From NCBI RefSeq assembly GCF_030814715.1, contig NZ_JAUSVO010000004.1, forward strand, positions 372,001-436,000: 64,000 nucleotides of DNA. The letters run 5' to 3'. A model generated the notes under the pieces. That model was not told the DNA's origin, searched no databases, and worked only from the letters and a program-made list of their open reading frames with translations. Of this stretch, positions 1-64,000 are shown piece after piece; the first letter of the stretch is position 1; every line of letters begins with the position of its first letter. The position numbers and the translations under genes are program-made. The DNA is from Kaistia dalseonensis. Lineage in GTDB: Bacteria > Pseudomonadota > Alphaproteobacteria > Rhizobiales > Kaistiaceae.

Positions 1-299
1 GGCGCGTGGAAGACGTTGATGCCGGCATTGTTGACGAGGATGTCGATCGTGCCGAAGCGGGCAACGGCCGCTTCCGCCGCCGCCAGGACCGAGGCATCGG
101 AGGTCACGTCGGTCGGCACGAAGAGCACGTCGCCGCCGGCCGCGCCCAGTTGATCGGCCATGGCCGCGCCGGTCGTCTCGTCCTTCTCGGCGATGATCAC
201 CGAGGCGCCTTCGCGCAGAAAGGCGTGCGCCGTCGCCGCACCGATGCCGCGCCCGGCTCCGGTGATGATCGCAACCTTGTCCTGAAGCCGTCCGCTCAT
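1..299 (-). CDS. Short-chain dehydrogenase/reductase (SDR), 3' end cut by window edge
   Basis: Only the N-terminal 99 codons are present; the gene runs off the left edge. The start ATG is at 299-297. The N-terminus has the Rossmann cofactor motif TGAGRGIG (residues 9-16), followed by a DVTSD segment and NNAG, all typical of classical NAD(P)-dependent SDRs. The YxxxK catalytic motif lies outside the window. It sits 5 bases after the galactonate-dehydratase-like gene on the same strand, so the two are probably cotranscribed. An SDR here could oxidise a sugar or reduce a keto-sugar acid, which is inference from the neighbour. The family is sure; the substrate is unknown. Confidence 0.85.
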   Translation of the reverse strand, partial: MSGRLQDKVAIITGAGRGIGAATAHAFLREGASVIIAEKDETTGAAMADQLGAAGGDVLFVPTDVTSDASVLAAAEAAVARFGTIDILVNNAGINVFHA

Positions 300-304
300 G
301 CTGA

Positions 305-1480
305 TTACCAATCGACGATCGTGCCGTCGGGCATGACGGCATCGCGTGTGGGAAAGGGTTCCTGCTTCCATGGATGCTTCGCCGCAACGGCGAGGTCAAC
401 CTCCACGCCGAGCCCGGGAGCCTCCGGGATCTGCCAGGCGCCCTCGACCCGCTCGATCGGCCCGCGCACGACGTCGAAATACCAGGGCACCGCGCCGGTC
501 ATTTCCTCCTGGATGATGAAGTTCGGCGTGGCGATATCGAAATGCAGAGCGGCGACGCCGGCGATGGGACCGAGTGGATTATGCGGCGCGATGCCGATGC
601 CGGCGACTTCGGCGAGCGCCGCAATGCGTCGCGCCTCGGTGAAGCCGCCGCAATGGCAGAGATCGGGCTGCGCCACCGTCATCGTCCGCGCCTCGATATA
701 GGGCGCGAATTCCGCCGCGCTGGTCAGCCTCTCGCCATGGGCGATCGGGACATTGGAGGCCGAGGCGATCGCCTTCATCGAGACGACGTCGCCGGGCGGG
801 ATCGGCTCCTCCGCGAACATGACGCGGAAGGGTTCGAGCGCGCGCAGATAGGAGAGCGCCGCACCGGCCGAGGCGCAGCGGCCATGGAAATCGACCATCA
901 GTTCGATCTCGGGCCCGACCGCCGCGCGCAGTGCCGCCATGCTGTTTACGAAATCGTCGATCGCTGCCGGCGTCGCCGTATAGTGCGTATAGGGCACGTT
1001 GACGATCTTCATCGCCCGGTAGCCCTGCTCCTTCACCTTGAGGCCGCGCTCGACCAGCGAGGATGCGTCCATCGAATGATAGACCGCATCCATCTGGCCG
1101 AGGCCGAGATGGGTGTAGATCGGCACGCGGTCGCGCACCTTGCCGCCGAGCAGCCGCCAGACCGGCACGCCGAGCGACTTGCCGAGAATGTCCCAGAGCG
1201 CCATCTCGATGCCGGAGAGCGCCGTCATGCCGATGACGCCGAGCGGCTGCCAGAAGCCGTGCTTCTTCATCGCCCGCACGGCATGCTCGATGTCGCGCGG
1301 GTCGAGGCCGATCAGGATCGGTTCAAGGTCCTGTACCGCGCCGACGACGGCGCGGGCCTTCCATTCCAGCGTCGCCTCGCCCCAGCCATAGAGGCCGGGC
1401 TGGTCGGTCAGGACGCGGACGAAGATCCAGTTGCGCATTTCGGCGTTGACGACATGGGTCTCAATCCCGGTGATCTTCAT
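305..1480 (-). CDS. Mandelate racemase/enolase-superfamily sugar-acid dehydratase (galactonate dehydratase-like)
   Basis: A 391-residue enolase-superfamily enzyme that should dehydrate an aldonic acid to a 2-keto-3-deoxy acid in the cytoplasm. Visible motifs are VDFHGR (D197 and H199), the acidic metal ligands in FAEEP (E224/E225) and HGE (E250), and the general base in APHNPLGPIA (H300). DFHGR plus APHxPLGPIA matches the D-galactonate dehydratase pattern more than mandelate racemase. I chose ATG 1480 because the open frame further upstream has no family similarity and would run into the divergent regulator. Its neighbours are an SDR downstream and a divergent FadR-type GntR gene that is the likely regulator. 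The true substrate could be another C5 or C6 acid. Confidence 0.82.
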   Translation of the reverse strand: MKITGIETHVVNAEMRNWIFVRVLTDQPGLYGWGEATLEWKARAVVGAVQDLEPILIGLDPRDIEHAVRAMKKHGFWQPLGVIGMTALSGIEMALWDILGKSLGVPVWRLLGGKVRDRVPIYTHLGLGQMDAVYHSMDASSLVERGLKVKEQGYRAMKIVNVPYTHYTATPAAIDDFVNSMAALRAAVGPEIELMVDFHGRCASAGAALSYLRALEPFRVMFAEEPIPPGDVVSMKAIASASNVPIAHGERLTSAAEFAPYIEARTMTVAQPDLCHCGGFTEARRIAALAEVAGIGIAPHNPLGPIAGVAALHFDIATPNFIIQEEMTGAVPWYFDVVRGPIERVEGAWQIPEAPGLGVEVDLAVAAKHPWKQEPFPTRDAVMPDGTIVDW

Positions 1481-1721
1481 GTCGATGGTCCGCCCCGCCG
1501 TCCCAGCGCGCGCATATTGGCGCCATGCCGATGCGCCCGCCCGTGCCTGTAGCGGAATAATCAGATGTTTGAGAGGGGTGTCAATCCGCATTGGCGCGGC
1601 GCGCTTGGATCGGGCAGAGTCGTGCCGGTATCGACCGAGAATCGGCCAGATTTGATCCGATGATCGTGTGCCCCGGATCGGGCGATGGCGGGCGGCCGAC
1701 AGTCTTGACGGAGTTGTTGCG

Positions 1722-2453
1722 ATGGCGGCGAAGGAGAGAGCGACCCTGCCGAAGGCCAAGCCGCGCGTGCATCACCACGTCGTCAGGACGCTGGCACTAC
1801 GGCTCCTGCGCGGCGAATGGGCCGAGGGATCGGCGCTCCCGCCCGAAATGGAGCTTTGCCGCGAGCTCGAGATCAGCCGCAGCGCCCTGCGCGAGGCGAT
1901 CAAGGTGCTCGGCGGCAAGGGGTTGGTGAGCGTGCGCCCGCGCACGGGCACGGCGGTGCGGCCGCGCGACGAATGGAACCGGCTCGACCCCGATCTGCTC
2001 CGATGGTCGATGGATCTCGAACCGGATCTCGATCTGGTCTTCAGCCTGATCGAGGCACGGCAGTCGATCGAGCCGGCCGCAGCACGGCTGGCGGCGGCGC
2101 GCGCCACCGAGGAGGATATTGCGCGGCTGGACGACGCCTATCGCCGCATGGTCGAGGCGTTGGCGGATTCCGATTTCCAGCGCTTCAACGAGGCCGATAC
2201 CGAGTTTCACCGGCATTTGCTGCGCGCCAGCCACAATGTGGTCTTCCACCAGATGGCGACCACGATCGATGCCGCGCTCGCCTATTCGTTCCGCATGACG
2301 ATCCAGCGCGCCCGCGAGCCGGGTGGCTCGCTCGCGCTCCATGGTGATGTCGTCGAGCGGATTCGCGCTCGCGACACGGACGGCGCGCAGGACGTGATGA
2401 TCCGCCTGCTCAACCTCGCCGTCGTCGACCTCGGCCTTGCCAATCGGCCATAG
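1722..2453 (+). CDS. FadR-type GntR transcriptional regulator (FCD domain)
   Basis: A 243-residue regulator with an N-terminal winged helix-turn-helix (about residues 12-80; LPPEMELCRELEISRSALRE recognition region) and a C-terminal all-helical FCD ligand domain (about 100-225) with ExDxxFHRHL-type metal/ligand residues. It is transcribed away from the sugar-acid dehydratase across a 241-base gap. That arrangement is common where such regulators repress dehydratase operons and are released by the acid or keto-acid. ATG 1722 gives the usual family length. A specific operator was not identified with confidence; the nearest candidate is a GATC-CGAT-GATC stretch around 1654-1665. Confidence 0.85.
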   Translation: MAAKERATLPKAKPRVHHHVVRTLALRLLRGEWAEGSALPPEMELCRELEISRSALREAIKVLGGKGLVSVRPRTGTAVRPRDEWNRLDPDLLRWSMDLEPDLDLVFSLIEARQSIEPAAARLAAARATEEDIARLDDAYRRMVEALADSDFQRFNEADTEFHRHLLRASHNVVFHQMATTIDAALAYSFRMTIQRAREPGGSLALHGDVVERIRARDTDGAQDVMIRLLNLAVVDLGLANRP

Positions 2454-2462
2454 CGGCCGAGA

Positions 2463-2481
2463 GGCGGCGTGCGATGCCGCC
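2463..2481. terminator. GC-rich hairpin between convergent genes
   Basis: GGCGGC at 2463-2468 pairs with GCCGCC at 2476-2481 around a 7-base loop. It sits in the 45-base gap between the convergent GntR and DUF993 genes, so it may act as a bidirectional terminator. There is no U-run, so this is a weak call. Confidence 0.35.
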
Positions 2482-2498
2482 GCCCCTCGCCGGATCGG

Positions 2499-3671
2499 TC
2501 AGGCCGTGACGCCGCCGAGCGCGAGCAGCTTGCGCAGGCGGTCCGTTGCGAGGTCGGGATCGCGCAGGCAGCGTGCCGCATCGGCGAGGCGGTAGAGTTC
2601 GGCGAAATGGACCAGCGAGCGCGCGCTCTGCTGGCCGCCCGCCATCAGGAAATGATCCTGCAGGCCGTTCAGATAGGCGAGGAACACCACGCCGGTCTTG
2701 TAGAACCGGGTCGGCGCTTTGAAGATATGGCGCGAGAGCGGCACGGTGGGGGTCAGGATTTCGTTGAAGGCGGCGAGATCGCCGGCCGCGAGCCGGGAAA
2801 GACTCAGCGACGCCGCGGGCGCGATGGCGTCGAAAATGCCGAGCAGCGCGTGGGAATAGCCGGTCTCGTCGCCGGCGATCAACTCCGCATAGTTGAAGTC
2901 GTCGCCCGTATACATGCGCACGCCGGTCGGCAGGCGATTGCGCAGCGCGATTTCCTTTTCCTTCGACAGCAGCGAAATCTTGATGCCGTCGACCTTGTCG
3001 GCATGGGCGCCGATGATCGCGACGACCGTGTCCATCGCCGCCATATGGTCGGACGTGCCCCAATAATTCTGCAACGCCGGATCGAACATTTCGCCCAGCC
3101 AGTGCAGGACGACCGGCTCCTTGACCCCCGACAGGATGCGGTCATAGACGCGAATATAGTCGTCCGGTCCTTTGGCCGCGCGGGCGAGCGCCCGGCTCGC
3201 CATCAGGATGATCCGCCCGCCGGCGGCCTCGATCGCCTCGACCTGCATTTCATAGGCGCCGATCACGTCGTCGATCGTGACGTCGGGGCCGGCTTCCAGA
3301 TGATCGGTGCCGGCGCCGCAGGCGATGACGGCGCCCGGCCTGCTCCTGGCCTCCGCAATGGCGCGCCTGGAAAGCTCCAGCGCGTCCTTCCAGGAAAGGC
3401 CCATGCCGCGCTGCGCCGTATCCATCGCCTCGGCGACGCCGAAGCCGAGATCCCAGAGATAATGGCGGAAGGCCAGCGTCTTGTCCCAGTCGAAGGCGAC
3501 ATCGAGCCAGGGATCATTATCCGCAAGCGGGTTCACCACGACATGGGCGGCCGCATAGGCGACGCGATTGAAGACCGGCGGCGCACCCTTCTCCGGCGCC
3601 GGCAGCGGCGCATTGCGGATCGTGTAGCTCTCCAGAGCTCCGCCCGAAGTCGGAAGCTTTATCGTGGCCAT
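2499..3671 (-). CDS. DUF993 family protein (dihydrodipicolinate-synthase-like TIM barrel)
   Basis: A 390-residue protein of the DUF993 family, distantly related to class I aldolases of the dihydrodipicolinate synthase group. Family-like segments are VIACGAGTDHL near residue 120, the SLLSKEKE stretch and GDDFNYAELI. The ATG at 3671 gives the expected N-terminus (MATIKLPTS); a possible start 27 bases upstream would place the coding region at the edge of the palindromic operator. A role in keto-deoxy-sugar-acid or inositol-derivative cleavage is plausible from the family and from the nearby sugar genes but is not proven. The gene has its own promoter, separate from the upstream beta-galactosidase gene. 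Confidence 0.8.
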   Translation of the reverse strand: MATIKLPTSGGALESYTIRNAPLPAPEKGAPPVFNRVAYAAAHVVVNPLADNDPWLDVAFDWDKTLAFRHYLWDLGFGVAEAMDTAQRGMGLSWKDALELSRRAIAEARSRPGAVIACGAGTDHLEAGPDVTIDDVIGAYEMQVEAIEAAGGRIILMASRALARAAKGPDDYIRVYDRILSGVKEPVVLHWLGEMFDPALQNYWGTSDHMAAMDTVVAIIGAHADKVDGIKISLLSKEKEIALRNRLPTGVRMYTGDDFNYAELIAGDETGYSHALLGIFDAIAPAASLSLSRLAAGDLAAFNEILTPTVPLSRHIFKAPTRFYKTGVVFLAYLNGLQDHFLMAGGQQSARSLVHFAELYRLADAARCLRDPDLATDRLRKLLALGGVTA

Positions 3672-3699
3672 GGTCAAGTATCCTCCCTCGCGGCCCATT

Positions 3700-3739
3700 T
3701 TGTAACCGTTCAGTTACAAGCGGTGCCGTGGCCTGTCAA
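3700..3739 (-). promoter_or_regulatory. Promoter with overlapping palindromic operator for the DUF993 gene
   Basis: On the minus strand a consensus -35 TTGACA (3739-3734) and a -10 TAACTG (3716-3711) are separated by 17 bases. A 20-bp inverted repeat, TTGTAACCGTTCAGTTACAA on the plus strand at 3700-3719, covers the -10. Its arms, TTGTAAC and GTTACAA, are perfect. This arrangement is typical of a TetR-family repressor site, but no TetR gene lies in the window. Confidence 0.6.
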
Positions 3740-3816
3740 GGGAGGCGATCGGCCTTGGCGCGGGCTCCTTCACGAGCCCGCACCTCGGCCGGGAATGGAC
3801 ATGTCGTCGTTGGCGC

Positions 3817-5751
3817 TCAGGCCTCCCAGCAGGCGAGATCCGCGCCGGCGACGACCGGGCCGCCCAGCTTGAACCGCTTGGTGGCCGCGTCGGGAACGGT
3901 CCAGCTCTCCGGTCCATAATTGAACGCGAAGACCAGATTGCCGCGGCGACGAATGCGGACATGGTCGGGCACGGCGATGGGCTCGAGGCCCGCCGCCGGC
4001 AGGATCGTGTTCGCCAGCAGATCGCCGAGCAGGTCGGCTTCGGCCCAGCCGGTGAGATAGGTGAAGCGGCCATGCTGCAGGATCGCCGCCGCGCCGTCGG
4101 CATAGGTGGCGAGCGCCGGCAGGTCGGTCTCGATCCATTCCCGCCAGCGGCTGACATGGCCGCTCACCGCGCCCGAAACTACCTGCGCGCCCGGACGAAG
4201 CGAGGCGACCTGCGTGACCTTCAGCGGCAGGAATGCCTGCAGCGGACCGGGCGCAAGCTCCGCCGGGAACGCGAAGTCGCGCGTCTTCGAGCCGGCGCGC
4301 GGACCGACGAGAATCTGCGCATCGGTCTTGCGCAGGGCTTCGAGCGCCTCGAGCGAGACATGCGGCAGACTCGGCACCAGCACGAGCTTGTAGGCGGAGA
4401 GATCGGCGCCCGGGCGGACCATGTCGACGTCGAAGCCCAGCCGGCGGATCGCCTCGTACCAGCGGAAGGTCAACTCCTCGTGGAGGAAGTCCTTGCCCTG
4501 CGGCTGCAGCCGCGTGATCCAGGACGCCTCGTAATCGAAAACCAGCGCGACCGGCGCGGTGCCGTTTTCCGGCAGCGGGCCGAAGGCGGCGAGCTCCTTG
4601 CCGACGCGCGCCGCCTCATGTCCGCCGACTGACCGCGTGCGGTCCGGCCGATTCAGCCCGGCATGCATCTGCTCCTGGCCGAACGGCGCCTGACGCCAGC
4701 GGAAATAGGAGACGACCTCGGCGCCATGGGCGAGCGCCTCCCAGGCCCAGAGCCGGACCATGCCCGGCGTCGGCACGGCATTCCATGGCGCCCAGTTCAC
4801 CGGGCCCGGCTGCTGCTCCATGACCCAGAACTTGTTGCCGGCCATGGGGCGATAGAGATCATGGTGGAAGCCGGGAATATCGGGATGCGAGGTCGAGGCC
4901 CAGCGGCCGCGCTCGTCCTCGGAGAAGGGGAATTTCTCGACGAAGCCGAGCGGATAGGAATCCCAGCTGGCGAAATCGAGGACTTCGCTCACCGCGTGAT
5001 GATCGAAATCATGGAAGAAGCCCATATAGTTATGGGTAACGAAGCGACCGGGCGAATGCTTGCGGATGATCGCCGTCTGCATCTCGTTGTAGCGCACGAC
5101 CTGTTCGGAGCTGAAGCGCCAGTAATCGAGCCGCGCCGCCGGCGCCGTCTCGGTGACGGTGCGGACGGGCAGTTCGACGTCGTCGAAGGAGTTGACGTCC
5201 ATCGACCAGAACACGTTGCCCCAGGCCTCGTTGATGGCCTCCGGCGTCTGGTAGCGGCGACGAAGCCAGCCGCGAAACGCCTTCAGATCCTCCGGGCCAT
5301 AGGAGAGGATCGTGTCGTGGCAGCCATATTCATTGTCGGTCTGCCAGCCGGCGACGGCGGGATTGTCGCCATAGCGGCTCGCATAGGCTTCCACGATGCG
5401 GGCGCTCTCGCGGAACCAGGTCTCGCTCGAAAAGGTATAGTGGCGGCGCGAGCCGAAGCCCCTGACGGTGCCGTCCGCGCCATAGGGCAGGATATCGGGA
5501 TAAAGGTCGATCAGCCATTTCGGCGGGGTCGCCGTCGGCGTGCCGAGCACGACCTTGAGGCCGGCCTTGCCTAGCGTGTCGATGGCGCGATCGAGCCAAC
5601 CCCAGTCGAAACGGCCGGGTTCCGGCTCGATCCGGCTCCAGGCGAATTCGCCGATCCGGACGAATTTGATGCCGAGTTCGGCCATCTCGGCCGCGTCACG
5701 CGCCCACCAGTCTTCGGGCCAATGTTCCGGATAGTAGCAGACGCCGAGCAT
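3817..5751 (-). CDS. GH42 beta-galactosidase
   Basis: A 644-residue glycoside hydrolase family 42 enzyme that hydrolyses terminal beta-galactosides. The N-terminal TIM barrel starts with GVCYYPEHWPE. The acid/base glutamate is E141 in TDNEYG and the nucleophile is E312 in VMEQQPGPVNW. A glutamine-amidotransferase-like trimerisation domain follows (about 390-590), then a small C-terminal beta domain. Length and domain order are normal for GH42. No signal peptide is seen, so it should act in the cytoplasm on imported oligosaccharides. The start ATG 5751 opens directly with the conserved N-terminus. It lies upstream of the DUF993 gene on the same strand, but that gene has its own promoter. Confidence 0.93.
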   Translation of the reverse strand: MLGVCYYPEHWPEDWWARDAAEMAELGIKFVRIGEFAWSRIEPEPGRFDWGWLDRAIDTLGKAGLKVVLGTPTATPPKWLIDLYPDILPYGADGTVRGFGSRRHYTFSSETWFRESARIVEAYASRYGDNPAVAGWQTDNEYGCHDTILSYGPEDLKAFRGWLRRRYQTPEAINEAWGNVFWSMDVNSFDDVELPVRTVTETAPAARLDYWRFSSEQVVRYNEMQTAIIRKHSPGRFVTHNYMGFFHDFDHHAVSEVLDFASWDSYPLGFVEKFPFSEDERGRWASTSHPDIPGFHHDLYRPMAGNKFWVMEQQPGPVNWAPWNAVPTPGMVRLWAWEALAHGAEVVSYFRWRQAPFGQEQMHAGLNRPDRTRSVGGHEAARVGKELAAFGPLPENGTAPVALVFDYEASWITRLQPQGKDFLHEELTFRWYEAIRRLGFDVDMVRPGADLSAYKLVLVPSLPHVSLEALEALRKTDAQILVGPRAGSKTRDFAFPAELAPGPLQAFLPLKVTQVASLRPGAQVVSGAVSGHVSRWREWIETDLPALATYADGAAAILQHGRFTYLTGWAEADLLGDLLANTILPAAGLEPIAVPDHVRIRRRGNLVFAFNYGPESWTVPDAATKRFKLGGPVVAGADLACWEA

Positions 5752-5935
5752 GATCTTTACCGACTGAAGGGCGGGAACCCGCGAGGTGGGACGTGACGGC
5801 GGTCGCCGTCTGAGGATGCCGGAGTTTCAATCGATCAATATCGATGAACGTCCGGCATCTCCCTCATATCGCGTCGGCATGGTTCGGCAAAGGTTTTTGC
5901 GCGGGGGACCGGGATTTGGGTGGAACGAGGCAGGC

Positions 5936-6555
5936 CCCTTCTTCTCCCTCTCCCGCTTGCGGGGGAGGGTCGGGGAGGGGGCCCGCAGGCAGGGCCTCTC
6001 ACGGCTTTCCGTGTTCGCCCTGCGTCACGGCGGCAGGCCCCCTCTCCAGCTCTCCCCCGCTTCGCGGGAGAGAGGGCGGATCGCGGGCTTCATGTGGGCC
6101 GGCGCGCGATGGTGGGCCGGGGAATCACGGACGGCGGAATTCTCTTTCGGCGACGCATGGCGGGCCGAGCACCCTTCTTCTCCCTCTCCCGCAAAGCGGG
6201 GGAGGGTCGGGGAGGGGGCCCGCAGGCAGGGCCTCTCATGGTTTTCTGTGTTCGCCCTGTGTCACGGCGGCAGGCCCCCTCTCCAACTCTCCCCCGCTTC
6301 GCGGGAGAGAGGGCGGGTTGTGGGTTTCATATGGGCCGGCGCGCGATAATGGGCCGGGAATCACGGACGGCGGAGTTCTCTTTCGGCGACGCATGGCGGG
6401 CCAAGCGCCCTTCTTCTCCCTCTCCCGCAGAGCGGGGGAGGGTCGGGGAGGGGGCCCGCAGGCAGGGCCTTTCACGGCTTTCTGTGTTCGCCCCGTGTCA
6501 CGGCGGCAGGCCCCCTCTCCAACTCTCCCCCGCTGCGCGGGAGAGAGGGCGGGCC
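5936..6555. repeat. Three tandem copies of a 236-bp intergenic repeat
   Basis: Copies begin at 5936, 6172 and 6408, giving an exact 236-base period twice; the third copy stops near 6555. Each unit contains two GC-rich palindromes, one around CTCTCCCGC / GCGGGGGAG and one around CTCCCCCGC / GCGGGAGAG, separated by about 80 bases. It fills most of the 842-base gap between the GH42 start and the gnd stop. Frames that stay open across it are low-complexity and look spurious. A single related unit occurs near 33.6 kb, so this is a dispersed, locally amplified palindromic element. Confidence 0.85.
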
Positions 6556-6593
6556 GTGCGGCTCAGGGCGCAGTCGCCGCTGCGAACGCGATA

Positions 6594-7571
6594 TTACTGC
6601 GGGATCTCGACATGGCCACCGAAGCCGAAGCGCATCGCGGAGAGCATGCGGTCGGCATAGGTGTGTTCCTCGCGCGAGCGGAAGCGGGCGAAGAGGGCGG
6701 TGGCGAGCACCGGGATCGGCACGGCTTCCTCGATCGCCGCCTGCACGGTCCAGCGGCCTTCGCCGCTATCGGCGACCGAGCCGGAGAAGTGCGAGAGCTC
6801 GGGATCGCCCACCAGCGCCTGCGCCGTCAGGTCGAGCAGCCAGGAGGAGACCACGCTGCCGCGGCGCCAGACTTCGGCGATATCGGCCATGTTGAGATCG
6901 AAGCGCTCGTCTTCCGGCAATGCGTCCGAAGCCTTCATCTTCAGGATGTCGAAGCCTTCGGCATAGGCCTGCATCAGCCCGTATTCGATGCCGTTATGGA
7001 CCATCTTGACGAAATGGCCGGAGCCGGCCGGGCCGCTATGGATATAGCCGCGCTCGGCGCGGTCGTCCGTGCTGTTGCGGCCGCGGGTGCGGTCGATCGT
7101 GCCGATGCCGGGCGCCAGCGTCGCGAAGATCGGATCGAGCCGGCGCACGACGGCGGCGTCACCGCCGATCATCATGCAATAGCCGCGCTCCAGGCCCCAG
7201 ACGCCGCCGGAGGTGCCGACATCGATATAGTTCAGGCCCTTGGTCGCCAGATCCTTGGCGCGGCGTATATCGTCCTTGTAGAACGAGTTGCCACCATCGA
7301 TGATCGTGTCGTCGGGGTCGAGCAGACCGGCGAGGGTCGCGATCGTGCCTTCCGTCGGAGCGCCGGCCGGGAGCATGACCCAGATGGCGCGGGGCTTGGC
7401 GAGTTTGGCCACGACCTCTTCGAGGCTGGCGGCGCCGATGGCGCCGTCGGAGGCGAGCGCGGTGACTGCGTCCGTGCTGCGATCGAAGACGACGGTCTCG
7501 TGCCCGTCCTTCATCAGCCGGCGCGCGATATTTCCGCCCATTCGGCCAAGGCCGATGATCCCAAGCTGCAT
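6594..7571 (-). CDS. gnd: 6-phosphogluconate dehydrogenase, decarboxylating (short, NAD-type form)
   Basis: A 325-residue enzyme converting 6-phosphogluconate to ribulose 5-phosphate and CO2. It opens with the Rossmann motif [11 protein letters not shown], then shows [11 protein letters not shown] (about 92-101), [13 protein letters not shown] (119-131) and the catalytic [14 protein letters not shown] (K189, N193). The length matches the short, usually NAD-preferring Gnd branch, not the 470-residue E. coli enzyme. ATG 7571 is preceded by AAGGAG at good spacing, which favours it over a start 30 bases further up. Its neighbours are the repeat array downstream and a divergent DUF899 gene. Confidence 0.9.
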
Positions 7572-7817
7572 TCGCGAAGCTCCTTCTTGATCAGATGACA
7601 TGACCGGTTACCCGGCGAGCGGCGCCATCTTGAAGGCGAGGGCGGCTCTTGTCTTGTTCTATCCGAACGACGTCGACGGAATGTGAATGTCGGATCGGCC
7701 ACGTCTCCACCGTCCTTGATCGGCAAGGCGATTGCGCCGGATGGCTCGCGCATAGCGGGCGACTTGAACGATCGCAGGCGAGCGCCGTTAATGAGCCATC
7801 ATCGAAGGGAGGTTCCG

Positions 7818-8522
7818 ATGTCGCAAAATCTCGTTCCCGCCGCCGAACTGGCGCGGATCAGTCCCGTGCGCTTTCCCAATGAGAGCGCCGAATATCGTGC
7901 CGCGCGGACGGCGCTGCTCGCGGAGGAAATCGAGTTGCGCCGCCATATCGAGCGCGTGGCGGCCATGCGCCGGGCCCTGCCGCCGGGCGGCGTGGTCGCC
8001 GGCGATTATCGTTTCGAGGGCGAGAACGGGCCGGTGAGCCTGTCGGACCTCTTTGGCGACAAGGATACGCTGGCGATCTACAGCTACATGTTCGGTCCGA
8101 CCCGCGCGCGTCCCTGCCCGATGTGCACCAATCTGCTCGGGGCGCTCGAGGGCAATGCCAACGACGTCATGCAGCGCATGGCGCTCGCCGTGGTGGCGCG
8201 CTCGCCGATCGAGCGGTTGACGGCTTGGAAGACGGAGCGAGGTTGGCGCTACCTGCCGCTCTATAGCGACGTGAACGATCAGTATTCGCGCGATTATTTC
8301 GGTGTCGCCCCCGATGGCGGCGACATTCCATCCCTCAACGTGTTCACGCGGCGCGACGGCACGATCCGTCATTTCTGGGGCGGCGAAATGACGGGCAGTT
8401 CCGCCGATCCCGGCCAGGATCCGCGTGGCGCGCCGGAACTCGGGCCGCTCTGGCACATGCTCGACCTGACGCCGGAAGGCCGCGCCCCGGACTGGTATCC
8501 GGAGCTCGACTATCCGCGCTGA
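7818..8522 (+). CDS. DUF899 family thioredoxin-like protein
   Basis: A 234-residue cytoplasmic protein of the DUF899 family, which has a thioredoxin-like fold. The region around residues 60-110 (VVAGDYRFEG ... SYMFGPTRARPCPMCTNLL) carries a CxxC-like pair at C100 and C103. The middle section YLPLYSDVNDQYSRDYFG is a typical family signature. ATG 7818 follows the strong ribosome site AAGGGAGG at 7806-7812. No function is established for the family. It is divergent from gnd and convergent with the dehydrogenase downstream. Confidence 0.85.
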   Translation: MSQNLVPAAELARISPVRFPNESAEYRAARTALLAEEIELRRHIERVAAMRRALPPGGVVAGDYRFEGENGPVSLSDLFGDKDTLAIYSYMFGPTRARPCPMCTNLLGALEGNANDVMQRMALAVVARSPIERLTAWKTERGWRYLPLYSDVNDQYSRDYFGVAPDGGDIPSLNVFTRRDGTIRHFWGGEMTGSSADPGQDPRGAPELGPLWHMLDLTPEGRAPDWYPELDYPR

Positions 8523-8540
8523 GCGGCCGCGCCGGACGGC

Positions 8541-9551
8541 TCAGACCTCGAGGATCGCCTTGATCACGCCGCTCTCCGGCTTTGACCAGCCGGGGATCAG
8601 GCCGGGCGCATCGACGAGTGCGCCGGCATGGGTGGCGAGAGCTTCCGTCGGCACCTTGCCGGTACGCATGGCGTCGAGGACCGTTTCGAAATCCGCCCGC
8701 GTCGCGTTGCGACTGCCGAGCAGGGTCGTCTCGCGCTTGTGAAATTCCGGATCGTTGAAGGTGATGTCGGCGCGGACGATCGAAAGCAGCACATAGCTGC
8801 CGCCATGGCCGACATAGGCGAAGCCGGCCTGCATGGCGGCCGGGCTGCCGGTGGCATCGATGACGATGTCGTAGAACTCGCCATCGGTGGCCTTCGCGAG
8901 CCGCTCGCGTATGTCGTCGGAGCCTTCGAAGACGCGGTCGACGCCGAGTTCGCTCTCGCAGAAGGCTAGGCGGCGTGTATTGCGGTCGATGACGGAGACG
9001 TCGGCGCCGCGCGCCTTGCAGAAGACGGCGGCCGAGATGCCGATCGGTCCGGCGCCGACAATGGCGACGCGGCTCTGCGCCGTCGCCCCGGAGCGGCGCA
9101 CACCATGGGCGCCAATCGCCAGGAATTCGACCATGGCCGCCTCGCGGGTCGAAAGCCCGTCGGCGGGCACGACGTTGCGCTCCGGCACGACGACATAGTC
9201 GCAGGCGCCGCCATCCTTGTGGACGCCGAGCACGGCGAGGTTCTGGCAGCAATTGGTGCGGCCGAGCCGGCAGGCGCGGCAATGGCCGCAATAGATATAG
9301 GGCTCGATGCTGACGGTCTGGCCGATGTGAAGCGTGCTGCCGGCCGGTGCGGAGACGACCTCGCCGCCCAGTTCATGGCCGATCACGCGCGGATAATCGA
9401 GATAGGGCTGGTTGCCGTGGAAGATGTGATAATCGGTGCCGCATATGCCGACATTGCGGATGCGCACAAGGACCTCACCGGTTCCTGCAACGGGCTTGTC
9501 GCGGTCGATGATCGAGAGCTTGCCCGGCTCGTCGCAGCGAAGCGCTTTCAT
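8541..9551 (-). CDS. Zinc-dependent dehydrogenase, LgoD/L-galactonate-5-dehydrogenase-like
   Basis: A 336-residue medium-chain dehydrogenase. The catalytic zinc ligands are C37 in GICGTD and H59-E60 in GHE; the structural zinc site is C88, C91, C94 and C102. The Rossmann motif is VGAGPIG near residue 165. The segments GNQPYLDYPRVIGHE, RTNCCQN and DPEFHKRETTLLGSRNAT resemble the L-galactonate oxidoreductase LgoD. It lies 26 bases downstream of uxuA on the same strand. An oxidation from an aldonate to a keto-uronate, feeding the hexuronate route, fits the context. The exact substrate is inference. Confidence 0.85.
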   Translation of the reverse strand: MKALRCDEPGKLSIIDRDKPVAGTGEVLVRIRNVGICGTDYHIFHGNQPYLDYPRVIGHELGGEVVSAPAGSTLHIGQTVSIEPYIYCGHCRACRLGRTNCCQNLAVLGVHKDGGACDYVVVPERNVVPADGLSTREAAMVEFLAIGAHGVRRSGATAQSRVAIVGAGPIGISAAVFCKARGADVSVIDRNTRRLAFCESELGVDRVFEGSDDIRERLAKATDGEFYDIVIDATGSPAAMQAGFAYVGHGGSYVLLSIVRADITFNDPEFHKRETTLLGSRNATRADFETVLDAMRTGKVPTEALATHAGALVDAPGLIPGWSKPESGVIKAILEV

Positions 9552-9577
9552 GAGAGGATATCCCTGGTTTCGGATCG

Positions 9578-10768
9578 TCAGGCGGCGATATGGGCGTCGA
9601 GCGTGCGGGAGACGGCCCGCATGACACCGCGCAGTTCCGCCAGGCCCTTCAGCCGGCCGATGAGCGAATAGCCCGGATTGACCTTCTTGCCGATATCGTC
9701 GGCGAGCAGATGGCCATGATCGGGCCGCATGGGTATTTCGCGCGTTTCGCCCGCGTCCCGCCGCCGCTTTTCCTCCCTGAGCAGGGCGGTGACAACGCTG
9801 ACCATGTCGGTATCGCCGTCGAGATGCTCGGCCTCGTAGAACGAGCCGTCAGGCTCGCGGGTGACGTTGCGCAGATGGGCGAAATGGATGTGCGGCGCGA
9901 ATTCCTGGGCCATGGCGACGAGGTCGTTGTCGGGCCGCGCGCCGTAGGAGCCGGTGCAGAAGGTGAGGCCGTTGGCGGAGCTTGGCGCCGCCGCGATCAC
10001 GGCGCGCGCGTCGTCGGCCGTCGAGACGATGCGCGGCAGGCCGAAGAGCGAGAAGGGCGGATCATCGGGGTGGATCGCGAGCCGCACGCCGACCTCTTCC
10101 GCCACCGGCACGACCTCGCGCAGGAACTCGACCAGATGGGCGCGTAGCGCCGTTGCGTCGAGCCCGGCATAGTCGGCGATCAGCGCTGCGATCGTCTCGC
10201 GCGAATAGGAGCCGTCGCCACCGGGCAGGCCGCAGATGATATTGGTCTCGAGCTGCGCCATATCGCTCTCCGACATCGCCTGATGACGCGCCTGCGCCTC
10301 GCGCACCAGATCGGATGCATAATCCGCCTCGGCGTTCGGGCGCCGCAGGATGAAGACGTCATAGGCGACGAAATCGACCATGTCGAAGCGCAGCGCATAG
10401 CCCGTCGTCGGCAGGCGATAGAGGAGGTCGGTGCGGGTCCAGTCGACCACGGGCATGAAATTATAGCAGACGGTGGTGACGCCGGCCCGGCCGAGATTGG
10501 CGAGCGAATCCTTCCAGGCATCGACCGCGCGGCGCCGATCGGGACCGGCGAGCTTGATCGCATTCGGCACCGGGATGGATTCGCAGACGCTCCAGCGCAG
10601 GCCGGCCTGCTCGATCGTCGCGATTCGCACCGCGATCTCGTCCACCGTCCAGGCGCGCCCGCCGGTGACCTGATGCAGGGCGGTCACGATGCCGGTGGCG
10701 CCCGCCTGCTTCACGTGATCCAGCGGTACCGGATCGCCATCGCCGAACCAACGCCACGTCTGCTCCAT
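9578..10768 (-). CDS. uxuA: D-mannonate dehydratase
   Basis: A 396-residue UxuA-family enzyme that dehydrates D-mannonate to 2-keto-3-deoxygluconate in glucuronate catabolism. Length matches E. coli UxuA. Family segments are [28 protein letters not shown], the metal-binding [12 protein letters not shown] and IHFAHLRNV regions, and IPMRPDHGH near the C-terminus. ATG 10768 is preceded by GGGAGG at about 7 bases. It lies between the GntR regulator upstream and the LgoD-like gene downstream, all on the minus strand, so the three likely form one operon. Confidence 0.93.
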
Positions 10769-10856
10769 TGCCGCCTCCCGAGCCTTCTTGTTTTGTGCTG
10801 CGCTTGTGCAACCGGATGGGAAGATGCGCCAGCCGGAGCGGATCGTGAAGGGCCGA

Positions 10857-11588
10857 TCAATCCGCCAGATACGGCCGGTAGGCTTCCGGCATCGGATCGA
10901 ACGTCTCGAAGATCTTGTCGAGGTGATATTCGAGCCTCTGATGGGCCAGCGCCGCATCGCCCGCATCAAGGGCGTCCAGCACGGAGAGATGCTCCTCGAC
11001 GACCACCGGCAATCGCTCGGGCGGTCCGAAGAGGCGGTGCAGCCGCGACATTCTCGCCTTGGCCATCTGGATCGTCGGCCAGATTCCTTCGCGCTCGGCA
11101 AAGACCGCGAATGCGGCGTGCAGCGCCTCGTCGCGCTCATGGAAGAGGGCGGGATCGCCGACCTCGATGGCCGCCACCTGGGTGGCTACGATGGCGCGAG
11201 CCTCCGCGCTCTTTGCCGCGGTCCAGCGCTTGGCCACCTCGGCGAGCACCGCCAGTTCCAGATGCTTGCGGATGAAATGCCGGTCATAGACGTCGGCGAG
11301 GCGAATGGGCGCGACGAAGCTGCCCTGCTGGGGATAGACGTCGATCAGCCCTTCATCGGCAAGCCGCACGATCGCCGAGCGCACCGGCGTTCGCGACACG
11401 CCGAAATGGCGGCACATGCGATTCTCGCTGATCGACGTGCCCGGCAGCAGGCGGACACTCACGATCGCCGCCTTCAATGCCTCGTACACCTGGTCGGCGA
11501 CGGGGCGCTTGCGGTCGAGATGAAATTCGATCTCGAGGCTGTCCGTCTCTGTATCACCGGAGGATGCAAGGGGGGCGGGAAGCGACAA
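10857..11588 (-). CDS. GntR-family regulator (FCD domain), probable TTG start
   Basis: A winged helix-turn-helix domain ([20 protein letters not shown] through [12 protein letters not shown]) is followed by an FCD ligand domain. No ATG lies at the N-terminus. The longest frame starts at TTG 11699, but that reading would place the 16-bp palindrome at 11671-11686 inside the coding region. TTG at 11588-11586, preceded by AGGA, gives 243 residues, the usual family size, and is preferred. It is the likely regulator of the uxuA operon and of the divergent sugar importer, released by a hexuronate or its keto-acid, which is inference. Confidence 0.82.
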
Positions 11589-11670
11589 TTCTCGATTCCT
11601 GTTTCTTCCGTCTGCCGATCGCGATCTCGTCGCGTTGCGCTTTTGCGAGGGAAGGCCGTTGCGCTCTGTA

Positions 11671-11686
11671 CCCTTGTATACTAGGG
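11671..11686. promoter_or_regulatory. Operator-like palindrome between the gntR-uxuA operon and the ABC importer
   Basis: CCCTTGTATACTAGGG is a 16-bp palindrome with a single mismatched pair. The TTGTATAC core is a common type of GntR (FadR/UxuR) operator. It lies in the divergent intergenic region and could control both directions. Confidence 0.6.
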
Positions 11687-11766
11687 TCCTATCGTTCAAC
11701 GCAAGTCGGGATTGAGGATAAGCCCGGCGGCGCCTTCGAATGGAAAACTCGGGAGGAGTGCATCCA

Positions 11767-12786
11767 ATGTCGCGCTATCGCGAAATCGTAGCGGCCCTTG
11801 CAGGTGCCGTACTCATGGCCGGCGTCGCCCACGCCGCCGAAGATACCAAGGTCGCCCTCGTGCCGGGCGGACCGCACCCCTATTTCAGCGCCTGGGAGCA
11901 AGCTGGCAAGGATGCCATGCGCGACTTCAAGCTCGGCGCCGCCGACTACAAGGTTCCGCAGAAGTGGGAGCTGAGCCAGCAGAACGAGTTGCTCGAGAGC
12001 CTCGTGACGCAGGGCTACAACGCCTTCCTGATCTTCCCGGGCGATCCCGTCGGTTCCGTCAGCACGGCGGGCGAACTCGCCGATACCGGCGCGCCGGTGA
12101 TCGCGCTCGCGGGCTGCCTCAAGGATCCGTCGGCGGCCGCCTTCTGCTTCGGCACCGATACGGGCAACTCGGCCTATCTCGGCACGAAGGAACTGATCAA
12201 GGCGCTCGGCGGCAAGAAGCGCATCGCGCATTTCACCGGCTTCCTGGTTGATCCGAACACCCAGCTCCGTATCGACGCTGTCGAGAAGGCTGCGAAGGAA
12301 GAAGGCGCCGAAGTCGTTCAGGTCATCGCCGATATCGATGCGCCGGAGCCGGCCGAAGAGAAGATCAACGCCTATCTCGCCGCACATGCGGGCGAAGTCG
12401 ACGGCATCATCACTACCGCCTGGGTCCCGGCGGTCGTCTCTGCCAACGCGCTCCGCAAGATCGGCGACAAGCGCATCAAGATGGTCGGCATCGACCATGA
12501 CGAAGTCGTGCTGAAGGGCATCAAGGACGGCTTCGTTGCCGGCACCATGCTGCAGAACCCCTATGGCCAGGCCTATATCGGCTCCTTCGCTGCCGACAAG
12601 CTGCGCAGCGGCTGCACCGTCAAGGCCGACGCGCCGTTCAAGTCGAACGCGCTGACCAACAAGTTCATCGACTCCGGCACGGTGTTCGTCGATGCGAGCT
12701 CGGTCGACAACTACGTCGCCTCGATGCAGGGCATCACCAAGGACATCATGGCGACGTTCGCCGACACCTACCTGGCCTGCAAGTAG
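11767..12786 (+). CDS. Sugar ABC transporter periplasmic binding protein (ribose type)
   Basis: A 339-residue periplasmic binding protein of the RbsB-like (Peripla_BP_4) class. A cleavable signal peptide is visible, with the AHA-AED junction near residue 23. The start ATG 11767 is preceded by GGGAGGAG. Family features are the KVALVPGGPHPYF opening, VTQGYNAFLIFPGDP near 80-95, and the VDGIITTAWVP and MVGIDHDEVV hinge segments. It is the first gene of an importer operon with two permeases and a double ATPase. The divergent uxuA operon suggests a hexuronate or related sugar as ligand (inference). Confidence 0.9.
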   Translation: MSRYREIVAALAGAVLMAGVAHAAEDTKVALVPGGPHPYFSAWEQAGKDAMRDFKLGAADYKVPQKWELSQQNELLESLVTQGYNAFLIFPGDPVGSVSTAGELADTGAPVIALAGCLKDPSAAAFCFGTDTGNSAYLGTKELIKALGGKKRIAHFTGFLVDPNTQLRIDAVEKAAKEEGAEVVQVIADIDAPEPAEEKINAYLAAHAGEVDGIITTAWVPAVVSANALRKIGDKRIKMVGIDHDEVVLKGIKDGFVAGTMLQNPYGQAYIGSFAADKLRSGCTVKADAPFKSNALTNKFIDSGTVFVDASSVDNYVASMQGITKDIMATFADTYLACK

Positions 12787-12856
12787 GACCCAGCAAGTAG
12801 GACAAGGACGAGCCCGGCGTTCCGTTGGGACGACGAGCTGCGAAACAACCCGACCA

Positions 12857-12888
12857 GCGTCATCCCGGGCCCAGGCCCGGGGTGACGC
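12857..12888. repeat. REP-like stem-loop between binding protein and permease genes
   Basis: GCGTCATCCCGGGC (12857-12870) pairs with GCCCGGGGTGACGC (12875-12888) around a 4-base loop, with one wobble pair. Short CGACC/GGTCG arms outside it extend the structure. It lies in the 181-base gap after the binding-protein stop. Such hairpins often stabilise the upstream binding-protein mRNA and lower downstream expression. Confidence 0.6.
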
Positions 12889-12967
12889 TCAACCGGCGGG
12901 TCGTGGGCTTGTCTCGACCATTCGCCGGGTCTCGACCGTCTTCCCCATGCTCACCGCGGATTGAGAG

Positions 12968-14002
12968 ATGCAAGCCGAAGAAACATCCGTGACCGCGCCC
13001 AATGCGGCGACGAGGGCCGAGGGTCGCGTGGGATCGCCGCGCTTCTACCTGACCAATGAATTCGGGCTCCTGGTCCTGATCCTGCTGTTCGCCACCATTT
13101 TCGGACTGGCGACGTCGGGCTTCCTGTCGAAATTCAACCTCTTCACGCTCGGCCGCGTCGCTGCGATCAACGTCATGATCGGCTTCTCGATGATGGTCGT
13201 CATCGTGACGGGCGGGCTGAACCTCGCCGTCGGCGCCATCGGCGTCTGTGCGGCGATGATGTGCGGTTGGCTGATCGAGGATATTGGCATCGTCTGGCCG
13301 GTCGCGATTGTCGGCGGGCTGGCGCTCGGCGCGGTCCTCGGCTTCATCAACGGCTTTGCCGTCGTCCGTTCCGGTCTGCACTCTTTCATCATCACGCTCG
13401 CCAGCATGAGCATCTTCTTCGGCGGCATGATCTTCCTGACGCGGGCCGAATCCTTCCGCGAGCTGCCGCCCTTCTTCTCCGCCTTCGGCCGGCTGAAGAT
13501 CTATGGCGTGGTCTCGCCGCTGCTGCTCGTCGCCATCGTCGTCGGGCTGCTGCTGATCGTCATGTATCGCTATACGGCGCTTGGACGCGAAATGCTGGCG
13601 GCGGGCGCGAAGCCCGAGGCGGCGGCGTTGTCAGGCGTGCGCGTCGATCGCATCATCATCATCTGCCACATGCTCTCGGGCGTGCTCGCCGGCCTGACCG
13701 CGCTGCTGCTCGTCGCCCGCAACGGCGCCGCCATCCCCTCCATGGCGGGACAGCTCGGGCAGGATTGGCTGCTGCCGGCCTTTCTCGGCCCCGTCCTCGG
13801 CGGAACCCTGCTCACCGGCGGCCGCGTTTCCGTCCTCGGTACCTTTCTCGGCGCCGTGCTCGTCACCATGCTGACCAACGGGCTGCTGCTGCTCCAGGTC
13901 GGCGAATTCTGGGTTCAGGCCTGCCTCGGTGTGCTGCTGCTGATCGCCGTGCTGATCGACAAGGCCCGCCGCACCTTCCTGGCTCGCCGGAGGATCGTCT
14001 GA
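12968..14002 (+). CDS. Sugar ABC transporter permease 1 (RbsC family)
   Basis: A 344-residue inner-membrane permease with about 8-10 hydrophobic segments starting near residue 35. The BPD_transp_2 family motif appears in MIGFSMMVVIVTGGLNLAVGAIG and in LGREMLAAGAKPEAAALSGV. The N-terminal 30 residues are polar and cytoplasmic. The ribosome site before ATG 12968 is weak (TTGAGAG), fitting lower expression than the binding protein. Its TGA stop shares a base with the next gene's ATG (TGATG), so the two permeases are translationally coupled and probably form a heterodimer. Confidence 0.92.
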   Translation: MQAEETSVTAPNAATRAEGRVGSPRFYLTNEFGLLVLILLFATIFGLATSGFLSKFNLFTLGRVAAINVMIGFSMMVVIVTGGLNLAVGAIGVCAAMMCGWLIEDIGIVWPVAIVGGLALGAVLGFINGFAVVRSGLHSFIITLASMSIFFGGMIFLTRAESFRELPPFFSAFGRLKIYGVVSPLLLVAIVVGLLLIVMYRYTALGREMLAAGAKPEAAALSGVRVDRIIIICHMLSGVLAGLTALLLVARNGAAIPSMAGQLGQDWLLPAFLGPVLGGTLLTGGRVSVLGTFLGAVLVTMLTNGLLLLQVGEFWVQACLGVLLLIAVLIDKARRTFLARRRIV

Positions 14003-14961
14003 TGCAGTCTCTCTGGCGCGCCGACTGGTTCGGCCCCCTCGTCGTCACCGTCGTGGCGATCATCTTCATCGCGGCGTTCAATCCATCCTTCCTGTCGCCG
14101 CTCAACATCCAGGTTCTGCTGCTGGCCATTTCGGTCAACATGCTGATCGCCTTCTCGCAGATGATCATCATCGCGATCGGCCAGATGAACCTCTCGGTCG
14201 GCGCGATCGGCGGTCTGGCCGCCATCAGCTTCGCCGGCATGATGGAAGTCTGGGGCCTGCCCGGTCCCGTCGCCGCCGTGCTCGCCCTGCTGATCGGCGT
14301 CGTTGCCGGGTTCTTCAACGGCTTCTTCATCGCCTGGACGGGCATATCCGCCTTCGTCATCACGCTGGCGAGCCTCTCGATCTTCAAGGGGCTGAACCTC
14401 GCGGTCACCAGGGCGCAGCCTTTCTACGGCGTGCTGGAAAGCGTCAAGGCCTTCGGCGCGACGACCTTTCTCGGCCCGCTGCCCTGGCTGCTGATCCCTG
14501 CCGCCATTGCCTTCGTGCTCACCTGGTACCTGCTCAATCGCCTGCCGCTCGGCCGGCACATATTGGCGGTTGGCGGCAACGCCCATGCGGCCGAACTCTC
14601 CGGCATTTCGGTGCCGCGCACGATCATGGCGGCCCATGCGATTTCCGGCCTGCTCGCCGCGCTCGCCGGCATCTGCCTGGTCGCGCGGTTGCAGATCGGC
14701 CAGCCGACTATCGGCGATGACTGGCTGATCCTGTCCTTCGCCGCACCCGTCATTGGCGGTGCCGTGCTCGCCGGCGGCCATGTCAGCACGGTCGCGACCG
14801 TACTCGGCGTCGCCATCGTCGCCATCATCACGCAGGCCCTCGTGCTGTTCCACATCGATCCGTTCCTGGTCCAGGTCGTGCTCGGCGCGCTGATCCTGTG
14901 GGCGGTCGGCGTCAATCGCTGGCGCGAGGTCCGCGTGGCCCGTTCGCTGAAGAGGATCTGA
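14002..14961 (+). CDS. Sugar ABC transporter permease 2 (RbsC family)
   Basis: A 319-residue integral membrane protein of the same family as the gene before it. It has repeated hydrophobic segments, the signature SQMIIIAIGQMNLSVGAIGG near residues 53-72, and LGRHILAVGGNAHAAELSGI near 182-201. The start overlaps the previous stop by one base. The next gene, the ATPase, follows 2 bases after this stop. Two different permeases per operon, in place of a homodimer, are common in alphaproteobacterial sugar importers. Confidence 0.92.
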   Translation: MQSLWRADWFGPLVVTVVAIIFIAAFNPSFLSPLNIQVLLLAISVNMLIAFSQMIIIAIGQMNLSVGAIGGLAAISFAGMMEVWGLPGPVAAVLALLIGVVAGFFNGFFIAWTGISAFVITLASLSIFKGLNLAVTRAQPFYGVLESVKAFGATTFLGPLPWLLIPAAIAFVLTWYLLNRLPLGRHILAVGGNAHAAELSGISVPRTIMAAHAISGLLAALAGICLVARLQIGQPTIGDDWLILSFAAPVIGGAVLAGGHVSTVATVLGVAIVAIITQALVLFHIDPFLVQVVLGALILWAVGVNRWREVRVARSLKRI

Positions 14962-14963
14962 GC

Positions 14964-16481
14964 ATGGGCGAGATTGTTTTCGAGGCGCGCGGCGTCAGCA
15001 AGTTCTTCCCCGGCGTGAAGGCGCTGGAGAATGTCTCGATCAAGCTGACCAAGGGCTCGATCCATGCCCTGCTCGGCGAGAACGGCGCCGGAAAATCGAC
15101 GCTGATCAAGCTCATCACCGGCGTCTACCGGCCCGACGAAGGCGAATTGCTGCTTGATGGCAAGCCGACCAATTTCTTCGGTCCGCGCGACGCCATGGCT
15201 GCCGGCATCGGCGTGGTGCATCAGGAGCGAAACCTGATCCCGCGCTTCTCGGTCGGCGAGAACATCATGCTTGAGCAATCGGCCGGCAGCCTGTTCAAGC
15301 CGATCGACTACAGGCAGATCAACGCCGACGCCAAAAAGTGGCTCGACATGCTTGGGCTCGATGTCGATCCGTCCATGCGGGTCTCGCAGTTGAGCGTCGC
15401 CAAGATGCAACTGGTCGAGATCGCCAAGGCGCTGTCGCTGCGCTCGCGCGTGCTGCTCCTCGACGAGCCGACGGCCTCGCTCTCGCCGCATGAGACGATC
15501 GCGCTGTTCGCCCTTCTGAAGAAGCTGCGCGACGAGGGCGTCAGCATGCTCTTCGTCAGCCACAAGCTCGAGGAAGTGCAGTCGATCTGCGACAGTGTCA
15601 CGGTGCTGCGCGATGGCCACAATGCCTGCGAGAGCCGCTCCATGGCCGGCCTCGGGCGTCAAGATCTCGTCAAGCTGATGATCGGCCGCAGCGAGCAGAT
15701 TCCCGATTGGGCCGCGCGCGATTTTGCCGCCGCGCCGCCCGTGCTGGAACTCAAGGATGTCGCCACACCGCTCGGCCACCAGAATATCGACCTGACCGTT
15801 CGCAAGGGCGAGATCGTCGGTCTCTATGGCCTGATAGGTGCGGGGCGGACCGAACTCGCCAAGTCGATCATGGGGCTGTTTCCCGTCAATGGGGGCAGCG
15901 TCAAGCTCGACGGCCAGGCGGTCACGATCGGCAATGTCGCCGATGCGATCCACACGCATCGCATCGGCTATGTCAGCGAGGACCGGAAGCAGGAGGGTCT
16001 CATCCTCATGCATACGGTGCTCGACAATGCCGGCATTGCCATCTGGCGTCGCGTGGCGCGGAAATTCGGACTGCTGACGGATCAATCGGTGCGCGTGACG
16101 GCCGAGCCTTTCATCAGGAAGCTCGAGGTCCGCACGCCGTCGCTGAACCAGATCGTCGGCAATCTCTCGGGCGGCAACCAGCAGAAGATCAGCGTCGCCA
16201 AATGGCTCGCCGCCGGCGTGAGGCTGCTCATCGTCGACGAGCCCACGGTCGGCATCGACATCAAGACCAAGGCCTATCTGCACGAATTGCTGCGCGATCT
16301 CTCCAATAGCGGCACGGCCATCCTGCTGATCACCTCCGACATGCCGGAAATGATCACGCTCGCCGATCGGATCGTCGTCATGAACGACTATCGCCTCGCC
16401 GGAGAGCTGCACAACACCCGTGACTATGCCGCCATGAGCGAAGGGATCATGCACCTGATCCACCGCGTCGCGGCCGCCTGA
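14964..16481 (+). CDS. Sugar ABC transporter ATPase with two nucleotide-binding domains (RbsA family)
   Basis: A 505-residue cytoplasmic ATPase energising the two permeases. The first domain has Walker [10 protein letters not shown] (38-46), an atypical signature LSVAKMQ (143-149) and Walker B LLLDEPT (164-170). The second domain has a degenerate Walker A GLIGAGRTE (289-297), the signature LSGGNQQK (401-408) and Walker B LLIVDEPTVGID. This asymmetry is normal for RbsA/MglA proteins. The start ATG 14964 follows GAAGAGGA. It is the last gene of the importer operon; a hairpin follows. Confidence 0.94.
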   Translation: MGEIVFEARGVSKFFPGVKALENVSIKLTKGSIHALLGENGAGKSTLIKLITGVYRPDEGELLLDGKPTNFFGPRDAMAAGIGVVHQERNLIPRFSVGENIMLEQSAGSLFKPIDYRQINADAKKWLDMLGLDVDPSMRVSQLSVAKMQLVEIAKALSLRSRVLLLDEPTASLSPHETIALFALLKKLRDEGVSMLFVSHKLEEVQSICDSVTVLRDGHNACESRSMAGLGRQDLVKLMIGRSEQIPDWAARDFAAAPPVLELKDVATPLGHQNIDLTVRKGEIVGLYGLIGAGRTELAKSIMGLFPVNGGSVKLDGQAVTIGNVADAIHTHRIGYVSEDRKQEGLILMHTVLDNAGIAIWRRVARKFGLLTDQSVRVTAEPFIRKLEVRTPSLNQIVGNLSGGNQQKISVAKWLAAGVRLLIVDEPTVGIDIKTKAYLHELLRDLSNSGTAILLITSDMPEMITLADRIVVMNDYRLAGELHNTRDYAAMSEGIMHLIHRVAAA

Positions 16482-16501
16482 ACCCTGCATGGCCTGATCG
16501 A

Positions 16502-16525
16502 GCGAAGCCGTCATATCGGCTTCGC
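16502..16525 (+). terminator. Terminator-like hairpin after the sugar importer operon
   Basis: GCGAAGCCG (16502-16510) and CGGCTTCGC (16517-16525) form a perfect 9-bp stem with a 6-base loop, 21 bases past the ATPase stop. There is no clear U-run. Confidence 0.5.
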
Positions 16526-16619
16526 GTCGGATTGTCGGGGCGCTTTACGATGCGTTCGCGTGGACGGCCCTGCCTGCAATTGAGGCGGAGAGGATAGTTT
16601 CTACGACTTGATCATCTGG

Positions 16620-16650
16620 CGACAATCGTAACAATCGTCGAAAATTGTTG
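16620..16650. promoter_or_regulatory. Cluster of ACAAT/ATTGT half-sites upstream of the amidohydrolase
   Basis: CGACAAT at 16620-16626, AACAAT at 16630-16635 and ATTGTTG at 16644-16650 lie just before the amidohydrolase start. They resemble halves of the ATTGTCGACAAT-type sites found near 21.9 and 22.74 kb, suggesting a shared regulator. This is a degenerate match. Confidence 0.35.
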
Positions 16651-16663
16651 TGCGGGTACCATC

Positions 16664-18133
16664 ATGATCAAGCCGAACGCCACCGTCATCGAGGTGGGCG
16701 CCATCCTTGCGGCGCCCGGACGCCTGCCGGCGGCTGGTCCGGCGCTGATCCGCATCAAGGCAGGACGGATCGCCGCCATCGAGCCGCTGGCGGGCCCCGG
16801 CACCGGCACGATCGCGATCGCCGCGCCGGTGAATGCGCACGATCATGGCCGCGGGCTTCGCACGCTGGCGTTCGGGGCCGTCGATGATGGGCTCGAAGCC
16901 TGGATCCCGACGCTCGGCCGCGAGCCCAGGCTCTCCGCCTATCATCGCGCCGTCGTGGCCTTCGCCCGGATGGCCGAGGGCGGCATTGCCGCGACCAATC
17001 ACAGCCATGGTCCGCAGGATGAAGGCAAGATCCTCGAAGAGGCGGCGGCCGTCTCGAAAGCCGCCCGCGATGTCGGCATCCATGTCGCCTTTGCCACGCC
17101 GTTCACGGATCGCAATCCGCTGGTCTATGGCGACCAGCAGACTTTCCTCGCTGCCGCCGACGCACCGCTGCGCGGCCGGCTCCAGGCGCGGCTCGATCAG
17201 CCGAAGAGCGTGCAGGACTATCTCCGTTCGGTCGAGGCGATGGCGGCGCTGGAGCATGAGAGCTTCCGCATTCAATATTGCCCGGTCGGTGCGCAATGGG
17301 TGTCGGATGCGTCGCTCGCCGCCATCGCCGAAGCCTCGGCTGGCAATGGTCGCCGCATCCATATGCATCTGCTCGAAACACGCTATCAGCGTGAATGGGC
17401 GGATCATGAGTATCCGGACGGGATCGTGCGCCGGCTCGACGAGATCGGGCTGCTGTCGCCGCGCCTGTCCGTGGCGCATGGCGTCTATCTCCGCGAAGAG
17501 GAATGCGCGCTCATGGCCGAGCGCGGCGTCATCGTCTCGGTGAACACCTCGTCCAATTTCCGCCTGCGGTCCGGCATCGCGCCGGTCGCCGATTTCGTGA
17601 AGACCGGGCTCGGCTTCGGCATCGGCCTCGACGCGCAGCCGCTCGATGATGACGACGACATATTGCGCGAGATGCGCCTCGTCTGGCTCAATCATCGCGG
17701 CTTCGGCCTCGATGACGTGCTGACGGCCGAGCGGCTGTTCCATGCGGCCACGATCGACGGAAGGCGGGCGGTGATCGGAGAGGATGGCGGCGGACACATC
17801 GAGGTCGGCGCGCCGGCTGACCTGATGCTGCTCGACTATGCCGCCATGACGCCGGACGTGCTGTCGGCCACGCAGGATCCGACCATCGTGTTGCTGACGC
17901 GGGCCACGCGCAAGCATATCAGGCGGCTGATCGTCGCCGGGCGTACGATCGTCGAGGACGGGCGCTGCGTGACGGTCGACAGGCCAGCGCTGGAGGCGGA
18001 ACTGATCGCCGAGGCCAAGGCAGCCGGGGCCGCCTCACCACCCGACGATGCGGTGACTGCCAATATGAAGCGCGCCGTCCGCCGTTATTATGGCTGTGGC
18101 TGCCATTTCGGCGGACAGCTAGTGGAGGCCTAA
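16664..18133 (+). CDS. Amidohydrolase-superfamily deaminase-like protein
   Basis: A 489-residue metal-dependent hydrolase related to the cytosine deaminase/chlorohydrolase group. The metal-binding motif NAHDHGRG (about 56-63) departs slightly from the usual HxH. Other conserved parts are TNHSHGPQDEG, MHLLET, VAHGVYL and GLDAQPLDDDDD. The C-terminal tail (RRYYGCGCHFGG) contains two cysteines and a histidine, is not part of the family core, and may bind a metal. It faces the coupled minus-strand operon: the two stop codons overlap in the bases CTAA at 18130-18133. A role in heterocycle or amine breakdown is plausible, but the substrate is unknown. Confidence 0.8.
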   Translation: MIKPNATVIEVGAILAAPGRLPAAGPALIRIKAGRIAAIEPLAGPGTGTIAIAAPVNAHDHGRGLRTLAFGAVDDGLEAWIPTLGREPRLSAYHRAVVAFARMAEGGIAATNHSHGPQDEGKILEEAAAVSKAARDVGIHVAFATPFTDRNPLVYGDQQTFLAAADAPLRGRLQARLDQPKSVQDYLRSVEAMAALEHESFRIQYCPVGAQWVSDASLAAIAEASAGNGRRIHMHLLETRYQREWADHEYPDGIVRRLDEIGLLSPRLSVAHGVYLREEECALMAERGVIVSVNTSSNFRLRSGIAPVADFVKTGLGFGIGLDAQPLDDDDDILREMRLVWLNHRGFGLDDVLTAERLFHAATIDGRRAVIGEDGGGHIEVGAPADLMLLDYAAMTPDVLSATQDPTIVLLTRATRKHIRRLIVAGRTIVEDGRCVTVDRPALEAELIAEAKAAGAASPPDDAVTANMKRAVRRYYGCGCHFGGQLVEA

Positions 18134-19068
18134 CTCAGTCCCTCGGGGCCGGCGCCGCAGACGAGCGCGCAGACCTTTTCGCCGGGCGTGACGGAGACGA
18201 GTCCGTCGCGGAGCGCCGACACGGCGGCGGCGCCCGAGAGATCGGCGGCGAGGCCGAGTTCAAACCAGAGCCAGCGCGCCGCCTCGATCATCGCCTGGTC
18301 TTCGACGAGGACGACATCGTCGACCACGGCGCGCACGCGCTCGAACACGCGCTCGTCGGTGCGGGCGCAGGACATGGTCGCGACCGCGGATGTGATCTTG
18401 GGGATGGTCACGACATGGCCGGCATCGAGGCTCGCCTTCAATGTCGGGCAACCAACCGGCTCGATGCCGATGATGCGCGCTTGCGGACGAAGGGCGCGGA
18501 TCGCCGTCCCCATGCCGCCGATGAGGCCGCCGCCGCCAATCGCGATCAGGAACGTATCGACGTCGGGCAGTTCGTCCAGGATCTCGAGCGCAAGCGTGCC
18601 CTGGCCGGCCATGACGAGCGGGTCGGCGAAGGGGTGGAAGTAGACTGCCCCGATCTCGCGTGCATAGGCCCGCGCCGCCTTGTCGGCGTCATCGAAGACG
18701 TTGCCGATGATCTCGACGGTCGCGCCCCATTGCTTGAGCTTGGCGACCTTGGAGGGGGAGACGTTGGTGGGCACGAAGACAGTGGCCGCAACGCCGGCGA
18801 GCTTGCCGGTGCGGGCGACCGCAACGCCGTGATTGCCGCCTGATGCGGTGACGATGCCGTTGGCGAGGTCGCGCTCTGGCGTCGCGAGCAGGCGATTGGT
18901 CGCGCCGCGCGCCTTGAACGAACCCGTCACCTGCAGGCATTCGAGCTTCAGGTAGAGTTCGGCCGTGGTGATCGGCGTCGAGAGATTGTCGGCCTTGATC
19001 AGCGGTGTGCGTCGAATGCGGCCGTCGAGGCGGGCCTGTGCGGCCTCTATGTCGGATAGCGTGATCAT
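18130..19068 (-). CDS. PLP-dependent threonine/serine dehydratase-like protein
   Basis: A 312-residue fold-type II PLP enzyme. The Schiff-base lysine is K52 in GSFKARGATNR. The phosphate-binding GGGGLIGG is near residue 160 and SGGNHG near 77. There is no C-terminal ACT regulatory domain, so it resembles catabolic threonine/hydroxyaspartate dehydratases and racemases, not biosynthetic IlvA. Its ATG shares one base with the TGA of the SDR upstream (TGATG), showing translational coupling. It is the last gene of the pcp-dioxygenase-SDR operon, where it could release ammonia from an amino-acid intermediate (inference). Confidence 0.85.
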   Translation of the reverse strand: MITLSDIEAAQARLDGRIRRTPLIKADNLSTPITTAELYLKLECLQVTGSFKARGATNRLLATPERDLANGIVTASGGNHGVAVARTGKLAGVAATVFVPTNVSPSKVAKLKQWGATVEIIGNVFDDADKAARAYAREIGAVYFHPFADPLVMAGQGTLALEILDELPDVDTFLIAIGGGGLIGGMGTAIRALRPQARIIGIEPVGCPTLKASLDAGHVVTIPKITSAVATMSCARTDERVFERVRAVVDDVVLVEDQAMIEAARWLWFELGLAADLSGAAAVSALRDGLVSVTPGEKVCALVCGAGPEGLS

Positions 19069-19862
19069 CAAAGCGCCGCCCAGCCGCCATCGACCGGCAG
19101 GTCGACACCCGTGATCTGGCGCGCGGCGTCGCTCGCCAGGAACAGGCAAGCATTGGCGACATCGGCATCGGTCGAGATGCGCTTCAGCGCGTAATCCTCG
19201 GCATGGCGCAATGCGGCCTCTTCCTCGGTGATGCCGAGCCTCTCGGCCATGTTGCGGCAGACCTTCTCGCGGAAGCGCGGTCCATCCACCATGCCGGGCG
19301 CGACGCAATTGACGTTGATGTTGGATGCGCCGAGTTCGAGCGCGAAGCTCTTGGTCAGGCCGCGCAGGCCCCATTTCGACGAGGAATAGGCCACGCGGCC
19401 GGCGCGTCCGCGCATGCCGAACGTGCCGCCGACATTGACGATCTTGCCATAGGCCTGCGCGATCATTACGGGCGCCGTGGCGCGGATCATGTTGAAACAG
19501 CCCGTCATGTTGACGTCGATGATGTCGCGGAATTCCTCGGTCGTGGTCTCGGCGCCGCTCTTTCCGATCGGGCCCGTGCCCCCGGCGACATTGAGCAGGA
19601 TGTCGACGCGGCCGTCATAATGGGCGAGCGTCTGGCGTATGGCCTCCTCGCAATCCTGCCCGTTCGTCACGTCGCAGGCAAAGACCAGGGCCTGGCCGCC
19701 CTTGGCTATGATCGCGTCGTGCACCGGGGCGATGGCGGCGAGATCACGGCCGAGCAGGGCGACGCGGCAGCCCTCGGCGGCAAACGCCATGCTGATCGCC
19801 GCGCCCATGCCTTTGGCTGGCCCCGTGATCACGGCGACCTTGCCCTTCAGCGACAAATCCAT
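19068..19862 (-). CDS. SDR-family oxidoreductase
   Basis: A 264-residue classical SDR. The cofactor motif is TGPAKGMGA (residues 13-21), unusual in having PAKG in place of ASSG or GARG. NVAGG occupies the NNAG position, and the catalytic AYSSSK supplies the Tyr and Lys. The C-terminus ends VDGGWAAL, typical of the family. The SDR at 26.2-27.0 kb shares the same GPAKGMG motif, so the two are likely paralogues acting on related substrates in this catabolic block. It lies 100 bases after the dioxygenase gene and is coupled to the downstream PLP enzyme. Confidence 0.88.
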   Translation of the reverse strand: MDLSLKGKVAVITGPAKGMGAAISMAFAAEGCRVALLGRDLAAIAPVHDAIIAKGGQALVFACDVTNGQDCEEAIRQTLAHYDGRVDILLNVAGGTGPIGKSGAETTTEEFRDIIDVNMTGCFNMIRATAPVMIAQAYGKIVNVGGTFGMRGRAGRVAYSSSKWGLRGLTKSFALELGASNINVNCVAPGMVDGPRFREKVCRNMAERLGITEEEAALRHAEDYALKRISTDADVANACLFLASDAARQITGVDLPVDGGWAAL

Positions 19863-19962
19863 CCTGGCTCCTTACGCGCAAAGACCAAATCGCCGCCATT
19901 CCAGCTGTGCGCGGAGATGGCGGCTGATCGGATATCCCAAAGTCGAGTGCGGGAAAACCGCC

Positions 19963-20988
19963 TCAATAGGGGCCCTTCTCGCCGTTCTTCATCAGATAGG
20001 CCATCCCCATCTTGTAGAAGTCGGCCATATACGAGCCGTTCTCGAACGCCTCGAATTGTGGCGTCTCGCCCGGCTTCATGATCTCGGGGATTGGCGCGAT
20101 CGTGACGTCGTAATCGGGATTGGCGAAGAACGGGATGGAATAGCGCGGCCGGAGCGCGCGGTTGACCACGCGGTGGGGCGTCGAGACGAAGCGGCCATTG
20201 GTCCACTTCATCATGACATTGCCGATATTGATGACATAGGCGCCCTTGACCGGCGGTGCGCCGATCCAGACACCGTCCTTGCGCTCGACCTCGAGGCCGC
20301 CCGTATCGTCCTGCATCAGCAGCGTGAAGGCGCCCGTATCGCGATGCTCGCCGGCGCCGATTTCCAGATCCTCCTCGCGCAGCGAGACCGGCGGGCGGTA
20401 ATGGAGCAGCGAGAGCTGCACCACCGGCTTCTGGTAGAAGGGCTCGAAATAGTCCTCTGGCAGGCCGAGCGCCATGGCGAAGGCGGCGCGCAAATGGCCC
20501 GACAGTGTCATCACGGCATCGAAATAGGCTTCGACGGTCGGCTTGAACGCGGCCTGGCCCTCGGGCCAGCGGTTCGGCAGATGCAGCGGCTTGCCGGCGA
20601 GGACATCGGGATCGTCGGGCGGAAGGTCGAGCATGAAGCGATAGGTTTCGATCGCGCCGCCGACCGTTCCGCCCTCGGCCTCCAGCTTGGACGGCACATA
20701 GCCGCGCCAATGCTCCAGCGTCGCGGCGGATTTCATCCGCTCCGGGAAGGGCTGGGCGTAATAGCCCGCCGAGACGGCGAAGGTCCTGTCGATCAAATCC
20801 TGCGGCACGCCGTGATTGGCGAGATAGAAGAAGCCAACCTCCTCGCAGGCCTGGCCGATCGCGGCGGCAACCGCCGCACGCTCCTCGGGGCCGCCGGTCA
20901 GGAAGGGCTCGAAATCGATGATCGGGATGTCGGACACATCGACGGTCTGGGCCTTCTCATAGGCCCTGGGCAGATTGGCGACCTTCAT
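19963..20988 (-). CDS. Isopenicillin N synthase-like Fe(II)/2-oxoglutarate dioxygenase
   Basis: A 341-residue non-haem iron oxygenase. The N-terminal DIOX_N domain includes IPIIDFEPFL and ACEEVGFFYLANHG. The iron ligands are H215 and D217 (EHRDTG) and H272 (TPHRVV), with the 2-oxoglutarate-binding RYS at 282-284. The family includes plant and fungal hydroxylases such as thymine-7-hydroxylase; bacterial members in catabolic clusters are mostly uncharacterised. The start ATG 20988 shares a base with the TGA of the pyroglutamyl peptidase gene (TGATG), so the two are translated in tandem. It probably hydroxylates the substrate of this cluster (inference). Confidence 0.87.
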   Translation of the reverse strand: MKVANLPRAYEKAQTVDVSDIPIIDFEPFLTGGPEERAAVAAAIGQACEEVGFFYLANHGVPQDLIDRTFAVSAGYYAQPFPERMKSAATLEHWRGYVPSKLEAEGGTVGGAIETYRFMLDLPPDDPDVLAGKPLHLPNRWPEGQAAFKPTVEAYFDAVMTLSGHLRAAFAMALGLPEDYFEPFYQKPVVQLSLLHYRPPVSLREEDLEIGAGEHRDTGAFTLLMQDDTGGLEVERKDGVWIGAPPVKGAYVINIGNVMMKWTNGRFVSTPHRVVNRALRPRYSIPFFANPDYDVTIAPIPEIMKPGETPQFEAFENGSYMADFYKMGMAYLMKNGEKGPY

Positions 20989-21710
20989 CAGGGATGTTCC
21001 TCCGGAACGAGAGGTGGTGAAGCGGCGAGAGGTGGGCGAGCGAGCGCCTGGCGTGCCATGGCGCCGAGTGCGGCCTTGACCGCGCGCACCTGCGTCTCCA
21101 GCGCCATGGATGGCAGATCGAGCGGCGAGCCGGGCGCCGTCTCGGGTGCCCCGCCACGTTGACGCATCATCCACACGATCTGTTCGGGCAGATAGGGCAG
21201 GTGCAGGAAGCCGCAGGGGCTGGTCATGCCGCGCCCTTCGAGCGCGCCGAGATAGGTGTAGAGCGTCACGTTGCAGAGATGCGTGCCGGCATGGAACGAA
21301 GTCCGGGCCGGAATGCCCTCCTCGACGATCGCGGCGGCCACCGCTTCGGCGTCCCATGTGGCGAAACGCGCCGGCGGGCCGTCGGCATCGATCGGCACGC
21401 CGCCGAGCGGGCGCACGCCCTCATTGTCGGGAATGGCGAAATGGCAGGCATTGACGCCGATCTTCTCGATGCGGACGACCGGCGCGCCGAGCGCAAGGCC
21501 GAGCGCCAGCACGAAGACGGGGCGGACTTCGTCGATCAGGGCCGGCAGCAGGGTCGGCAGACGGTCGCGGCTGACGGGGGTCGCACGGGTCCGGATCGTG
21601 ACGCCCTCGATCACCAGACCATCGATGAAGGGCAGGACCAGTTCGGCTGGATTGGTGGGCAGGCCGGCAAAGGGCTCCGAGCCGGTGACGAGCCCGATTG
21701 GGCCGCTCAT
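20988..21710 (-). CDS. pcp: Pyroglutamyl-peptidase I family protein (peptidase family C15)
   Basis: About 240 residues of peptidase family C15, which removes N-terminal pyroglutamate. The family order is kept: VTGSEPFAGLPTNPAE near the N-terminus, then the catalytic triad E82 (VVRIEK), C146 (AGTHLCN) and H170 (GFLHLPYLPEQ). All three residues are present at spacing close to the Bacillus enzymes. ATG 21710 is chosen because GGAG lies upstream; ATG 21725 is a second possibility. It is the first gene of the operon and is preceded by a cluster of operator-like sites. In this context the true substrate could be a free cyclic amide and not a peptide. Confidence 0.82.
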   Translation of the reverse strand: MSGPIGLVTGSEPFAGLPTNPAELVLPFIDGLVIEGVTIRTRATPVSRDRLPTLLPALIDEVRPVFVLALGLALGAPVVRIEKIGVNACHFAIPDNEGVRPLGGVPIDADGPPARFATWDAEAVAAAIVEEGIPARTSFHAGTHLCNVTLYTYLGALEGRGMTSPCGFLHLPYLPEQIVWMMRQRGGAPETAPGSPLDLPSMALETQVRAVKAALGAMARQALARPPLAASPPLVPEEHP

Positions 21711-21845
21711 CGCCTCATTCTCCATCCCGGCGATCGCCGATACGGCTCCATCATCGCGCCTCCTCGTGCCTCTCCGACGGAACGGGCAGGCCCGTGCCGG
21801 CGGATGCTTGGAAGATTACAGCGATTGCCGCGGCATGGCTGCGCA

Positions 21846-21915
21846 AATTCAAGCCATGCTGCGTAAATTGTCAACAATCAATCATATTGTCGCCAATCCA
21901 GATTTTATCGACAAT
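21846..21915 (-). promoter_or_regulatory. Promoter with three tandem ATTGTCGACAAT-like operators for the pcp operon
   Basis: Three 12-bp near-palindromes lie in a row: ATTGTCAACAAT (21867-21878), ATTGTCGCCAAT (21886-21897) and TTTATCGACAAT (21904-21915), with centres 18-19 bases apart. On the minus strand the first contains a perfect -35 TTGACA (21874-21869), with a weak TGAATT 17 bases further on (21851-21846). Binding at the first site would block the promoter. The adjacent FCD-type GntR is the obvious candidate regulator. Confidence 0.62.
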
Positions 21916-21962
21916 ATGGCAGGCTGCGAGATGGCTGCAAGCTGGCCCGGCTGCCTGCCGCG

Positions 21963-22655
21963 TCAGGCCATGCGTTCCAGTCGTTCCAGCACGGCGGTGG
22001 CCGTCAGCTCGATATGCGCGGCGAGCACTTTGCCGGCGCGGACTGCATCGCGCCCGATCGCCGCATCGAGCAGTTCCTCATGCTGTTGGGCAAGTCGAAC
22101 CTGGACAACAGGGTCGCGGCCGGCGAGGCGGCGGTAGCGATCGAACTGGTCGTGCAGGACGGCGCAGAAATGCAATGTCCAGGGCGAGCCGCAGGCGGCG
22201 ATCAGTGCATTGTGGAAGGCGCGGTGTCGCGTCTCCCATTCTTCCGGCACGGTGTCGCCCTCCGGCTCGGCTTCGACGCGGCCCAGCCGCCGCAGCCTGT
22301 GATGGGCGAGGACGACGCCTTCCTCCCAGCTTTCATCGCCATGGGCGACCGAGGATTCGATCGCCTTGCTTTCGAGATCCACGCGCAGCGCTGCAATATC
22401 AGAGAAGTCCTTGAGCGAGATCGGTGGCACGCGGAAGCCGCGATTGACCTCCTGCAGCACCAATCGGTCGGCCGCAAGCCGCGACAGCGCCTCGCGGAGC
22501 GGGCTCGTGCCGATGCCATAGCGCGCCTGCAACTCGATGAAGCGGAGGCGTGATCCTGCCTGCAGCGCGCCGGAAATGATGTCCGCCCGCAACAGCCGGA
22601 AAGCGTCGGCGGATACGGCCTCCTCCGTCACCGGTGCTGATGCAGCGTCTGCCAT
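21963..22655 (-). CDS. GntR-family regulator (FCD domain) of the cyclic-amide catabolic cluster
   Basis: A 230-residue regulator with an N-terminal winged helix-turn-helix (ADAFRLLRADIISGALQAGS ... GTSPLREALSRL) and an FCD domain with FHNAL and HEEL segments. ATG 22655 is preceded by AAGGGA at 8 bases and is preferred over two upstream ATGs. It is divergent from the cyclic-amidohydrolase operon, and a TTGTCGACAA palindrome lies between them. The same motif recurs before the pcp operon, so it probably controls both. The inducer is unknown. Confidence 0.85.
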   Translation of the reverse strand: MADAASAPVTEEAVSADAFRLLRADIISGALQAGSRLRFIELQARYGIGTSPLREALSRLAADRLVLQEVNRGFRVPPISLKDFSDIAALRVDLESKAIESSVAHGDESWEEGVVLAHHRLRRLGRVEAEPEGDTVPEEWETRHRAFHNALIAACGSPWTLHFCAVLHDQFDRYRRLAGRDPVVQVRLAQQHEELLDAAIGRDAVRAGKVLAAHIELTATAVLERLERMA

Positions 22656-22737
22656 GGTTCCAGTCCCTTCCATTGCACCACCACGCATGATGATGTGATT
22701 CTGTGGAAAATCCGTGTTATCCAGATTCTTTGTCGAG

Positions 22738-22747
22738 TTGTCGACAA
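22738..22747. promoter_or_regulatory. TTGTCGACAA operator between gntR and the cyclic-amidohydrolase operon
   Basis: A perfect 10-bp palindrome in the divergent region, 48 bases before the amidohydrolase start. It is flanked by further TTGTCGA (22730-22736) and GTCGAC (22749-22754) elements. It matches the core of the three sites at 21867-21915. Confidence 0.55.
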
Positions 22748-22795
22748 TGTCGACGCATAACAGAAGCCAGCCTTCAGAACGATCGAGACGCCTTC

Positions 22796-24256
22796 ATGCC
22801 CATAATGCCCGGTCACGACGCAACGCAACCTGAGCCTGTAGATATCGTGCTGGCGGATGGCCGTATCGTCAATGAGAACGGTACGATCGCGGCGTCGATT
22901 GCGATTTCCGGCGGGAAGATCGTGGCGATCGGCGAGGATCGGCTGATGCCGCCGGCGCGCGAGCGGATCTCGGTCGCCGGCAAGCACATCCTGCCCGGCG
23001 CGATCGACGTCCATGTCCATTTCCGCGATCCCGGCATGCCGCATAAGGAAGATTGGGCAACCGGCAGCGCCGCGGCGGCGGTCGGCGGCGTCACCACCGT
23101 CTTCGACATGCCCAACACACTGCCGCCGACCGATACGCTGGAGAGCTTCCAGCTGAAGCTCGCCGCGGCCAAGTCGAAGTCGATCGTCGATTTCGGGCTC
23201 TATGGCCTTCTCGGCGAGCATAATCTCGGGCAATTGCCGGAACTGGCCGAGGCCGGGGCGATGGGCTTCAAGCTCTTCCTCGGCAACACGACCGGCGACT
23301 TGCCCTGCCCGAGCGATGGCGCGGTGCTGGAGGGGTTCGAGATCCTGGCGGAACTCGGCCTGCGCTGCTCGATCCATGCGGAGAACTCGCCGATCCTGTT
23401 CTGGCGCCAGAACAAGTTGAAGGCCGCCGGGCGGGACGACGTGCTCGCCCATCTCGCGGCACGCACCGACGTCGTCGCCGTCGAGGCGTTGAACCGGGCT
23501 TGCACCCTCGCCGAATGGACCGGCGCGCGCATCCATATCGTGCATGAGAGCAGCGCGCGCAGCATCCCCTTCATCCGCTTCTGGAAGGAGCGCGGCGTCG
23601 ACCTGACCGTCGAGACCTTGCCGCAATATCTCTATCTTTCGGCCGAAGAGATGCTGGAGCCGGGTGGCGAGGTGTTGCGCATGAACCCGCCCATCCGCGA
23701 GAAGGCGCAACAGGAGCCGCTGTGGCAGGCGCTTGTCGACGGGACGATCGACATGATTTCGACCGATCACGCGCCGCACGCCATCGACGAGAAATATGGC
23801 CCGCGCGTCTGGGACCTCGCCTGCGGCTTTCCCGGCGTCGAGACCTCGATGGCGCTGATGCTGACGGCGGTCGCCAAGGGGCGGATGTCGCTCGAGCGCT
23901 ATGTCGCGATTGCGAGCAGCGCGCCGGCACGGGCCTTCGGTCTCTATGGCCGGAAGGGCGTGATCCGCCCGGGAGCCGATGCCGATCTCGCCATCGTCGA
24001 TCTCGACAAGAGAGCGACGCTCTCGGCGGCGGCGCTGCATTCGCGCGGCAAGGTCTCGGCCTATGAGGGCATGGCGGTCAAAGGCGTGCCGGTGATGACC
24101 TTCGTGCGCGGCAGGCTGGTGGCGCAGGACGGCGAGGTTGTCGCCGCGCCCGGCTGGGGCGAACTGGTCCGCCCGCAGATGGCGGCACCAGCCCCGCGCA
24201 ATCTCAACACCACCATGAAGGCCATCCTGAAGCCCGGCCAGCAGCCATGGGGCTGA
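22796..24256 (+). CDS. Cyclic amidohydrolase (dihydroorotase/allantoinase/hydantoinase family)
   Basis: A 486-residue binuclear metallohydrolase that opens a cyclic amide ring. Ligands are visible: H73 and H75 in DVHVHFRDPG, the carboxylated lysine K159 in GFKLFLGN, H194 in HAEN, H250 in HESSARS and D324 in STDHAPH. The pattern is closest to the allantoinase (AllB)/dihydroorotase branch. There is no pyr operon context, so it is unlikely to serve pyrimidine synthesis. ATG 22796 fits the family N-terminus. It starts an operon with an oxidoreductase (10-base overlap) and an amidohydrolase-2 gene. Confidence 0.87.
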   Translation: MPIMPGHDATQPEPVDIVLADGRIVNENGTIAASIAISGGKIVAIGEDRLMPPARERISVAGKHILPGAIDVHVHFRDPGMPHKEDWATGSAAAAVGGVTTVFDMPNTLPPTDTLESFQLKLAAAKSKSIVDFGLYGLLGEHNLGQLPELAEAGAMGFKLFLGNTTGDLPCPSDGAVLEGFEILAELGLRCSIHAENSPILFWRQNKLKAAGRDDVLAHLAARTDVVAVEALNRACTLAEWTGARIHIVHESSARSIPFIRFWKERGVDLTVETLPQYLYLSAEEMLEPGGEVLRMNPPIREKAQQEPLWQALVDGTIDMISTDHAPHAIDEKYGPRVWDLACGFPGVETSMALMLTAVAKGRMSLERYVAIASSAPARAFGLYGRKGVIRPGADADLAIVDLDKRATLSAAALHSRGKVSAYEGMAVKGVPVMTFVRGRLVAQDGEVVAAPGWGELVRPQMAAPAPRNLNTTMKAILKPGQQPWG

Positions 24257-25302
24257 GCCCTCGATCCCTCCGCGTCGGGCTGATCGGTGCCGGCGCAATC
24301 GGCTCCTGGCATGCGCGGATCGTGAGCGAGCGGCCCGATGCCGATCTCGTCGCGATCTGCGACCTGGATGCCGTTCGCGCGGAGGCGCTCGCGGCGCGCT
24401 TTGGCGGCGACGCCTATACTGACGCGGCGGCGCTCTTTGCCAGTGCCGCGCTCGACGCCGTGATCCTGGCGAGCCCGGAAAGCGTCCATGTCGAGCAGGC
24501 GCTGCTTGCGGCCGCGGCCGGCGTGCCGATGCTGATCGAGAAGCCCGTGGCAGCCGATCTCGCCGGGATTGCGGCCATTCGCGCAGCGGCGCAGGCGGCC
24601 GGTGTCGCCGTCATGGCCGGCCATGTCGAGCGCTTCGAGATCGGCTCGGCGCAATTGAAGACGGCGGTGGACGAGGGCGTTTGCGGACGCCTGGTCTCGA
24701 TCGCCGCGCGGCGCCAGTTCGTCGCGCTCGAGATGCCGCGCTTCAAAGGGATTTCGACCACCTTGCGCATCCTCGGTGTGCATGATTTCGATCTCATCAC
24801 CTGGATTCATCCCGTTCAGATTGCGGAAGTCTATGCAGCGGCCGGGCGCGGGCGTATCTTCGAGGAAACGGGCCTCGATGATCATGTCATGACGACGATC
24901 CGATTTGCCGATGGAGCGGTTGCGCTGGTTGAGAGCGCCTGGACGCTGCCGGCGCCCTATGGTGCCTTCCAGACGCCTGACGGATGGTCGCCGGCGGGCA
25001 ATAACCGGCTCGACGTCTTCGGCGCGACGGGCATGGTTTCGAACGATATGAGCCTGCGCGGACAGCAATTGATCGCCTTCGACGAACAGTCCGGCTTTCG
25101 CGCCGCCGGCATTCGTCATCAGCCACTGCTTCATGGTCGCGTCGTCGGCGCCCTGGCCGAGGAGGTCTCCGCCTTCCTGCGCATGGTTGCGGAGAAGAGC
25201 GCGCCCATTGTGGGTCTCGACGATGCCGAGCGGGCCGTGGCGCTGACGTCCGCCGCCGAGGCGTCGCTGGCGAGTGGCCTGCCGGTTCGGCCGACGGGCT
25301 GA
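24247..25302 (+). CDS. Gfo/Idh/MocA-family oxidoreductase
   Basis: A 351-residue NAD(P)-dependent dehydrogenase. The Rossmann motif is GLIGAGAIGSWHA near residue 11, followed by the EKP motif (IEKPVA, about residue 98) and a C-terminal alpha/beta substrate domain. Family members act on cyclitols, sugars or, less often, imino/amino acid derivatives. Its start lies inside the last ten bases of the cyclic amidohydrolase gene, indicating coupled translation. The product of ring opening or a derived aldehyde or imine is a plausible substrate, but this is inference. Confidence 0.87.
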   Translation: MGLSPRSLRVGLIGAGAIGSWHARIVSERPDADLVAICDLDAVRAEALAARFGGDAYTDAAALFASAALDAVILASPESVHVEQALLAAAAGVPMLIEKPVAADLAGIAAIRAAAQAAGVAVMAGHVERFEIGSAQLKTAVDEGVCGRLVSIAARRQFVALEMPRFKGISTTLRILGVHDFDLITWIHPVQIAEVYAAAGRGRIFEETGLDDHVMTTIRFADGAVALVESAWTLPAPYGAFQTPDGWSPAGNNRLDVFGATGMVSNDMSLRGQQLIAFDEQSGFRAAGIRHQPLLHGRVVGALAEEVSAFLRMVAEKSAPIVGLDDAERAVALTSAAEASLASGLPVRPTG

Positions 25303-25307
25303 ACGCC

Positions 25308-26186
25308 ATGGCGCTCTATGATGGCCCGATCATCGACGCCCACCACCATCTCTGGACCTTCGACGCCGCCGAACTGCCATGGCTCGCCGCTGAGGCCAAT
25401 GCGCCGCTCGCTCGTGATTTTGGCGCCGAGGATTATGGTACCGCCGCCGGTGACCTGCCGATCGTCGCGACGGTCTGGATCGAGGCGCTGGCTCGATCGT
25501 CCGAGCGTGAGGCGCTGGCGGCCTGTGCGGTCCGTCGCCGGACGCTCTGGCTCTGCAACGCGCTGGTCGCCCATGCGCCGCTCGATGCGCCCGATATTGC
25601 CGATCGGCTCGACGCGCTCCGGGCGGCCTTGCCGAGGCTTCGCGGCATTCGCGATATCGTCGCGGTCAGGCGGGGGGCGAACTCCTTCGCGCGCCGGCCC
25701 GATCTGCTGGAAAGGCCGGAATTTCTCGAAGGATTACGCGCGCTTGCCGAGCGCAATCTCGCCTTCGACCTCATGCTCGAACCCTGGCAGATGAAGGATG
25801 CGCTGCGGCTGGTGAAGCGCCTGCCGGGGCTGCAATTCATCATCGAGCATGCGGGCAGCCCGGATTTTTCGAGCGATGAGGGGGCGGCGCTCTGGCAGGG
25901 CGCCATGAAGGCGGCGGCCGCCTATCCCAATGTCGCAGTCAAGATATCGGCGCTCCATTGCCGGATGCCTGGCTGGACCGACGAGCGGCTGGCCGGGCCG
26001 ATCCGGGCGCTGGTCGACTGGTTCGGCGTTGATCGCCTTGCCTTCGCCAGCGATTTCCCGGTGCATGACCTTTCATGTCCGTTCAGGCGGGCGTTCGAAA
26101 CGCTCGGCAGGGCGGTCGCAGTCCTTTCGCCTGCGGCGCAGCGGGCTCTGTTTCACGATACGGCACAGGCGCTCTACCGGATCTGA
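25308..26186 (+). CDS. Amidohydrolase 2 family TIM-barrel hydrolase (lactonase-like)
   Basis: A 292-residue metal-dependent hydrolase of the amidohydrolase-2 group, which includes fuconolactonases and 2-pyrone-4,6-dicarboxylate hydrolase-like proteins. The HxH motif is in IIDAHHHLW (about 8-16). IEHAGSPDF supplies a barrel histidine near residue 184, and ASDFPVHD supplies the conserved aspartate near the C-terminus. It starts 5 bases after the Gfo/Idh/MocA stop and ends the operon. It may hydrolyse a lactone or amide formed by the two upstream enzymes (inference). It is convergent with the next SDR gene across 32 bases. Confidence 0.85.
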   Translation: MALYDGPIIDAHHHLWTFDAAELPWLAAEANAPLARDFGAEDYGTAAGDLPIVATVWIEALARSSEREALAACAVRRRTLWLCNALVAHAPLDAPDIADRLDALRAALPRLRGIRDIVAVRRGANSFARRPDLLERPEFLEGLRALAERNLAFDLMLEPWQMKDALRLVKRLPGLQFIIEHAGSPDFSSDEGAALWQGAMKAAAAYPNVAVKISALHCRMPGWTDERLAGPIRALVDWFGVDRLAFASDFPVHDLSCPFRRAFETLGRAVAVLSPAAQRALFHDTAQALYRI

Positions 26187-26218
26187 ATCGGCGCCAAGCG
26201 TTTGATAGAGTTTACCAA

Positions 26219-27010
26219 TCAGACGATCGTGCCGCCATCGACGAGCAAGTCCTGGCCGGTGATGTTGCGCGCGGCGTCGGAGAGCAGGAAGACGACGGAA
26301 TTGGCGATGTCCTCCGCCGTGCTCATGCGACCGAGCGCCGACGTCGCCGCGAAACGGGCGAAGCGCTCGTCGAGCGAAATGCCTTCGCGATCAGCCTCTT
26401 CGCCCAATTGTCGGGTCAGCCGCGGGCCTTCGACGCCGCCGGGCGAGACCATGTTGACGCGCACGCCGGCGCTTCCGGCTTCGAGCGCGGCGGATTTCGT
26501 CATGCCGCGCAACGTCCATTTCGTGGCGCCATAGAGCGAGGATTTGCGCACGCCCTTGAAGCCGAACGTGCCGCCAATATTGACCAGGCTGCCGCCGCCG
26601 CGCGCGATCAACTCGGGCAATATCGCCTTCATGACGAGGAAGGTTCCGAGCACGTTCACGTCGAAAAGCTCGCGGAAATCAGCGACGGAATGCTCCCAGA
26701 GGGTCTTGCCGGACGGCCCGGTGACGCCGGCGACATTAACGGCGCCATAGAGCGTCTGCGGGAAGGTCTCGGATGCCGCGCGGATGGCGGCCTGGACTTC
26801 GTCTTCATCGGTCACGTCCGCGCGCTGGACGAGGACGGCGCGGCCCAATTGGCGCATTTCCTCGGCCGTCCTTTCGATCGCGGCCATGTCGCGACCGATC
26901 AGGATCAGGTCACCGCCGGCTTCGGCAATGGCGCGGGTGATGGCACCGCCCATGCCCTTGGCGGGGCCGGTGACGAGGAAGGCGCGGTTCTTGAGCGACA
27001 GGTCGGGCAT
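26219..27010 (-). CDS. SDR-family oxidoreductase, paralogue of the 19.1-kb SDR
   Basis: A 263-residue classical SDR with TGPAKGMGG (residues 14-22), NVAGV in the NNAG position, catalytic YGATK and the C-terminal VDGG. It shares the rare GPAKGMG cofactor motif and overall layout with the SDR at 19068-19862. It lies 9 bases downstream of a NitT/TauT-type permease gene on the same strand, so it appears to be the last gene of the importer operon. That placement suggests it acts on the imported compound or an early intermediate. Confidence 0.88.
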   Translation of the reverse strand: MPDLSLKNRAFLVTGPAKGMGGAITRAIAEAGGDLILIGRDMAAIERTAEEMRQLGRAVLVQRADVTDEDEVQAAIRAASETFPQTLYGAVNVAGVTGPSGKTLWEHSVADFRELFDVNVLGTFLVMKAILPELIARGGGSLVNIGGTFGFKGVRKSSLYGATKWTLRGMTKSAALEAGSAGVRVNMVSPGGVEGPRLTRQLGEEADREGISLDERFARFAATSALGRMSTAEDIANSVVFLLSDAARNITGQDLLVDGGTIV

Positions 27011-27019
27011 GTGATTTCT

Positions 27020-27805
27020 TCAGTTCCGCCAGGCGGTCAGCCGTTTTTCGACGGCGGTGGTGAGCCAGTAGATGGTGTAGGCCATGATCATGCTGACGAT
27101 CACGGCGGCCCAGAGCAGGCCGGTCTTGCGATAGGAGGAGGCGTCGAGGATCAGCGTGCCGAGCCCGGGCGCGCCAGAGAGCCATTCGGCGAGCATGGCG
27201 GAAAGGATGGCGCTGGTCGCGGCACTCCTGAGGCCCGCGAAAATGAAGGGCAGCGCGAAGGGCAGGCGGACCTTGATGAAGGTCTTGAACCATCCGGCAC
27301 CCAGCACATGCATGAGTTCGAGCGCGTTTTTCCGCGTCGAGGAGAAGCCCTTCATGGCGTTCACCATGATCGGAAAAAAGGAGACGATCACCACGACGGC
27401 GATGGCCGTGCCGATGCCGCGGCCGAAAATCATGATCAATATCGGGGCGATAGCGAGAACCGGCGCCGTGCGGAGCCCGATCACGATCGGCAGCACCGCA
27501 TGGGTCACCTTCCGCGACGAGACGAAGATCGCGGCGAGTACGATCGCCAGCACGAAGGCGACGAGGAGGCCGGCGGCGGCGTTGCGGAGCGTGAAGAAGA
27601 GGGCATAGCCGATCTTGTCGGCCTCCTTCAGGAAGGCGGTCCAGGCCGCCTCGGGTGGCGGCATGATGTAGGGCGGGACGGCGAAGGCGGTGACAGCGAG
27701 CTTCCACAGCGCGAGCAGGACGACGACGAACACCACCGGCCCGACCATCCCGCGCAACCTTGCGGCTGCCGAAGGGCCGACAACAGGGGCGGCAATATCA
27801 GCCAT
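27020..27805 (-). CDS. NitT/TauT-type ABC transporter permease 1
   Basis: A 261-residue inner-membrane permease with about six hydrophobic segments. The EAA-type loop motif is seen in LMHVLGAGWFKTFIKVRLPFALPFI (about 160-185). This class (SsuC/TauC/ThiX type) imports sulfonates, nitrate, riboflavin or pyrimidine precursors. Its start overlaps the end of the permease gene upstream by 8 bases. Two permease genes in one system suggest a heterodimer. Confidence 0.9.
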   Translation of the reverse strand: MADIAAPVVGPSAAARLRGMVGPVVFVVVLLALWKLAVTAFAVPPYIMPPPEAAWTAFLKEADKIGYALFFTLRNAAAGLLVAFVLAIVLAAIFVSSRKVTHAVLPIVIGLRTAPVLAIAPILIMIFGRGIGTAIAVVVIVSFFPIMVNAMKGFSSTRKNALELMHVLGAGWFKTFIKVRLPFALPFIFAGLRSAATSAILSAMLAEWLSGAPGLGTLILDASSYRKTGLLWAAVIVSMIMAYTIYWLTTAVEKRLTAWRN

Positions 27806-28634
27806 TGGCGTTGCCTTTCATGGCCCCAATCGCATCGATCGGTTGCCCCACGACGATCCGCTCAGCGATCGCAACTAGTCCATAGGCCGATGTGGCGAGA
27901 CAGCAGACGGCGACGATGGTCAGCCAGGCGAGCGGCACATCGAAGGAGAATAGCGCATAGGTCATCATGATGCCGAGCCCGCGATCGGCGCTGACCCATT
28001 CGGCGATGAGGGCGCCGAGCACGGAGAGGGGAGCGGCGATCTTGAGCGCGGAGAAGAGATAGGGGAGGGCGGAGGGGAAGGCGAGCTTGACGAGCCGCTG
28101 CCAGCGCGAGGCGGCGAGGATATGGAAGAGATCGGAGACGTTGCGGTCGACCGCCTTGAAGCCTTGCACAACCCCGACGAGCAATGGAAACAGCGCGGCG
28201 ATGGTGGCGATGACGATCCGGGCCGGGAGGCCATTGCCGACCCAGACCATCAGGATCGGCGTCAGGGCGATCAGCGGGATCGAATCGACGACGATGCCGA
28301 GCTTCAGGATGGTCGGCTCGGATTTCCGATAGCTGACGGCGATGGCGCCGAGCATGAGCGCGATCAGCGTCGCGAGCACGAAGCCCGAGAGCGCGGAGAG
28401 GACGGTCGGCCCCATATGGTAGAAGAGGTCGGCATAGGAACGGCCGAAGGCGCCGCCAATCTCGCTCGGCGCCGGCACGGTGATCGGCAGGAAGCCCAGA
28501 TCCTTGATCGCCTCCCAGAGACCGACCAGCACCAGCACGATCAGCGCGGGAACGCCGACCGCGCCGATCGCGCGCCGAATTCGGCCCCGGGACATGCCGG
28601 AGGCCGGCGCGGGAAGGGCGGCGCCCTCAGCCAT
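27798..28634 (-). CDS. NitT/TauT-type ABC transporter permease 2
   Basis: A 278-residue integral membrane permease of the same class, with an N-terminal polar stretch of about 25 residues and then six or more hydrophobic segments. The loop LFHILAASRWQRLVKLAFPSALPYLF (about 170-195) is the ATPase-contacting motif. It overlaps the ATPase gene upstream by 8 bases and the second permease downstream by 8 bases, giving a tightly coupled ATPase-permease-permease-SDR order. Confidence 0.9.
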   Translation of the reverse strand: MAEGAALPAPASGMSRGRIRRAIGAVGVPALIVLVLVGLWEAIKDLGFLPITVPAPSEIGGAFGRSYADLFYHMGPTVLSALSGFVLATLIALMLGAIAVSYRKSEPTILKLGIVVDSIPLIALTPILMVWVGNGLPARIVIATIAALFPLLVGVVQGFKAVDRNVSDLFHILAASRWQRLVKLAFPSALPYLFSALKIAAPLSVLGALIAEWVSADRGLGIMMTYALFSFDVPLAWLTIVAVCCLATSAYGLVAIAERIVVGQPIDAIGAMKGNANG

Positions 28635-29418
28635 GGGCCGGCTCCGGCTCGGCCTTCAGTTCGTCGCCAAACAGCGCGGCGCGGACGGCGTTTTCGAGAT
28701 GGTTGAAGGCCGGCGTCTGCAGCATGGCGAGCGCACGCGGGCGCGGTAAATCGACATCGATGGTGGTGACGAGCCGGCCGGGATGGGCGGCGAGCACATG
28801 CACCTGATCGGCCATGAAGACGGCCTCGCCGATCGTGTGGGTGACGAGGATCGCTGTCGTGCCGGTCTCCTGCCAGATCCGCAGCAATTCCATGTTCATG
28901 CGCTGGCGGGTGATCTCGTCGAGCGCGCCGAAGGGCTCGTCGAGGAGCAGGATCTTCGGGCGAAGCACCAGCGCGCGGGCGATCGAGACGCGCTGCTGCA
29001 TGCCGCCGGAAAGCTGGGCCGGCTTCGCATTCTCGAAGCCGGAGAGGCCGACGAGGCGGATCAGCGTCTCGGGTCGTGGCCCATCGCCGATCGGCCCGCC
29101 GGCGATCTCGAGCGGCAGCGCGATATTGTCCATGACGGAGCGCCAGGGCAGCAGGCTCGCATCCTGGAACACGAAGCCGATCTCGTGCCGCCGCCTGGCT
29201 TCGTCCGGCGGCGTGCCGCCAATGGTGATCTTGCCCGCGCTCGGCGCCAGAATATCGGCGACGAGCCGAAGCAGCGTGGACTTGCCGCAGCCGGACGGCC
29301 CGATCAGCGCGGAAAAGCTGCCCGAGGGGAATTTGAGCGAGATATCGTCGATCGCCGTGACCGAACGACCGTCGATCGCGAAATTCTTGGTGACGTGGTC
29401 GATGGTGATGTCGGTCAT
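28627..29418 (-). CDS. NitT/TauT-type ABC transporter ATPase
   Basis: A 263-residue ATPase. Walker A is GPSGCGKST (about 39-47), the Q-loop is VFQDASLLPW, the signature is LSGGMQQR and Walker B is LLLDEPFGALD. The closest class is SsuB/TauB/ThiZ. ATG 29418 is chosen because translation upstream runs through palindromic intergenic DNA with no family similarity. It is separated from its binding-protein gene by 297 bases of structured non-coding DNA, which may lower membrane-component expression. Confidence 0.92.
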   Translation of the reverse strand: MTDITIDHVTKNFAIDGRSVTAIDDISLKFPSGSFSALIGPSGCGKSTLLRLVADILAPSAGKITIGGTPPDEARRRHEIGFVFQDASLLPWRSVMDNIALPLEIAGGPIGDGPRPETLIRLVGLSGFENAKPAQLSGGMQQRVSIARALVLRPKILLLDEPFGALDEITRQRMNMELLRIWQETGTTAILVTHTIGEAVFMADQVHVLAAHPGRLVTTIDVDLPRPRALAMLQTPAFNHLENAVRAALFGDELKAEPEPAHG

Positions 29419-29441
29419 GGGTACCAGTCTGGTTCGGAATT

Positions 29442-29471
29442 GACCCTTCGCGACATAGTGCGCGAAGGGTC
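29442..29471. repeat. Perfect 11-bp stem-loop in front of the ATPase gene
   Basis: GACCCTTCGCG (29442-29452) and CGCGAAGGGTC (29461-29471) form a perfect stem with an 8-base loop, 24 bases before the ATPase start. It may act as a leader hairpin or be part of the palindromic element beside it. Confidence 0.6.
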
Positions 29472-29498
29472 TTGTCTGTCGACCCGCCTCCTGCCTAG

Positions 29499-29680
29499 CC
29501 CGCCCCTTGCGGGCGGGTCGAAGACGCCCCTGCGTTTTCGGGACGGGGTCGGACACGGTCTCGTCAGGACGGCAGGACTGCCGCCAAGAACGTACTTGTC
29601 TCCAAGAACGCCTTGGCGATGCCAAGGCTAACCCCGCCCCAAAACCGCAGGGCGGTTTTGACCCGCCCGCAAGGGGCGGG
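29499..29680. repeat. Intergenic element with perfect 21-bp inverted ends
   Basis: The 21 bases at 29499-29519 recur as an exact reverse complement at 29660-29680, 140 bases apart. Each arm also contains its own short palindrome. Just inside the right arm, AAAACCGC and GCGGTTTT (29641-29659) form another hairpin. No protein is encoded. It looks like a small non-autonomous palindromic element inserted between the binding-protein and ATPase genes. Confidence 0.65.
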
Positions 29681-29715
29681 TTAAGCGGAGCGCGTGGCGA
29701 TTGCGGCGATGCTTC

Positions 29716-30786
29716 TTACTTCCCGTGTGCGGCGGCGATCAGCTTCTGCGTCACGACGTCCTCGACCTTGACCTGGCCTTCCTTCAAATCGCCGGCCTTG
29801 ATCGAGAAATCGATGCCCTGCTGGAACACCGAGGGCTCGATCCAGAGCAGGCCGTTCTTGGCGGCGTCGCCGACCGGGATGAAATCCTTGTAGACGCCGG
29901 CTTCGACCGTTTGCGCCTTCAGATCGAGGCCGCGCTGGCCATATTTGTCGACCATCAGCTTGGCCATGGCGTCGGGATTGTCGAGGAACCATTGCCAGCC
30001 CTTGATCTCGGCCTTGAGCCAGCGAACGATCAGGTCGGATTTGGTGTCGATCGATTCATCGGTCGCATAGAGCACGCCGGCATAGCCGGGCAGGCCGAGA
30101 TCGTTCATGTAGGCGACTTCGATATCGACGCCGCGCGTCTTCAGCATCACGCCCTGATTGGTCGCCCAGCCATAATAGCCGTCGACCTGGCCGGCCGCGA
30201 GCATGCCGGGATCGGTGCCGACCGGAACGTAATTGACCGAGGCCGGATCAAGGCCGGCCGCCTTCATCAGCACGTCCATTTGCGGGCGGGTGGCGTTCGG
30301 CAGCGCGATCGTCTTGCCGGGGAAATCGGCGAGCGTCTTGATCGGCTTGGAGGCGAGCGACATGATCGCGCCGGGCGCCTTCTGCATGATCGCAGCGAAG
30401 GCCTTGACCGGCACGCCGCCGATGCGGTTGCGGATCACGCCCTCGACATCGCTGTCGCTCGTGATGGCCTGGCCGCTGGCGACCACCGCCGTGCCATCCG
30501 TGCCCGGTCCGCCGGGCAGGAATTCGGCCTCGATGCCCTCGGCGGCGAAATAGCCCTGGTCGATCGCGGCGAAATGGCCGCCGAACTGGATCGACTTGAT
30601 CCAGCCGAGCTGGTGCACGAACTGGTCGGCGGCATAGGCGCGGCGGGCGCCGAAGGTCAGCGCGCCGGGCGCCATGAACATGCCGGCGAAGAGACCGCCC
30701 GTCTTCAGAACGGAACGCCGGTTCACACCGGGGGCCGCGAGGGCGGGGAGGGATGGGATGTCTGAGCGTCCTGATTTCTCGGTCAT
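29716..30786 (-). CDS. NitT/TauT-type substrate-binding protein (NMT1/THI5-like) with Tat signal
   Basis: A 356-residue periplasmic binding protein. The N-terminus carries a twin-arginine signal (NRRSVLKTGG, about residues 22-31) followed by a hydrophobic stretch and an AYA-AD cleavage site near residue 52, so it is exported folded. The body shows the NMT1/THI5 pattern: FGGHFAAIDQGYFAAEGIEAE, GYYGWATNQG and VRWLKAEIKGWQWFLDNPDAM. Such proteins bind thiamine precursors, pyrimidines, sulfonates or aromatic acids. ATG 30786 follows AAAGGG. It is the first gene of the importer operon. Cyclic nitrogen compounds fit the context, but the ligand is not known. Confidence 0.9.
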   Translation of the reverse strand: MTEKSGRSDIPSLPALAAPGVNRRSVLKTGGLFAGMFMAPGALTFGARRAYAADQFVHQLGWIKSIQFGGHFAAIDQGYFAAEGIEAEFLPGGPGTDGTAVVASGQAITSDSDVEGVIRNRIGGVPVKAFAAIMQKAPGAIMSLASKPIKTLADFPGKTIALPNATRPQMDVLMKAAGLDPASVNYVPVGTDPGMLAAGQVDGYYGWATNQGVMLKTRGVDIEVAYMNDLGLPGYAGVLYATDESIDTKSDLIVRWLKAEIKGWQWFLDNPDAMAKLMVDKYGQRGLDLKAQTVEAGVYKDFIPVGDAAKNGLLWIEPSVFQQGIDFSIKAGDLKEGQVKVEDVVTQKLIAAAHGK

Positions 30787-30863
30787 GAAGTGCCCTTTCT
30801 CGCGTTTCCAGCCGGAAGAGACCGATCGTCTATTGAGCAAGCTCTGTGCCAAAAAGAATCCGC

Positions 30864-30895
30864 AGAAAGCCGACTTTCTACAAAATGGTATTTTG
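30864..30895. promoter_or_regulatory. Two adjacent operator-like palindromes between the importer and the hydrolase
   Basis: AGAAAG-CCGA-CTTTCT (30864-30879) and CAAAAT-GGT-ATTTTG (30881-30895) are both perfect inverted repeats, side by side in the divergent intergenic region. They differ from the ATTGTCGACAAT motif, so a different regulator may act here. A TTGACG at 30893-30898 could be a -35 for the plus-strand hydrolase. Confidence 0.45.
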
Positions 30896-30958
30896 ACGAT
30901 AATCTGTATTCGTGTTGAAAATATCGGCAGCATGCGGCCGTCTTGAGCAGGAGAGAGA

Positions 30959-31771
30959 ATGTCCATCGTCACGGCAAACGGCATCGAACAGGCGATGGTC
31001 ACGGCCGGCCCGGCGGATGGAGCGCCGGTGCTGCTGGTCCATGGCCTCGGCTGGGACCATACGCTCTGGTCCGGGCAGATCGAGACGCTGGCCGCGCGCG
31101 GCTGGCGCGTGATCGCGCCGGACCTGCGCGGCATGGGGCTAAGCGCGAAGCCCGACATGGCCTATTCGATCGATCTCTATGCGCGCGATCTGCTGGCGCT
31201 CACTGACGCGCTGGATCTCGGACCGTTTGCGATCGCCGGCTTCTCGCTGGGCGGGATCATCGCGACGGCGATGATCGAGCAGGCGCCGTCACGGATCGGC
31301 GCGGCCGTGATCGCCTGCTGCGGCGTTCATACGACGGCGGAAGGGGAGGCGGGCACGGAGGCGATGTTGGCGCGCTCCGCCGGGCTCGGGCCGCTCGCCT
31401 TCGCCCGCGAGCAGGCGGCGGCGATCTGGCATCCGGATTTCGCGGCGGCGAATCCCGATCGGGTCGAGCAGTTCATCGCGTGGCGCGCGGCCATGGACCA
31501 GGCGGCGCTGACGCGGGCCTTCCGGGCGGGCTATGGCATCGACTATCGGCCGGGGCTCGCCAGGATCACCGCGCCGGTTCGGCTGATCGCGGCGGATCGC
31601 GATCCGTTTGCCTCGGTCGCGACCATGGCGGCGATGCGCGAGGCCATTCCCGGCGCCGATCTGGTCGTGATCGAAAACGCCGGCCACATGGCACCGATCG
31701 AGCAGCGCGATGCGTTCGATGCGGCGCTGGTAGCATGTTTCGAAAGCGCGTGGCCGGCTCGGGCCGGCTGA
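30959..31771 (+). CDS. Alpha/beta hydrolase (enol-lactonase/RutD-like size class)
   Basis: A 270-residue alpha/beta-fold hydrolase. The oxyanion HGLGWD is at 28-33, the nucleophile S96 is in GFSLGG, the acid is D215 in AADRDPF and the base is H243 in NAGHMAP, so the triad is complete. It belongs to the broad group of 3-oxoadipate enol-lactonases and aminoacrylate-type hydrolases. ATG 30959 follows AGGAGAGA. It is divergent from the NitT/TauT importer operon and probably belongs to the same pathway (inference). Confidence 0.85.
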   Translation: MSIVTANGIEQAMVTAGPADGAPVLLVHGLGWDHTLWSGQIETLAARGWRVIAPDLRGMGLSAKPDMAYSIDLYARDLLALTDALDLGPFAIAGFSLGGIIATAMIEQAPSRIGAAVIACCGVHTTAEGEAGTEAMLARSAGLGPLAFAREQAAAIWHPDFAAANPDRVEQFIAWRAAMDQAALTRAFRAGYGIDYRPGLARITAPVRLIAADRDPFASVATMAAMREAIPGADLVVIENAGHMAPIEQRDAFDAALVACFESAWPARAG

Positions 31772-31799
31772 GTTCGGCCCGCCCTGAAAGTCAGGCCCA

Positions 31800-32696
31800 T
31801 CATGATCGGGCATGGGCCCTGGGCGCGGCGCCGAAGGCCGACCTGAAGGCATGGCCAAAGGCGCTTTGCGAGGTATAGCCGACCTTGCCTGCTATGCTCG
31901 CGACGGATTCCTCGCCGCTCGCCAGCGCCGCGCGGGCCATGGTGAGGCGCCATGCCCTGACATAAGCGAGTGGGGGTTCGCCGACCCGGCGCGTGAAGGC
32001 GGCGGAGAAGGCGGCGCGCGACATGCCGGCCACCTGAGCCAGATCCGCCACCGTCCATGGCCGCGCAATATCGCCATGGATCGCCCGAAGCGCCCGACCG
32101 AGCCGTGGATCGGCGAGGGCACCCAGCCATCCAATCTCGAACTGCGCGGCGCTTGCCGCATAGGCGCGGATCGCCTCCACCACAAAGACATCGGCGAGCC
32201 GGGCACTGATGATGTCGCCGCCGATCAGGTCGCGCCCGACTTCGCCATCGATCAACGCCAGGACCGCGGCCATCGCGCCGGAGGCGGCCGTGGATTTGGG
32301 GATGAACAGGAAATCGGGCAGCATGTCGAGCAGGAAGCCGGCATTGCCCTCGGCAAAGGCGACGGTTCCCCCGATTGAAACCATATCGTCGCCGCCGAGC
32401 CGCACCGCGTCGCAACCGGGTGTGCCGTAGAGGGCCTGGCCGTCGAGGGGCGGCAGTTCCGGGTCGCTCGCCACCGCATAGGCCGTGCGCCCGAGGAGGC
32501 AGACATCGCCCGCGGCCATGCGTTGCGGTGGCCGTCCTTCCACCATTATCCAACTCGCTCCGCGCAGCAGCGCGACGAATTTGAGCCGGTCGAGCGCGGG
32601 AAAGGCGAGAGCCCATTCGCCGGACGCTTCAAGCCGGGTGCGACGCGTCACCCGTGCGCCGAGGATCGTCAGCACATCGGAAAGAGGGTCAGTCAT
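31800..32696 (-). CDS. AraC-family transcriptional regulator with N-terminal cupin domain
   Basis: A 298-residue regulator. The N-terminal half (about 1-180) resembles the cupin_6 domain found in AraC proteins paired with short-chain dehydrogenases. The C-terminal 100 residues hold two helix-turn-helix motifs (WTVADLAQVAGMSRAAFSAAF and VASIAGKVGYTSQSAFGHAF). ATG 32696 is the first good start. It is divergent from an SDR gene, a very common pairing for this AraC subgroup, so it probably activates that gene. Confidence 0.88.
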   Translation of the reverse strand: MTDPLSDVLTILGARVTRRTRLEASGEWALAFPALDRLKFVALLRGASWIMVEGRPPQRMAAGDVCLLGRTAYAVASDPELPPLDGQALYGTPGCDAVRLGGDDMVSIGGTVAFAEGNAGFLLDMLPDFLFIPKSTAASGAMAAVLALIDGEVGRDLIGGDIISARLADVFVVEAIRAYAASAAQFEIGWLGALADPRLGRALRAIHGDIARPWTVADLAQVAGMSRAAFSAAFTRRVGEPPLAYVRAWRLTMARAALASGEESVASIAGKVGYTSQSAFGHAFRSAFGAAPRAHARS

Positions 32697-32795
32697 CGCT
32701 TTGGACGATCTCGACAACTATGTGGATTATACAGCATAGGAAATCTTGCTGACCATGCACACTCTCTCTGGAACATTCAATGAAGGAGACGCGAG

Positions 32796-33530
32796 ATGGG
32801 CATCGAGGGCAAGATTGTCGCCATTACCGGGGCGAGCAGTGGCATCGGCCGAGCGACGGCGAAGCTGCTCGCGGAACGCGGAGCCCACGTCATATTGGGG
32901 GCGCGCAATGAGGAGGCGCTCGCGGCGCTCGTCGACGAGATCAATACCGCAGGTGGAAGAGCCGCCTATAGGGTGACCGATGTCCGTCGCCGGAGCGATC
33001 TCGAAGCGCTCGTCGAACTGGCGGTCAAAAGCGGCGGCAAGCTCGACGTCATGATCAACAATGCCGGGATCGGGCCGATATCGCGTTTCGATGCGCTGCG
33101 CGTCGAGGATTGGGACGCCATGATCGACGTCAATCTGCGCGGCACTCTTTACGGCATCGCCGCCGCCCTGCCTGTCTTCAACCGCCAGCAATCGGGCCAG
33201 ATCATCAATGTCGTCTCGACCGCCGGGATCAAGATTGTCCCGACCATGGGCGTCTATGCGGCGACCAAGAACGCGGTGCGGACGATCAGCGAGGCACTCC
33301 GGCAGGAATCCGGCCCGCATCTACGGGTCACGGAGGTGTCGCCGGGGATGATCGCGACCGAATTTGCAGGTTCGATCACCGATCCCGCCGTGAAGCAGGC
33401 AATCGCAGAGCGCTTGGCCGATATCGCCATTCCGCCAGCCGCGATCGCGCGCGGCATCGCCTATGCGATCGAACAGCCGGACGATGTCGATGTCGGCAGC
33501 ATCGTCATCCGCCCCACGGCGCAGGATTGA
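32796..33530 (+). CDS. SDR-family oxidoreductase (AraC-linked)
   Basis: A 244-residue classical SDR with TGASSGIG (10-17), NNAGI (about 90-94), catalytic VYAATK (Y and K) and SPGMIATEF. The ribosome site GAAGGAGA lies 8 bases before ATG 32796. It is divergent from the AraC regulator across 99 bases. The substrate cannot be read from sequence; close relatives are annotated only as general oxidoreductases. A palindromic repeat unit follows the gene. Confidence 0.9.
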   Translation: MGIEGKIVAITGASSGIGRATAKLLAERGAHVILGARNEEALAALVDEINTAGGRAAYRVTDVRRRSDLEALVELAVKSGGKLDVMINNAGIGPISRFDALRVEDWDAMIDVNLRGTLYGIAAALPVFNRQQSGQIINVVSTAGIKIVPTMGVYAATKNAVRTISEALRQESGPHLRVTEVSPGMIATEFAGSITDPAVKQAIAERLADIAIPPAAIARGIAYAIEQPDDVDVGSIVIRPTAQD

Positions 33531-33557
33531 ACGGCGGCCCCGGGGAAAATCTCGCGC

Positions 33558-33671
33558 TTGGCGGGGAGGGCCGGGGGAGGGGCTTGCGGGGAATGCCGTC
33601 GATTGCGGCGCTTACCGGCTTCTGCCGGCCGGCCCCCTCTCCAACTCTCCCCCGCCGCGCGGGAGAGAGGG
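33558..33671. repeat. Single dispersed copy of the 5.9-kb palindromic repeat
   Basis: The stretch GGCCCCCTCTCCAACTCTCC followed by a CCCGC/GCGGGAGAGAGGG palindrome (33631-33671) matches the second half of each 236-bp unit at 5936-6555. A GGCGGGGAGGG segment at 33561 matches the first half less well. It occupies the gap between the SDR and gguB. Confidence 0.6.
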
Positions 33672-33732
33672 TGGGCCGGTGGAATCCCCCCGCCACGCTG
33701 GCGAGGGGCCGTCTGTCAGTAAGGGCTGAGGC

Positions 33733-35019
33733 TCAGCCCTTGTTCTTGTTGTAGACGTCGAAGATCACGGCGCCGAGCAGCACGAGGCCCTTCACGACCT
33801 GCTGCCAGTCGACATTAACGCCCATGATCGACATGCCGTTGTTCATCACGCCCATGATGAAGCCGCCGACCACGGTGCTGATCACCTGGCCGACGCCGCC
33901 CATCGCGGAGGCGCCGCCGATGAACACCGCCGCGATCACGTCGAGCTCGCTGCCGAGGCCGGCGGCCGGCACGGCCTGGCCGAGGCGGGCTGCGATGATC
34001 AGGCCGCCGAGCGCGGAGAGCACGCCCATATTGATGAACACCAGCAGCGTCAGCCGTTCGGTCTTGATGCCGGAGAGCTGGGCCGCCTTGATGTTGCCGC
34101 CCATGGCATAGACGCGGCGACCGATCGTGGTGTGGCGCGTGATGAAGACGAAGATCGCGACGAGGATTCCCATCACCACGAGGACGATCGGGAAGCCGCG
34201 ATAGACCGCGAACTGGTAGACGAAGAAGAGCGCCAGCGCGGAGATGACCAGCGTCTTGACGAGGAAGAGACCGAAGGGTTCCGCCTGGTAGCCGCGGCTC
34301 TCGCGGGTGCGCCGCGAGCTGATGCCGGAGATCACATAGGCGAGCACGCCGATGATGCCGAGCACGATGGTCGTCATGTGCAGGACGATGCCCGAGCCGA
34401 CAATGGTCTTGCCGGCCGCGTTGACGATCGGCTCGACCAGCGTGAGCGGTCCGATCAGGTCGGGCAGGAAGCCCGAGGAGAGCTGCTTGAAGCCGTCCGG
34501 CAGCGGGCCGACGGACGAGCCGCCGCCGAGCAGGCCCTGGCAGAGGCCGCGGAAGACCAGCATGCCGCCGAGCGTGACGATGAAACTCGGTATGCGGTGA
34601 TAGGCGATCCAGTAGCCCTGCGCCGCGCCGATCGCCCCGCCGATGATCAGGCAGATGATCGAGACGACGAGCGGATTGCCGAAGAAGCCGCCGAGCGGCC
34701 AGATCACCATCATCATGGCGGCGAGCGCGCCGATGAAGCCCGCGACGGAGCCGACGGAGAGATCGATGTGGCCGGCGACGATGACGAGCAGCATGCCGAG
34801 CGCCATCACGATGATGAAGCTGTTCTGCTGCACGAGATTGCTGAGATTGACCGGCTTGAACAGGGTGCCGGTCGTCAGCTGGAAGAACACCATGATGGCG
34901 ATCAGCGCCAGGATCAGTCCGTATTCCCGCAAATTCGATACGAATGAGGAGACGGGAACGCGCGGCGCACTCGGCACGTCCTGGGCAACGCCCGACTGCG
35001 GTGTGGGGGTGTCGGTCAT
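33733..35019 (-). CDS. gguB: Multiple-sugar ABC transporter permease GguB
   Basis: A 428-residue permease, longer than RbsC, matching the XylH/GguB class with up to 12 hydrophobic segments. The signature MALGMLLVIVAGHIDLSVGSVAG is at about 72-94 and IGRRVYAMGGNIKAAQLSGI near 301-320. It imports monosaccharides bound by ChvE, with GguA. Its ATG shares a base with the TAA of gguA (TAATG), so they are translated in tandem. It is the last gene of the chvE-gguA-gguB operon. No gguC gene follows. Confidence 0.93.
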   Translation of the reverse strand: MTDTPTPQSGVAQDVPSAPRVPVSSFVSNLREYGLILALIAIMVFFQLTTGTLFKPVNLSNLVQQNSFIIVMALGMLLVIVAGHIDLSVGSVAGFIGALAAMMMVIWPLGGFFGNPLVVSIICLIIGGAIGAAQGYWIAYHRIPSFIVTLGGMLVFRGLCQGLLGGGSSVGPLPDGFKQLSSGFLPDLIGPLTLVEPIVNAAGKTIVGSGIVLHMTTIVLGIIGVLAYVISGISSRRTRESRGYQAEPFGLFLVKTLVISALALFFVYQFAVYRGFPIVLVVMGILVAIFVFITRHTTIGRRVYAMGGNIKAAQLSGIKTERLTLLVFINMGVLSALGGLIIAARLGQAVPAAGLGSELDVIAAVFIGGASAMGGVGQVISTVVGGFIMGVMNNGMSIMGVNVDWQQVVKGLVLLGAVIFDVYNKNKG

Positions 35020-36551
35020 TATGCTACTTTTCCTTCTCCGCGCACGATGGCGCGCATGATCTTCTCCTGGCTGGCCTCGCTTGCGGCCATTTCCCCGACG
35101 ATTCCGCCTTCGTTCATGACGTAGATCCGGTCGGAGATGCCCAGAAGTTCGGGCATTTCGGATGAGATGACGATGATCGCCTTACCCTCTGCGGCGAGGC
35201 GGGCGATGATCGTGTAGATCTCATACTTGGCGCCGACGTCGATGCCGCGCGTCGGCTCGTCGAGGATCAGCACCTCCGGGTCAGCGAAGAGCCATTTCGA
35301 CAGCACCACCTTCTGCTGGTTGCCGCCGGAGAGGTTGCCGGTCTTCTGGAAGACGCTGGGGGAGCGGATATTGGTCTTGCGCCGATAGTCGTTGGCGACG
35401 TCGAGCTCCTTCAGGTCGTCGATGACGCCCAGGGCCGACACGCCTTTCAGATTGGCGATGGTGATGTTGTTCTTGATGTCGTCGATCAGGTTGAGCCCGA
35501 AGACCTTGCGATCCTCGGTGACATAGGCGAGGCCGCGATCGGCCGCCTTGCCGACGGTCGAGACGTCGATCGGCTTGCCCTTGAGGAACACCTCGCCGGT
35601 GATCTTGCGGCCATAGGTGCGGCCGAACAGGCTCATGGCGAATTCGGTGCGGCCCGCGCCCATCAGCCCGGCAATGCCGACCACCTCGCCCTTGCGGACG
35701 TTCAGGTTGATGTTCTTGATCACCTGCCGGTCCGCGTGCAGCGGATGATAGACCGACCAGTTCTTCACCTCGAAGAACACGTCGCCGATCTTCGGCTCGC
35801 GCGGCGGATAGCGGTCCTCGAGCGAGCGGCCCACCATGGAGGTGATGATCCGGTCCTCGCTGATCTGGCTGCGATCCAGCGTCTCGATCGTGCGCCCGTC
35901 GCGGATGACGGTGACGTGGTCGGCGACGCGGTTGATCTCGTTCAGCTTGTGCGAAATGATGATGGAGGTGATGCCCTGCCGCTTGAATTCGAGCAGCAGA
36001 TCGAGCAGCGCCTGGCTGTCCTTCTCCGAAAGGCTCGCGGTCGGCTCGTCGAGGATCAGCAGCTCGACTTCCTTGCTGAGCGCCTTGGCGATTTCCACCA
36101 ATTGCTGCTTGCCGGTGCCGATATTGGTGATCAGCGTCTTCGGGTCTTCCGAGAGACCGACCTTCTTGAGCAGTTCGCGGGTGCGCGTCTCATTGGCGTC
36201 CCAGTCGATGACGCCGAATTTCGCGTGCTCGTTGCCGAGGAAGATGTTCTCGGCGATCGACAGCATCGGCACCAGGGCGAGCTCCTGGTGGATGATGACG
36301 ATGCCCTTTTCCTCGCTGTCGTGAATGCCCCTGAAATGGCATTCCTGGCCGCGATAGATGATCTTTCCGTCATAGTCGCCTGCCGGATAGACGCCCGACA
36401 GGACTTTCATCAGGGTCGATTTGCCGGCCCCGTTCTCGCCGCAGATGGCGTGGATTTCGCCTTCCTCGACTTTGAGATTGACGTTCGACAGTGCCTTGAC
36501 CCCCGGAAAGGTCTTGGTGATGTCGTGCATCTCGAGAATATATGAAGACAT
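35019..36551 (-). CDS. gguA: Multiple-sugar ABC transporter ATPase GguA
   Basis: A 510-residue double ATPase. The first domain has Walker [10 protein letters not shown] near 38, a TGKQQ replacement of the signature, and Walker [12 protein letters not shown]. The second domain has GLMGAGRTE, the signature LSGGNQQK and [11 protein letters not shown]. The pattern and the chvE neighbour identify GguA, which energises GguB. ATG 36551 has GGAGCGG upstream; translation further upstream lacks family similarity. A hairpin at 36616-36641 separates it from the chvE gene. Confidence 0.94.
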
Positions 36552-36615
36552 GGAGAGCCGCTCCGGCAAAGGCATCGGGCGCGGAGACGTTAGCGCCTCG
36601 CCCGCGCAACGAGAA

Positions 36616-36641
36616 GGGGGCACCGCCGCTGCGGAGCCCCC
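36616..36641. repeat. Stem-loop between chvE and gguA
   Basis: GGGGGC (36616-36621) pairs with GCCCCC (36636-36641), with an inner CCGC/GCGG pairing across one A-A mismatch. It lies 15 bases after the chvE stop on the minus strand and probably lowers read-through to gguAB or protects the chvE mRNA. Confidence 0.5.
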
Positions 36642-36656
36642 CATTCAGGATCGTGA

Positions 36657-37727
36657 TTACTTGAGTTCGTCGGCCTTGATGTAACCCGACTCGACGATGA
36701 GCTTCTCGTAGTTCGCCTTGTCGACTTCGACCGGGGTCAGCAGGATCGACGGGACGACCTTGACGTCATTGTTGTAGGTCGTGGTGTCGAGGCCTTCCGG
36801 CTTGCCGCCCGAAAGGACGGTGTCCAGCAGGTCGACGGTCGACTTGGCCAGCGCGCGGGTGTCCTTGAACACGGTCGAATACTGCTCGCCGGCGATGATC
36901 GCCTTGATCGAGGCCGTCTCGGCGTCCTGGCCGGTGATGATCGGCCAGGGCTGGTCGGCAGCGCCGTAGCCGACGCCACGGAGCGAGGCGATGATGCCGC
37001 GCGCGAGGCCGTCATTCGGCGCGAGAACGCCGTCGACGCGCGAGCCGTCCGAGTAGTAGGCCGACAGGAGATTGTCCATGCGGGCCTGGGCGGTGGCGGC
37101 GAGCCAGGTCATCGTGCCGACCTTGTCCATGCCGGTCTGGCCCGACTTGATCTTGATCGTGCCGTTGTCGATCAGCGGCTGCAGGACGGACAGTGCGCCA
37201 TTGTAGAAGAAGAAGGCGTTGTTATCGTCCGGCGAACCGCCGAAGAGCTCGACGTTCCACGGTTTCGTGTCGGGGAACCGCTCCTTCAGGCCCTTCAGCA
37301 GCGAATTGGCCTGGATCACGCCGACGCCGAAATTGTCGAAGGTCGTGTAGTAGTCGACATTCGGCGACTTCTTGATCAGGCGGTCATAGGCGACCGTGAC
37401 CGCACCGGCGTCGGCAGCCTTCTGCAGCGCGTCGGTCATTGTGGTGCCGTCGATCGAGGCGATGATCAGGGCCTTCGGGCCCTTGGTGATATCGTTCTCG
37501 AGCTGGCTCAGCTGGTTCGGAATGTTGTCCTGCGCGTACTGCAGGTCGACCGTATAGCCCTTGGCCTCGAGCTGCGCCTTGACGAAGTCGCCGTCATTGA
37601 TCCAGCGCTGCACCGTCTTGCTCGGCATCAGCACGCCGATCAGGCCCTTGTCTTCCGCATGCGCGGCAGGCGACAGGGCGACAACGCCGAGCGCGAGCGC
37701 GGCGAGCGCCGATTTGATCAGACCCAT
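36657..37727 (-). CDS. chvE: Periplasmic multiple-sugar-binding protein ChvE, copy 2
   Basis: A 356-residue periplasmic binding protein with a Sec signal ending AHA-ED near residue 24. The body has [66 protein letters not shown] and ITGQDAE, all typical of ChvE. In Agrobacterium ChvE binds arabinose, galactose, glucose and others, and signals to VirA; here the transport role with GguAB is directly supported by position. ATG 37727 follows GGGGAGAGAG. It is nearly identical in layout to the gene just upstream. Confidence 0.93.
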
Positions 37728-37907
37728 AATACTCTCTCCCCAATTATCGAACGTTCGCGCCGAATAGCGGCGCTTGCACACATCGACGCTTCAAAGCGAC
37801 TTTCGATCTCTCGCCGACGCATTGCTGCGCCGCCGTTTCCTTCGCTGGGGCCTGTTCCGGGGACCAGATCCACCAGTCGACATCGCGAGCGACCGACCGG
37901 ATAGAGG

Positions 37908-37935
37908 GAGAGGCGCCGCCTTGGCGGCGCCTCTC
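37908..37935. terminator. Perfect 13-bp hairpin between the two chvE copies
   Basis: GAGAGGCGCCGCC (37908-37920) and GGCGGCGCCTCTC (37923-37935) are exact complements around two bases. It starts 15 bases after the stop of copy 1 on the minus strand. There is no U-run, so it may be a terminator or an mRNA-stabilising structure. Confidence 0.6.
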
Positions 37936-37949
37936 GGTATTGCGAAAGC

Positions 37950-39020
37950 TTACTTGAGTTCGTCGGCCTTGATGTAGCCCGACTCGACGACGAGCTTCTC
38001 GTAGTTCGACTTGTCCACCTCATGCGGCGTCAGCAGGATCGCGGGAACGACCTTGACGTCATTGTTGTAGGTGGTGGTGTCGAGGTTCGCCGGCTTGCCG
38101 CCCGACAGGACGGTGTCGACGAGTTCGACGGTCGACTTGGCGAGATCGCGCGTGTCCTTGAACACGGTCGAATACTGCTCGCCGGCAATGATGGCCTTGA
38201 CCGATGCGGTCTCGGCGTCCTGGCCGGTCACGATCGGCCAGGGCTGGTCGGCCGTGCCGTAGCCGACGCCACGGAGCGAGGCGATGATGCCGCGCGACAG
38301 GCCGTCATAGGGCGAGAGAACGCCGTCGACGCGCTTGCCGTCCGAGTAGTTGGCCGAGAGCAGGTTGTCCATGCGGGCCTGGGCGGTGGCGGCGAGCCAG
38401 CGCAGCGTGCCGACCTTGTCCATGCCGGTCTGGCCGGACACGATCTTGATCGAGCCGTCATCGATCAGCGGCTGCAGGACCGACATGGCGCCATTGTAGA
38501 AGAAGAAGGCGTTGTTATCGTCCGGCGAACCGCCGAAGAGCTCGACATTCCACGGCTTCGTGTCGGGGAAGCGCTCCTTCAGGCCCTTGACGAGCGAATT
38601 GGCCTGGATCACGCCGACGCCGAAATTGTCGAAGGTCGTGTAGTAGTCGACGTTCGGGGTCTTCTTGATCAGGCGGTCATAAGCGACCACCACGACGCCC
38701 GCATCGGCCGCCTTCTGCAGCGCGTCCGACAGCGTCGTGCCGTCGATCGAGGCGATGATCAGCGCCTTCGGGTTCTTGGTGATCTCGTTCTCGAGCTGGC
38801 TCAGCTGGTTCGGGATATCGTCCTGAGCGTACTGCAGGTCGACCGTGTAGCCTTTGGCCTCGAGCTGCGACTTCACGGCGTCGCCGTCATTGATCCAGCG
38901 CTGCGAGGTCTTGGTCGGCATCAGGACGCCGATCAGGCCCTTGTCCTCGGCATGGGCAGACGGTGCCACGGCGAACAGGCTCACCGCGAGCGCCGCGAGA
39001 GCGGACTTGATGATGTTCAT
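37950..39020 (-). CDS. chvE: Periplasmic multiple-sugar-binding protein ChvE, copy 1
   Basis: A 356-residue paralogue of the following gene, exactly the same length, differing at scattered positions (for example DAVKSQ against DFVKAQ, and SPYDG against APNDG). The Sec signal ends AHA-ED near residue 24. ATG 39020 follows GGGAGAAGAG. It is the first gene of the copy1-copy2-gguA-gguB array, so it should be the most highly expressed. The duplication may widen the sugar range; substitutions near the ligand hinge ([10 protein letters not shown] against [10 protein letters not shown]) are mild, so specificity may be similar. Confidence 0.92.
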
Positions 39021-39496
39021 TCTCTTCTCCCTAATTGTATGATGTTTGCGTCTCAGGCTCTTTGGAAGCGGGCCTGTGAGGCATGGTGCGATAGTCGAGT
39101 CACGCGCCGGTTCGTCCACCTGTCGGTCATGCATCCCCCCGGCCGGAACCGACGTCTCCCGTGCAGTGAACGGCACCCGGAGGCTTCGGAGGCGTCTACC
39201 TATGATTTAATTTGGACGTCAGTCAAATGCGTTTTTGGCTGCTCCAGCGGATTTGATCCTGTCTCCTCGGAATCCGACCCGGCGCGGCAATACATCAATC
39301 ATATGACGAGGCGTTTTGGAATGCGTCTTTTGTCGTCCAGCGCGCGCCGGGCGACGCAACGACGCAAGGCGCCGGCCGGTCTGATCACCAGCGGGCGCCC
39401 AAGGGCAGGTCAGGATTTTGGAAGGGAGCGATATGGGCCGCCTCGCGCGGGACGAGGCCGTGGGCCGCACCAATCGGCGCGGGGGAAGGGCGGGCG
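39021..39496. promoter_or_regulatory. 476-base gap upstream of chvE with a possible regulator site
   Basis: No credible gene was seen. At 39210-39228 the imperfect palindrome ATTTGGACGTCAGTCAAAT fits a LysR-type T-N11-A pattern. On the minus strand a TTGACT within it could be a -35 element. In Agrobacterium chvE is controlled by the LysR protein GbpR, but no such gene lies here. The rest of the gap shows nothing clear. Confidence 0.35.
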
Positions 39497-41365
39497 CTAG
39501 GCGCTCGCCCGTTCCAGAGGCTCGGCTTCGGCGAACTGGTAGCGATAGAGCTTCTCATAGAGGCCGCCGCGGCGGACCAGCTCGGCATGGGTTCCCGATT
39601 CGAGCACGCGGCCATGCTCGATGACGGCGATCTTGTCGGCGCTCAGGATCGTCGCGAGGCGGTGGGCGATTACGATCGTGGTGCGGCCTTCGACGAGCTT
39701 GTCGAGGGCGATCTGGATCATGCGCTCCGATTCCGAATCGAGCGCCGAGGTCGCCTCGTCGAGCAGCAGGATCGGCGCGTTCTTGAGGATCGCGCGGGCG
39801 ATGGCCATGCGCTGGCGCTGTCCGCCGGAAAGCTGGACGCCGTTCTCGCCGACATGGCTGTCATAGCCGTTCGGTAGGCCCATGATGAAATCATGCGCGA
39901 AGGCGTCGCGTGCCGCCTGCTCGACCTCCTCGTCGGTCGCGCCGAGGCGGCCGATGCGGATATTGTCGCGCGCGGTGCCGGCAAACAGGAACACGTCCTG
40001 GCTGACGAAGGCGATGTGATGGCGCAGCGACGCGACGGCGACGGAGCGGATATCCTGCCCGTCGACGCTGATCGCGCCCTTGTCGACATCATAGAAACGC
40101 TGGATCAGAGCGAGCAGCGTGGACTTGCCGCCGCCCGAGGGACCGACCAGCGCCAGGCGCTGGCCATGGCCGACCGAAAGCGTCACGCCGTTCACGACCG
40201 GCTCGGTCTTGCGATAGCCGAAGACGACGTCGGTAAGGTCGATGCGGCCGCGCGTCAGCGTGAGCGGCGGCTTGTCGTCGGCCTCGGTGACGCTGGGCGG
40301 GGTATCGAGCACGCCGAACAGCATGCGCACCGCGATCATGCTCTCGGCAATGCCGACATTGACGCGGGCAAGGCGCTTGGCGGGCTCATAGGCCAGCAGC
40401 AGCGCGGTGACGAAGGACATGAACTCGCCCGGGGTCTTGCCCGAGGAGATCGTCGCCCAGCCGGCATAGAGGATGACGACGCCGATCGCGATGCCGCCGA
40501 GCGATTCCATCAGCGGGCTGGTGCGGGCCTGAAGCTGGGAAATCTTGTTGGCGCGCTTCTCGACCGATTCGACGGCCGTCGCCATGCGGTTCTGCATGTG
40601 GTCGCCGAGCCCGAAGGCCTTGACGATCTTGGCGCCCTGCACGGTTTCCTGGATGATGGCGATGATCTGGACGCCGGCGGTGAACTCCGCCTTGGCGATG
40701 CCCTTGATGCGCTTGACCAGCCGCGACACGCCAAAGATGGCGGGCGGGGCGATCAGCAGCGCGATCACGGTCATCAGCGGCGCCTGGTACACCATCACGA
40801 AGACAAGGCCGGCGAGCGAGACGAAGTCGCGGCCGACGCTGACCACGATGGTGTCGAGGATGTTGCGGATTGCGTTCGCGCCCGCCGAAACCGACATGAT
40901 GAGTTCGCTCGAGGCGCGATCGGTGAAGAAATCGAGGCCGAACTTCAGGCAGCGCTCATAGAAGCGCTTCTGGTTTTCCGCCACGATCCGGTTGCCGATG
41001 CGGCTCTGCACGACCATCTGGCCGTAGGTCGCCGCGCCCTTGACGATGAAGATCGCCATGACGCCGAAGGACAGCACCCACAGCATCTCGACGTCTTGCT
41101 TGACGAAGATCTGGTTCACCACGTCGCGCATGATCCAGGCCGAGAGCGAGGTCATGGCCGCGACGATGAACAGGAAGATGAACGAGATGGTGTAGCCGCG
41201 CCAATGGTTCCTGAAATTGCCGCGCAGGATGCGGCCGACAAGGCCGATCGTGCCGCTTTCATCGGCCATGGCCGCGCGGAAGGCGGACCAGCGCCGGGAA
41301 AACCCGTTCTGGCGGGCGGGCTCGGATCCGTTTTCAGGAAGCGTATTCGCTTCGGTTTGCGTCAT
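39497..41365 (-). CDS. MsbA-like ABC exporter (fused membrane and ATPase domains)
   Basis: A 622-residue half-transporter that should work as a homodimer in the inner membrane to export a lipid or hydrophobic compound. The N-terminal transmembrane domain (about 55-345) has six segments. The C-terminal ATPase has Walker A GPSGGGKST, the Q-loop FVSQDVFLFAGT, the signature LSGGQRQR, Walker B ILLLDEAT and the H-loop AHRLATI. It matches the ABCB/MsbA group widespread in Rhizobiales. The 40-residue N-terminal extension is polar. No functional partner is nearby. It stands alone between chvE and an alcohol dehydrogenase gene. Confidence 0.92.
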   Translation of the reverse strand: MTQTEANTLPENGSEPARQNGFSRRWSAFRAAMADESGTIGLVGRILRGNFRNHWRGYTISFIFLFIVAAMTSLSAWIMRDVVNQIFVKQDVEMLWVLSFGVMAIFIVKGAATYGQMVVQSRIGNRIVAENQKRFYERCLKFGLDFFTDRASSELIMSVSAGANAIRNILDTIVVSVGRDFVSLAGLVFVMVYQAPLMTVIALLIAPPAIFGVSRLVKRIKGIAKAEFTAGVQIIAIIQETVQGAKIVKAFGLGDHMQNRMATAVESVEKRANKISQLQARTSPLMESLGGIAIGVVILYAGWATISSGKTPGEFMSFVTALLLAYEPAKRLARVNVGIAESMIAVRMLFGVLDTPPSVTEADDKPPLTLTRGRIDLTDVVFGYRKTEPVVNGVTLSVGHGQRLALVGPSGGGKSTLLALIQRFYDVDKGAISVDGQDIRSVAVASLRHHIAFVSQDVFLFAGTARDNIRIGRLGATDEEVEQAARDAFAHDFIMGLPNGYDSHVGENGVQLSGGQRQRMAIARAILKNAPILLLDEATSALDSESERMIQIALDKLVEGRTTIVIAHRLATILSADKIAVIEHGRVLESGTHAELVRRGGLYEKLYRYQFAEAEPLERASA

Positions 41366-41469
41366 GAGAACTGCATCCGGCGCCGACTTCTCGAACGCCC
41401 GGACATATGCTCCACATCTGATGTCGATGTGCTTCTTCTAGCGGTTACGCCATTCCATGTCCACCAAAC

Positions 41470-41502
41470 CGCCTTGCGGCGAATTCAAGCAGCCGCAAGG
41501 CG
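41470..41502 (-). terminator. Hairpin after the zinc alcohol dehydrogenase gene
   Basis: CGCCTTGCGGC (41470-41480) and GCCGCAAGGCG (41492-41502) form a perfect 11-bp stem with an 11-base loop, 27 bases past the dehydrogenase stop on the minus strand. GTTTGG follows on that strand, so the U-run is short. Confidence 0.55.
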
Positions 41503-41529
41503 TTGATGAACGTTGCAGGAATCCCATCT

Positions 41530-42561
41530 CTACTGGCTGATTACGACCTTGATTCCGGCCCGCGCCTTGACGATGCCGATGCCGCGCTCGAAGCCTTCGA
41601 GATCGAGCTGGTCGGAGATGACGGCGCCGGGATCGACCCGCCCGCTCTCGATCAGGCCGATCACGTCGGGCCATATTCCCGGGCTGCCGAGCGCGCCGCG
41701 CAGCGCGATATCGGCCGTGACGATCCGGTCGAGATCGATGCCGCTTGGCTTCTGGCCGGCGAACAGGCCCTGCAGGATCAGCCGTCCGCCCGGCGCGGTC
41801 GCCTGGATCGCCTCGACCACGGCGGCCGGATTGCCGGTCGCCTCGATCACGACGGAGGGCAGGCCGCCGCCGATCTCGGCGAGGCGCGCCGGCACGGCGC
41901 CATCGGCGACATTGATCGCCGCCGTCGCGCCGAGGCGTTCGGCGAGCGCGAGGCGGCGCGGCGTGCCGCCGACGACCGTGACGCGACGAGCCCCGAAGGC
42001 GCGCGCCATCTGCAGCGCGAGAAGGCCGATCGGGCCGTCGCCGAAGATCGCGACATCGTCGCGCGGCGACACGGCCGCGAGCCGCACGCCGTTGAAGGCG
42101 ACCGCCGAGGGCTCGACCAGCGCCGCGGTCTCGACGGGCACGGTGCGGGCGATCTTGTGCAGGAACAGGGCAGGGAAGTTGATCCGCTCGGCAAAGGCGC
42201 CGCTGCGGTTCAATATGCCGGTCTCTGTCCGGTTCGGGCAGCGGTGATAATTGCCGGAAAGGCATACCGCGCAGCGCATGCAGCCGACGCTGCATTCGCC
42301 GACGACGCGATCACCGGCCGCGAAGCCCTCGACACCGTCGCCGCAGCTGATGACCTCGCCGACCCATTCATGGCCCGGCACGATCGGGTATCGCGCCATG
42401 CCGGAGGTGAAATAGGGCATGGTGCCGTCGAAGATCTCGACATCCGTGCCGCATATGCCGGTCGAAAGCACGCGGATGGCGACATCGCCCGGTGCCGGCG
42501 GCAGATCGTCCCGCCTGGCGACCCCGGCGCGGCCGGGTCCCTCGATGACGACGGCCCTCAT
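41530..42561 (-). CDS. Zinc-dependent medium-chain alcohol dehydrogenase
   Basis: A 343-residue MDR-family dehydrogenase. Catalytic zinc ligands are C37 (GICGTD) and H64-E65 (GHE). The structural zinc cysteines are C94, C97, C100 and C108. The Rossmann motif is FGDGPIG (about 173). ATG 42561 opens with the family start MRAVVIEGPG. It resembles threonine/sorbitol-type dehydrogenases; the substrate is not evident. It is divergent from guanine deaminase across 196 bases, which may be coincidental. Confidence 0.87.
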   Translation of the reverse strand: MRAVVIEGPGRAGVARRDDLPPAPGDVAIRVLSTGICGTDVEIFDGTMPYFTSGMARYPIVPGHEWVGEVISCGDGVEGFAAGDRVVGECSVGCMRCAVCLSGNYHRCPNRTETGILNRSGAFAERINFPALFLHKIARTVPVETAALVEPSAVAFNGVRLAAVSPRDDVAIFGDGPIGLLALQMARAFGARRVTVVGGTPRRLALAERLGATAAINVADGAVPARLAEIGGGLPSVVIEATGNPAAVVEAIQATAPGGRLILQGLFAGQKPSGIDLDRIVTADIALRGALGSPGIWPDVIGLIESGRVDPGAVISDQLDLEGFERGIGIVKARAGIKVVISQ

Positions 42562-42757
42562 GAGCGCGATCCCGCGCGCGCGCCGAAGCAATTAGCCAAG
42601 GATAGTGCGGCTCTTCCCATCATGCCCTCTGGTGTTTCCGTGTTCCCCGGGGGATCGTGTCCCCTTCTGATTTGCGGCCGACTGTCGACGGCGGGCGGTT
42701 GCCTGTCAATCGAGCCGGCGCGGCCGCTTGCGCATGACGATGACGAGAGGACCACGC

Positions 42758-44095
42758 ATGACGATGCAGGCGATCCGCGGCGCCGCCATCACCTTCAAGG
42801 CTGATCCGTTCCGGCACGACTGGACGGAGGCCGTGAACCATATTCCCGATGCGCTGATCACGATCGAGGATGGCGTCATCGTCGCGGTCGGGCCGGCGGC
42901 CGAGGGGCTCGCCACCCTCGGCGCCGATGTTCCGGTCACCCATTATCCCGACGCGATCATCTGCCCGGGCTTCATCGACGCCCATGTCCATTATCCGCAG
43001 GTGCAGATGATCGGCGCCTTTGGCGAGCAATTGCTGGAATGGCTCGAGAAATACACCTTCGTCGCCGAGCAGGACTTCGCCGATGCCGGCCATGCCGAGA
43101 CGGTGGCGGGCGTGTTCCTGCGCGAATTGCTGCGCGCCGGCACGACGACGGCCGCCGTCTATTGCACGGTGCATCCGCATTCGGTCGATGCGTTCTTCGC
43201 CGAATCGAGCCGCTTCAATACGCGCATGATCGCCGGCAAGGTGATGATGGATCGCAACGCGCCGGAAGCGCTGCGCGATACCGTCGAGAGCGGCTATCAC
43301 GATTCGAAGGCGCTGATCGAGAAATGGCACGGCAAGGGCCGGCAGCTCTATTGCATCACGCCGCGCTTCGCGCCGTCCTCGAGCGAGGCGCAGCTCGAAG
43401 CTGCCGGACGACTCTGGCGCGAGCATCCCGGCACCTATGTCCAGTCGCATCTGTGCGAAAATCTCGGTGAGGTCGCCTGGGTGCGGGAGCTCTTTCCCGA
43501 GCGTTCGAGCTATATCGACGTCTATGACCATGCCGGGCTGACCGGCCCGCGCGCGATCTTCGGCCATGCCGTGCACATGGATGAAGAGGATTTCGCCTGC
43601 TGCCACCGGACGGGCTCGGCGCTTGCCCATTGCCCGACCTCGAACCTCTTCCTCGGCAGCGGCCTGTTCAAGATGTTCGAGGCGAAGCGGGCCGATCGCC
43701 CGGTCCATGTCGCGCTCGGCACCGATGTCGGCGGCGGCACCAGCCTGTCGCAATTGCAGAGCCTGAACGAGGCCTACAAGGTCGCGAAGCTCGGCGGCGG
43801 CACGCTGACGCCGGCGCAGGGGCTTTATCTCGCGACGCGCGGCGGCGCGGAGGCGCTGCGCCTCGACGACCGGATCGGCTCGATCGAGCCGGGCTATGAG
43901 GCGGACCTGATCGTGCTCGATCTGAAGGCGACGCCGTTGATGCAGTTCCGCCAGGCCTATTGCCGCGACCTGATGGAAACGCTGTTCGTGCTGATGACGC
44001 TGGGCGACGACCGCGCCATCCGCGCCACCTACATCGCCGGCGCCCCGGTCTATGACCGGGAACGGGAACAGCAGTTTATCTATCCCGAGCGCTGA
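42758..44095 (+). CDS. guaD: Guanine deaminase
   Basis: A 445-residue zinc amidohydrolase that turns guanine into xanthine and ammonia. The zinc motif is GFIDAHVHYPQ (H76 and H78). Other signatures are SHLCEN, GHAVHMDEED, CPTSNLFLGSG and GTDVGGGTS, all diagnostic for GuaD. The near-C-terminal ETLFVLMTLGDDR is also typical. ATG 42758 follows GAGAGG at 42745-42750 and is preferred over an ATG 30 bases earlier. A formamidase-family gene follows 31 bases later on the same strand. Together they suggest purine nitrogen salvage. Confidence 0.94.
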   Translation: MTMQAIRGAAITFKADPFRHDWTEAVNHIPDALITIEDGVIVAVGPAAEGLATLGADVPVTHYPDAIICPGFIDAHVHYPQVQMIGAFGEQLLEWLEKYTFVAEQDFADAGHAETVAGVFLRELLRAGTTTAAVYCTVHPHSVDAFFAESSRFNTRMIAGKVMMDRNAPEALRDTVESGYHDSKALIEKWHGKGRQLYCITPRFAPSSSEAQLEAAGRLWREHPGTYVQSHLCENLGEVAWVRELFPERSSYIDVYDHAGLTGPRAIFGHAVHMDEEDFACCHRTGSALAHCPTSNLFLGSGLFKMFEAKRADRPVHVALGTDVGGGTSLSQLQSLNEAYKVAKLGGGTLTPAQGLYLATRGGAEALRLDDRIGSIEPGYEADLIVLDLKATPLMQFRQAYCRDLMETLFVLMTLGDDRAIRATYIAGAPVYDREREQQFIYPER

Positions 44096-44126
44096 CATGA
44101 TCGCGGGACAATAGGAAAGCAGGACC

Positions 44127-45044
44127 ATGGCCCTTCATCGTTTCGTTCCCACCCGCTGGCACAACACGCTCGGCCAGCACGAGCCGGAGTTTCACTGTCA
44201 GGACGGCGATACCGTGATCATCGATACGCTCGATGCTTTCGGCGTCGACAAGGACGGCATCAGCCGGGCTTCGTCGCCCAATCCCGTGAATGCGCCGATC
44301 TTCATCGAAGGCGCCGAGCCGGGCGACGCGCTCTGCGTCGAGATCCTGCGGATGACGCCAACGCGCGGGACAGGCTGGACATTCACCGGCCTCGCGGCGA
44401 ACGTCATCGATCCGGGCGCGATCGCCAGCCTGCCGCCGCGCGAGATGGTAACCTGGCTGATCGATCGGCAGATGCTCACCACGCGGCTGGAAAACCCGCC
44501 CGCAGGCCTTGAATATCTGACCCTGCCGCTCGACCCGATGATCGGCTGCTTCGGCGTCGCACCGGCGCTCGGCCAGGCCTTCTCCAATGCGACCAGCGCG
44601 GAGAATGGCGGCAATATGGATTACCGGCGCTTCGGACCGGGCACCACCGTCTGGTTCCCCGTCGCGGTTCCCGGCGCCCTTTTCAGCCTCGGCGATGGCC
44701 ATGCCATCCAGGGCGACGGCGAAATCGTCGGCACCGGCATCGAGACGACGTTCGAGATCGAAGTCCGGCTGAGCATCGCCAAGGGCCGCAAGCTGGTCTG
44801 GCCGCGCGGCGAGACCGCCGACGACATTTTCTCCATCGGCAATGCGCGCCCGCTCGACCAGGCGCTCCAGCACGCCACGACAGACATGATGAACTGGCTG
44901 ATCGCGGATTACGGCCTCAGCAGCGCCGGCGCCAGCCATCTGATGGGCCAGGTCGTCCGCTATGATGTCGGCAACGTCTTCGATCCCGCCTACACCATGG
45001 CCTGCCGCATCCCGAAGAAATGGCTGCCGCCGAAAGCGGTCTAG
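44127..45044 (+). CDS. Acetamidase/formamidase family protein
   Basis: A 305-residue protein of the FmdA/AmdA family, which releases ammonia from formamide or small amides. Conserved parts are IEGAEPGDALCVEI near residues 59-72, IGCFGVAP near 137 and GDGHAIQGDGEIVGTGIET near 190-208. It is shorter than long formamidases but matches the common 300-residue form. It sits downstream of guaD, probably in one operon. Its TAG stop overlaps the TAG of the convergent GH1 gene in the palindrome CTAG at 45041-45044. Confidence 0.87.
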   Translation: MALHRFVPTRWHNTLGQHEPEFHCQDGDTVIIDTLDAFGVDKDGISRASSPNPVNAPIFIEGAEPGDALCVEILRMTPTRGTGWTFTGLAANVIDPGAIASLPPREMVTWLIDRQMLTTRLENPPAGLEYLTLPLDPMIGCFGVAPALGQAFSNATSAENGGNMDYRRFGPGTTVWFPVAVPGALFSLGDGHAIQGDGEIVGTGIETTFEIEVRLSIAKGRKLVWPRGETADDIFSIGNARPLDQALQHATTDMMNWLIADYGLSSAGASHLMGQVVRYDVGNVFDPAYTMACRIPKKWLPPKAV

Positions 45045-46429
45045 ACATTCTTTTCGATGATCTCGCGATAGATCTCGAAGCTCAGCTTCGTGGTTCGCTT
45101 CTGCGTTTCGAAATCGACATGGACGATGCCGAAACGGCGGCCATAACCCTGCAGCCATTCGAAATTGTCGAAGAGGCTCCAGACCATGTAGCCCTGCACA
45201 TTGGCGCCGTTGGCGCGCGCGGCGAGCACGGCGTCGACATGGCGGGTGATATAGTCGGCGCGGCGCGGGTCCATGATCATGCCGCGCTCCATCACCTCGT
45301 CGGTCTCGCCAAAGCCGGCGCCGTTCTCGGTGATGTAGACGGTCGGGTTGCCATAATCGTCGCGGATGCGTTCCAGCAGGATCTTCAGATAGTCCGGCCG
45401 GACGGGGCCGTTGAAGGCGGCAGGCTCTGGATCGGGATTGGTGTCGAACCAGCGAAAGCCGAACGGCACGGTCGCATCATGGCGCACATAGGCGGGCGCA
45501 TAGAAGTTGACGCCGAGGAAATCCGGCCGGTTGGCGGCGAGGATGGCGAGATCGGCTTCCGTCACCACGAAATCGGGATTGCGGCGGCCGAACTCGGTGA
45601 TGATCTCGTCGGGATAGCGGCCCTTGAACATCGCATCGAGGCACCAGCGATTGATGATCGCGTCGCCGATCGACGCGGCGGCGATATCCTCCGCCTTGCC
45701 GGGCGTCTCGGGGATCATCGGCATCAGCGGCAGAGCGAGGCCGATCGTGCCCCGATAGCCGGCGGCGCGATAATCGCCGATCGTCTCGGCGCTCGCGAGC
45801 AGCCAGTGATGCATCGCCACCGCCTGCCGGGCATATTGCGCCTCGGTGATCGCGAACGGGCTGCCGATGCCGGCCTTGATGTTCTCCACCGTTGGCTCGA
45901 TCAGGAAGAGATTGATGAAGGGCTCGTTGAAGGTGATGAACTTCGAGACCTTGTCGCCGAGCGCCTCGCGCACGACGCGGGCATAATTGCGGAACCAGCC
46001 GATCGAATCCCGGTTCAGCCAGCCGCCGCGCTCCTCCAGCGCCTGCGGCATGTCCCAGTGAAACAGCGTCACCACGGGCTCGATGCCGGCCGCGATCAGA
46101 TCGTCGACGAAGAGCTTGTAATGGGCGATGCCGGCCTCGTTGATGCGGCCGACGCCATCGGGCAGCAGCCGTGCCCAGGAGATCGAGAAGCGATAGGCGT
46201 TGAGCCCGAGGCTCTGCATCAGCGCGATATCCTGCAGATATTGCGCCCGGTCATAGGCGTTGATCGCCACATTGCCGGTTTCCTGCTTGCCCGAGACCGG
46301 CTCGGTCACGCGGTAGACATTGGTGTAGACGTCCCAGTTGCAGAGACCCTTGCCGTCGGCCTGCCAACCGCCCTCGACCTGATAGGAAGCGCTGGCCGCG
46401 CCCCAGAGGAACGCCGTCTCGTCTGTCAT
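45041..46429 (-). CDS. GH1 beta-glucosidase
   Basis: A 462-residue family 1 glycoside hydrolase. It opens with [16 protein letters not shown]; the acid/base glutamate is E169 in TFNEP and the nucleophile is E368 in ITENG. Length is normal and there is no signal peptide, so it is cytoplasmic and acts on imported beta-glucosides or phospho-free disaccharides. ATG 46429 follows GGAGTGATC. It is transcribed divergently from the mhqO-like gene. No dedicated sugar transporter is adjacent; the ChvE-GguAB system 6-9 kb away could serve it (inference). Confidence 0.94.
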
Positions 46430-46646
46430 CGGATCACTCCACCCGTCCTTGGACGCTCGATTGCGAAAGACAGTCGCCGCGATAGGCGTCCTCTTCAAGG
46501 GGGAAGCGTCTCTGTTCGCGGAACGAGAAACAGTTGCATTCGATTGTCCACGAATCGGAGACAACCTTGTTCCGGCGACGTCGATTGTGTTTGCCGCCTC
46601 CCCGTCCGATCTTCTGGTCAACGAAATTCAACAGGAGAGTTCCACC

Positions 46647-47609
46647 ATGGATCTCAAGCTTGGAGGCTTCCACCACCTGACCGCCATCACGGCGAACGCC
46701 CCGGCCAATCTCGCCTTCTATACGAAGGTGCTCGGCCTGCGGCTCGTCAAGAAGACGGTCAACCAGGACGACACCAGCGCCTATCACCTGTTCTATGGTG
46801 ACGGTGCGGCTTCGGCCGGCTCCGACATCACCTTCTTCGACTGGCCCGTCGGCGCGGCGCGCCGCGGCACGCATTCGGTCGTCCGCACCGGCTTCCGCGT
46901 CGATGGCGACAGCCTCGGCTGGTGGCGCGATCATCTGCGCGGCAAGGGCGTCGCCACGGGCGATGTCGTGGAAGTCGGCGGTCGTCCGACCCTCACCTTC
47001 GAGGATCCGGAAGGCCAGCGTCTCGCTCTCGTCGCGAATGGCGCCCCGGCCGAACGTCACCCCTGGGAGAAGAGCATCGTCCCGGTCGAGCACCAGATCC
47101 TCGGCCTCGGCCAGATCACGATGAGCGTGCCCGACCTGACGCAGACCGAAGCGGTGCTCACCCGCGTGATGAACATGAAGAAGGTGCGCGAATATCCGGT
47201 CTCGGCGATCTCGAACAACCTCGTTCATGTGTTCGAGATGGGCAATGGCGGACCGGAAGCGGAGTTGCATGTTGCGGTCGAGCCCGATCAGCCGACGGCC
47301 CGCGAGGGCGCCGGCGGCGTGCACCATGTCGCGTTCCGCACCCCGGATTATGAGGGGCTGAAGGCCTGGACCGACCGGGTCCGTGGCTTCCGAGTTCCTT
47401 CCAGCGGCGAGGTCGAGCGCTATTATTTCCGCTCGCTCTATTTCCGCGAGCCGAACGGCGTTCTCTTCGAGATCGCGACCGACATACCCGGCTTCACGGC
47501 GGACGAGCCGCTGGCGACGCTTGGCGAACATCTCTCGCTGCCGCCCTTCCTCGAAGGGCGCCGCGCATCGATCGAAGCCAATCTGCAGCCGCTCGAAACG
47601 GCTGAGTAA
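46647..47609 (+). CDS. Ring-cleaving dioxygenase of the VOC superfamily (MhqO-like)
   Basis: A 320-residue protein with two glyoxalase/VOC modules (about 5-125 and 155-280). Metal-site residues are visible in GFHHLTAI (about 7-14), GVHHVAFR (about 230) and GVLFEIATD (about 275). In Bacillus, the MhqO family responds to quinones and is thought to cleave hydroquinone. ATG 46647 follows CAGGAGAG. The next gene, 6 bases on, is an MhqD-like esterase, the same pairing as in Firmicutes mhq loci. This suggests a quinone or electrophile detoxification operon. No MhqR-type regulator is adjacent. Confidence 0.87.
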
Positions 47610-47615
47610 GGACGG

Positions 47616-48296
47616 ATGATGGCCATTGAAAAGACGAGGGGCGACGCGCCCCATGCCGGACAACGTGTCTGGCAGGGCGGTGCGTCGCTGGACAAGGCCC
47701 GCGGTGCGGTCGTGATGCTTCACGGCCGCGGCGCCTCGGCCGATGATATCCTGTCGCTCTCCGATTATTTCGGCCAGTCCGACATCGCCTATCTTGCGCC
47801 GCAGGCGGCCGGCCACGTCTGGTATCCCCAGCGCTTCATGGAGCCGACGGAGCGCAACCAGCCCTGGCTTTCGGGCGCGCTCGGCGTGGTGCGCAACCTG
47901 GTCGACGATGTCGTCGCCTCGGGCATCGCGCCGGAGAATGTCGTGCTGCTGGGCTTTTCGCAGGGCGCCTGCCTGGCGCTCGAAAGCGCCGCCCGGCGGC
48001 CGCGCCGCTATGGCGGCGTGGTGGGCCTGAGCGGTGGGCTGATCGGCGCGGATAGCGAAATGTGGGCCGGTTCGCCTGAGATCGCCGGCACGCCCGTCAT
48101 CCTCGGCTGCTCCGAGCTCGACGCCCATATTCCGCTCGCCCGCGTCGAGGCGACGGCCGAGCGCTTCGAGACGAGCGGCGCGCATGTGACCAAGCGCATC
48201 TATCGCGGCTCGGGCCATGGCGTGAACGATGACGAGGTCGCGCTGATCCGCACCCTGCTCTCCGGCCTCGGAAAGCCGGCCGGCGCCAAGGACTGA
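47616..48296 (+). CDS. Alpha/beta hydrolase, phospholipase/carboxylesterase family (MhqD-like)
   Basis: A 226-residue serine hydrolase of the Abhydrolase_2 group. The oxyanion motif is MLHGRGAS (34-41), the nucleophile S115 is in GFSQGA, the acid is D169 in SELDAH and the base is H201 in GSGHGV. It follows the MhqO-like gene at 6 bases and should be cotranscribed with it. MhqD proteins are linked to quinone stress but their substrate is unclear. A strong hairpin follows the gene. Confidence 0.88.
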   Translation: MMAIEKTRGDAPHAGQRVWQGGASLDKARGAVVMLHGRGASADDILSLSDYFGQSDIAYLAPQAAGHVWYPQRFMEPTERNQPWLSGALGVVRNLVDDVVASGIAPENVVLLGFSQGACLALESAARRPRRYGGVVGLSGGLIGADSEMWAGSPEIAGTPVILGCSELDAHIPLARVEATAERFETSGAHVTKRIYRGSGHGVNDDEVALIRTLLSGLGKPAGAKD

Positions 48297-48314
48297 AACC
48301 ATCGGCACAAATAG

Positions 48315-48345
48315 CTTCGGCCGGCTCATCTCGAGCCGGCCGAAG
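48315..48345. terminator. Strong bidirectional terminator-like hairpin
   Basis: CTTCGGCCGGCTC (48315-48327) and GAGCCGGCCGAAG (48333-48345) form a perfect 13-bp stem with a 5-base loop. It lies between the convergent MhqD-like and autotransporter genes. Confidence 0.65.
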
Positions 48346-48378
48346 GCTTGGAGGAGGGTGCGAGAAGCCGTCCGCCGC

Positions 48379-50478
48379 CTACCAGTTGTAGCTCAGGCGT
48401 CCCGTGCCGGCGTAGGTCTGCGCTTCGCTGGCGAGCTTGCCATCGAGCGAAGCACCGAACGAGAAGCCGCCCGCGAGCTGGACGTCGGCGCCGAGGGTGA
48501 CGAGCAGCGAATCCGCGACCGGCGTCGCGCCCACAACGGTGAAGCCGACGCCCGGCAGCGACAGGAAGTTGGTCGCCACCGTATCGTTCGACCAGTTGTC
48601 ATGCGCCCATGCGAGCCGCCCGCGCAGCGTCAGCAGCGAATCCTGGTCGATCAAAAAAGTCCTGCCGATGCGGGCACCGAGCTCGGTATAGGTCGTCGTC
48701 GTGGTCTGCGCGTCATAATCGAGCGCGAAGAGCGAGGCAGGGTTCGCCGCGGTCTCGCTGTAGGACGGCGCGTAGAAGGCCTGCACCTGCAAGGCCGCAT
48801 AGGGCGTCAGCCAGCCATCTCCCGGCAGGCCCTTGATGGCCGGCATCGCGAAGCGATATCCGGTCTCGATCTGACCGGCCACGTCATAGGCGTCGAAATC
48901 GGCGGTGAACCGATCGCCGCCAATGCTGAGCGAGCGCTCCGTCGAAACCGAGTTCCACGATGTCGCGAGCGCCGCCGCGACATAGGCTGCGTTGAAATCG
49001 GTCCGGCCATAGATCGAGACCTGCGCGATGTCGCTGCTGCCACTGCCATAATTGTCGGCGAGGTCGAAATTCGTGCCGCCAGCGCCGAGCGCGAAGCCGA
49101 CTAGGCTGTTCGGCGTCACCTGATAGTCCAGACCGCCGACAATGCCCACGGTGGAAACCGAGCGGTCATGGGTGCCGATCGTATAGTCGCCATTGGTCTC
49201 GCTGGTGTCGCCATAGGCGGCGGCCCAGATGCTGAGCGGGCGCAGCACCGGCATCGTCTTCGTCGAGCCATTGTCGACCGCCGACATGGTTGAGGCGACC
49301 TGGGCCGGGCGCGGATCATCCGCGCCATAGCCGAGCGCCTTGACAGTCATGCCGCCCGGCCGATTGGTGTTGGCGGGGAGGGGAGCGTTGCTCGGGGGCG
49401 TGTTGAAGAGCTGGTCGTCGTTCAGCCGGTTGAAGACGCCGAGCAGAAAGCCGTTCATCGCCTGGTTGCCGGCCGGCGCGACTGCTGTCGAGATCTCACC
49501 GGAAAGCTCGGAGAATTCGGTCTTCAGTGCCTCCGCCGGCAGCAGATTGAAGAGGAGCGGCGTGGCGCCGCCGGCCGCGATATAGGTATCGAGGCCCTGT
49601 GCGACAGCGAGGGCGTTGGTCGGCACGGGCGTCGGCGTAGGCGTTGTGCTTCCGCCGCCTGTCGTGGGCGTGGTGGTTCCGCCCCCGGTGGTCGGCGTGC
49701 CGTTATCGCCGCCTGTCGTGGGTGGCGTGGTGGTGCCGCCATCGGTCGGCGGCGCCGTCAGTACGGTGCCGAAGGGCGTTGTCTGCGCGGTGCAGACCGA
49801 GATCGTGTTGCTGTCCAGCGTGACCGCGCCGTTCCGCGCCAGCGCGGCACCGCAATTGATGCTGGCATTGGTATTGAGCGTGATGCTCGTCAGCGCCAGG
49901 ATTTCGCCGGCGAAGGCGGTATCGGTGCCGAGCGTCGCCGAGCTTCCCGAGACGAAATAGACATTGCCGCCCTGCGCGCCGTTGACGAGAGCGACCGCGG
50001 CACCGCTGCTGGTGATCAGCGTCGAGCCGATATTGACGATGAAGACGGCGTTCGGATTGCCCTTGGCGTCGAGCGTCAGCGTTCCCGTCAATTGCGCCGA
50101 CGTATTGAACGAATAGACGCCCGGGCCGAGCACGAGGCCGGCCAGGTCCTTGCCGGTCAGGTCGATCGTGGTTGGGCGGCCCTGCAGGTCGTTATAGGCA
50201 GCCACGAGATCGATCTGCGCCTGCACCGCGACGCCGTCATTGGCGTGGATGACATAGGGCGCGGTGACGATGCCCGGCGGAAACCCGACAATGGCCGTTC
50301 CCGGGCTCACCCCGATATTACCGTTGATAATGCTCGTGCCTGTATTGGTGACGGTCGATCCGGCCAGGATGGCAAAAGAGCGAAGATCTTCCGCGCTGGC
50401 GCTCGAACAGGTTCCGATCGTCAGTGCGAATGGGAACGCAATGACTGAAGCAATCTTGGGCGCGCCGGGGAATTTCAT
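48379..50478 (-). CDS. DUF3494 (ice-binding-like) domain fused to an autotransporter beta-barrel
   Basis: A 699-residue surface protein. A Sec signal ends ASA-ED near residue 30. Residues about 32-230 match the DUF3494 ice-binding/adhesion fold (FAILAGSTVTNTG, GNIGVSPGTAIVGFPPG, TFDL-type repeats, GNVYFVSGSSATLG). A Thr/Gly/Pro-rich linker spans about 240-287. Residues about 430-699 form an autotransporter barrel with alternating aromatic strands, ending RLSYNW, the usual outer-membrane C-terminal signature. ATG 50478 follows GAGGTG. The passenger should be displayed outside the cell. The role may be ice binding or adhesion. The divergent Crp/Fnr gene may control it. Confidence 0.85.
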   Translation of the reverse strand: MKFPGAPKIASVIAFPFALTIGTCSSASAEDLRSFAILAGSTVTNTGTSIINGNIGVSPGTAIVGFPPGIVTAPYVIHANDGVAVQAQIDLVAAYNDLQGRPTTIDLTGKDLAGLVLGPGVYSFNTSAQLTGTLTLDAKGNPNAVFIVNIGSTLITSSGAAVALVNGAQGGNVYFVSGSSATLGTDTAFAGEILALTSITLNTNASINCGAALARNGAVTLDSNTISVCTAQTTPFGTVLTAPPTDGGTTTPPTTGGDNGTPTTGGGTTTPTTGGGSTTPTPTPVPTNALAVAQGLDTYIAAGGATPLLFNLLPAEALKTEFSELSGEISTAVAPAGNQAMNGFLLGVFNRLNDDQLFNTPPSNAPLPANTNRPGGMTVKALGYGADDPRPAQVASTMSAVDNGSTKTMPVLRPLSIWAAAYGDTSETNGDYTIGTHDRSVSTVGIVGGLDYQVTPNSLVGFALGAGGTNFDLADNYGSGSSDIAQVSIYGRTDFNAAYVAAALATSWNSVSTERSLSIGGDRFTADFDAYDVAGQIETGYRFAMPAIKGLPGDGWLTPYAALQVQAFYAPSYSETAANPASLFALDYDAQTTTTTYTELGARIGRTFLIDQDSLLTLRGRLAWAHDNWSNDTVATNFLSLPGVGFTVVGATPVADSLLVTLGADVQLAGGFSFGASLDGKLASEAQTYAGTGRLSYNW

Positions 50479-50603
50479 TGCCACCTCATAATTATCATCG
50501 ATCGAGGCTAGCAATAATAAGTTGGACTATCTGAGCAAAATCGCTCATTATATTTTATTCGACCGCTAAAAAATCGGGTATTGGCGCATTTTATGGAGGT
50601 ATT

Positions 50604-51284
50604 GTGGTAAAAGAACATATGTTGGATTTCGCGCTTTCTGAGTTCCTCTCTGGAGATTCTGGGGGAGGAAGCGCCGACAAATACGTGATAAACCAACAAG
50701 TTTACTCGCAGGGTGATCAGGCCGAAGCGATTTTCTACGTCCAGAGCGGTCGGATCAAGGTTTCTGTGCTGTCCGCCCAGGGGAAGGCGGCCGTGGTCGC
50801 GATTCTTGGCGAGGGCGATTTCCTTGGCGAGGCCTGCCTCGGTGCGCAGCTGACGCGCACGGCGACGGTCATCGCCATCACGGAATGCTGCATCACGCGC
50901 GTGGAGAAATCGATCTTTGCCCGTGCGTTGCATGACGAGCCTGTCTTCTCCGACCGGTTCGTCGCGCATCTGCTCGGCCGATCGATCCGCATCGAGGAAG
51001 ATCTGGTCGACCAGCTGTTCAATTCCAGCGAACGGCGCCTGGCGCGGGCGCTGCTGCTGCTCGCCAATTACGGCAGGGACACCCCGCCCGAACCGGTCCT
51101 TGCCCGGATCAGCCAGGAGACGCTGGCCGAGATGATCGGCACGACGCGCTCGCGCGTCAGCTTCTTCATGAACAAGTTCCGCCGGCTCGGCTTCATCAGC
51201 TATGACGGCACCGTCGAGGTGCATCCTTCGCTGCTGACGGCGGTGCTCTGCAACCAGTCCCGCGTCGACGATATTCCGAATTGA
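50604..51284 (+). CDS. Crp/Fnr-family transcriptional regulator, probable GTG start
   Basis: A 226-residue regulator. The N-terminal cyclic-nucleotide-binding beta roll (about 28-115) includes YSQGDQAEAIFYVQSGRIKVSV and GEGDFLGEACL. The C-terminal helix-turn-helix (about 155-215) includes SQETLAEMIGTTRSRVSFFMNKFRRLG. No FNR-type N-terminal cysteine cluster is seen, so it is not an iron-sulfur oxygen sensor. GTG 50604 follows GGAGGT at only 3 bases; ATG 50619 is too far from that site. It is divergent from the DUF3494 autotransporter gene across 125 bases. Confidence 0.87.
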   Translation: MVKEHMLDFALSEFLSGDSGGGSADKYVINQQVYSQGDQAEAIFYVQSGRIKVSVLSAQGKAAVVAILGEGDFLGEACLGAQLTRTATVIAITECCITRVEKSIFARALHDEPVFSDRFVAHLLGRSIRIEEDLVDQLFNSSERRLARALLLLANYGRDTPPEPVLARISQETLAEMIGTTRSRVSFFMNKFRRLGFISYDGTVEVHPSLLTAVLCNQSRVDDIPN

Positions 51285-51302
51285 ACGGGCGGCGGGTTGC
51301 GA

Positions 51303-51322
51303 CGGCCGGGTTTGCCCGGCCG
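51303..51322. terminator. Hairpin between convergent crp-like and L,D-transpeptidase genes
   Basis: CGGCCGGG (51303-51310) and CCCGGCCG (51315-51322) form a perfect 8-bp stem around TTTG, in the 79-base convergent gap. Confidence 0.55.
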
Positions 51323-51363
51323 GGCGCGCGGCCATGCGCATCACCCAGGTTGGCGGCGGCGCT

Positions 51364-51936
51364 TCAGGGCGTCACGATCACGGTGCTGCCGAGCGCCACG
51401 CGATCGAACAGATCGAGAATATCGTCATTATACATGCGGATGCAGCCATAGGAGACGAAGCCGCCGATCGATTTGGGCGCATTCGTGCCATGGATCGCAT
51501 AGCTGCCGCCGGACAGCGTCATGGCCGCCGCGCCCATCGGGTTCTGCGGTGATCCGCTCGGGATCACGTCGGGAATGCCGGGGCGATCGCGCTTGATCTC
51601 ATCGGGCGGCGCCCAGTTCGGTCGGATATATTTGCCGTCGATCGTCGACGTGCCGGCCCATTGCCGACCGGCGCGCCCGACGCCGACCTTGTAGCGCAGG
51701 GCCTGTCCCTTGGTCAGTACGAGATAGAGACGCCGTTCGGCGGTCCGCACGATGATGGTTCCCGGCGCCGCGCTGGCCGCCTGGAAGGCGACGAGATCGG
51801 CGGCCTCCGCGCCGCCTGTCGCAAGGCCCGCAAGCCAAGCGAACGCCGCCACGAGGGCGAGGCGCCGCGCGCGGCCCGCGACGATCGACCGGCCCGGGAA
51901 TGCCCCTGGCATTGCCCGCGCGCTGGCATGTTGCAT
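51364..51936 (-). CDS. L,D-transpeptidase (YkuD domain)
   Basis: A 190-residue periplasmic enzyme that makes 3-3 peptidoglycan cross-links or attaches proteins to the wall. A signal peptide is visible after an Arg-rich start, with AEA-AD near residue 46. The YkuD domain (about 60-190) has the catalytic H149 in YAIHGTN and C165 in VSYGCIRMYN. ATG 51936 has AAGGCGG upstream. Small YkuD proteins are multi-copy in Rhizobiales. Nothing in the neighbourhood hints at a special role. Confidence 0.9.
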   Translation of the reverse strand: MQHASARAMPGAFPGRSIVAGRARRLALVAAFAWLAGLATGGAEAADLVAFQAASAAPGTIIVRTAERRLYLVLTKGQALRYKVGVGRAGRQWAGTSTIDGKYIRPNWAPPDEIKRDRPGIPDVIPSGSPQNPMGAAAMTLSGGSYAIHGTNAPKSIGGFVSYGCIRMYNDDILDLFDRVALGSTVIVTP

Positions 51937-52246
51937 GGTCCGCCGCCTTTTCTCTGCTCGCTGAAAGCCGATCACGAGCCTCGATCGATAGAGCGCCTGA
52001 TCGCGCCCCGTTACAAGGGCGGGAAAGAGCCCGTGGCACGTCTTCGGCACGGGCACGCCGGGCCCGCGTGGCGTTTATTCACATCTCTCGCCCCGAAAGC
52101 GGGCGCATGCCGCATCTCGCGTTGACGAGCCCCGGTGATTGGCGCTAGAGAAGCGCCTGCCCAGAGGCGTTCAAGAGCAATCCGGTGCCAAAGCGCGGCT
52201 TCGACCAAAGCCCGTTGCCGGAATTGTGAGCGTCTCCAAAGGGTTC
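51937..52246. other. 310-base gap before tRNA-Ser
   Basis: Contains the leader of the L,D-transpeptidase gene on one side and the tRNA-Ser promoter region on the other. No open frame with supporting features, repeat or hairpin of note was seen. Confidence 0.5.
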
Positions 52247-52336
52247 GGAGAGGTGGCAGAGTGGTCGATTGCACCGCACTCGAAATGCGGCATACTCGCA
52301 AGGGTATCGGGAGTTCGAATCTCCCCCTCTCCGCCA
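52247..52336 (+). tRNA. tRNA-Ser (anticodon CGA)
   Basis: A 90-base class II tRNA. The acceptor stem GGAGAGG (52247-52253) pairs with CCTCTCC (52326-52332), with discriminator G and an encoded CCA (52334-52336). The anticodon arm is CCGCA-CTCGAAA-TGCGG with anticodon CGA at 52281-52283. A long variable arm and the T arm GGGAG-TTCGAAT-CTCCC follow. The last 14 bases serve as the integration site of the island downstream, which restores the gene intact. Confidence 0.96.
52323..52336. repeat. attL, 14-bp core in the tRNA 3' end
   Basis: CCCCCTCTCCGCCA, spanning the end of the T stem, the acceptor strand and CCA. An identical copy lies at 63073-63086. Confidence 0.88.
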
Positions 52337-52390
52337 ATTTAATCGCCCAAGATACGGAAATCGTTAGAGACTTTCGGGTCACTCTATACG

Positions 52391-52413
52391 TTGTCCTAAC
52401 GGATATCCTAACC
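52391..52413. repeat. Integrase arm-type sites inside attL
   Basis: TTGTCCTAAC (52391-52400) and ATATCCTAACC (52403-52413) match the three repeats in front of the integrase gene. Shared repeats at both ends are expected of the P and P-prime arms of an attachment site. Confidence 0.6.
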
Positions 52414-52544
52414 TGATTGCCTCCTAGCGCGGTTGTTTAGCGTTGTTCGCGGTCGCTCTTGCGCGTCGGGTTCCGCGAACCTACCTAATTGAAACCGAGC
52501 TTTGGCCGGCCGATGGAAGATCATCAAACCCCGTATTTCAACCG

Positions 52545-52580
52545 GGGCGATCACATCGGCCGCGTGCAGTGTGATCGCCC
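52545..52580. promoter_or_regulatory. 11-bp inverted repeat upstream of the AlpA-like gene
   Basis: GGGCGATCACA (52545-52555) and TGTGATCGCCC (52570-52580) are perfect complements around 14 bases, ending 18 bases before the AlpA-like start. It may be an autoregulatory operator or a leader hairpin. Confidence 0.5.
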
Positions 52581-52598
52581 GAACTAAGGCGATTTCAA

Positions 52599-52814
52599 AT
52601 GCCGGATCGGCCGCTCACCCTTAAGCAATTGACCGAGCCCGCCAGCGAGTACTTCGTTGGATCGCGCTCGTACATTTATACGCAGATCGCAGCAGGCGAA
52701 CTTCAGGCGAAAAAATTCGGCAGGGCTGTCCGTGTCATGCAGTCCGAACGCGAGAGGTTCATCGCGTCGAGGCCCGCCGCCGACATCAGGCTCGGCGGTC
52801 AGCGGTCGAGGTAG
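52599..52814 (+). CDS. AlpA/excisionase-like helix-turn-helix protein
   Basis: A 71-residue protein with a MerR/AlpA-type winged helix (LTLKQLTEPASEYFVGSRSYIYTQIAAGELQAKKFGRAVRV region, about residues 6-46). Proteins of this kind act as excisionases or activators of integrase expression in P4-like islands. ATG 52599 has AAGG upstream. It is the first gene after attL and opens the short operon leading to the RepA-like ATPase. No other excisionase candidate is present. Confidence 0.75.
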   Translation: MPDRPLTLKQLTEPASEYFVGSRSYIYTQIAAGELQAKKFGRAVRVMQSERERFIASRPAADIRLGGQRSR

Positions 52815-52822
52815 CCCCCAGC

Positions 52823-53098
52823 ATGATCGTGAACAGCGAACGGCGCCGGGTCTGGTCCCCCGGCGCCGCGCAGAATTCCAATGACTGTGAACGCTTCGAA
52901 GGTGGCGCTCCGCGCCGCCATCGTCAAGGTGTTGTCGATGTCCGGGACGACACCGGCTTCGTCGGCCGGATTGTCAGCGCCGAAACGGGAAGGTCGCTCG
53001 CCTTCCTCGTGACCGACGCAGGTCTCCGGCAGGTCGGCCCGATCTATGCGGGCCGTATCGCCGCACGCGCCGCGCTGTTCGAAGGGAGGGCGTCGTGA
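52823..53098 (+). CDS. Small hypothetical protein of the island
   Basis: A 91-residue protein not recognised. The N-terminal third is Arg/Ser-rich and poorly patterned; the C-terminal half (GFVGRIVSAETGRSLAFLVTD ... RIAARAALF) has a regular hydrophobic pattern. It starts 8 bases after the AlpA-like stop and its TGA shares a base with the start of the ATPase gene (TGATG), which supports real translation. A true start further inside the frame is possible. Function unknown. Confidence 0.55.
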   Translation: MIVNSERRRVWSPGAAQNSNDCERFEGGAPRRHRQGVVDVRDDTGFVGRIVSAETGRSLAFLVTDAGLRQVGPIYAGRIAARAALFEGRAS

Positions 53099-54033
53099 TG
53101 GCGAAGCTCTCCACCTTCACTGTCTCCGAACTGCTCGATCGGGATTTCGATCCGGTCAGCTTTGTCGTGCCTCGCTTCATCCCGATCGGCCTGACACTTC
53201 TCGCCGGCAAGCCGAAGATCGGCAAGTCCTGGCTCCTGCTGAACATCGCGCGCGCCGTCGCGCAGGGAGGCGTGTTGTTCGGGGAAGTGACGGAGCCCGG
53301 TTCGGTTCTAGTCTTGGCTCTGGAAGACAACGAGCGTCGGCTCAAGGCTCGGCTGAAAACGATGCTCGGCTCGTCGCCGCCGCCCGAGACGATGCACATG
53401 ACAACGAAATGCCCCCGTATCGGCGAAGGGTGCGAGCAGGCGATCACCGAGTGGGTGAAAACAGCCGATCGCCCGCGCCTCGTTATCGTTGATGTGCTCG
53501 GCCAAGTCCGGCCCAAGAGCGACAGCAAGCGCGCCTACGATGACGACTATGCCGCCATCGGCCCGCTGAAGAAGATCGCCGACGACGCCGGCATCGCCAT
53601 CATCGTTTGTCATCATACCCGCAAGGAACAGGCCGCCGATCCGTTCGACGCGATCTCCGGAACGACTGGCCTCGCGGGCGCTTCGGACACGGTCATCATC
53701 ATGGACCGTGGCCCGACCGGTACGACGCTGTACGGCCGGGGACGCGACCTCGAAGAATTCGAGGTCATGTTGTCCTTCGATCCGCGCGCCGGTTCTTGGC
53801 GCTTGGTCGGCGACGCCGCAGAGGCGACGCGCTCGGTCGAGCGCACGGCGATCCTCGCGGCGCTGCGGCAGATCGGGGCGCCCACCGGTCCGAAGGAGGT
53901 CGCTGATGCGGCGCGGCTTTCGGCTGGTTCTGTCAAAAAGATGATGCCGAAGATGGTCGCGGCCGGCGATCTCGTGAAGATGGCGCGCGGGACGTACTGG
54001 CTCGCCGATCAGCCCGATCCCGGACTGCACTAG
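53098..54033 (+). CDS. RepA-like AAA ATPase (AAA_25 family)
   Basis: A 311-residue RecA-fold ATPase like those encoded by plasmids and integrative islands for replication. Walker A is AGKPKIGKS (36-44) and Walker B is LVIVD (128-132). ALEDNERRLKAR and ICHHTRKEQAADPFDAISGTTGLAG are strong family signatures. The C-terminal 60 residues form a likely winged helix (TGPKEVADAARLSAGSVKKMMPKMVAAGDL). ATG 53098 is preceded by AAGGGAGGG at 7 bases. It may let the excised island replicate (inference). A hairpin covers the stop. Confidence 0.87.
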   Translation: MAKLSTFTVSELLDRDFDPVSFVVPRFIPIGLTLLAGKPKIGKSWLLLNIARAVAQGGVLFGEVTEPGSVLVLALEDNERRLKARLKTMLGSSPPPETMHMTTKCPRIGEGCEQAITEWVKTADRPRLVIVDVLGQVRPKSDSKRAYDDDYAAIGPLKKIADDAGIAIIVCHHTRKEQAADPFDAISGTTGLAGASDTVIIMDRGPTGTTLYGRGRDLEEFEVMLSFDPRAGSWRLVGDAAEATRSVERTAILAALRQIGAPTGPKEVADAARLSAGSVKKMMPKMVAAGDLVKMARGTYWLADQPDPGLH

Positions 54034-54039
54034 TCCGGG
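54019..54039 (+). terminator. Hairpin across the RepA-like gene stop
   Basis: CCCGGACT (54019-54026) and AGTCCGGG (54032-54039) form a perfect 8-bp stem with a 5-base loop. The stop codon TAG is at 54031-54033. Confidence 0.5.
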
Positions 54040-54996
54040 TCGCTCACCGCTCTACCCCGGTCACTTCGTTCCCCTCGTTCCCTATTCTCTCCCCCTCCCT
54101 CTCTCTGAAGGCATGAGAGTGTGGGGAGAAGGGGAACGAAGTACCCAAGGTGACCGGGGGGTAGAGGGTAGGACGTAGAACGCAGGCGCTCGGCCGCGCT
54201 TCAAGGCGCGGCCGGACGCCCCGCCGCGGGGCAGCCCCGCAGAAGATGTCCGAACCACCGACAGCTTCGTCCGGCTTATCTCCGAAAACGTCCGGCGAGC
54301 CAGCATAAGCCGTCCAATCGGACAGCGATCTTCTCGCGGAGCCGTCCGCATTACGGAAGGTACCGGCAAGGCGGCGCCGCCAAAGGCGCCGACCCGGACC
54401 GACCCCCGCCAAGCCCCCCGCTCGTCTCGCGCCGCGCCGCGACCGCTGGCCCCCGCCGTCCGGTCCAGCCTTGACCATCGCCCGGAGCGGGCACGCCGTC
54501 CCCTTCAGAACCCGACCCGTCTAGGATCGCGAAAGGCAGGCTTAAAGGCCTGCCGCTTTCGATGGCTACCCCGCCCTGCCCGAGGCCGCGCCAGTGCTCT
54601 CGTGGCGCCGTAGCCCGCCCTACAGCCCTGCCGCAGCCGGTGCCACCCCCCTACCCCCCGTGCGTGGGTCCCGTCACAGGGGGGCGGGTGTGCCGCGCTG
54701 CGGATCAGTCCGGGAAAAACCTGAATGTCACGAATTGCGATTTACGCTTTGATTGTATTCATCCAGCGGCGCGGACCGGAAAGTCCGGTCTAGCGAATTG
54801 AACGTGAGTATACCGATACGAATGTGCAGGAACGACCGAAGTAGAACCGCAGTCTCCTATTTTGTGGCGCGGGGGTACTGTGTTAATCTGTACTGGCCTC
54901 GAATGGTTGACGGGCACGTCTTCACGGTCATTGAGAACGAGGGCGGCGGCTCGCTGCCGCCTTCACACCACATCCCCCGAACTCGATTGGAAGCCG
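54034..54996. other. 963-base structured non-coding region, possible replication origin
   Basis: No convincing gene was found; open frames here are Arg/Gly/Pro-rich and lack a ribosome site. The region begins with a long interrupted inverted repeat: CTCTACCCCGGTCA at 54050-54063 matches TGACCGGGG...TAGAG at 54151-54166, and CTTCGTTCCCCT at 54064-54075 matches AGGGGAACGAAG at 54130-54141. A second perfect hairpin, GACCGGA-AAG-TCCGGTC, lies at 54774-54790 next to a more AT-rich stretch (54719-54762). Position just behind a RepA-like gene makes an origin plausible, but this is not shown. Confidence 0.4.
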
Positions 54997-56001
54997 ATGG
55001 TCTCTTTGTTTGATCGTATCCAGCAGACCTTCTCGCCGGCCGCGAAGAAGCCGGCGTCGGTGGCTGAACTCGCCAAGCTCGCGGAAGCGGCCCGTATCCA
55101 TGTCGCGGCGTGCGAAGCAGCGGTCAAGGAACTTGAAGGCCGCCGGGCCGAAGCCGTTCTTTCGGGAGAGGAAAGCAGGACGCGGTTCCGCGCTGATCTT
55201 GCTGTGGCATCTGGCGATCTGGATGACGCGAAGATCGCAGCGCAGGAGATCGAACGCAGGCTCGCGGAACGTCGCGAGAAGGACGAACAGGCAAAGCGGT
55301 TGAAGCAGTTCGAAGCCGCCCAGCGCGCCCGCGACGAAGCTGCCGCCGAGATCACCAAGCGGTATCCGGCAGCGGCGCAGGAAATCGTCTCGCTCATCCG
55401 GATCGCTGCGGAAGCCGACGCCCGTGTTGAAGCCGTGAATGCCGAACTGCCGGAAGGCCTGCCGGCTCTCGCCGCAGTCGAGGATGTCGCCCGCCTTGGC
55501 GGGCATCGCTCGCCCCGCGCCGTCTCCGATCGCGTCGTGAAATTGTGGTGCCCGGAGGGGTCTACTGAACCTGCACCCGAGGACCAGCAGGCGAGCATCG
55601 AAGTCGTTGCCCACGACCCCTCGCGCGGCACGCGGCAGACATCGTGGACAAGCGCCGCGCCGTATGACCCAAGCCGAGGGGGTCGGCCGTTAACCGAGAC
55701 GCACATCCGGACGCTGAATTTCGTGCGCCGCCGGTTCCGTCGCATCGAGCACATCGAGGGCATCCCCGGCACCGTGCCGGATCGTCTCGCCTCGATCGTG
55801 CTGCCGCCGCTGCTCGGCGGCGGCGTGCCGTTCTGGTCAGGCTCCGACTGGTTCGACAGCCCTTCGTCGGTTATCGACCGTCTCGCCAAGCTCGACGCTC
55901 AGCGGGACGAGACCGCGCGGCAGAGCGAGCCGCGCCGTGTCGTGAAATTTGAGTTGCTGAAGGACGAACCGGCGGCGGCCGAGAAGAGCGAGGCGGAGTG
56001 A
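54997..56001 (+). CDS. Hypothetical coiled-coil protein of the island
   Basis: A 334-residue protein with no recognised family. Residues about 15-145 are Ala/Glu/Lys/Arg-rich with a heptad pattern (VAELAKLAEAARIHVAACEAA ... EIERRLAERREKDEQAKRLKQ), indicating a long coiled coil. The C-terminal part (about 225-300) is globular and includes LNFVRRRFRRIEHIEGIPG and VLPPLLGGGVPFW. The last residues are acidic. ATG 54997 starts where family-free low-complexity sequence ends. It overlaps the next small gene by 4 bases (GTGA). It resembles structural or scaffold proteins of islands, but the function is unknown. Confidence 0.65.
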   Translation: MVSLFDRIQQTFSPAAKKPASVAELAKLAEAARIHVAACEAAVKELEGRRAEAVLSGEESRTRFRADLAVASGDLDDAKIAAQEIERRLAERREKDEQAKRLKQFEAAQRARDEAAAEITKRYPAAAQEIVSLIRIAAEADARVEAVNAELPEGLPALAAVEDVARLGGHRSPRAVSDRVVKLWCPEGSTEPAPEDQQASIEVVAHDPSRGTRQTSWTSAAPYDPSRGGRPLTETHIRTLNFVRRRFRRIEHIEGIPGTVPDRLASIVLPPLLGGGVPFWSGSDWFDSPSSVIDRLAKLDAQRDETARQSEPRRVVKFELLKDEPAAAEKSEAE

Positions 56002-56225
56002 TCGAACCCGGTGCGATCGTGCGGCGGGAGGCGGCGGCGATTGCGAAGATCGGAGCCGCCTTTGCTTCGCTCGGCATCCCGATCGATGTTGGAGCTGCGA
56101 TCCGAGCCGGGATTTCGCTGCCGGATTTTGCGTTGCTCGTCGTCGCGGATGCCGTTGCCGCTCTCGAAGGCGAGGAGATCAGCCCCGAGGTCGCCGCTTT
56201 CCTCGAAACCGCACACACCGACTAG
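55998..56225 (+). CDS. Small hypothetical protein coupled to the coiled-coil gene
   Basis: A 75-residue protein with GTG start 55998 overlapping the previous TGA by 4 bases. It is Ala/Ile/Leu-rich and helical, with a regular pattern (AAAIAKIGAAFASLGIPIDVG). No family recognised. Its TAG overlaps the TAG of the convergent gene in CTAG at 56222-56225. Confidence 0.55.
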   Translation: MIEPGAIVRREAAAIAKIGAAFASLGIPIDVGAAIRAGISLPDFALLVVADAVAALEGEEISPEVAAFLETAHTD

Positions 56226-56530
56226 CTGGCGCGCCGCGCCAAGGCTTCCGCGTCCCGTCCAGCACTGATGAGGAGTTGGGCGCACAGGCCTTCCCAATTC
56301 TGGCTGATCCGCATTCCGCCGTAGACCCGCATCTTGATGGCGATCTCTTCGACGTTCTCGGCCTTGGCTTCGGCGAGCAGCGCCAAGGCCGCCGCCTCCT
56401 TAGCCGCCGCGCGCTCCAGCGTCACCAGCACATCCCCATCGTCGTCGCCGCTGTCGAGCGCGGCGGCATAGGCCGCCGTCGCCGCGTCTAGTTCCTTCGC
56501 GATCTCCCGTACCAGCATCTGGGCCTCCAT
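56222..56530 (-). CDS. Small hypothetical alpha-helical protein
   Basis: A 102-residue protein on the minus strand. It is Ala/Glu/Leu-rich (about residues 8-68) and probably all-helical; the end is more mixed (RVYGGMRISQNWEGLCAQLLISAGRDAEAL). No family recognised. The reading frame is well patterned and closes at a shared CTAG, so it is likely real. It is divergent from qatA across 458 bases. A regulatory or accessory role is only a guess. Confidence 0.5.
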   Translation of the reverse strand: MEAQMLVREIAKELDAATAAYAAALDSGDDDGDVLVTLERAAAKEAAALALLAEAKAENVEEIAIKMRVYGGMRISQNWEGLCAQLLISAGRDAEALARRAS

Positions 56531-56988
56531 TCGTGCGATGCTCGAATTCTACACGGGGGCCTGCTCGATCCCGAAGTTGTATCTTCGGCGTCGGCGGTTG
56601 TTTCTTCGCTGCCGAGCGTTGGAGATTGCGTCGTTTCGATTGTAGGGCCTGTTTCCGCCGGCTAGGCCGCCCGTAGGCGGCGATCCGCGATTTTCGGCGT
56701 GGATATACGCCGGCCGAGACGAATGCCCGCCTACGCCCCGTAAACGACAGTCCGAATGGCAGCGTAACCCCTCGGCGCCGCAGCGCAGCGGCGGAAGAAG
56801 GGTTGCCGTGACCCGCGATCACGCGCCCTCGACGGACACGTCCGTCTCTAGTGCTGCTCCACGGAGGGTCGCTCCAACGGAAGCCTTGCCTCTGCACGCC
56901 TCGATCCGGGCGACGAATACTTACTATCTGGGGTTTTTGCGCGCTAAGCTTGTGCTACAACGCCTAGGTTACCAAGGGGGAGAGGGCA
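56531..56988. other. 458-base gap upstream of qatA
   Basis: It holds the divergent leaders of the small helical gene and qatA. One hairpin-like structure is visible at 56766-56804: AACCC pairs with GGGTT outside and CGCCGC (56776-56781) with GCGGCG (56788-56793) inside. A short TTGT-GCT-ACAA inverted repeat lies at 56950-56960. No gene or clear -35/-10 pair was recognised. Confidence 0.4.
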
Positions 56989-58785
56989 ATGTGGCGTGAC
57001 AGCGAGAGCGATCACGACTTTCTCAATTTCACAGAGATTGCGGATCAAATCGCAGCATTGGCAACGAATAACTCGTTGTTGCCAATCTCGATAGGCGTGT
57101 TCGGAACTTGGGGAACAGGCAAGTCGACTGTCTTGAAACTGGTCGAGGGTCGCTTGGCCCAAATATCGGCCGACAATCCAGAAGCCCCCGTGCCAATAGT
57201 GGTGAAATTTGACGCGTGGATGTACCAGGGTTTCGATGACGCGCGCGCAGCTCTTATGGAGGTTGTTGCATCACATTTATTGCAGGTTGCCGAAGAAAAG
57301 AAGACGTTAATCGATAAGGCCAAAGAGTTCGCTGGGCGCGTCAATTATTTCCGTGGCCTAGGCATGATAGCCGATTTCGGACTAGGCATTGCTCTTGGAA
57401 TTCCTCCCGGTCTCCTCACGCGAGCTGGATCGGCGGTCTCATCCATTTTTGCCGGAAGCGTCACTGACGCTCAATACAAAGAGCTGAAAGGTGACGCTGC
57501 CGATGTGACAAGAAGTCTCTCGGAACTTGTTAGGCCAGCCGAAAAACGTACACCACCGAAAGAAATAGCTGCCTTTAGGAGCGAATTCGGAGAGCTTCTC
57601 GAAGGGCTTAACACGACGCTGATCGTTTTTATCGACAATCTCGATCGATGTCTCCCGGACGTTGCGATAGGAACTTTGGAAGCCATTCGACTTTTTCTCT
57701 TCATGCCGCGAACCGCGTTCGTTATCGCAGCCGACGAAGATATGATCCGACATTCAGTTGCGAAGCATTTCAATGATCCGAATGCATCCCACGTTCGGGA
57801 CTATCTCGACAAGGTCATACAAGTTCCAATGCGCGTCCCGCAAGTCGGCGTACAAGACATTCGTGCATATATGTACTCTCTATTCGTCAGCCTCACTGCC
57901 CCCGATAATATAGTTGCAGTCAAGGAGCGCCTGCTCGGCGCGTTACAAAGCGGATGGAGAGGTGACAATTTCAACAAGGAGGAGATTGCTAAGCTTGCCG
58001 GTGAACCACAGGGTTTGCTCGACAACTTGGGAATAGCCGACAGGCTGGCTCCATTGCTGGCCTCTGCTCCAAAGATACAGGGCAACCCGCGCATCGTGAA
58101 GCGGCTGCTGAACGCCGTATCCCTGCGGCAGACGCTGGCCGCAAATCGCAAGATGAACATCGACTTAGCGACGCTGGCCAAACTCGCAATCTTTGAGCGC
58201 TGCACAGACGGTCCTGCGACGTTGGCGCTCTTCCATCTCATCATGGACAGCAAGGATGCGGAGAAACTGCTGCTGCCGCAGGCAAGGGTCAGGGGAAAAG
58301 CGCCCGAGGTCAAAGGCAAGGCTATTGATCTACCGACCGATTGGGCACCATACGCGGACTTCATAGAACAATGGCGAGAGCTACCACCACTGTTCGACAG
58401 CGCCGAGAAGCTTCGTCCGGCGGTCTTTTTGAGCCGCGACGTGATGGCGCCAGCATTGGGACGTTCGGACCTGAGCCATGCCGCGCGAGAAGCGATCGCT
58501 GCCCTATTGAAGGTCGACAACGTCAATTCGCCGGTCGGCAAGGAAATCATAAAGAGCCTCAACGCTACCGATCGACGCGCAGTTATGTCTGGCCTGATCG
58601 ATGGAATGCGTGACGCGGATTGGTCAGCAGCCGTGCCGGGCATCCATGGCGCTGCTTTGATCGCCGAGAATTCGCCGGAGGCGAAATCAGAACTGAAGGC
58701 ATTCGTCGGAGGCTTGCAGACCGATGAGATGAACAAGGGCGTTCTCTACCTGCTTCGAAAGATTGGACTGATCGGGGGCGCATGA
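56989..58785 (+). CDS. qatA: QatA: KAP-family P-loop ATPase of the QatABCD anti-phage system
   Basis: A 598-residue KAP NTPase. Walker A is GTWGTGKST (39-47), the KAP motif KFDAWMY is near 73-79, a hydrophobic segment that may contact the membrane lies at about 120-153, and Walker B is LIVFIDNLDR (211-220). The C-terminal half is helical. ATG 56989 follows AAGGGGGAGAG. It starts a four-gene operon whose order, KAP ATPase, unknown, QueC-like, TatD-like, is exactly that of QatABCD. The nucleotide chemistry of the system is not settled. Its codons are clearly less G+C-rich than the host genes. Confidence 0.92.
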   Translation: MWRDSESDHDFLNFTEIADQIAALATNNSLLPISIGVFGTWGTGKSTVLKLVEGRLAQISADNPEAPVPIVVKFDAWMYQGFDDARAALMEVVASHLLQVAEEKKTLIDKAKEFAGRVNYFRGLGMIADFGLGIALGIPPGLLTRAGSAVSSIFAGSVTDAQYKELKGDAADVTRSLSELVRPAEKRTPPKEIAAFRSEFGELLEGLNTTLIVFIDNLDRCLPDVAIGTLEAIRLFLFMPRTAFVIAADEDMIRHSVAKHFNDPNASHVRDYLDKVIQVPMRVPQVGVQDIRAYMYSLFVSLTAPDNIVAVKERLLGALQSGWRGDNFNKEEIAKLAGEPQGLLDNLGIADRLAPLLASAPKIQGNPRIVKRLLNAVSLRQTLAANRKMNIDLATLAKLAIFERCTDGPATLALFHLIMDSKDAEKLLLPQARVRGKAPEVKGKAIDLPTDWAPYADFIEQWRELPPLFDSAEKLRPAVFLSRDVMAPALGRSDLSHAAREAIAALLKVDNVNSPVGKEIIKSLNATDRRAVMSGLIDGMRDADWSAAVPGIHGAALIAENSPEAKSELKAFVGGLQTDEMNKGVLYLLRKIGLIGGA

Positions 58786-59648
58786 TGGGAACCTCTCGTC
58801 CGAAACCAGACGCGCCGCCCGCCTCACCATTGATCCCGCCGTGGGCAGATCAGGACCCGGCTCCTCCGACACCATTGCCCGATCCTCTCCCCGAAGACCC
58901 CCTACCTGAAGAGGAGGCAGACGCCGGACTGCCTGCGGATGAAGTCGTGGACGATGACGACGATGCAGGAGAGATCGCCGAACCACAGCGCTATCGAGGT
59001 TTCCGGATCGCCCTCAGTCGCTTTGCAAATTCGGGCGAGATCAGCGACGCGCGAACGGCTCTGAGCCGCTGGGTCAATAAATCAATGGGCGGGGGCGCAG
59101 CGGGTACCCGGCGTGTGGAACGGGCTGCACGAACCGGCGGTGCAGCCCTTGCTGGGGTCGCTAGGGCGGGCGCCGGACAACCCCCAGAAGGCGGCGCCCT
59201 CGACATCCGTACGCTGGCTGGTCAGCCCGTCGAAGCTGCGATCGGCGCTATCCTAGATGCCTTCATGCCACCCGGCATCTTGGACGAGGTCGCTGCCAGG
59301 CTGGCGATGGAAGAGGCGCTAGCGCAGGCACTTGGGACGGCCGACATATTCGACCCGGCCGCTCTGGATGCCAACGCGGTGCAGGTCGCGACCTTGGCGT
59401 TTGTCGCCGAGTTGGTTTTCGTACAAGTCGCCGGTGATGCAGGGCGTTCTTTAGCCTCAGTGGGGCCGGTCGCCGCGGCGAAGCGCGAAGCGGAAATCCG
59501 CTCGCTGGTGAGGGAGGTAGTGAGCTTGGTCGGAGCGCCGATACTAGCCGCTGCCGGGGCGGTGCTCAACGGACAGCGGATGTCGACGCTGATCTCCCGG
59601 TCAGTGCGAGAGGCACTTGAGGAAATCGCCAGATGGGAAGATCGCTAA
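58782..59648 (+). CDS. qatB: QatB: unknown-function component of QatABCD
   Basis: A 288-residue protein. The first 70 residues are Pro- and Asp/Glu-rich and disordered-looking. The rest is Ala-rich and helical (about 75-288), including FRIALSRFANSGEISDARTALSRW, which looks like the family core. No enzyme motif is seen; QatB is the uncharacterised member of the system. It overlaps qatA by 4 bases (ATGA). Its TAA is directly followed by the ATG of qatC, so all four genes are tightly coupled. Confidence 0.85.
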   Translation: MMGTSRPKPDAPPASPLIPPWADQDPAPPTPLPDPLPEDPLPEEEADAGLPADEVVDDDDDAGEIAEPQRYRGFRIALSRFANSGEISDARTALSRWVNKSMGGGAAGTRRVERAARTGGAALAGVARAGAGQPPEGGALDIRTLAGQPVEAAIGAILDAFMPPGILDEVAARLAMEEALAQALGTADIFDPAALDANAVQVATLAFVAELVFVQVAGDAGRSLASVGPVAAAKREAEIRSLVREVVSLVGAPILAAAGAVLNGQRMSTLISRSVREALEEIARWEDR

Positions 59649-60920
59649 ATGTTAACACGGACGCCGATCCGAGTTTTGGCCACGTCGAGCCCCGAACGTG
59701 CGACGGCAGCGCTTGCACGCGGCGACGTAGGCATCGCCCTATACCATAGCGGCCGGCCCCAATTGGCCGGTCTGGGGGCCAACCTACGAACCGCCGCCAT
59801 GCATCTCCCGCGCCCGCCATCGGCAATAGCATGGGACTTCCTGACGATCGCCCTCGCCGTATATGCCGCCGACCGCTTCGTTGTCAGGCGAGAGGCGCCC
59901 GACGCCTGGACGAGGATGATCCTGCTTGAAGTCGAGCTGTCGGACCCCGAGCCGTGGATCGCCCAAGCGGACGCATTGGCGGAGGCTCTTCGTTTTCTGT
60001 CCAGCGACATCTGGTATCTGAGGTTTCGTACCGGCGGCAGTCTCCCTCCAACCTTTCAAGCTCGGCCCTCAGATCGCGACTGCGCTTGCCTCTTTTCAGG
60101 CGGTCTGGATAGCCTAATCGGTGCAATCGATCTCCGCGCAGAAGGCCGTCGGCCGCTTTTGGTCAGCCAAGCGTCGCCGAAAGAGGGATCGGTTCAGGAC
60201 ATCCTGGCCGGTGAGATCGGAATGCTTGAACATCATTTCGCGGGAAGAGCCGCTGAGAAGTGGCGCCCGCCCTATGAGCCATCGTCGCGGGCACGGTCGA
60301 TGCTGTTCTTCGGGTATGGGGCGGTCGCGGCATCATCCATCGGCTCGATCGATGCCCCAGCCGACCTCGTTGTTCCGGAAAACGGCCTGATATCGATCAA
60401 CGCACCGCTGACACATCGGCATATCGGAAGCCTAAGCACGCGAACAACACACCCCCATTTCGTGAGTTCGCTTCAAGCAGTATTTGATGGCGTCGGCCTC
60501 GGCGTCCGCCTAGACAACCCATATGGGTTCAAAACCAAAGGCGAGATGCTTGCTCAATGCCGAGACCGCGTCATTGAACGACTTGCCGCGACCTCCTATT
60601 CCTGCGGTAAGGGCAAGAGGCTGAACAAGCAATGCGGTCGATGCGTGCCATGTCTGATCCGACGGGCATCGTTTGACGCGGCACGGGTCGCTGACGGAAC
60701 AAACTACTGGGCCGACGATCTGTCGCAGCACGCGGCGAACGAAGACGTGGCTTCGGCGCGCTTCGCTGCTGCAACTCTGGCTGAGCGAGATATCGACCGA
60801 TGGGTGTCGCAGGCTGGTCCACTGCCTAGCGATCCCACCCTGCGATCACGATATGTCGATGTGGTCCGTCGCGGGACCGAGGAGCTTCGAAGCTTCTTTG
60901 CTGGTATAGCGTGGCCATGA
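59649..60920 (+). CDS. qatC: QatC: QueC-like PP-loop ATPase of QatABCD
   Basis: A 423-residue enzyme related to 7-cyano-7-deazaguanine synthase QueC. The ATP-binding PP-loop SGGLDS is at 150-155. A zinc-binding cluster C319, C329, C332 and C335 (CGRCVPC) matches the QueC zinc site. The 140-residue N-terminal extension and 85-residue C-terminal tail are absent from housekeeping QueC, marking the defence form. No queD or queE genes are nearby, so queuosine synthesis is unlikely. It probably modifies a nucleobase or a protein (inference). Confidence 0.92.
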   Translation: MLTRTPIRVLATSSPERATAALARGDVGIALYHSGRPQLAGLGANLRTAAMHLPRPPSAIAWDFLTIALAVYAADRFVVRREAPDAWTRMILLEVELSDPEPWIAQADALAEALRFLSSDIWYLRFRTGGSLPPTFQARPSDRDCACLFSGGLDSLIGAIDLRAEGRRPLLVSQASPKEGSVQDILAGEIGMLEHHFAGRAAEKWRPPYEPSSRARSMLFFGYGAVAASSIGSIDAPADLVVPENGLISINAPLTHRHIGSLSTRTTHPHFVSSLQAVFDGVGLGVRLDNPYGFKTKGEMLAQCRDRVIERLAATSYSCGKGKRLNKQCGRCVPCLIRRASFDAARVADGTNYWADDLSQHAANEDVASARFAAATLAERDIDRWVSQAGPLPSDPTLRSRYVDVVRRGTEELRSFFAGIAWP

Positions 60921-61684
60921 TCGATCTTCACTGCCACCTTGATCTGTACCCCGACCCGACGGCATTGGTCGCTGAGTGCGTCGAGCGACGCGTCTACGTT
61001 CTGTCCGTGACCACGGTGCCCAGTGCTTTCACTGGCACCGCGGCACTCGCTGCGTCGGACAGTAGGATCAGAACCGCACTTGGCCTCCACCCAGAAATCG
61101 CCGCGTCGCGATCACGTGAGCTGCCGCTTTTCGAACGGCTTCTTCCGCTAACCCGATACGTGGGCGAAGTCGGACTTGATGGTTCGAGGGACCACAAGGC
61201 GACCTTTGATGCGCAACGGAGCATCTTCGCAGACATCCTTCGGATGTGCGCGCGTGCCGGCGGCAAGGTTCTGTCGATCCACAGTCGCGGCGCGACCGGC
61301 GCCGTGTTGGATGCCCTCTCTGCCGAGCCTACCGCTGGCTGCAGTGTTCTGCATTGGTATGTTGGCACCGGAAAGCAGGTGGCTAGAGCGTCCGAAATGG
61401 ACTGCTGGTTCTCGGTCGGGCCTTCTATGCTCGCAAGCGAACGTGGCCGTTCCGCGGTAGCTGCCATGCCTCGCGATCGCGTACTCCCCGAAACGGATGG
61501 GCCATTCTGCTCGTTCGAAGGTCAACCAGCTCGGCCTTGGGACGCCTGGAGCATTGTGCCGATGCTTGCATCCATCTGGGGTGAGGATGATCAGAGCGTC
61601 GCTAGCCGAATGCGCACCAACCTAAAGGCGCTGTCCGATATCGCCCAAGCGCTGCCACCTGCTGGCGCTAGGAGGCCGACCTGA
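60917..61684 (+). CDS. qatD: QatD: TatD-like metal-dependent nuclease of QatABCD
   Basis: A 255-residue TatD-family hydrolase. All metal ligands are visible: H5 and H7 in DLHCHLD, E84 in GEVGLDG, H122 in IHSRG, H146 in LHWY and D194 in ETDGPF. The nuclease fold is complete, so catalytic activity is expected. ATG 60917 overlaps qatC by 4 bases; a GTG six bases earlier is possible. Its end overlaps the convergent integrase by 17 bases. Its place after qatC completes the QatABCD set. Confidence 0.92.
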   Translation: MIDLHCHLDLYPDPTALVAECVERRVYVLSVTTVPSAFTGTAALAASDSRIRTALGLHPEIAASRSRELPLFERLLPLTRYVGEVGLDGSRDHKATFDAQRSIFADILRMCARAGGKVLSIHSRGATGAVLDALSAEPTAGCSVLHWYVGTGKQVARASEMDCWFSVGPSMLASERGRSAVAAMPRDRVLPETDGPFCSFEGQPARPWDAWSIVPMLASIWGEDDQSVASRMRTNLKALSDIAQALPPAGARRPT

Positions 61685-62903
61685 TCGGTCGAACGTTGTC
61701 GCCGCCCTTTGCGGACTTGCCTTCCAAGTAGCCCGCCCAGGCGGTCATCAGCTTCCGGCGTTTCTCCAGCGCATCGCCGCGCCGATAGGCGGCTTCCACT
61801 TTGTCGCCAACGGTATGCGCGAGCGCCGCCTCGGCGACCTCGCGCGGGAAGGCGGTCGCCTCGCCGCACCAGTCTCGGAAGCTGGATCGGAAGCCGTGCA
61901 CGGTCGGCTCCGGCTCGATCTTCAACCGCCGCACCACCATCGTCATCGACATGTTCGACAACACCTTCCCCGTCCGGCCGCTCGGGAACACCAAGGCGGT
62001 CGGGTTCGGCTTTCCGCTTTCCGGCAGAAGCTCCTTCAGGATGGCCACGGCGCGATCGGGAAGCGGGACGCGATGCTCGCGGCCCGCCTTCATTCTATCG
62101 CCGGGCACGGTCCAGACCTTCTCGTCGAGGTCGATCTCTCCCCATGCCGCACCCAGCGTTTCGCCGGTCCTCGCGGCGGTCAGGACCGTGAACTCCAGCG
62201 CCCGCGCCGAAGTGCCCGGAACCGCGCGAAGCCGCTCCATGAAGCCGGGAAGCTCGGCGAAGGGCATGGCAGCGTGGTGCCCGCGCGTCGCCTTCTTCTC
62301 CTTCGGCAGGAGAACATCGAGGTGCCCCTTCCAGCGCGCCGGGTTCGCATCGTGCCGGAGCCCCTTAGCCGTGGCGGCGTCGAGAACCTTCTCGATCCGG
62401 CCACGCAGCCGGCTCGCGGTCTCCCGCTTCTCGATCCAGATCGGCTTCAAGACGCGCAGCACGTCCTCGGTGGTGACGGCATTTACGGCAAGGTCGCGGA
62501 TCGGCGCCGCGTATTCCTTCAACGTCATTTCCCACTGAGCAATATGCTTCTCGTTCCGGAACCCCGCCTTGAGGCTATCGAGCACCTCCGTGGCCATCTC
62601 GCCGAAGGTCGGGATTGCCTTGAGCTTGTTCCGCTCGGCATTGCGCTCGGCGATCGGATCGCGACCTTCAAAAACGTCGTTTCGGAATTTCGCTGCAATC
62701 TCTCTCGCCTTCGAAAGGGAAACGGTATTGACGCTCCCGAGACCGGCCTCGCGCTGCTTGCCGCCGGCACGGGTCAGGAACACCCACTGCTTCGAACCGC
62801 CCTCGGCGACCCGGAGATACAGGCCGCCGCCATCACTGTAGCGGCCGGGGGTCTTGACCGACTTCACGGTCAGGGATGAGAGGCGATGGAGCGTCCGGGC
62901 CAT
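61668..62903 (-). CDS. P4-type tyrosine-recombinase integrase of the island
   Basis: A 411-residue site-specific recombinase. The N-terminal DUF4102 arm-binding domain (about 1-90) has LTVKSVKTPGRYSDGGGLYLRV. The core-binding domain spans about 95-185. The catalytic domain has R245 (TAARTGE), H336 and R339 (HGFR), H363 and Y373 (AAYRRGD). All active-site residues are present, so it should be functional. ATG 62903 lies directly beside the TTGTCCTAACC arm sites. It reads into the island from near attR. It should cut at the 14-bp core in tRNA-Ser. Confidence 0.94.
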   Translation of the reverse strand: MARTLHRLSSLTVKSVKTPGRYSDGGGLYLRVAEGGSKQWVFLTRAGGKQREAGLGSVNTVSLSKAREIAAKFRNDVFEGRDPIAERNAERNKLKAIPTFGEMATEVLDSLKAGFRNEKHIAQWEMTLKEYAAPIRDLAVNAVTTEDVLRVLKPIWIEKRETASRLRGRIEKVLDAATAKGLRHDANPARWKGHLDVLLPKEKKATRGHHAAMPFAELPGFMERLRAVPGTSARALEFTVLTAARTGETLGAAWGEIDLDEKVWTVPGDRMKAGREHRVPLPDRAVAILKELLPESGKPNPTALVFPSGRTGKVLSNMSMTMVVRRLKIEPEPTVHGFRSSFRDWCGEATAFPREVAEAALAHTVGDKVEAAYRRGDALEKRRKLMTAWAGYLEGKSAKGGDNVRPIRSAS

Positions 62904-62941
62904 TTGTCCTAACCATTCTTGTCCTAGAACTTGTCCTAACC
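62904..62941. repeat. Three TTGTCCTAACC repeats in front of the integrase gene
   Basis: TTGTCCTAACC at 62904-62914, TTGTCCTAGAA at 62919-62929 and TTGTCCTAACC at 62931-62941 are direct repeats starting one base before the integrase ATG. They are probable arm-type integrase sites and may also autoregulate the gene. Confidence 0.68.
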
Positions 62942-63072
62942 GATACGGTGGATTGGAGCGGACGGTCAAGGACGGCCGAACACAAGCGATCCAGAAAGAA
63001 CCGTTGCGTCAGTAGGTTGCTAGCGGCGATCAGGCACGTCAGCGCACACCGGAAAACAGGCAGTTCAGCGGA

Positions 63073-63086
63073 CCCCCTCTCCGCCA
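63073..63086. repeat. attR, 14-bp core
   Basis: CCCCCTCTCCGCCA, identical to 52323-52336. It is not part of a tRNA gene here, so it is the recombination remnant at the right end of the island. Confidence 0.88.
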
Positions 63087-63563
63087 TCAACTAACCCATT
63101 GATTTAGTTATTATTTTTATCTTTTGACGCCGCGATTTCGCTGGTCATTTCCGCGGCTTGCGGCTGCCTCATCGCTGTCGTGGTTTCAGGAGACGTTTTT
63201 CCGGCCGAATCCGGGCCACTTTCTCTCCCGCGTCTCCCTGCCGCCTTTCGGCAGTACCGAAGCTCGGTCGGACCGGGACTCGGCGTTTCGTAGCCTGCGT
63301 GCCGGCCGGTGGTCATGAGTGGCGAAGAAGAGACAACTTCTACGACGACCGTGGAACCGATAGCTCGTCGGTTTCTGATCGCAGTCGGCAGCGTCGCTGG
63401 ATTCGCGTGAGCAGCAGGCAAGCTGCGACGCCCGCGGTAGGCCAAGGCGGGAGGCGATGCATCGATTTGCCTGGAAGCGATGGCCTGACCGGCTGGCGGC
63501 AAGGATGTCCAATGCGATGCAGTCGGGGTCGGTGTTCGTGTCGCTAAGCAGTCCGGGAGACCG
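63087..63563. other. 477-base gap right of the island
   Basis: It begins with an AT-rich stretch (63100-63120), unlike the surrounding DNA. No credible gene is present; an open frame on the minus strand is Ser/Thr/Arg-rich and without a known motif, and it overlaps the recombinase end. It could be decayed mobile DNA. Confidence 0.4.
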
Positions 63564-64000
63564 CTACTCGAACCCGAGCGCCTGACGCTGTCCCGACCAG
63601 TCGATCGAAAGCCGCGTATCGGCCATGATCTTGTTGGCCGTGAGTTCGACGGGCTGTCGGCCATCGAGGATGGCGGTGACGATATCAGGCGCCACGAAGG
63701 CCAGTCGCAGCAAGCGGGTCAAATAGGACGCGGTTAGCCGCTCCTGCTCCGCCAATTGGGTGATGGTTCGATCGGGATCGGCAACGAGACGATCCCGCAT
63801 CTGATGCGCACGAGCGACAAGGCGAACGAGACTGTGATCAGGCCGGGCTCCTGTTTCTTTGCCCGGCACTACGAGACGCAGTTCGAAGCCAGATCGCCTG
63901 AAGGCGACGTGGACCGTCAGCAAGATGATGTCGCGCGCGCCGCGCTCGCTGGAGTGAGGGGCCAAAGCGGGCTCGTCTGGGTGGCTCGTTCCGATAACGC
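63564..64000 (-). CDS. C-terminal part of a serine-recombinase-like protein, cut by window edge
   Basis: The frame is open to the right edge, so only the last ~145 residues are present. The segment VRLVARAHQMRDRLVADPDRTITQLAEQERLTASYLTRLLRLAFVAPDIVTAILDGRQP, followed by DWSGQRQALGFE, is the helical C-terminal signature common in large recombinase (resolvase/invertase) family proteins of Rhizobiales. The catalytic serine domain lies beyond the window. Whether the gene is intact cannot be told. It suggests a second mobile element next to the island. Confidence 0.65.
   Translation of the reverse strand, partial: VIGTSHPDEPALAPHSSERGARDIILLTVHVAFRRSGFELRLVVPGKETGARPDHSLVRLVARAHQMRDRLVADPDRTITQLAEQERLTASYLTRLLRLAFVAPDIVTAILDGRQPVELTANKIMADTRLSIDWSGQRQALGFE

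What the first reader, a model, noticed from the sequence alone, without database searches (positions are those of the whole stretch)
56989..61684. Complete QatABCD anti-phage operon on a tRNA-linked island
Seen: four genes with 0-4 base spacing or overlap, in the order KAP ATPase (Walker A and B intact), Pro/acidic-plus-helical QatB, QueC-like QatC (SGGLDS and Cys cluster), TatD-like QatD (all metal ligands). Known: this set and order define QatABCD, an experimentally shown but mechanistically unresolved defence system. Inference: all active sites look intact, so it should be functional. QatB has an unusually Pro/Asp/Glu-rich 70-residue N-terminus that may be specific to this variant.
Basis: partly seen in the sequence, partly recalled or inferred. 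Interest (0 to 1): 0.8.

Follow-up and report, generated by a model that had tools for sequence, protein, structure and literature searches.

The report
Phage-defence operon without expected cofactor pathway
A complete, intact-looking copy of the known QatABCD anti-phage operon sits on a small mobile island beside a tRNA gene, in a bacterium that appears unable to make the small molecule its key enzyme has been proposed to use, which makes an open question about that enzyme testable.

Summary
Window 56989-61684 carries four tightly coupled genes matching QatA, QatB, QatC and QatD (PADLOC 595, 107, 329, 300 bits) with catalytic motifs intact. The island reading also holds: a 14-bp repeat of the tRNA-Ser 3' end bounds a 10.8-kb element with its own integrase, and one congener shows the same tRNA joined directly to the right flank. 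The idea that the QatB N-terminus is special to this variant is wrong: a long disordered tail opening with MGTS is a family hallmark (PMC13279940; 78 of 81 operons here), and the true start is probably 58785, not 58782. So this is a new member of a known system. What is new is host context. The host genome (100% complete) has no detectable QueC, QueD or QueE, so no known route to CDG (7-carboxy-7-deazaguanine), the donor used by QatC's cousin Cap9. QueC was not found in any of 28 sampled genomes of its family. Nine of 50 qatC-bearing genomes lack both QueC and QueE. This suggests that QatC uses a donor other than CDG. That is inference; function in such hosts is untested.

The parts
52247..52336 (+). 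tRNA-Ser (CGA), the integration target; its last 14 bases are the left attachment core
   Evidence: ARAGORN; repeat
52323..52336 (+). att core, left copy (CCCCCTCTCCGCCA)
   Evidence: same tRNA joined to the right flank in congener G468
52599..52814 (+). small protein (71 aa), weakly excisionase-like
   Evidence: TIGR01764, 22.1 bits, below its cut-off of 28.8; no Pfam match
53095..54033 (+). AAA ATPase of the island (RepA/DnaB-like)
   Evidence: PF13481 96.8 bits; PF03796 21.5 bits, below its cut-off of 27
56989..58785 (+). qatA, KAP-family P-loop NTPase
   Evidence: PADLOC QatA 594.7 bits; PF07693 165.9 bits; NCBIfam QatA 372.9 bits, under its cut-off of 600
58785..59648 (+). qatB, likely start at the second ATG giving MGTS; Pro/Asp/Glu tail of about 67 residues, then a helical domain (by homology)
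   Evidence: PADLOC QatB 106.6 bits; NCBIfam QatB 57.8 bits, under its cut-off of 100; phmmer match to solved QatB 9zee_A, E 7.9e-12, aligned from the GTS start; MGTS in 78 of 81 operons
59649..60920 (+). qatC, QueC-family ATP-dependent enzyme
   Evidence: PADLOC 328.5 bits; NCBIfam QatC 327.7, over its cut-off of 280; solved QatC 9vlk_A E 4.8e-58
60917..61684 (+). qatD, TatD-like metal-dependent nuclease
   Evidence: PADLOC 300.2 bits; NCBIfam QatD 326.7, over its cut-off of 230; 3gg7_A E 7.7e-77
61668..62969 (-). tyrosine integrase of the island, convergent with qatD
   Evidence: PF22022, PF13356, PF00589
63073..63086 (+). att core, right copy

Best explanation
This is a bona fide qatABCD operon carried as cargo of a small integrative element that entered the 3' end of a tRNA-Ser gene, presumably by its own tyrosine integrase. 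QatB and QatC form the working core. After removal of the initiator Met, the QatB tail puts its N-terminal Gly into the QatC active site, and QatC uses ATP to attach an acyl group to it; modified QatB restricts phage, with QatA (DNA-binding NTPase) and QatD (nuclease) widening the range. Shown elsewhere (PMC13279940): the complex, ATP in the QatC site, the need for Gly2 and for the Thr pair, and the effect of QatA and QatD on phage range. Inferred there: the attachment reaction. Inferred here: because this host and others carrying qat operons have no detectable route to CDG, the donor is more likely a molecule other than CDG (this last clause alone: about 0.5).
For: Family matches and order. 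att repeat; same tRNA-Ser(CGA) joined to the right flank in congener G468. QatB MGTS start in 78 of 81 operons and STxTxHP, the Thr pair that replaces the CDG-recognising Tyr/Asp, in 81 of 81. No QueC over cut-off, no QueE and no QueD match in the window's own genome, 100% complete, although tgt is present. QueC in 0 of 28 family members against 16 of 33 genomes of other families of the order. Of 50 qatC genomes, 9 lack both QueC and QueE and 7 of these QueD too. In the class, 4 of 8 qatC genomes lack both, against 234 of 377 of the rest (Fisher p 0.49, 73). Absence of QueE is scattered on the QatC tree (18 changes; shuffled mean 18.8; 84).
Against: No experiment on this operon. Presence in CDG-less hosts may be recent transfer without function; the island is mobile. 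Most qatC genomes do have the pathway (QueC in 37 of 50; QueE in 59 of 80). The QueE profile is imperfect: G386 and G396 have QueC but no detected QueE or QueD, and 29 of 147 QueC-bearing class genomes had no QueE match, so an undetected CDG route cannot be wholly excluded. tgt in this host suggests salvage of 7-deazaguanines; uptake of CDG itself was not tested. Completeness of the other eight genomes that lack both genes is not told, and some are metagenome assemblies. QatA and QatB are under NCBIfam's curated cut-offs. The window QatC sits on a long branch of unsure place.
Confidence: 0.88

Rival explanations
1. QatC deazaguanylates QatB with CDG as Cap9 does with its CD-NTase; operons in CDG-less hosts are idle passengers on mobile DNA, or depend on CDG taken up from outside or made by an infecting phage.
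For: The QatB Gly start and the QatBC complex mirror Cap9 (PMC13279940). A second paper takes carboxydeazaguanylation as the proposed reaction (PMC13329287, passages). The defence assays that I saw in these two papers were done in E. coli, and the E. coli control genome rings for QueC, QueE and QueD. Most qatC genomes have the pathway. The element is mobile.
Against: CDG-recognising Tyr/Asp are replaced by invariant Thr, and putting Tyr/Asp in abolished defence; CDG was not seen in crystals grown with it (PMC13279940). QatC occurs in genomes without QueC and QueE at about the background rate of the class (small numbers). Two actinobacterial operons in hosts without detectable QueC, QueD and QueE form one clade and differ in QatC by dN 0.24 with dS not computable (taken as saturated), motifs kept.
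Confidence: 0.3
2. The host makes CDG by an enzyme set too divergent for the profiles used here.
For: G386 and G396 have canonical QueC but no QueE or QueD match; 29 of 147 QueC genomes of the class have no QueE match.
Against: The window's genome and every sampled genome of its family also lack QueC, the usual consumer of CDG (0 of 28), and three models (TIGR00364, TIGR03365, PF01242) and my own QueE profile all fail in it.
Confidence: 0.1
3. A queuosine-biosynthesis or type IV CBASS locus misread as Qat.
For: QatC carries a QueC domain (PF06508 24.4 bits, gathering score 22).
Against: QatC-specific models score over 320 bits and the canonical QueC model 16.7 of 150.3; no queD or queE in the genome; no CD-NTase family among the island proteins scanned.
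Confidence: 0.01

Closest known systems
QatABCD of Pseudomonas aeruginosa and E. coli (PMC13279940; PDB entries 9zee/9zef and 9vlk/9vll)
   Same: Same four genes in the same order; QatB GTS start and long tail; QatC SGGxDS, Thr pair and Cys cluster; QatC phmmer E 4.8e-58, QatB E 7.9e-12
   Different: Diverged sequence; shorter spacing before the CxxCxxC (C-x9-C here, longer in the solved pair; the short form also occurs in other plasmid operons); host without detectable CDG genes
Type IV CBASS Cap9
   Same: QueC-family enzyme acting on the N-terminal Gly of a partner protein (as told in PMC13279940); the same is proposed for QatC
   Different: No CD-NTase found here; CDG-recognising Tyr/Asp replaced by Thr; extra N- and C-terminal extensions (as told for QatC in PMC13279940)
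Canonical QueC of queuosine biosynthesis
   Same: SGGxDS ATP motif and Cys cluster
   Different: 16.7 bits against a cut-off of 150.3; host has no detectable queD or queE

Membership tests
QatABCD | Four genes qatA-qatB-qatC-qatD in this order, tightly coupled | tested here: met
QatABCD | Each protein matches its Qat model in PADLOC | tested here: met
   594.7, 106.6, 328.5, 300.2 bits
QatABCD | NCBIfam curated equivalog cut-offs | tested here: inconclusive
   C (327.7/280) and D (326.7/230) over; A (372.9/600) and B (57.8/100) under. In the 10 plasmid operons fetched, the record names qatC in 9 but qatA in 2 and qatB in 3, so these two cut-offs look strict
QatABCD | QatB N-terminal MGTS motif, conserved Pro/Trp and long disordered tail | tested here: met
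   MGTSRPKPDAPPASPLIPPWAD from 58785; aligned to solved QatB. Disorder itself was not computed
QatABCD | QatC ATP motif SGGxDS, Thr pair and four zinc Cys | tested here: met
QatABCD | Anti-phage activity; QatBC complex | not testable with these tools
   needs plaque assay and pull-down
Type IV CBASS | CD-NTase partner gene | tested here: not met
   no such Pfam family among the four qat proteins and six other island ORFs scanned; other, mostly overlapping ORFs were not scanned
Queuosine operon | queD/queE neighbours and canonical QueC score | tested here: not met
   QueC model 16.7 of 150.3 bits; no QueD or QueE match in the genome

The most novel reading that the evidence does not exclude
QatC is an N-terminal-glycine acyl ligase whose donor is not a 7-deazaguanine: a common carboxylate metabolite, or even the carboxylate of another protein, so that qatABCD works in hosts that cannot make CDG. 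The window's operon, in a family in which no sampled genome has QueC, is a natural test case.
Probability: 0.5. Interest if true: 0.7.

Novelty: new member of a known kind. Interest (0 to 1): 0.42.

Why it matters
What QatC does is an open question in the 2026 structural paper, whose authors could not reconstitute the reaction and left the CDG-like model open. The survey here indicates that qat operons occur without regard to whether the host can make CDG, and that the one in this window sits in a family in which none of 28 sampled genomes has QueC. That turns the substrate question into one simple test in a laboratory E. coli strain and would, if borne out, turn the search for the donor away from 7-deazaguanines.

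Tried and rejected
QatB tail as a variant-specific feature: rejected (MGTS tail is general).

Conserved double start ATGATG before MGTS: rejected; an ATG codon directly precedes the MGTS start in 2 of 78 operons, the window being one.

att repeat by the repeat finder with a minimum length of 18: nothing; found by reading the tRNA end and confirmed by pattern search.

G467 as a second empty site: I first took it for one (79% match to the joined query); one search shows that its tRNA is tRNA-Ser(GCT), not CGA, so it is not the empty site and I dropped it. What it shows is that the right flank also lies beside another tRNA-Ser gene.

Named identity of the host: not obtained.

dN/dS by YN00: failed in 4 of 5 pairs for QatC and for QatB; NG86 gave no dS for 2 of 5 QatC pairs and 1 of 5 QatB pairs; values are a rough guide only.

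Cap9 as a positive control for CDG dependence: considered, not run. I had no Cap9-specific profile, and I expected the PADLOC QueC model to ring for canonical QueC too (not tested).

Papers: PMC13279940 read in parts 1, 2, 3 and 5 of 6, plus a term search; PMC13329287 passages only. Two other QatBC papers cited there were not read: PMC13376578 is not held, and the Gao Z. preprint was not looked up. The Cap9 paper PMC13044698 is not held; only the listing of its preprint was seen. I found no statement on co-occurrence of qat with queE in print by searches and the term searches; the unread papers could hold one.

Rows dropped: L051 not held; L051 and L101 left out of the tree (the qatC frame of L101 is short and lacks SGGxDS). 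MGTS not found by pattern in L055, L064 and L120: qatC lies close to the contig end in L120 and fairly close in L064; in L055 a QatB-like frame is there but its start region is not in frame.
Full report
WHAT IS THERE. Four genes lie end to end at 56989-61684 on the plus strand. Against PADLOC they score as QatA (594.7 bits), QatB (106.6), QatC (328.5) and QatD (300.2). Pfam gives KAP_NTPase, QueC (24.4 bits, just over its cut-off of 22) and TatD_DNase, and nothing for QatB, which agrees with the statement in PMC13329287 that QatB has no Pfam model. NCBIfam puts QatC and QatD over their curated cut-offs and QatA and QatB under them. Those two cut-offs look strict: in the 10 plasmid operons fetched, with the same gene order, the record names qatC in 9 but qatA in 2 and qatB in 3. 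QatC and QatB align to the solved proteins (9vlk/9vll, 9zee/9zef). The catalytic motifs are present.

THE START OF QATB. The ORF as listed begins at 58782 with Met-Met-Gly-Thr-Ser. The published work proposes that the exposed N-terminal Gly of QatB, after Met removal, is the acceptor; G2D and deletion of residues 16-22 (with conserved Pro16 and Trp18) abolish defence (PMC13279940). The second ATG at 58785 gives exactly MGTS, followed further on by Pro-Pro-Trp, so it is the likely start. Among 80 operons from a genome collection plus the window, an ATG, GTG or TTG followed by Gly-Thr-Ser opens a QatB-sized frame in 78 of 81 (66 ATG, 11 GTG, 1 TTG). The doubled ATG is incidental (2 of 78). The first 67 residues hold 18 Pro and 19 Asp/Glu; the paper gives tails of 30-90 residues for many QatB and 65 for P. 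aeruginosa, so the length is ordinary.

THE ISLAND. tRNA-Ser(CGA) ends at 52336. Its last 14 bases recur at 63073-63086 (0.06 expected by chance). The stretch between holds a weakly excisionase-like small protein, an AAA ATPase and, next to the right core, a tyrosine integrase. A query that joins the two outer flanks across one core aligns without a break in the congener G468 at 89%, and there the tRNA is tRNA-Ser(CGA), identical over its 90 bases. Of 13 congeners searched this is the one such case. In the eight congeners whose tRNA-Ser(CGA) locus I hold, the left end of the element (52337-52636) gives no match. A second apparent case, G467 (79%), turned out to be tRNA-Ser(GCT): it shows that the right flank itself travels, as do two further copies in the window's own genome. 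The right flank is therefore probably the end of another element that uses tRNA-Ser genes, and the qat island may sit in tandem with it. QatA is 54.1% G+C against 64.8% for the window, which fits foreign origin.

THE HOST LACKS THE EXPECTED DONOR PATHWAY. Cap9 of type IV CBASS joins CDG to an N-terminal Gly (as told in PMC13279940). CDG is made by QueD and QueE (PMC13329287). In the window's own genome (100% complete, 1.22% contamination): QueC model TIGR00364, best 27.7 bits against a cut-off of 150.3; QueE model TIGR03365, none; QueD model PF01242, none; a QueE profile that I built from 20 QueE proteins of qat-bearing genomes, none at E 0.01. tRNA-guanine transglycosylase is present (461.9 bits), which suggests salvage. 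QueC was found in none of 28 family members searched (the window's genome, 13 congeners, 14 others) but in 16 of 33 genomes of other families of the order, so this looks like a lineage trait and not an assembly gap.

HOW GENERAL. In 50 qatC-bearing genomes (49 from the collection plus the window's; L051 was not held), QueC is over cut-off in 37. My QueE profile separates cleanly: 39 genomes at 125.9 bits or more, the other 11 at no more than 43.1 bits; 20 of the 39 supplied the profile and match by construction. Nine lack both QueC and QueE (G000, G387, G397, G398, G403, G406, G410, G414, G433), and seven of these also lack QueD (not G403 and G414). Four have QueE without QueC over cut-off (G426, G428, G431, G432) and two the reverse (G386, G396). 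In the remaining 30 genomes, 20 have QueE at 112 bits or more and 10 do not; these were not searched for QueC or QueD. Over all 80, 59 have QueE and 21 do not. For a background I searched 385 genomes of the class: QueE in 118 (E 1e-20), QueC in 147 (E 1e-25), every QueE genome having QueC. Of the 8 genomes with QatC over cut-off, 4 lack both, against 234 of 377 of the rest (Fisher p 0.49); counting 12 genomes with QatC of at least 109 bits, 7 of 12 against 231 of 373 (p 0.77). The numbers are small, but a strict need for home-made CDG predicts none. On a QatC tree of 79 rows the QueE-lacking hosts are scattered (18 changes needed, shuffled mean 18.8), so operons move between both kinds of host. 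Two operons from Actinomycetota without detectable QueC, QueD and QueE form a clade with full support; their QatC are 69% identical (dN 0.24; dS not computable) with motifs kept. That looks like maintenance in CDG-less hosts, although separate transfers from one source are not excluded.

LIMITS. 29 of 147 QueC-bearing genomes of the class have no QueE match (that search scored up to 7 candidates a genome), and G386 and G396 have QueC without detectable QueD or QueE, so detection of the pathway is not perfect. This is why I rest the argument on genomes that lack QueC as well. Completeness of genomes reached through other tools is not told, and some are metagenome assemblies. Most qatC genomes do have the pathway. 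I know of no operon in a CDG-less host that has been shown to defend.

HOW IT LIKELY WORKS. Shown elsewhere (PMC13279940): QatBC alone protects against some phages; QatC binds ATP; its ATP site, its Thr pair and the QatB Gly start are essential; putting in the Cap9 residues Tyr/Asp abolishes defence; CDG was not seen in crystals grown with it. The Thr pair (STxTxHP) is kept in 81 of 81 QatC here, SGGxDS in 80 of 81. Inferred: QatC acylates the N-terminal Gly of QatB with ATP. Inferred here: the donor is more likely not CDG. I put the operon's identity and the QatBC mechanism at 0.88 and the non-CDG donor at about 0.5.

NOVELTY. As a locus this is a new member of a known system, on an ordinary small island. 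The pattern of hosts is not described in what I could find (searches; term searches), but two relevant papers were not read.

Noticed in passing
L034:4736-5467 (Deinococcus radiodurans plasmid pCP1): The QatD of this operon matches the solved chain 3gg7_A over its full 244 residues at 556 bits; the molecule name there is only 'uncharacterized metalloprotein', so a QatD crystal structure seems to exist unrecognised.
   Followed up: partly
window 63087-63300, and G000:C3:662583 and C3:668208, and L145 (G467): The flank to the right of the island recurs twice more in the same genome and lies beside tRNA-Ser(GCT) in a congener: probably the end of another element that uses tRNA-Ser genes.
   Followed up: partly
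G386 (genome of L042, Azospirillum) and G396 (genome of L055, Burkholderiaceae): Canonical QueC over cut-off without any detectable QueD or QueE: a different CDG route, uptake, or another use of QueC.
   Followed up: no
G426, G428, G431, G432 (genomes of L101, L104, L115, L116): The reverse: QueE and QueD present but no QueC over cut-off; they may make CDG for something other than preQ0.
   Followed up: no
window 63564-64000, continuing in L141:564-2213 (minus strand): One open frame of 549 aa whose first part looks by eye like an IS3-type transposase and whose later part looks like a recombinase C-terminus: possibly an insertion junction (recognised by eye, not by a profile).
   Followed up: no
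QatC zinc motif, window QatC 319-335: Two spacing classes of the Cys cluster seem to occur in QatC: short (about C-x9/10-C, as here) and long.
   Followed up: no
window 40000-52000: 58 plasmid records match some part of it, none most of it; six of them at 99% or more, and 33 of the 58 are Sinorhizobium; possibly an insertion element.
   Followed up: no
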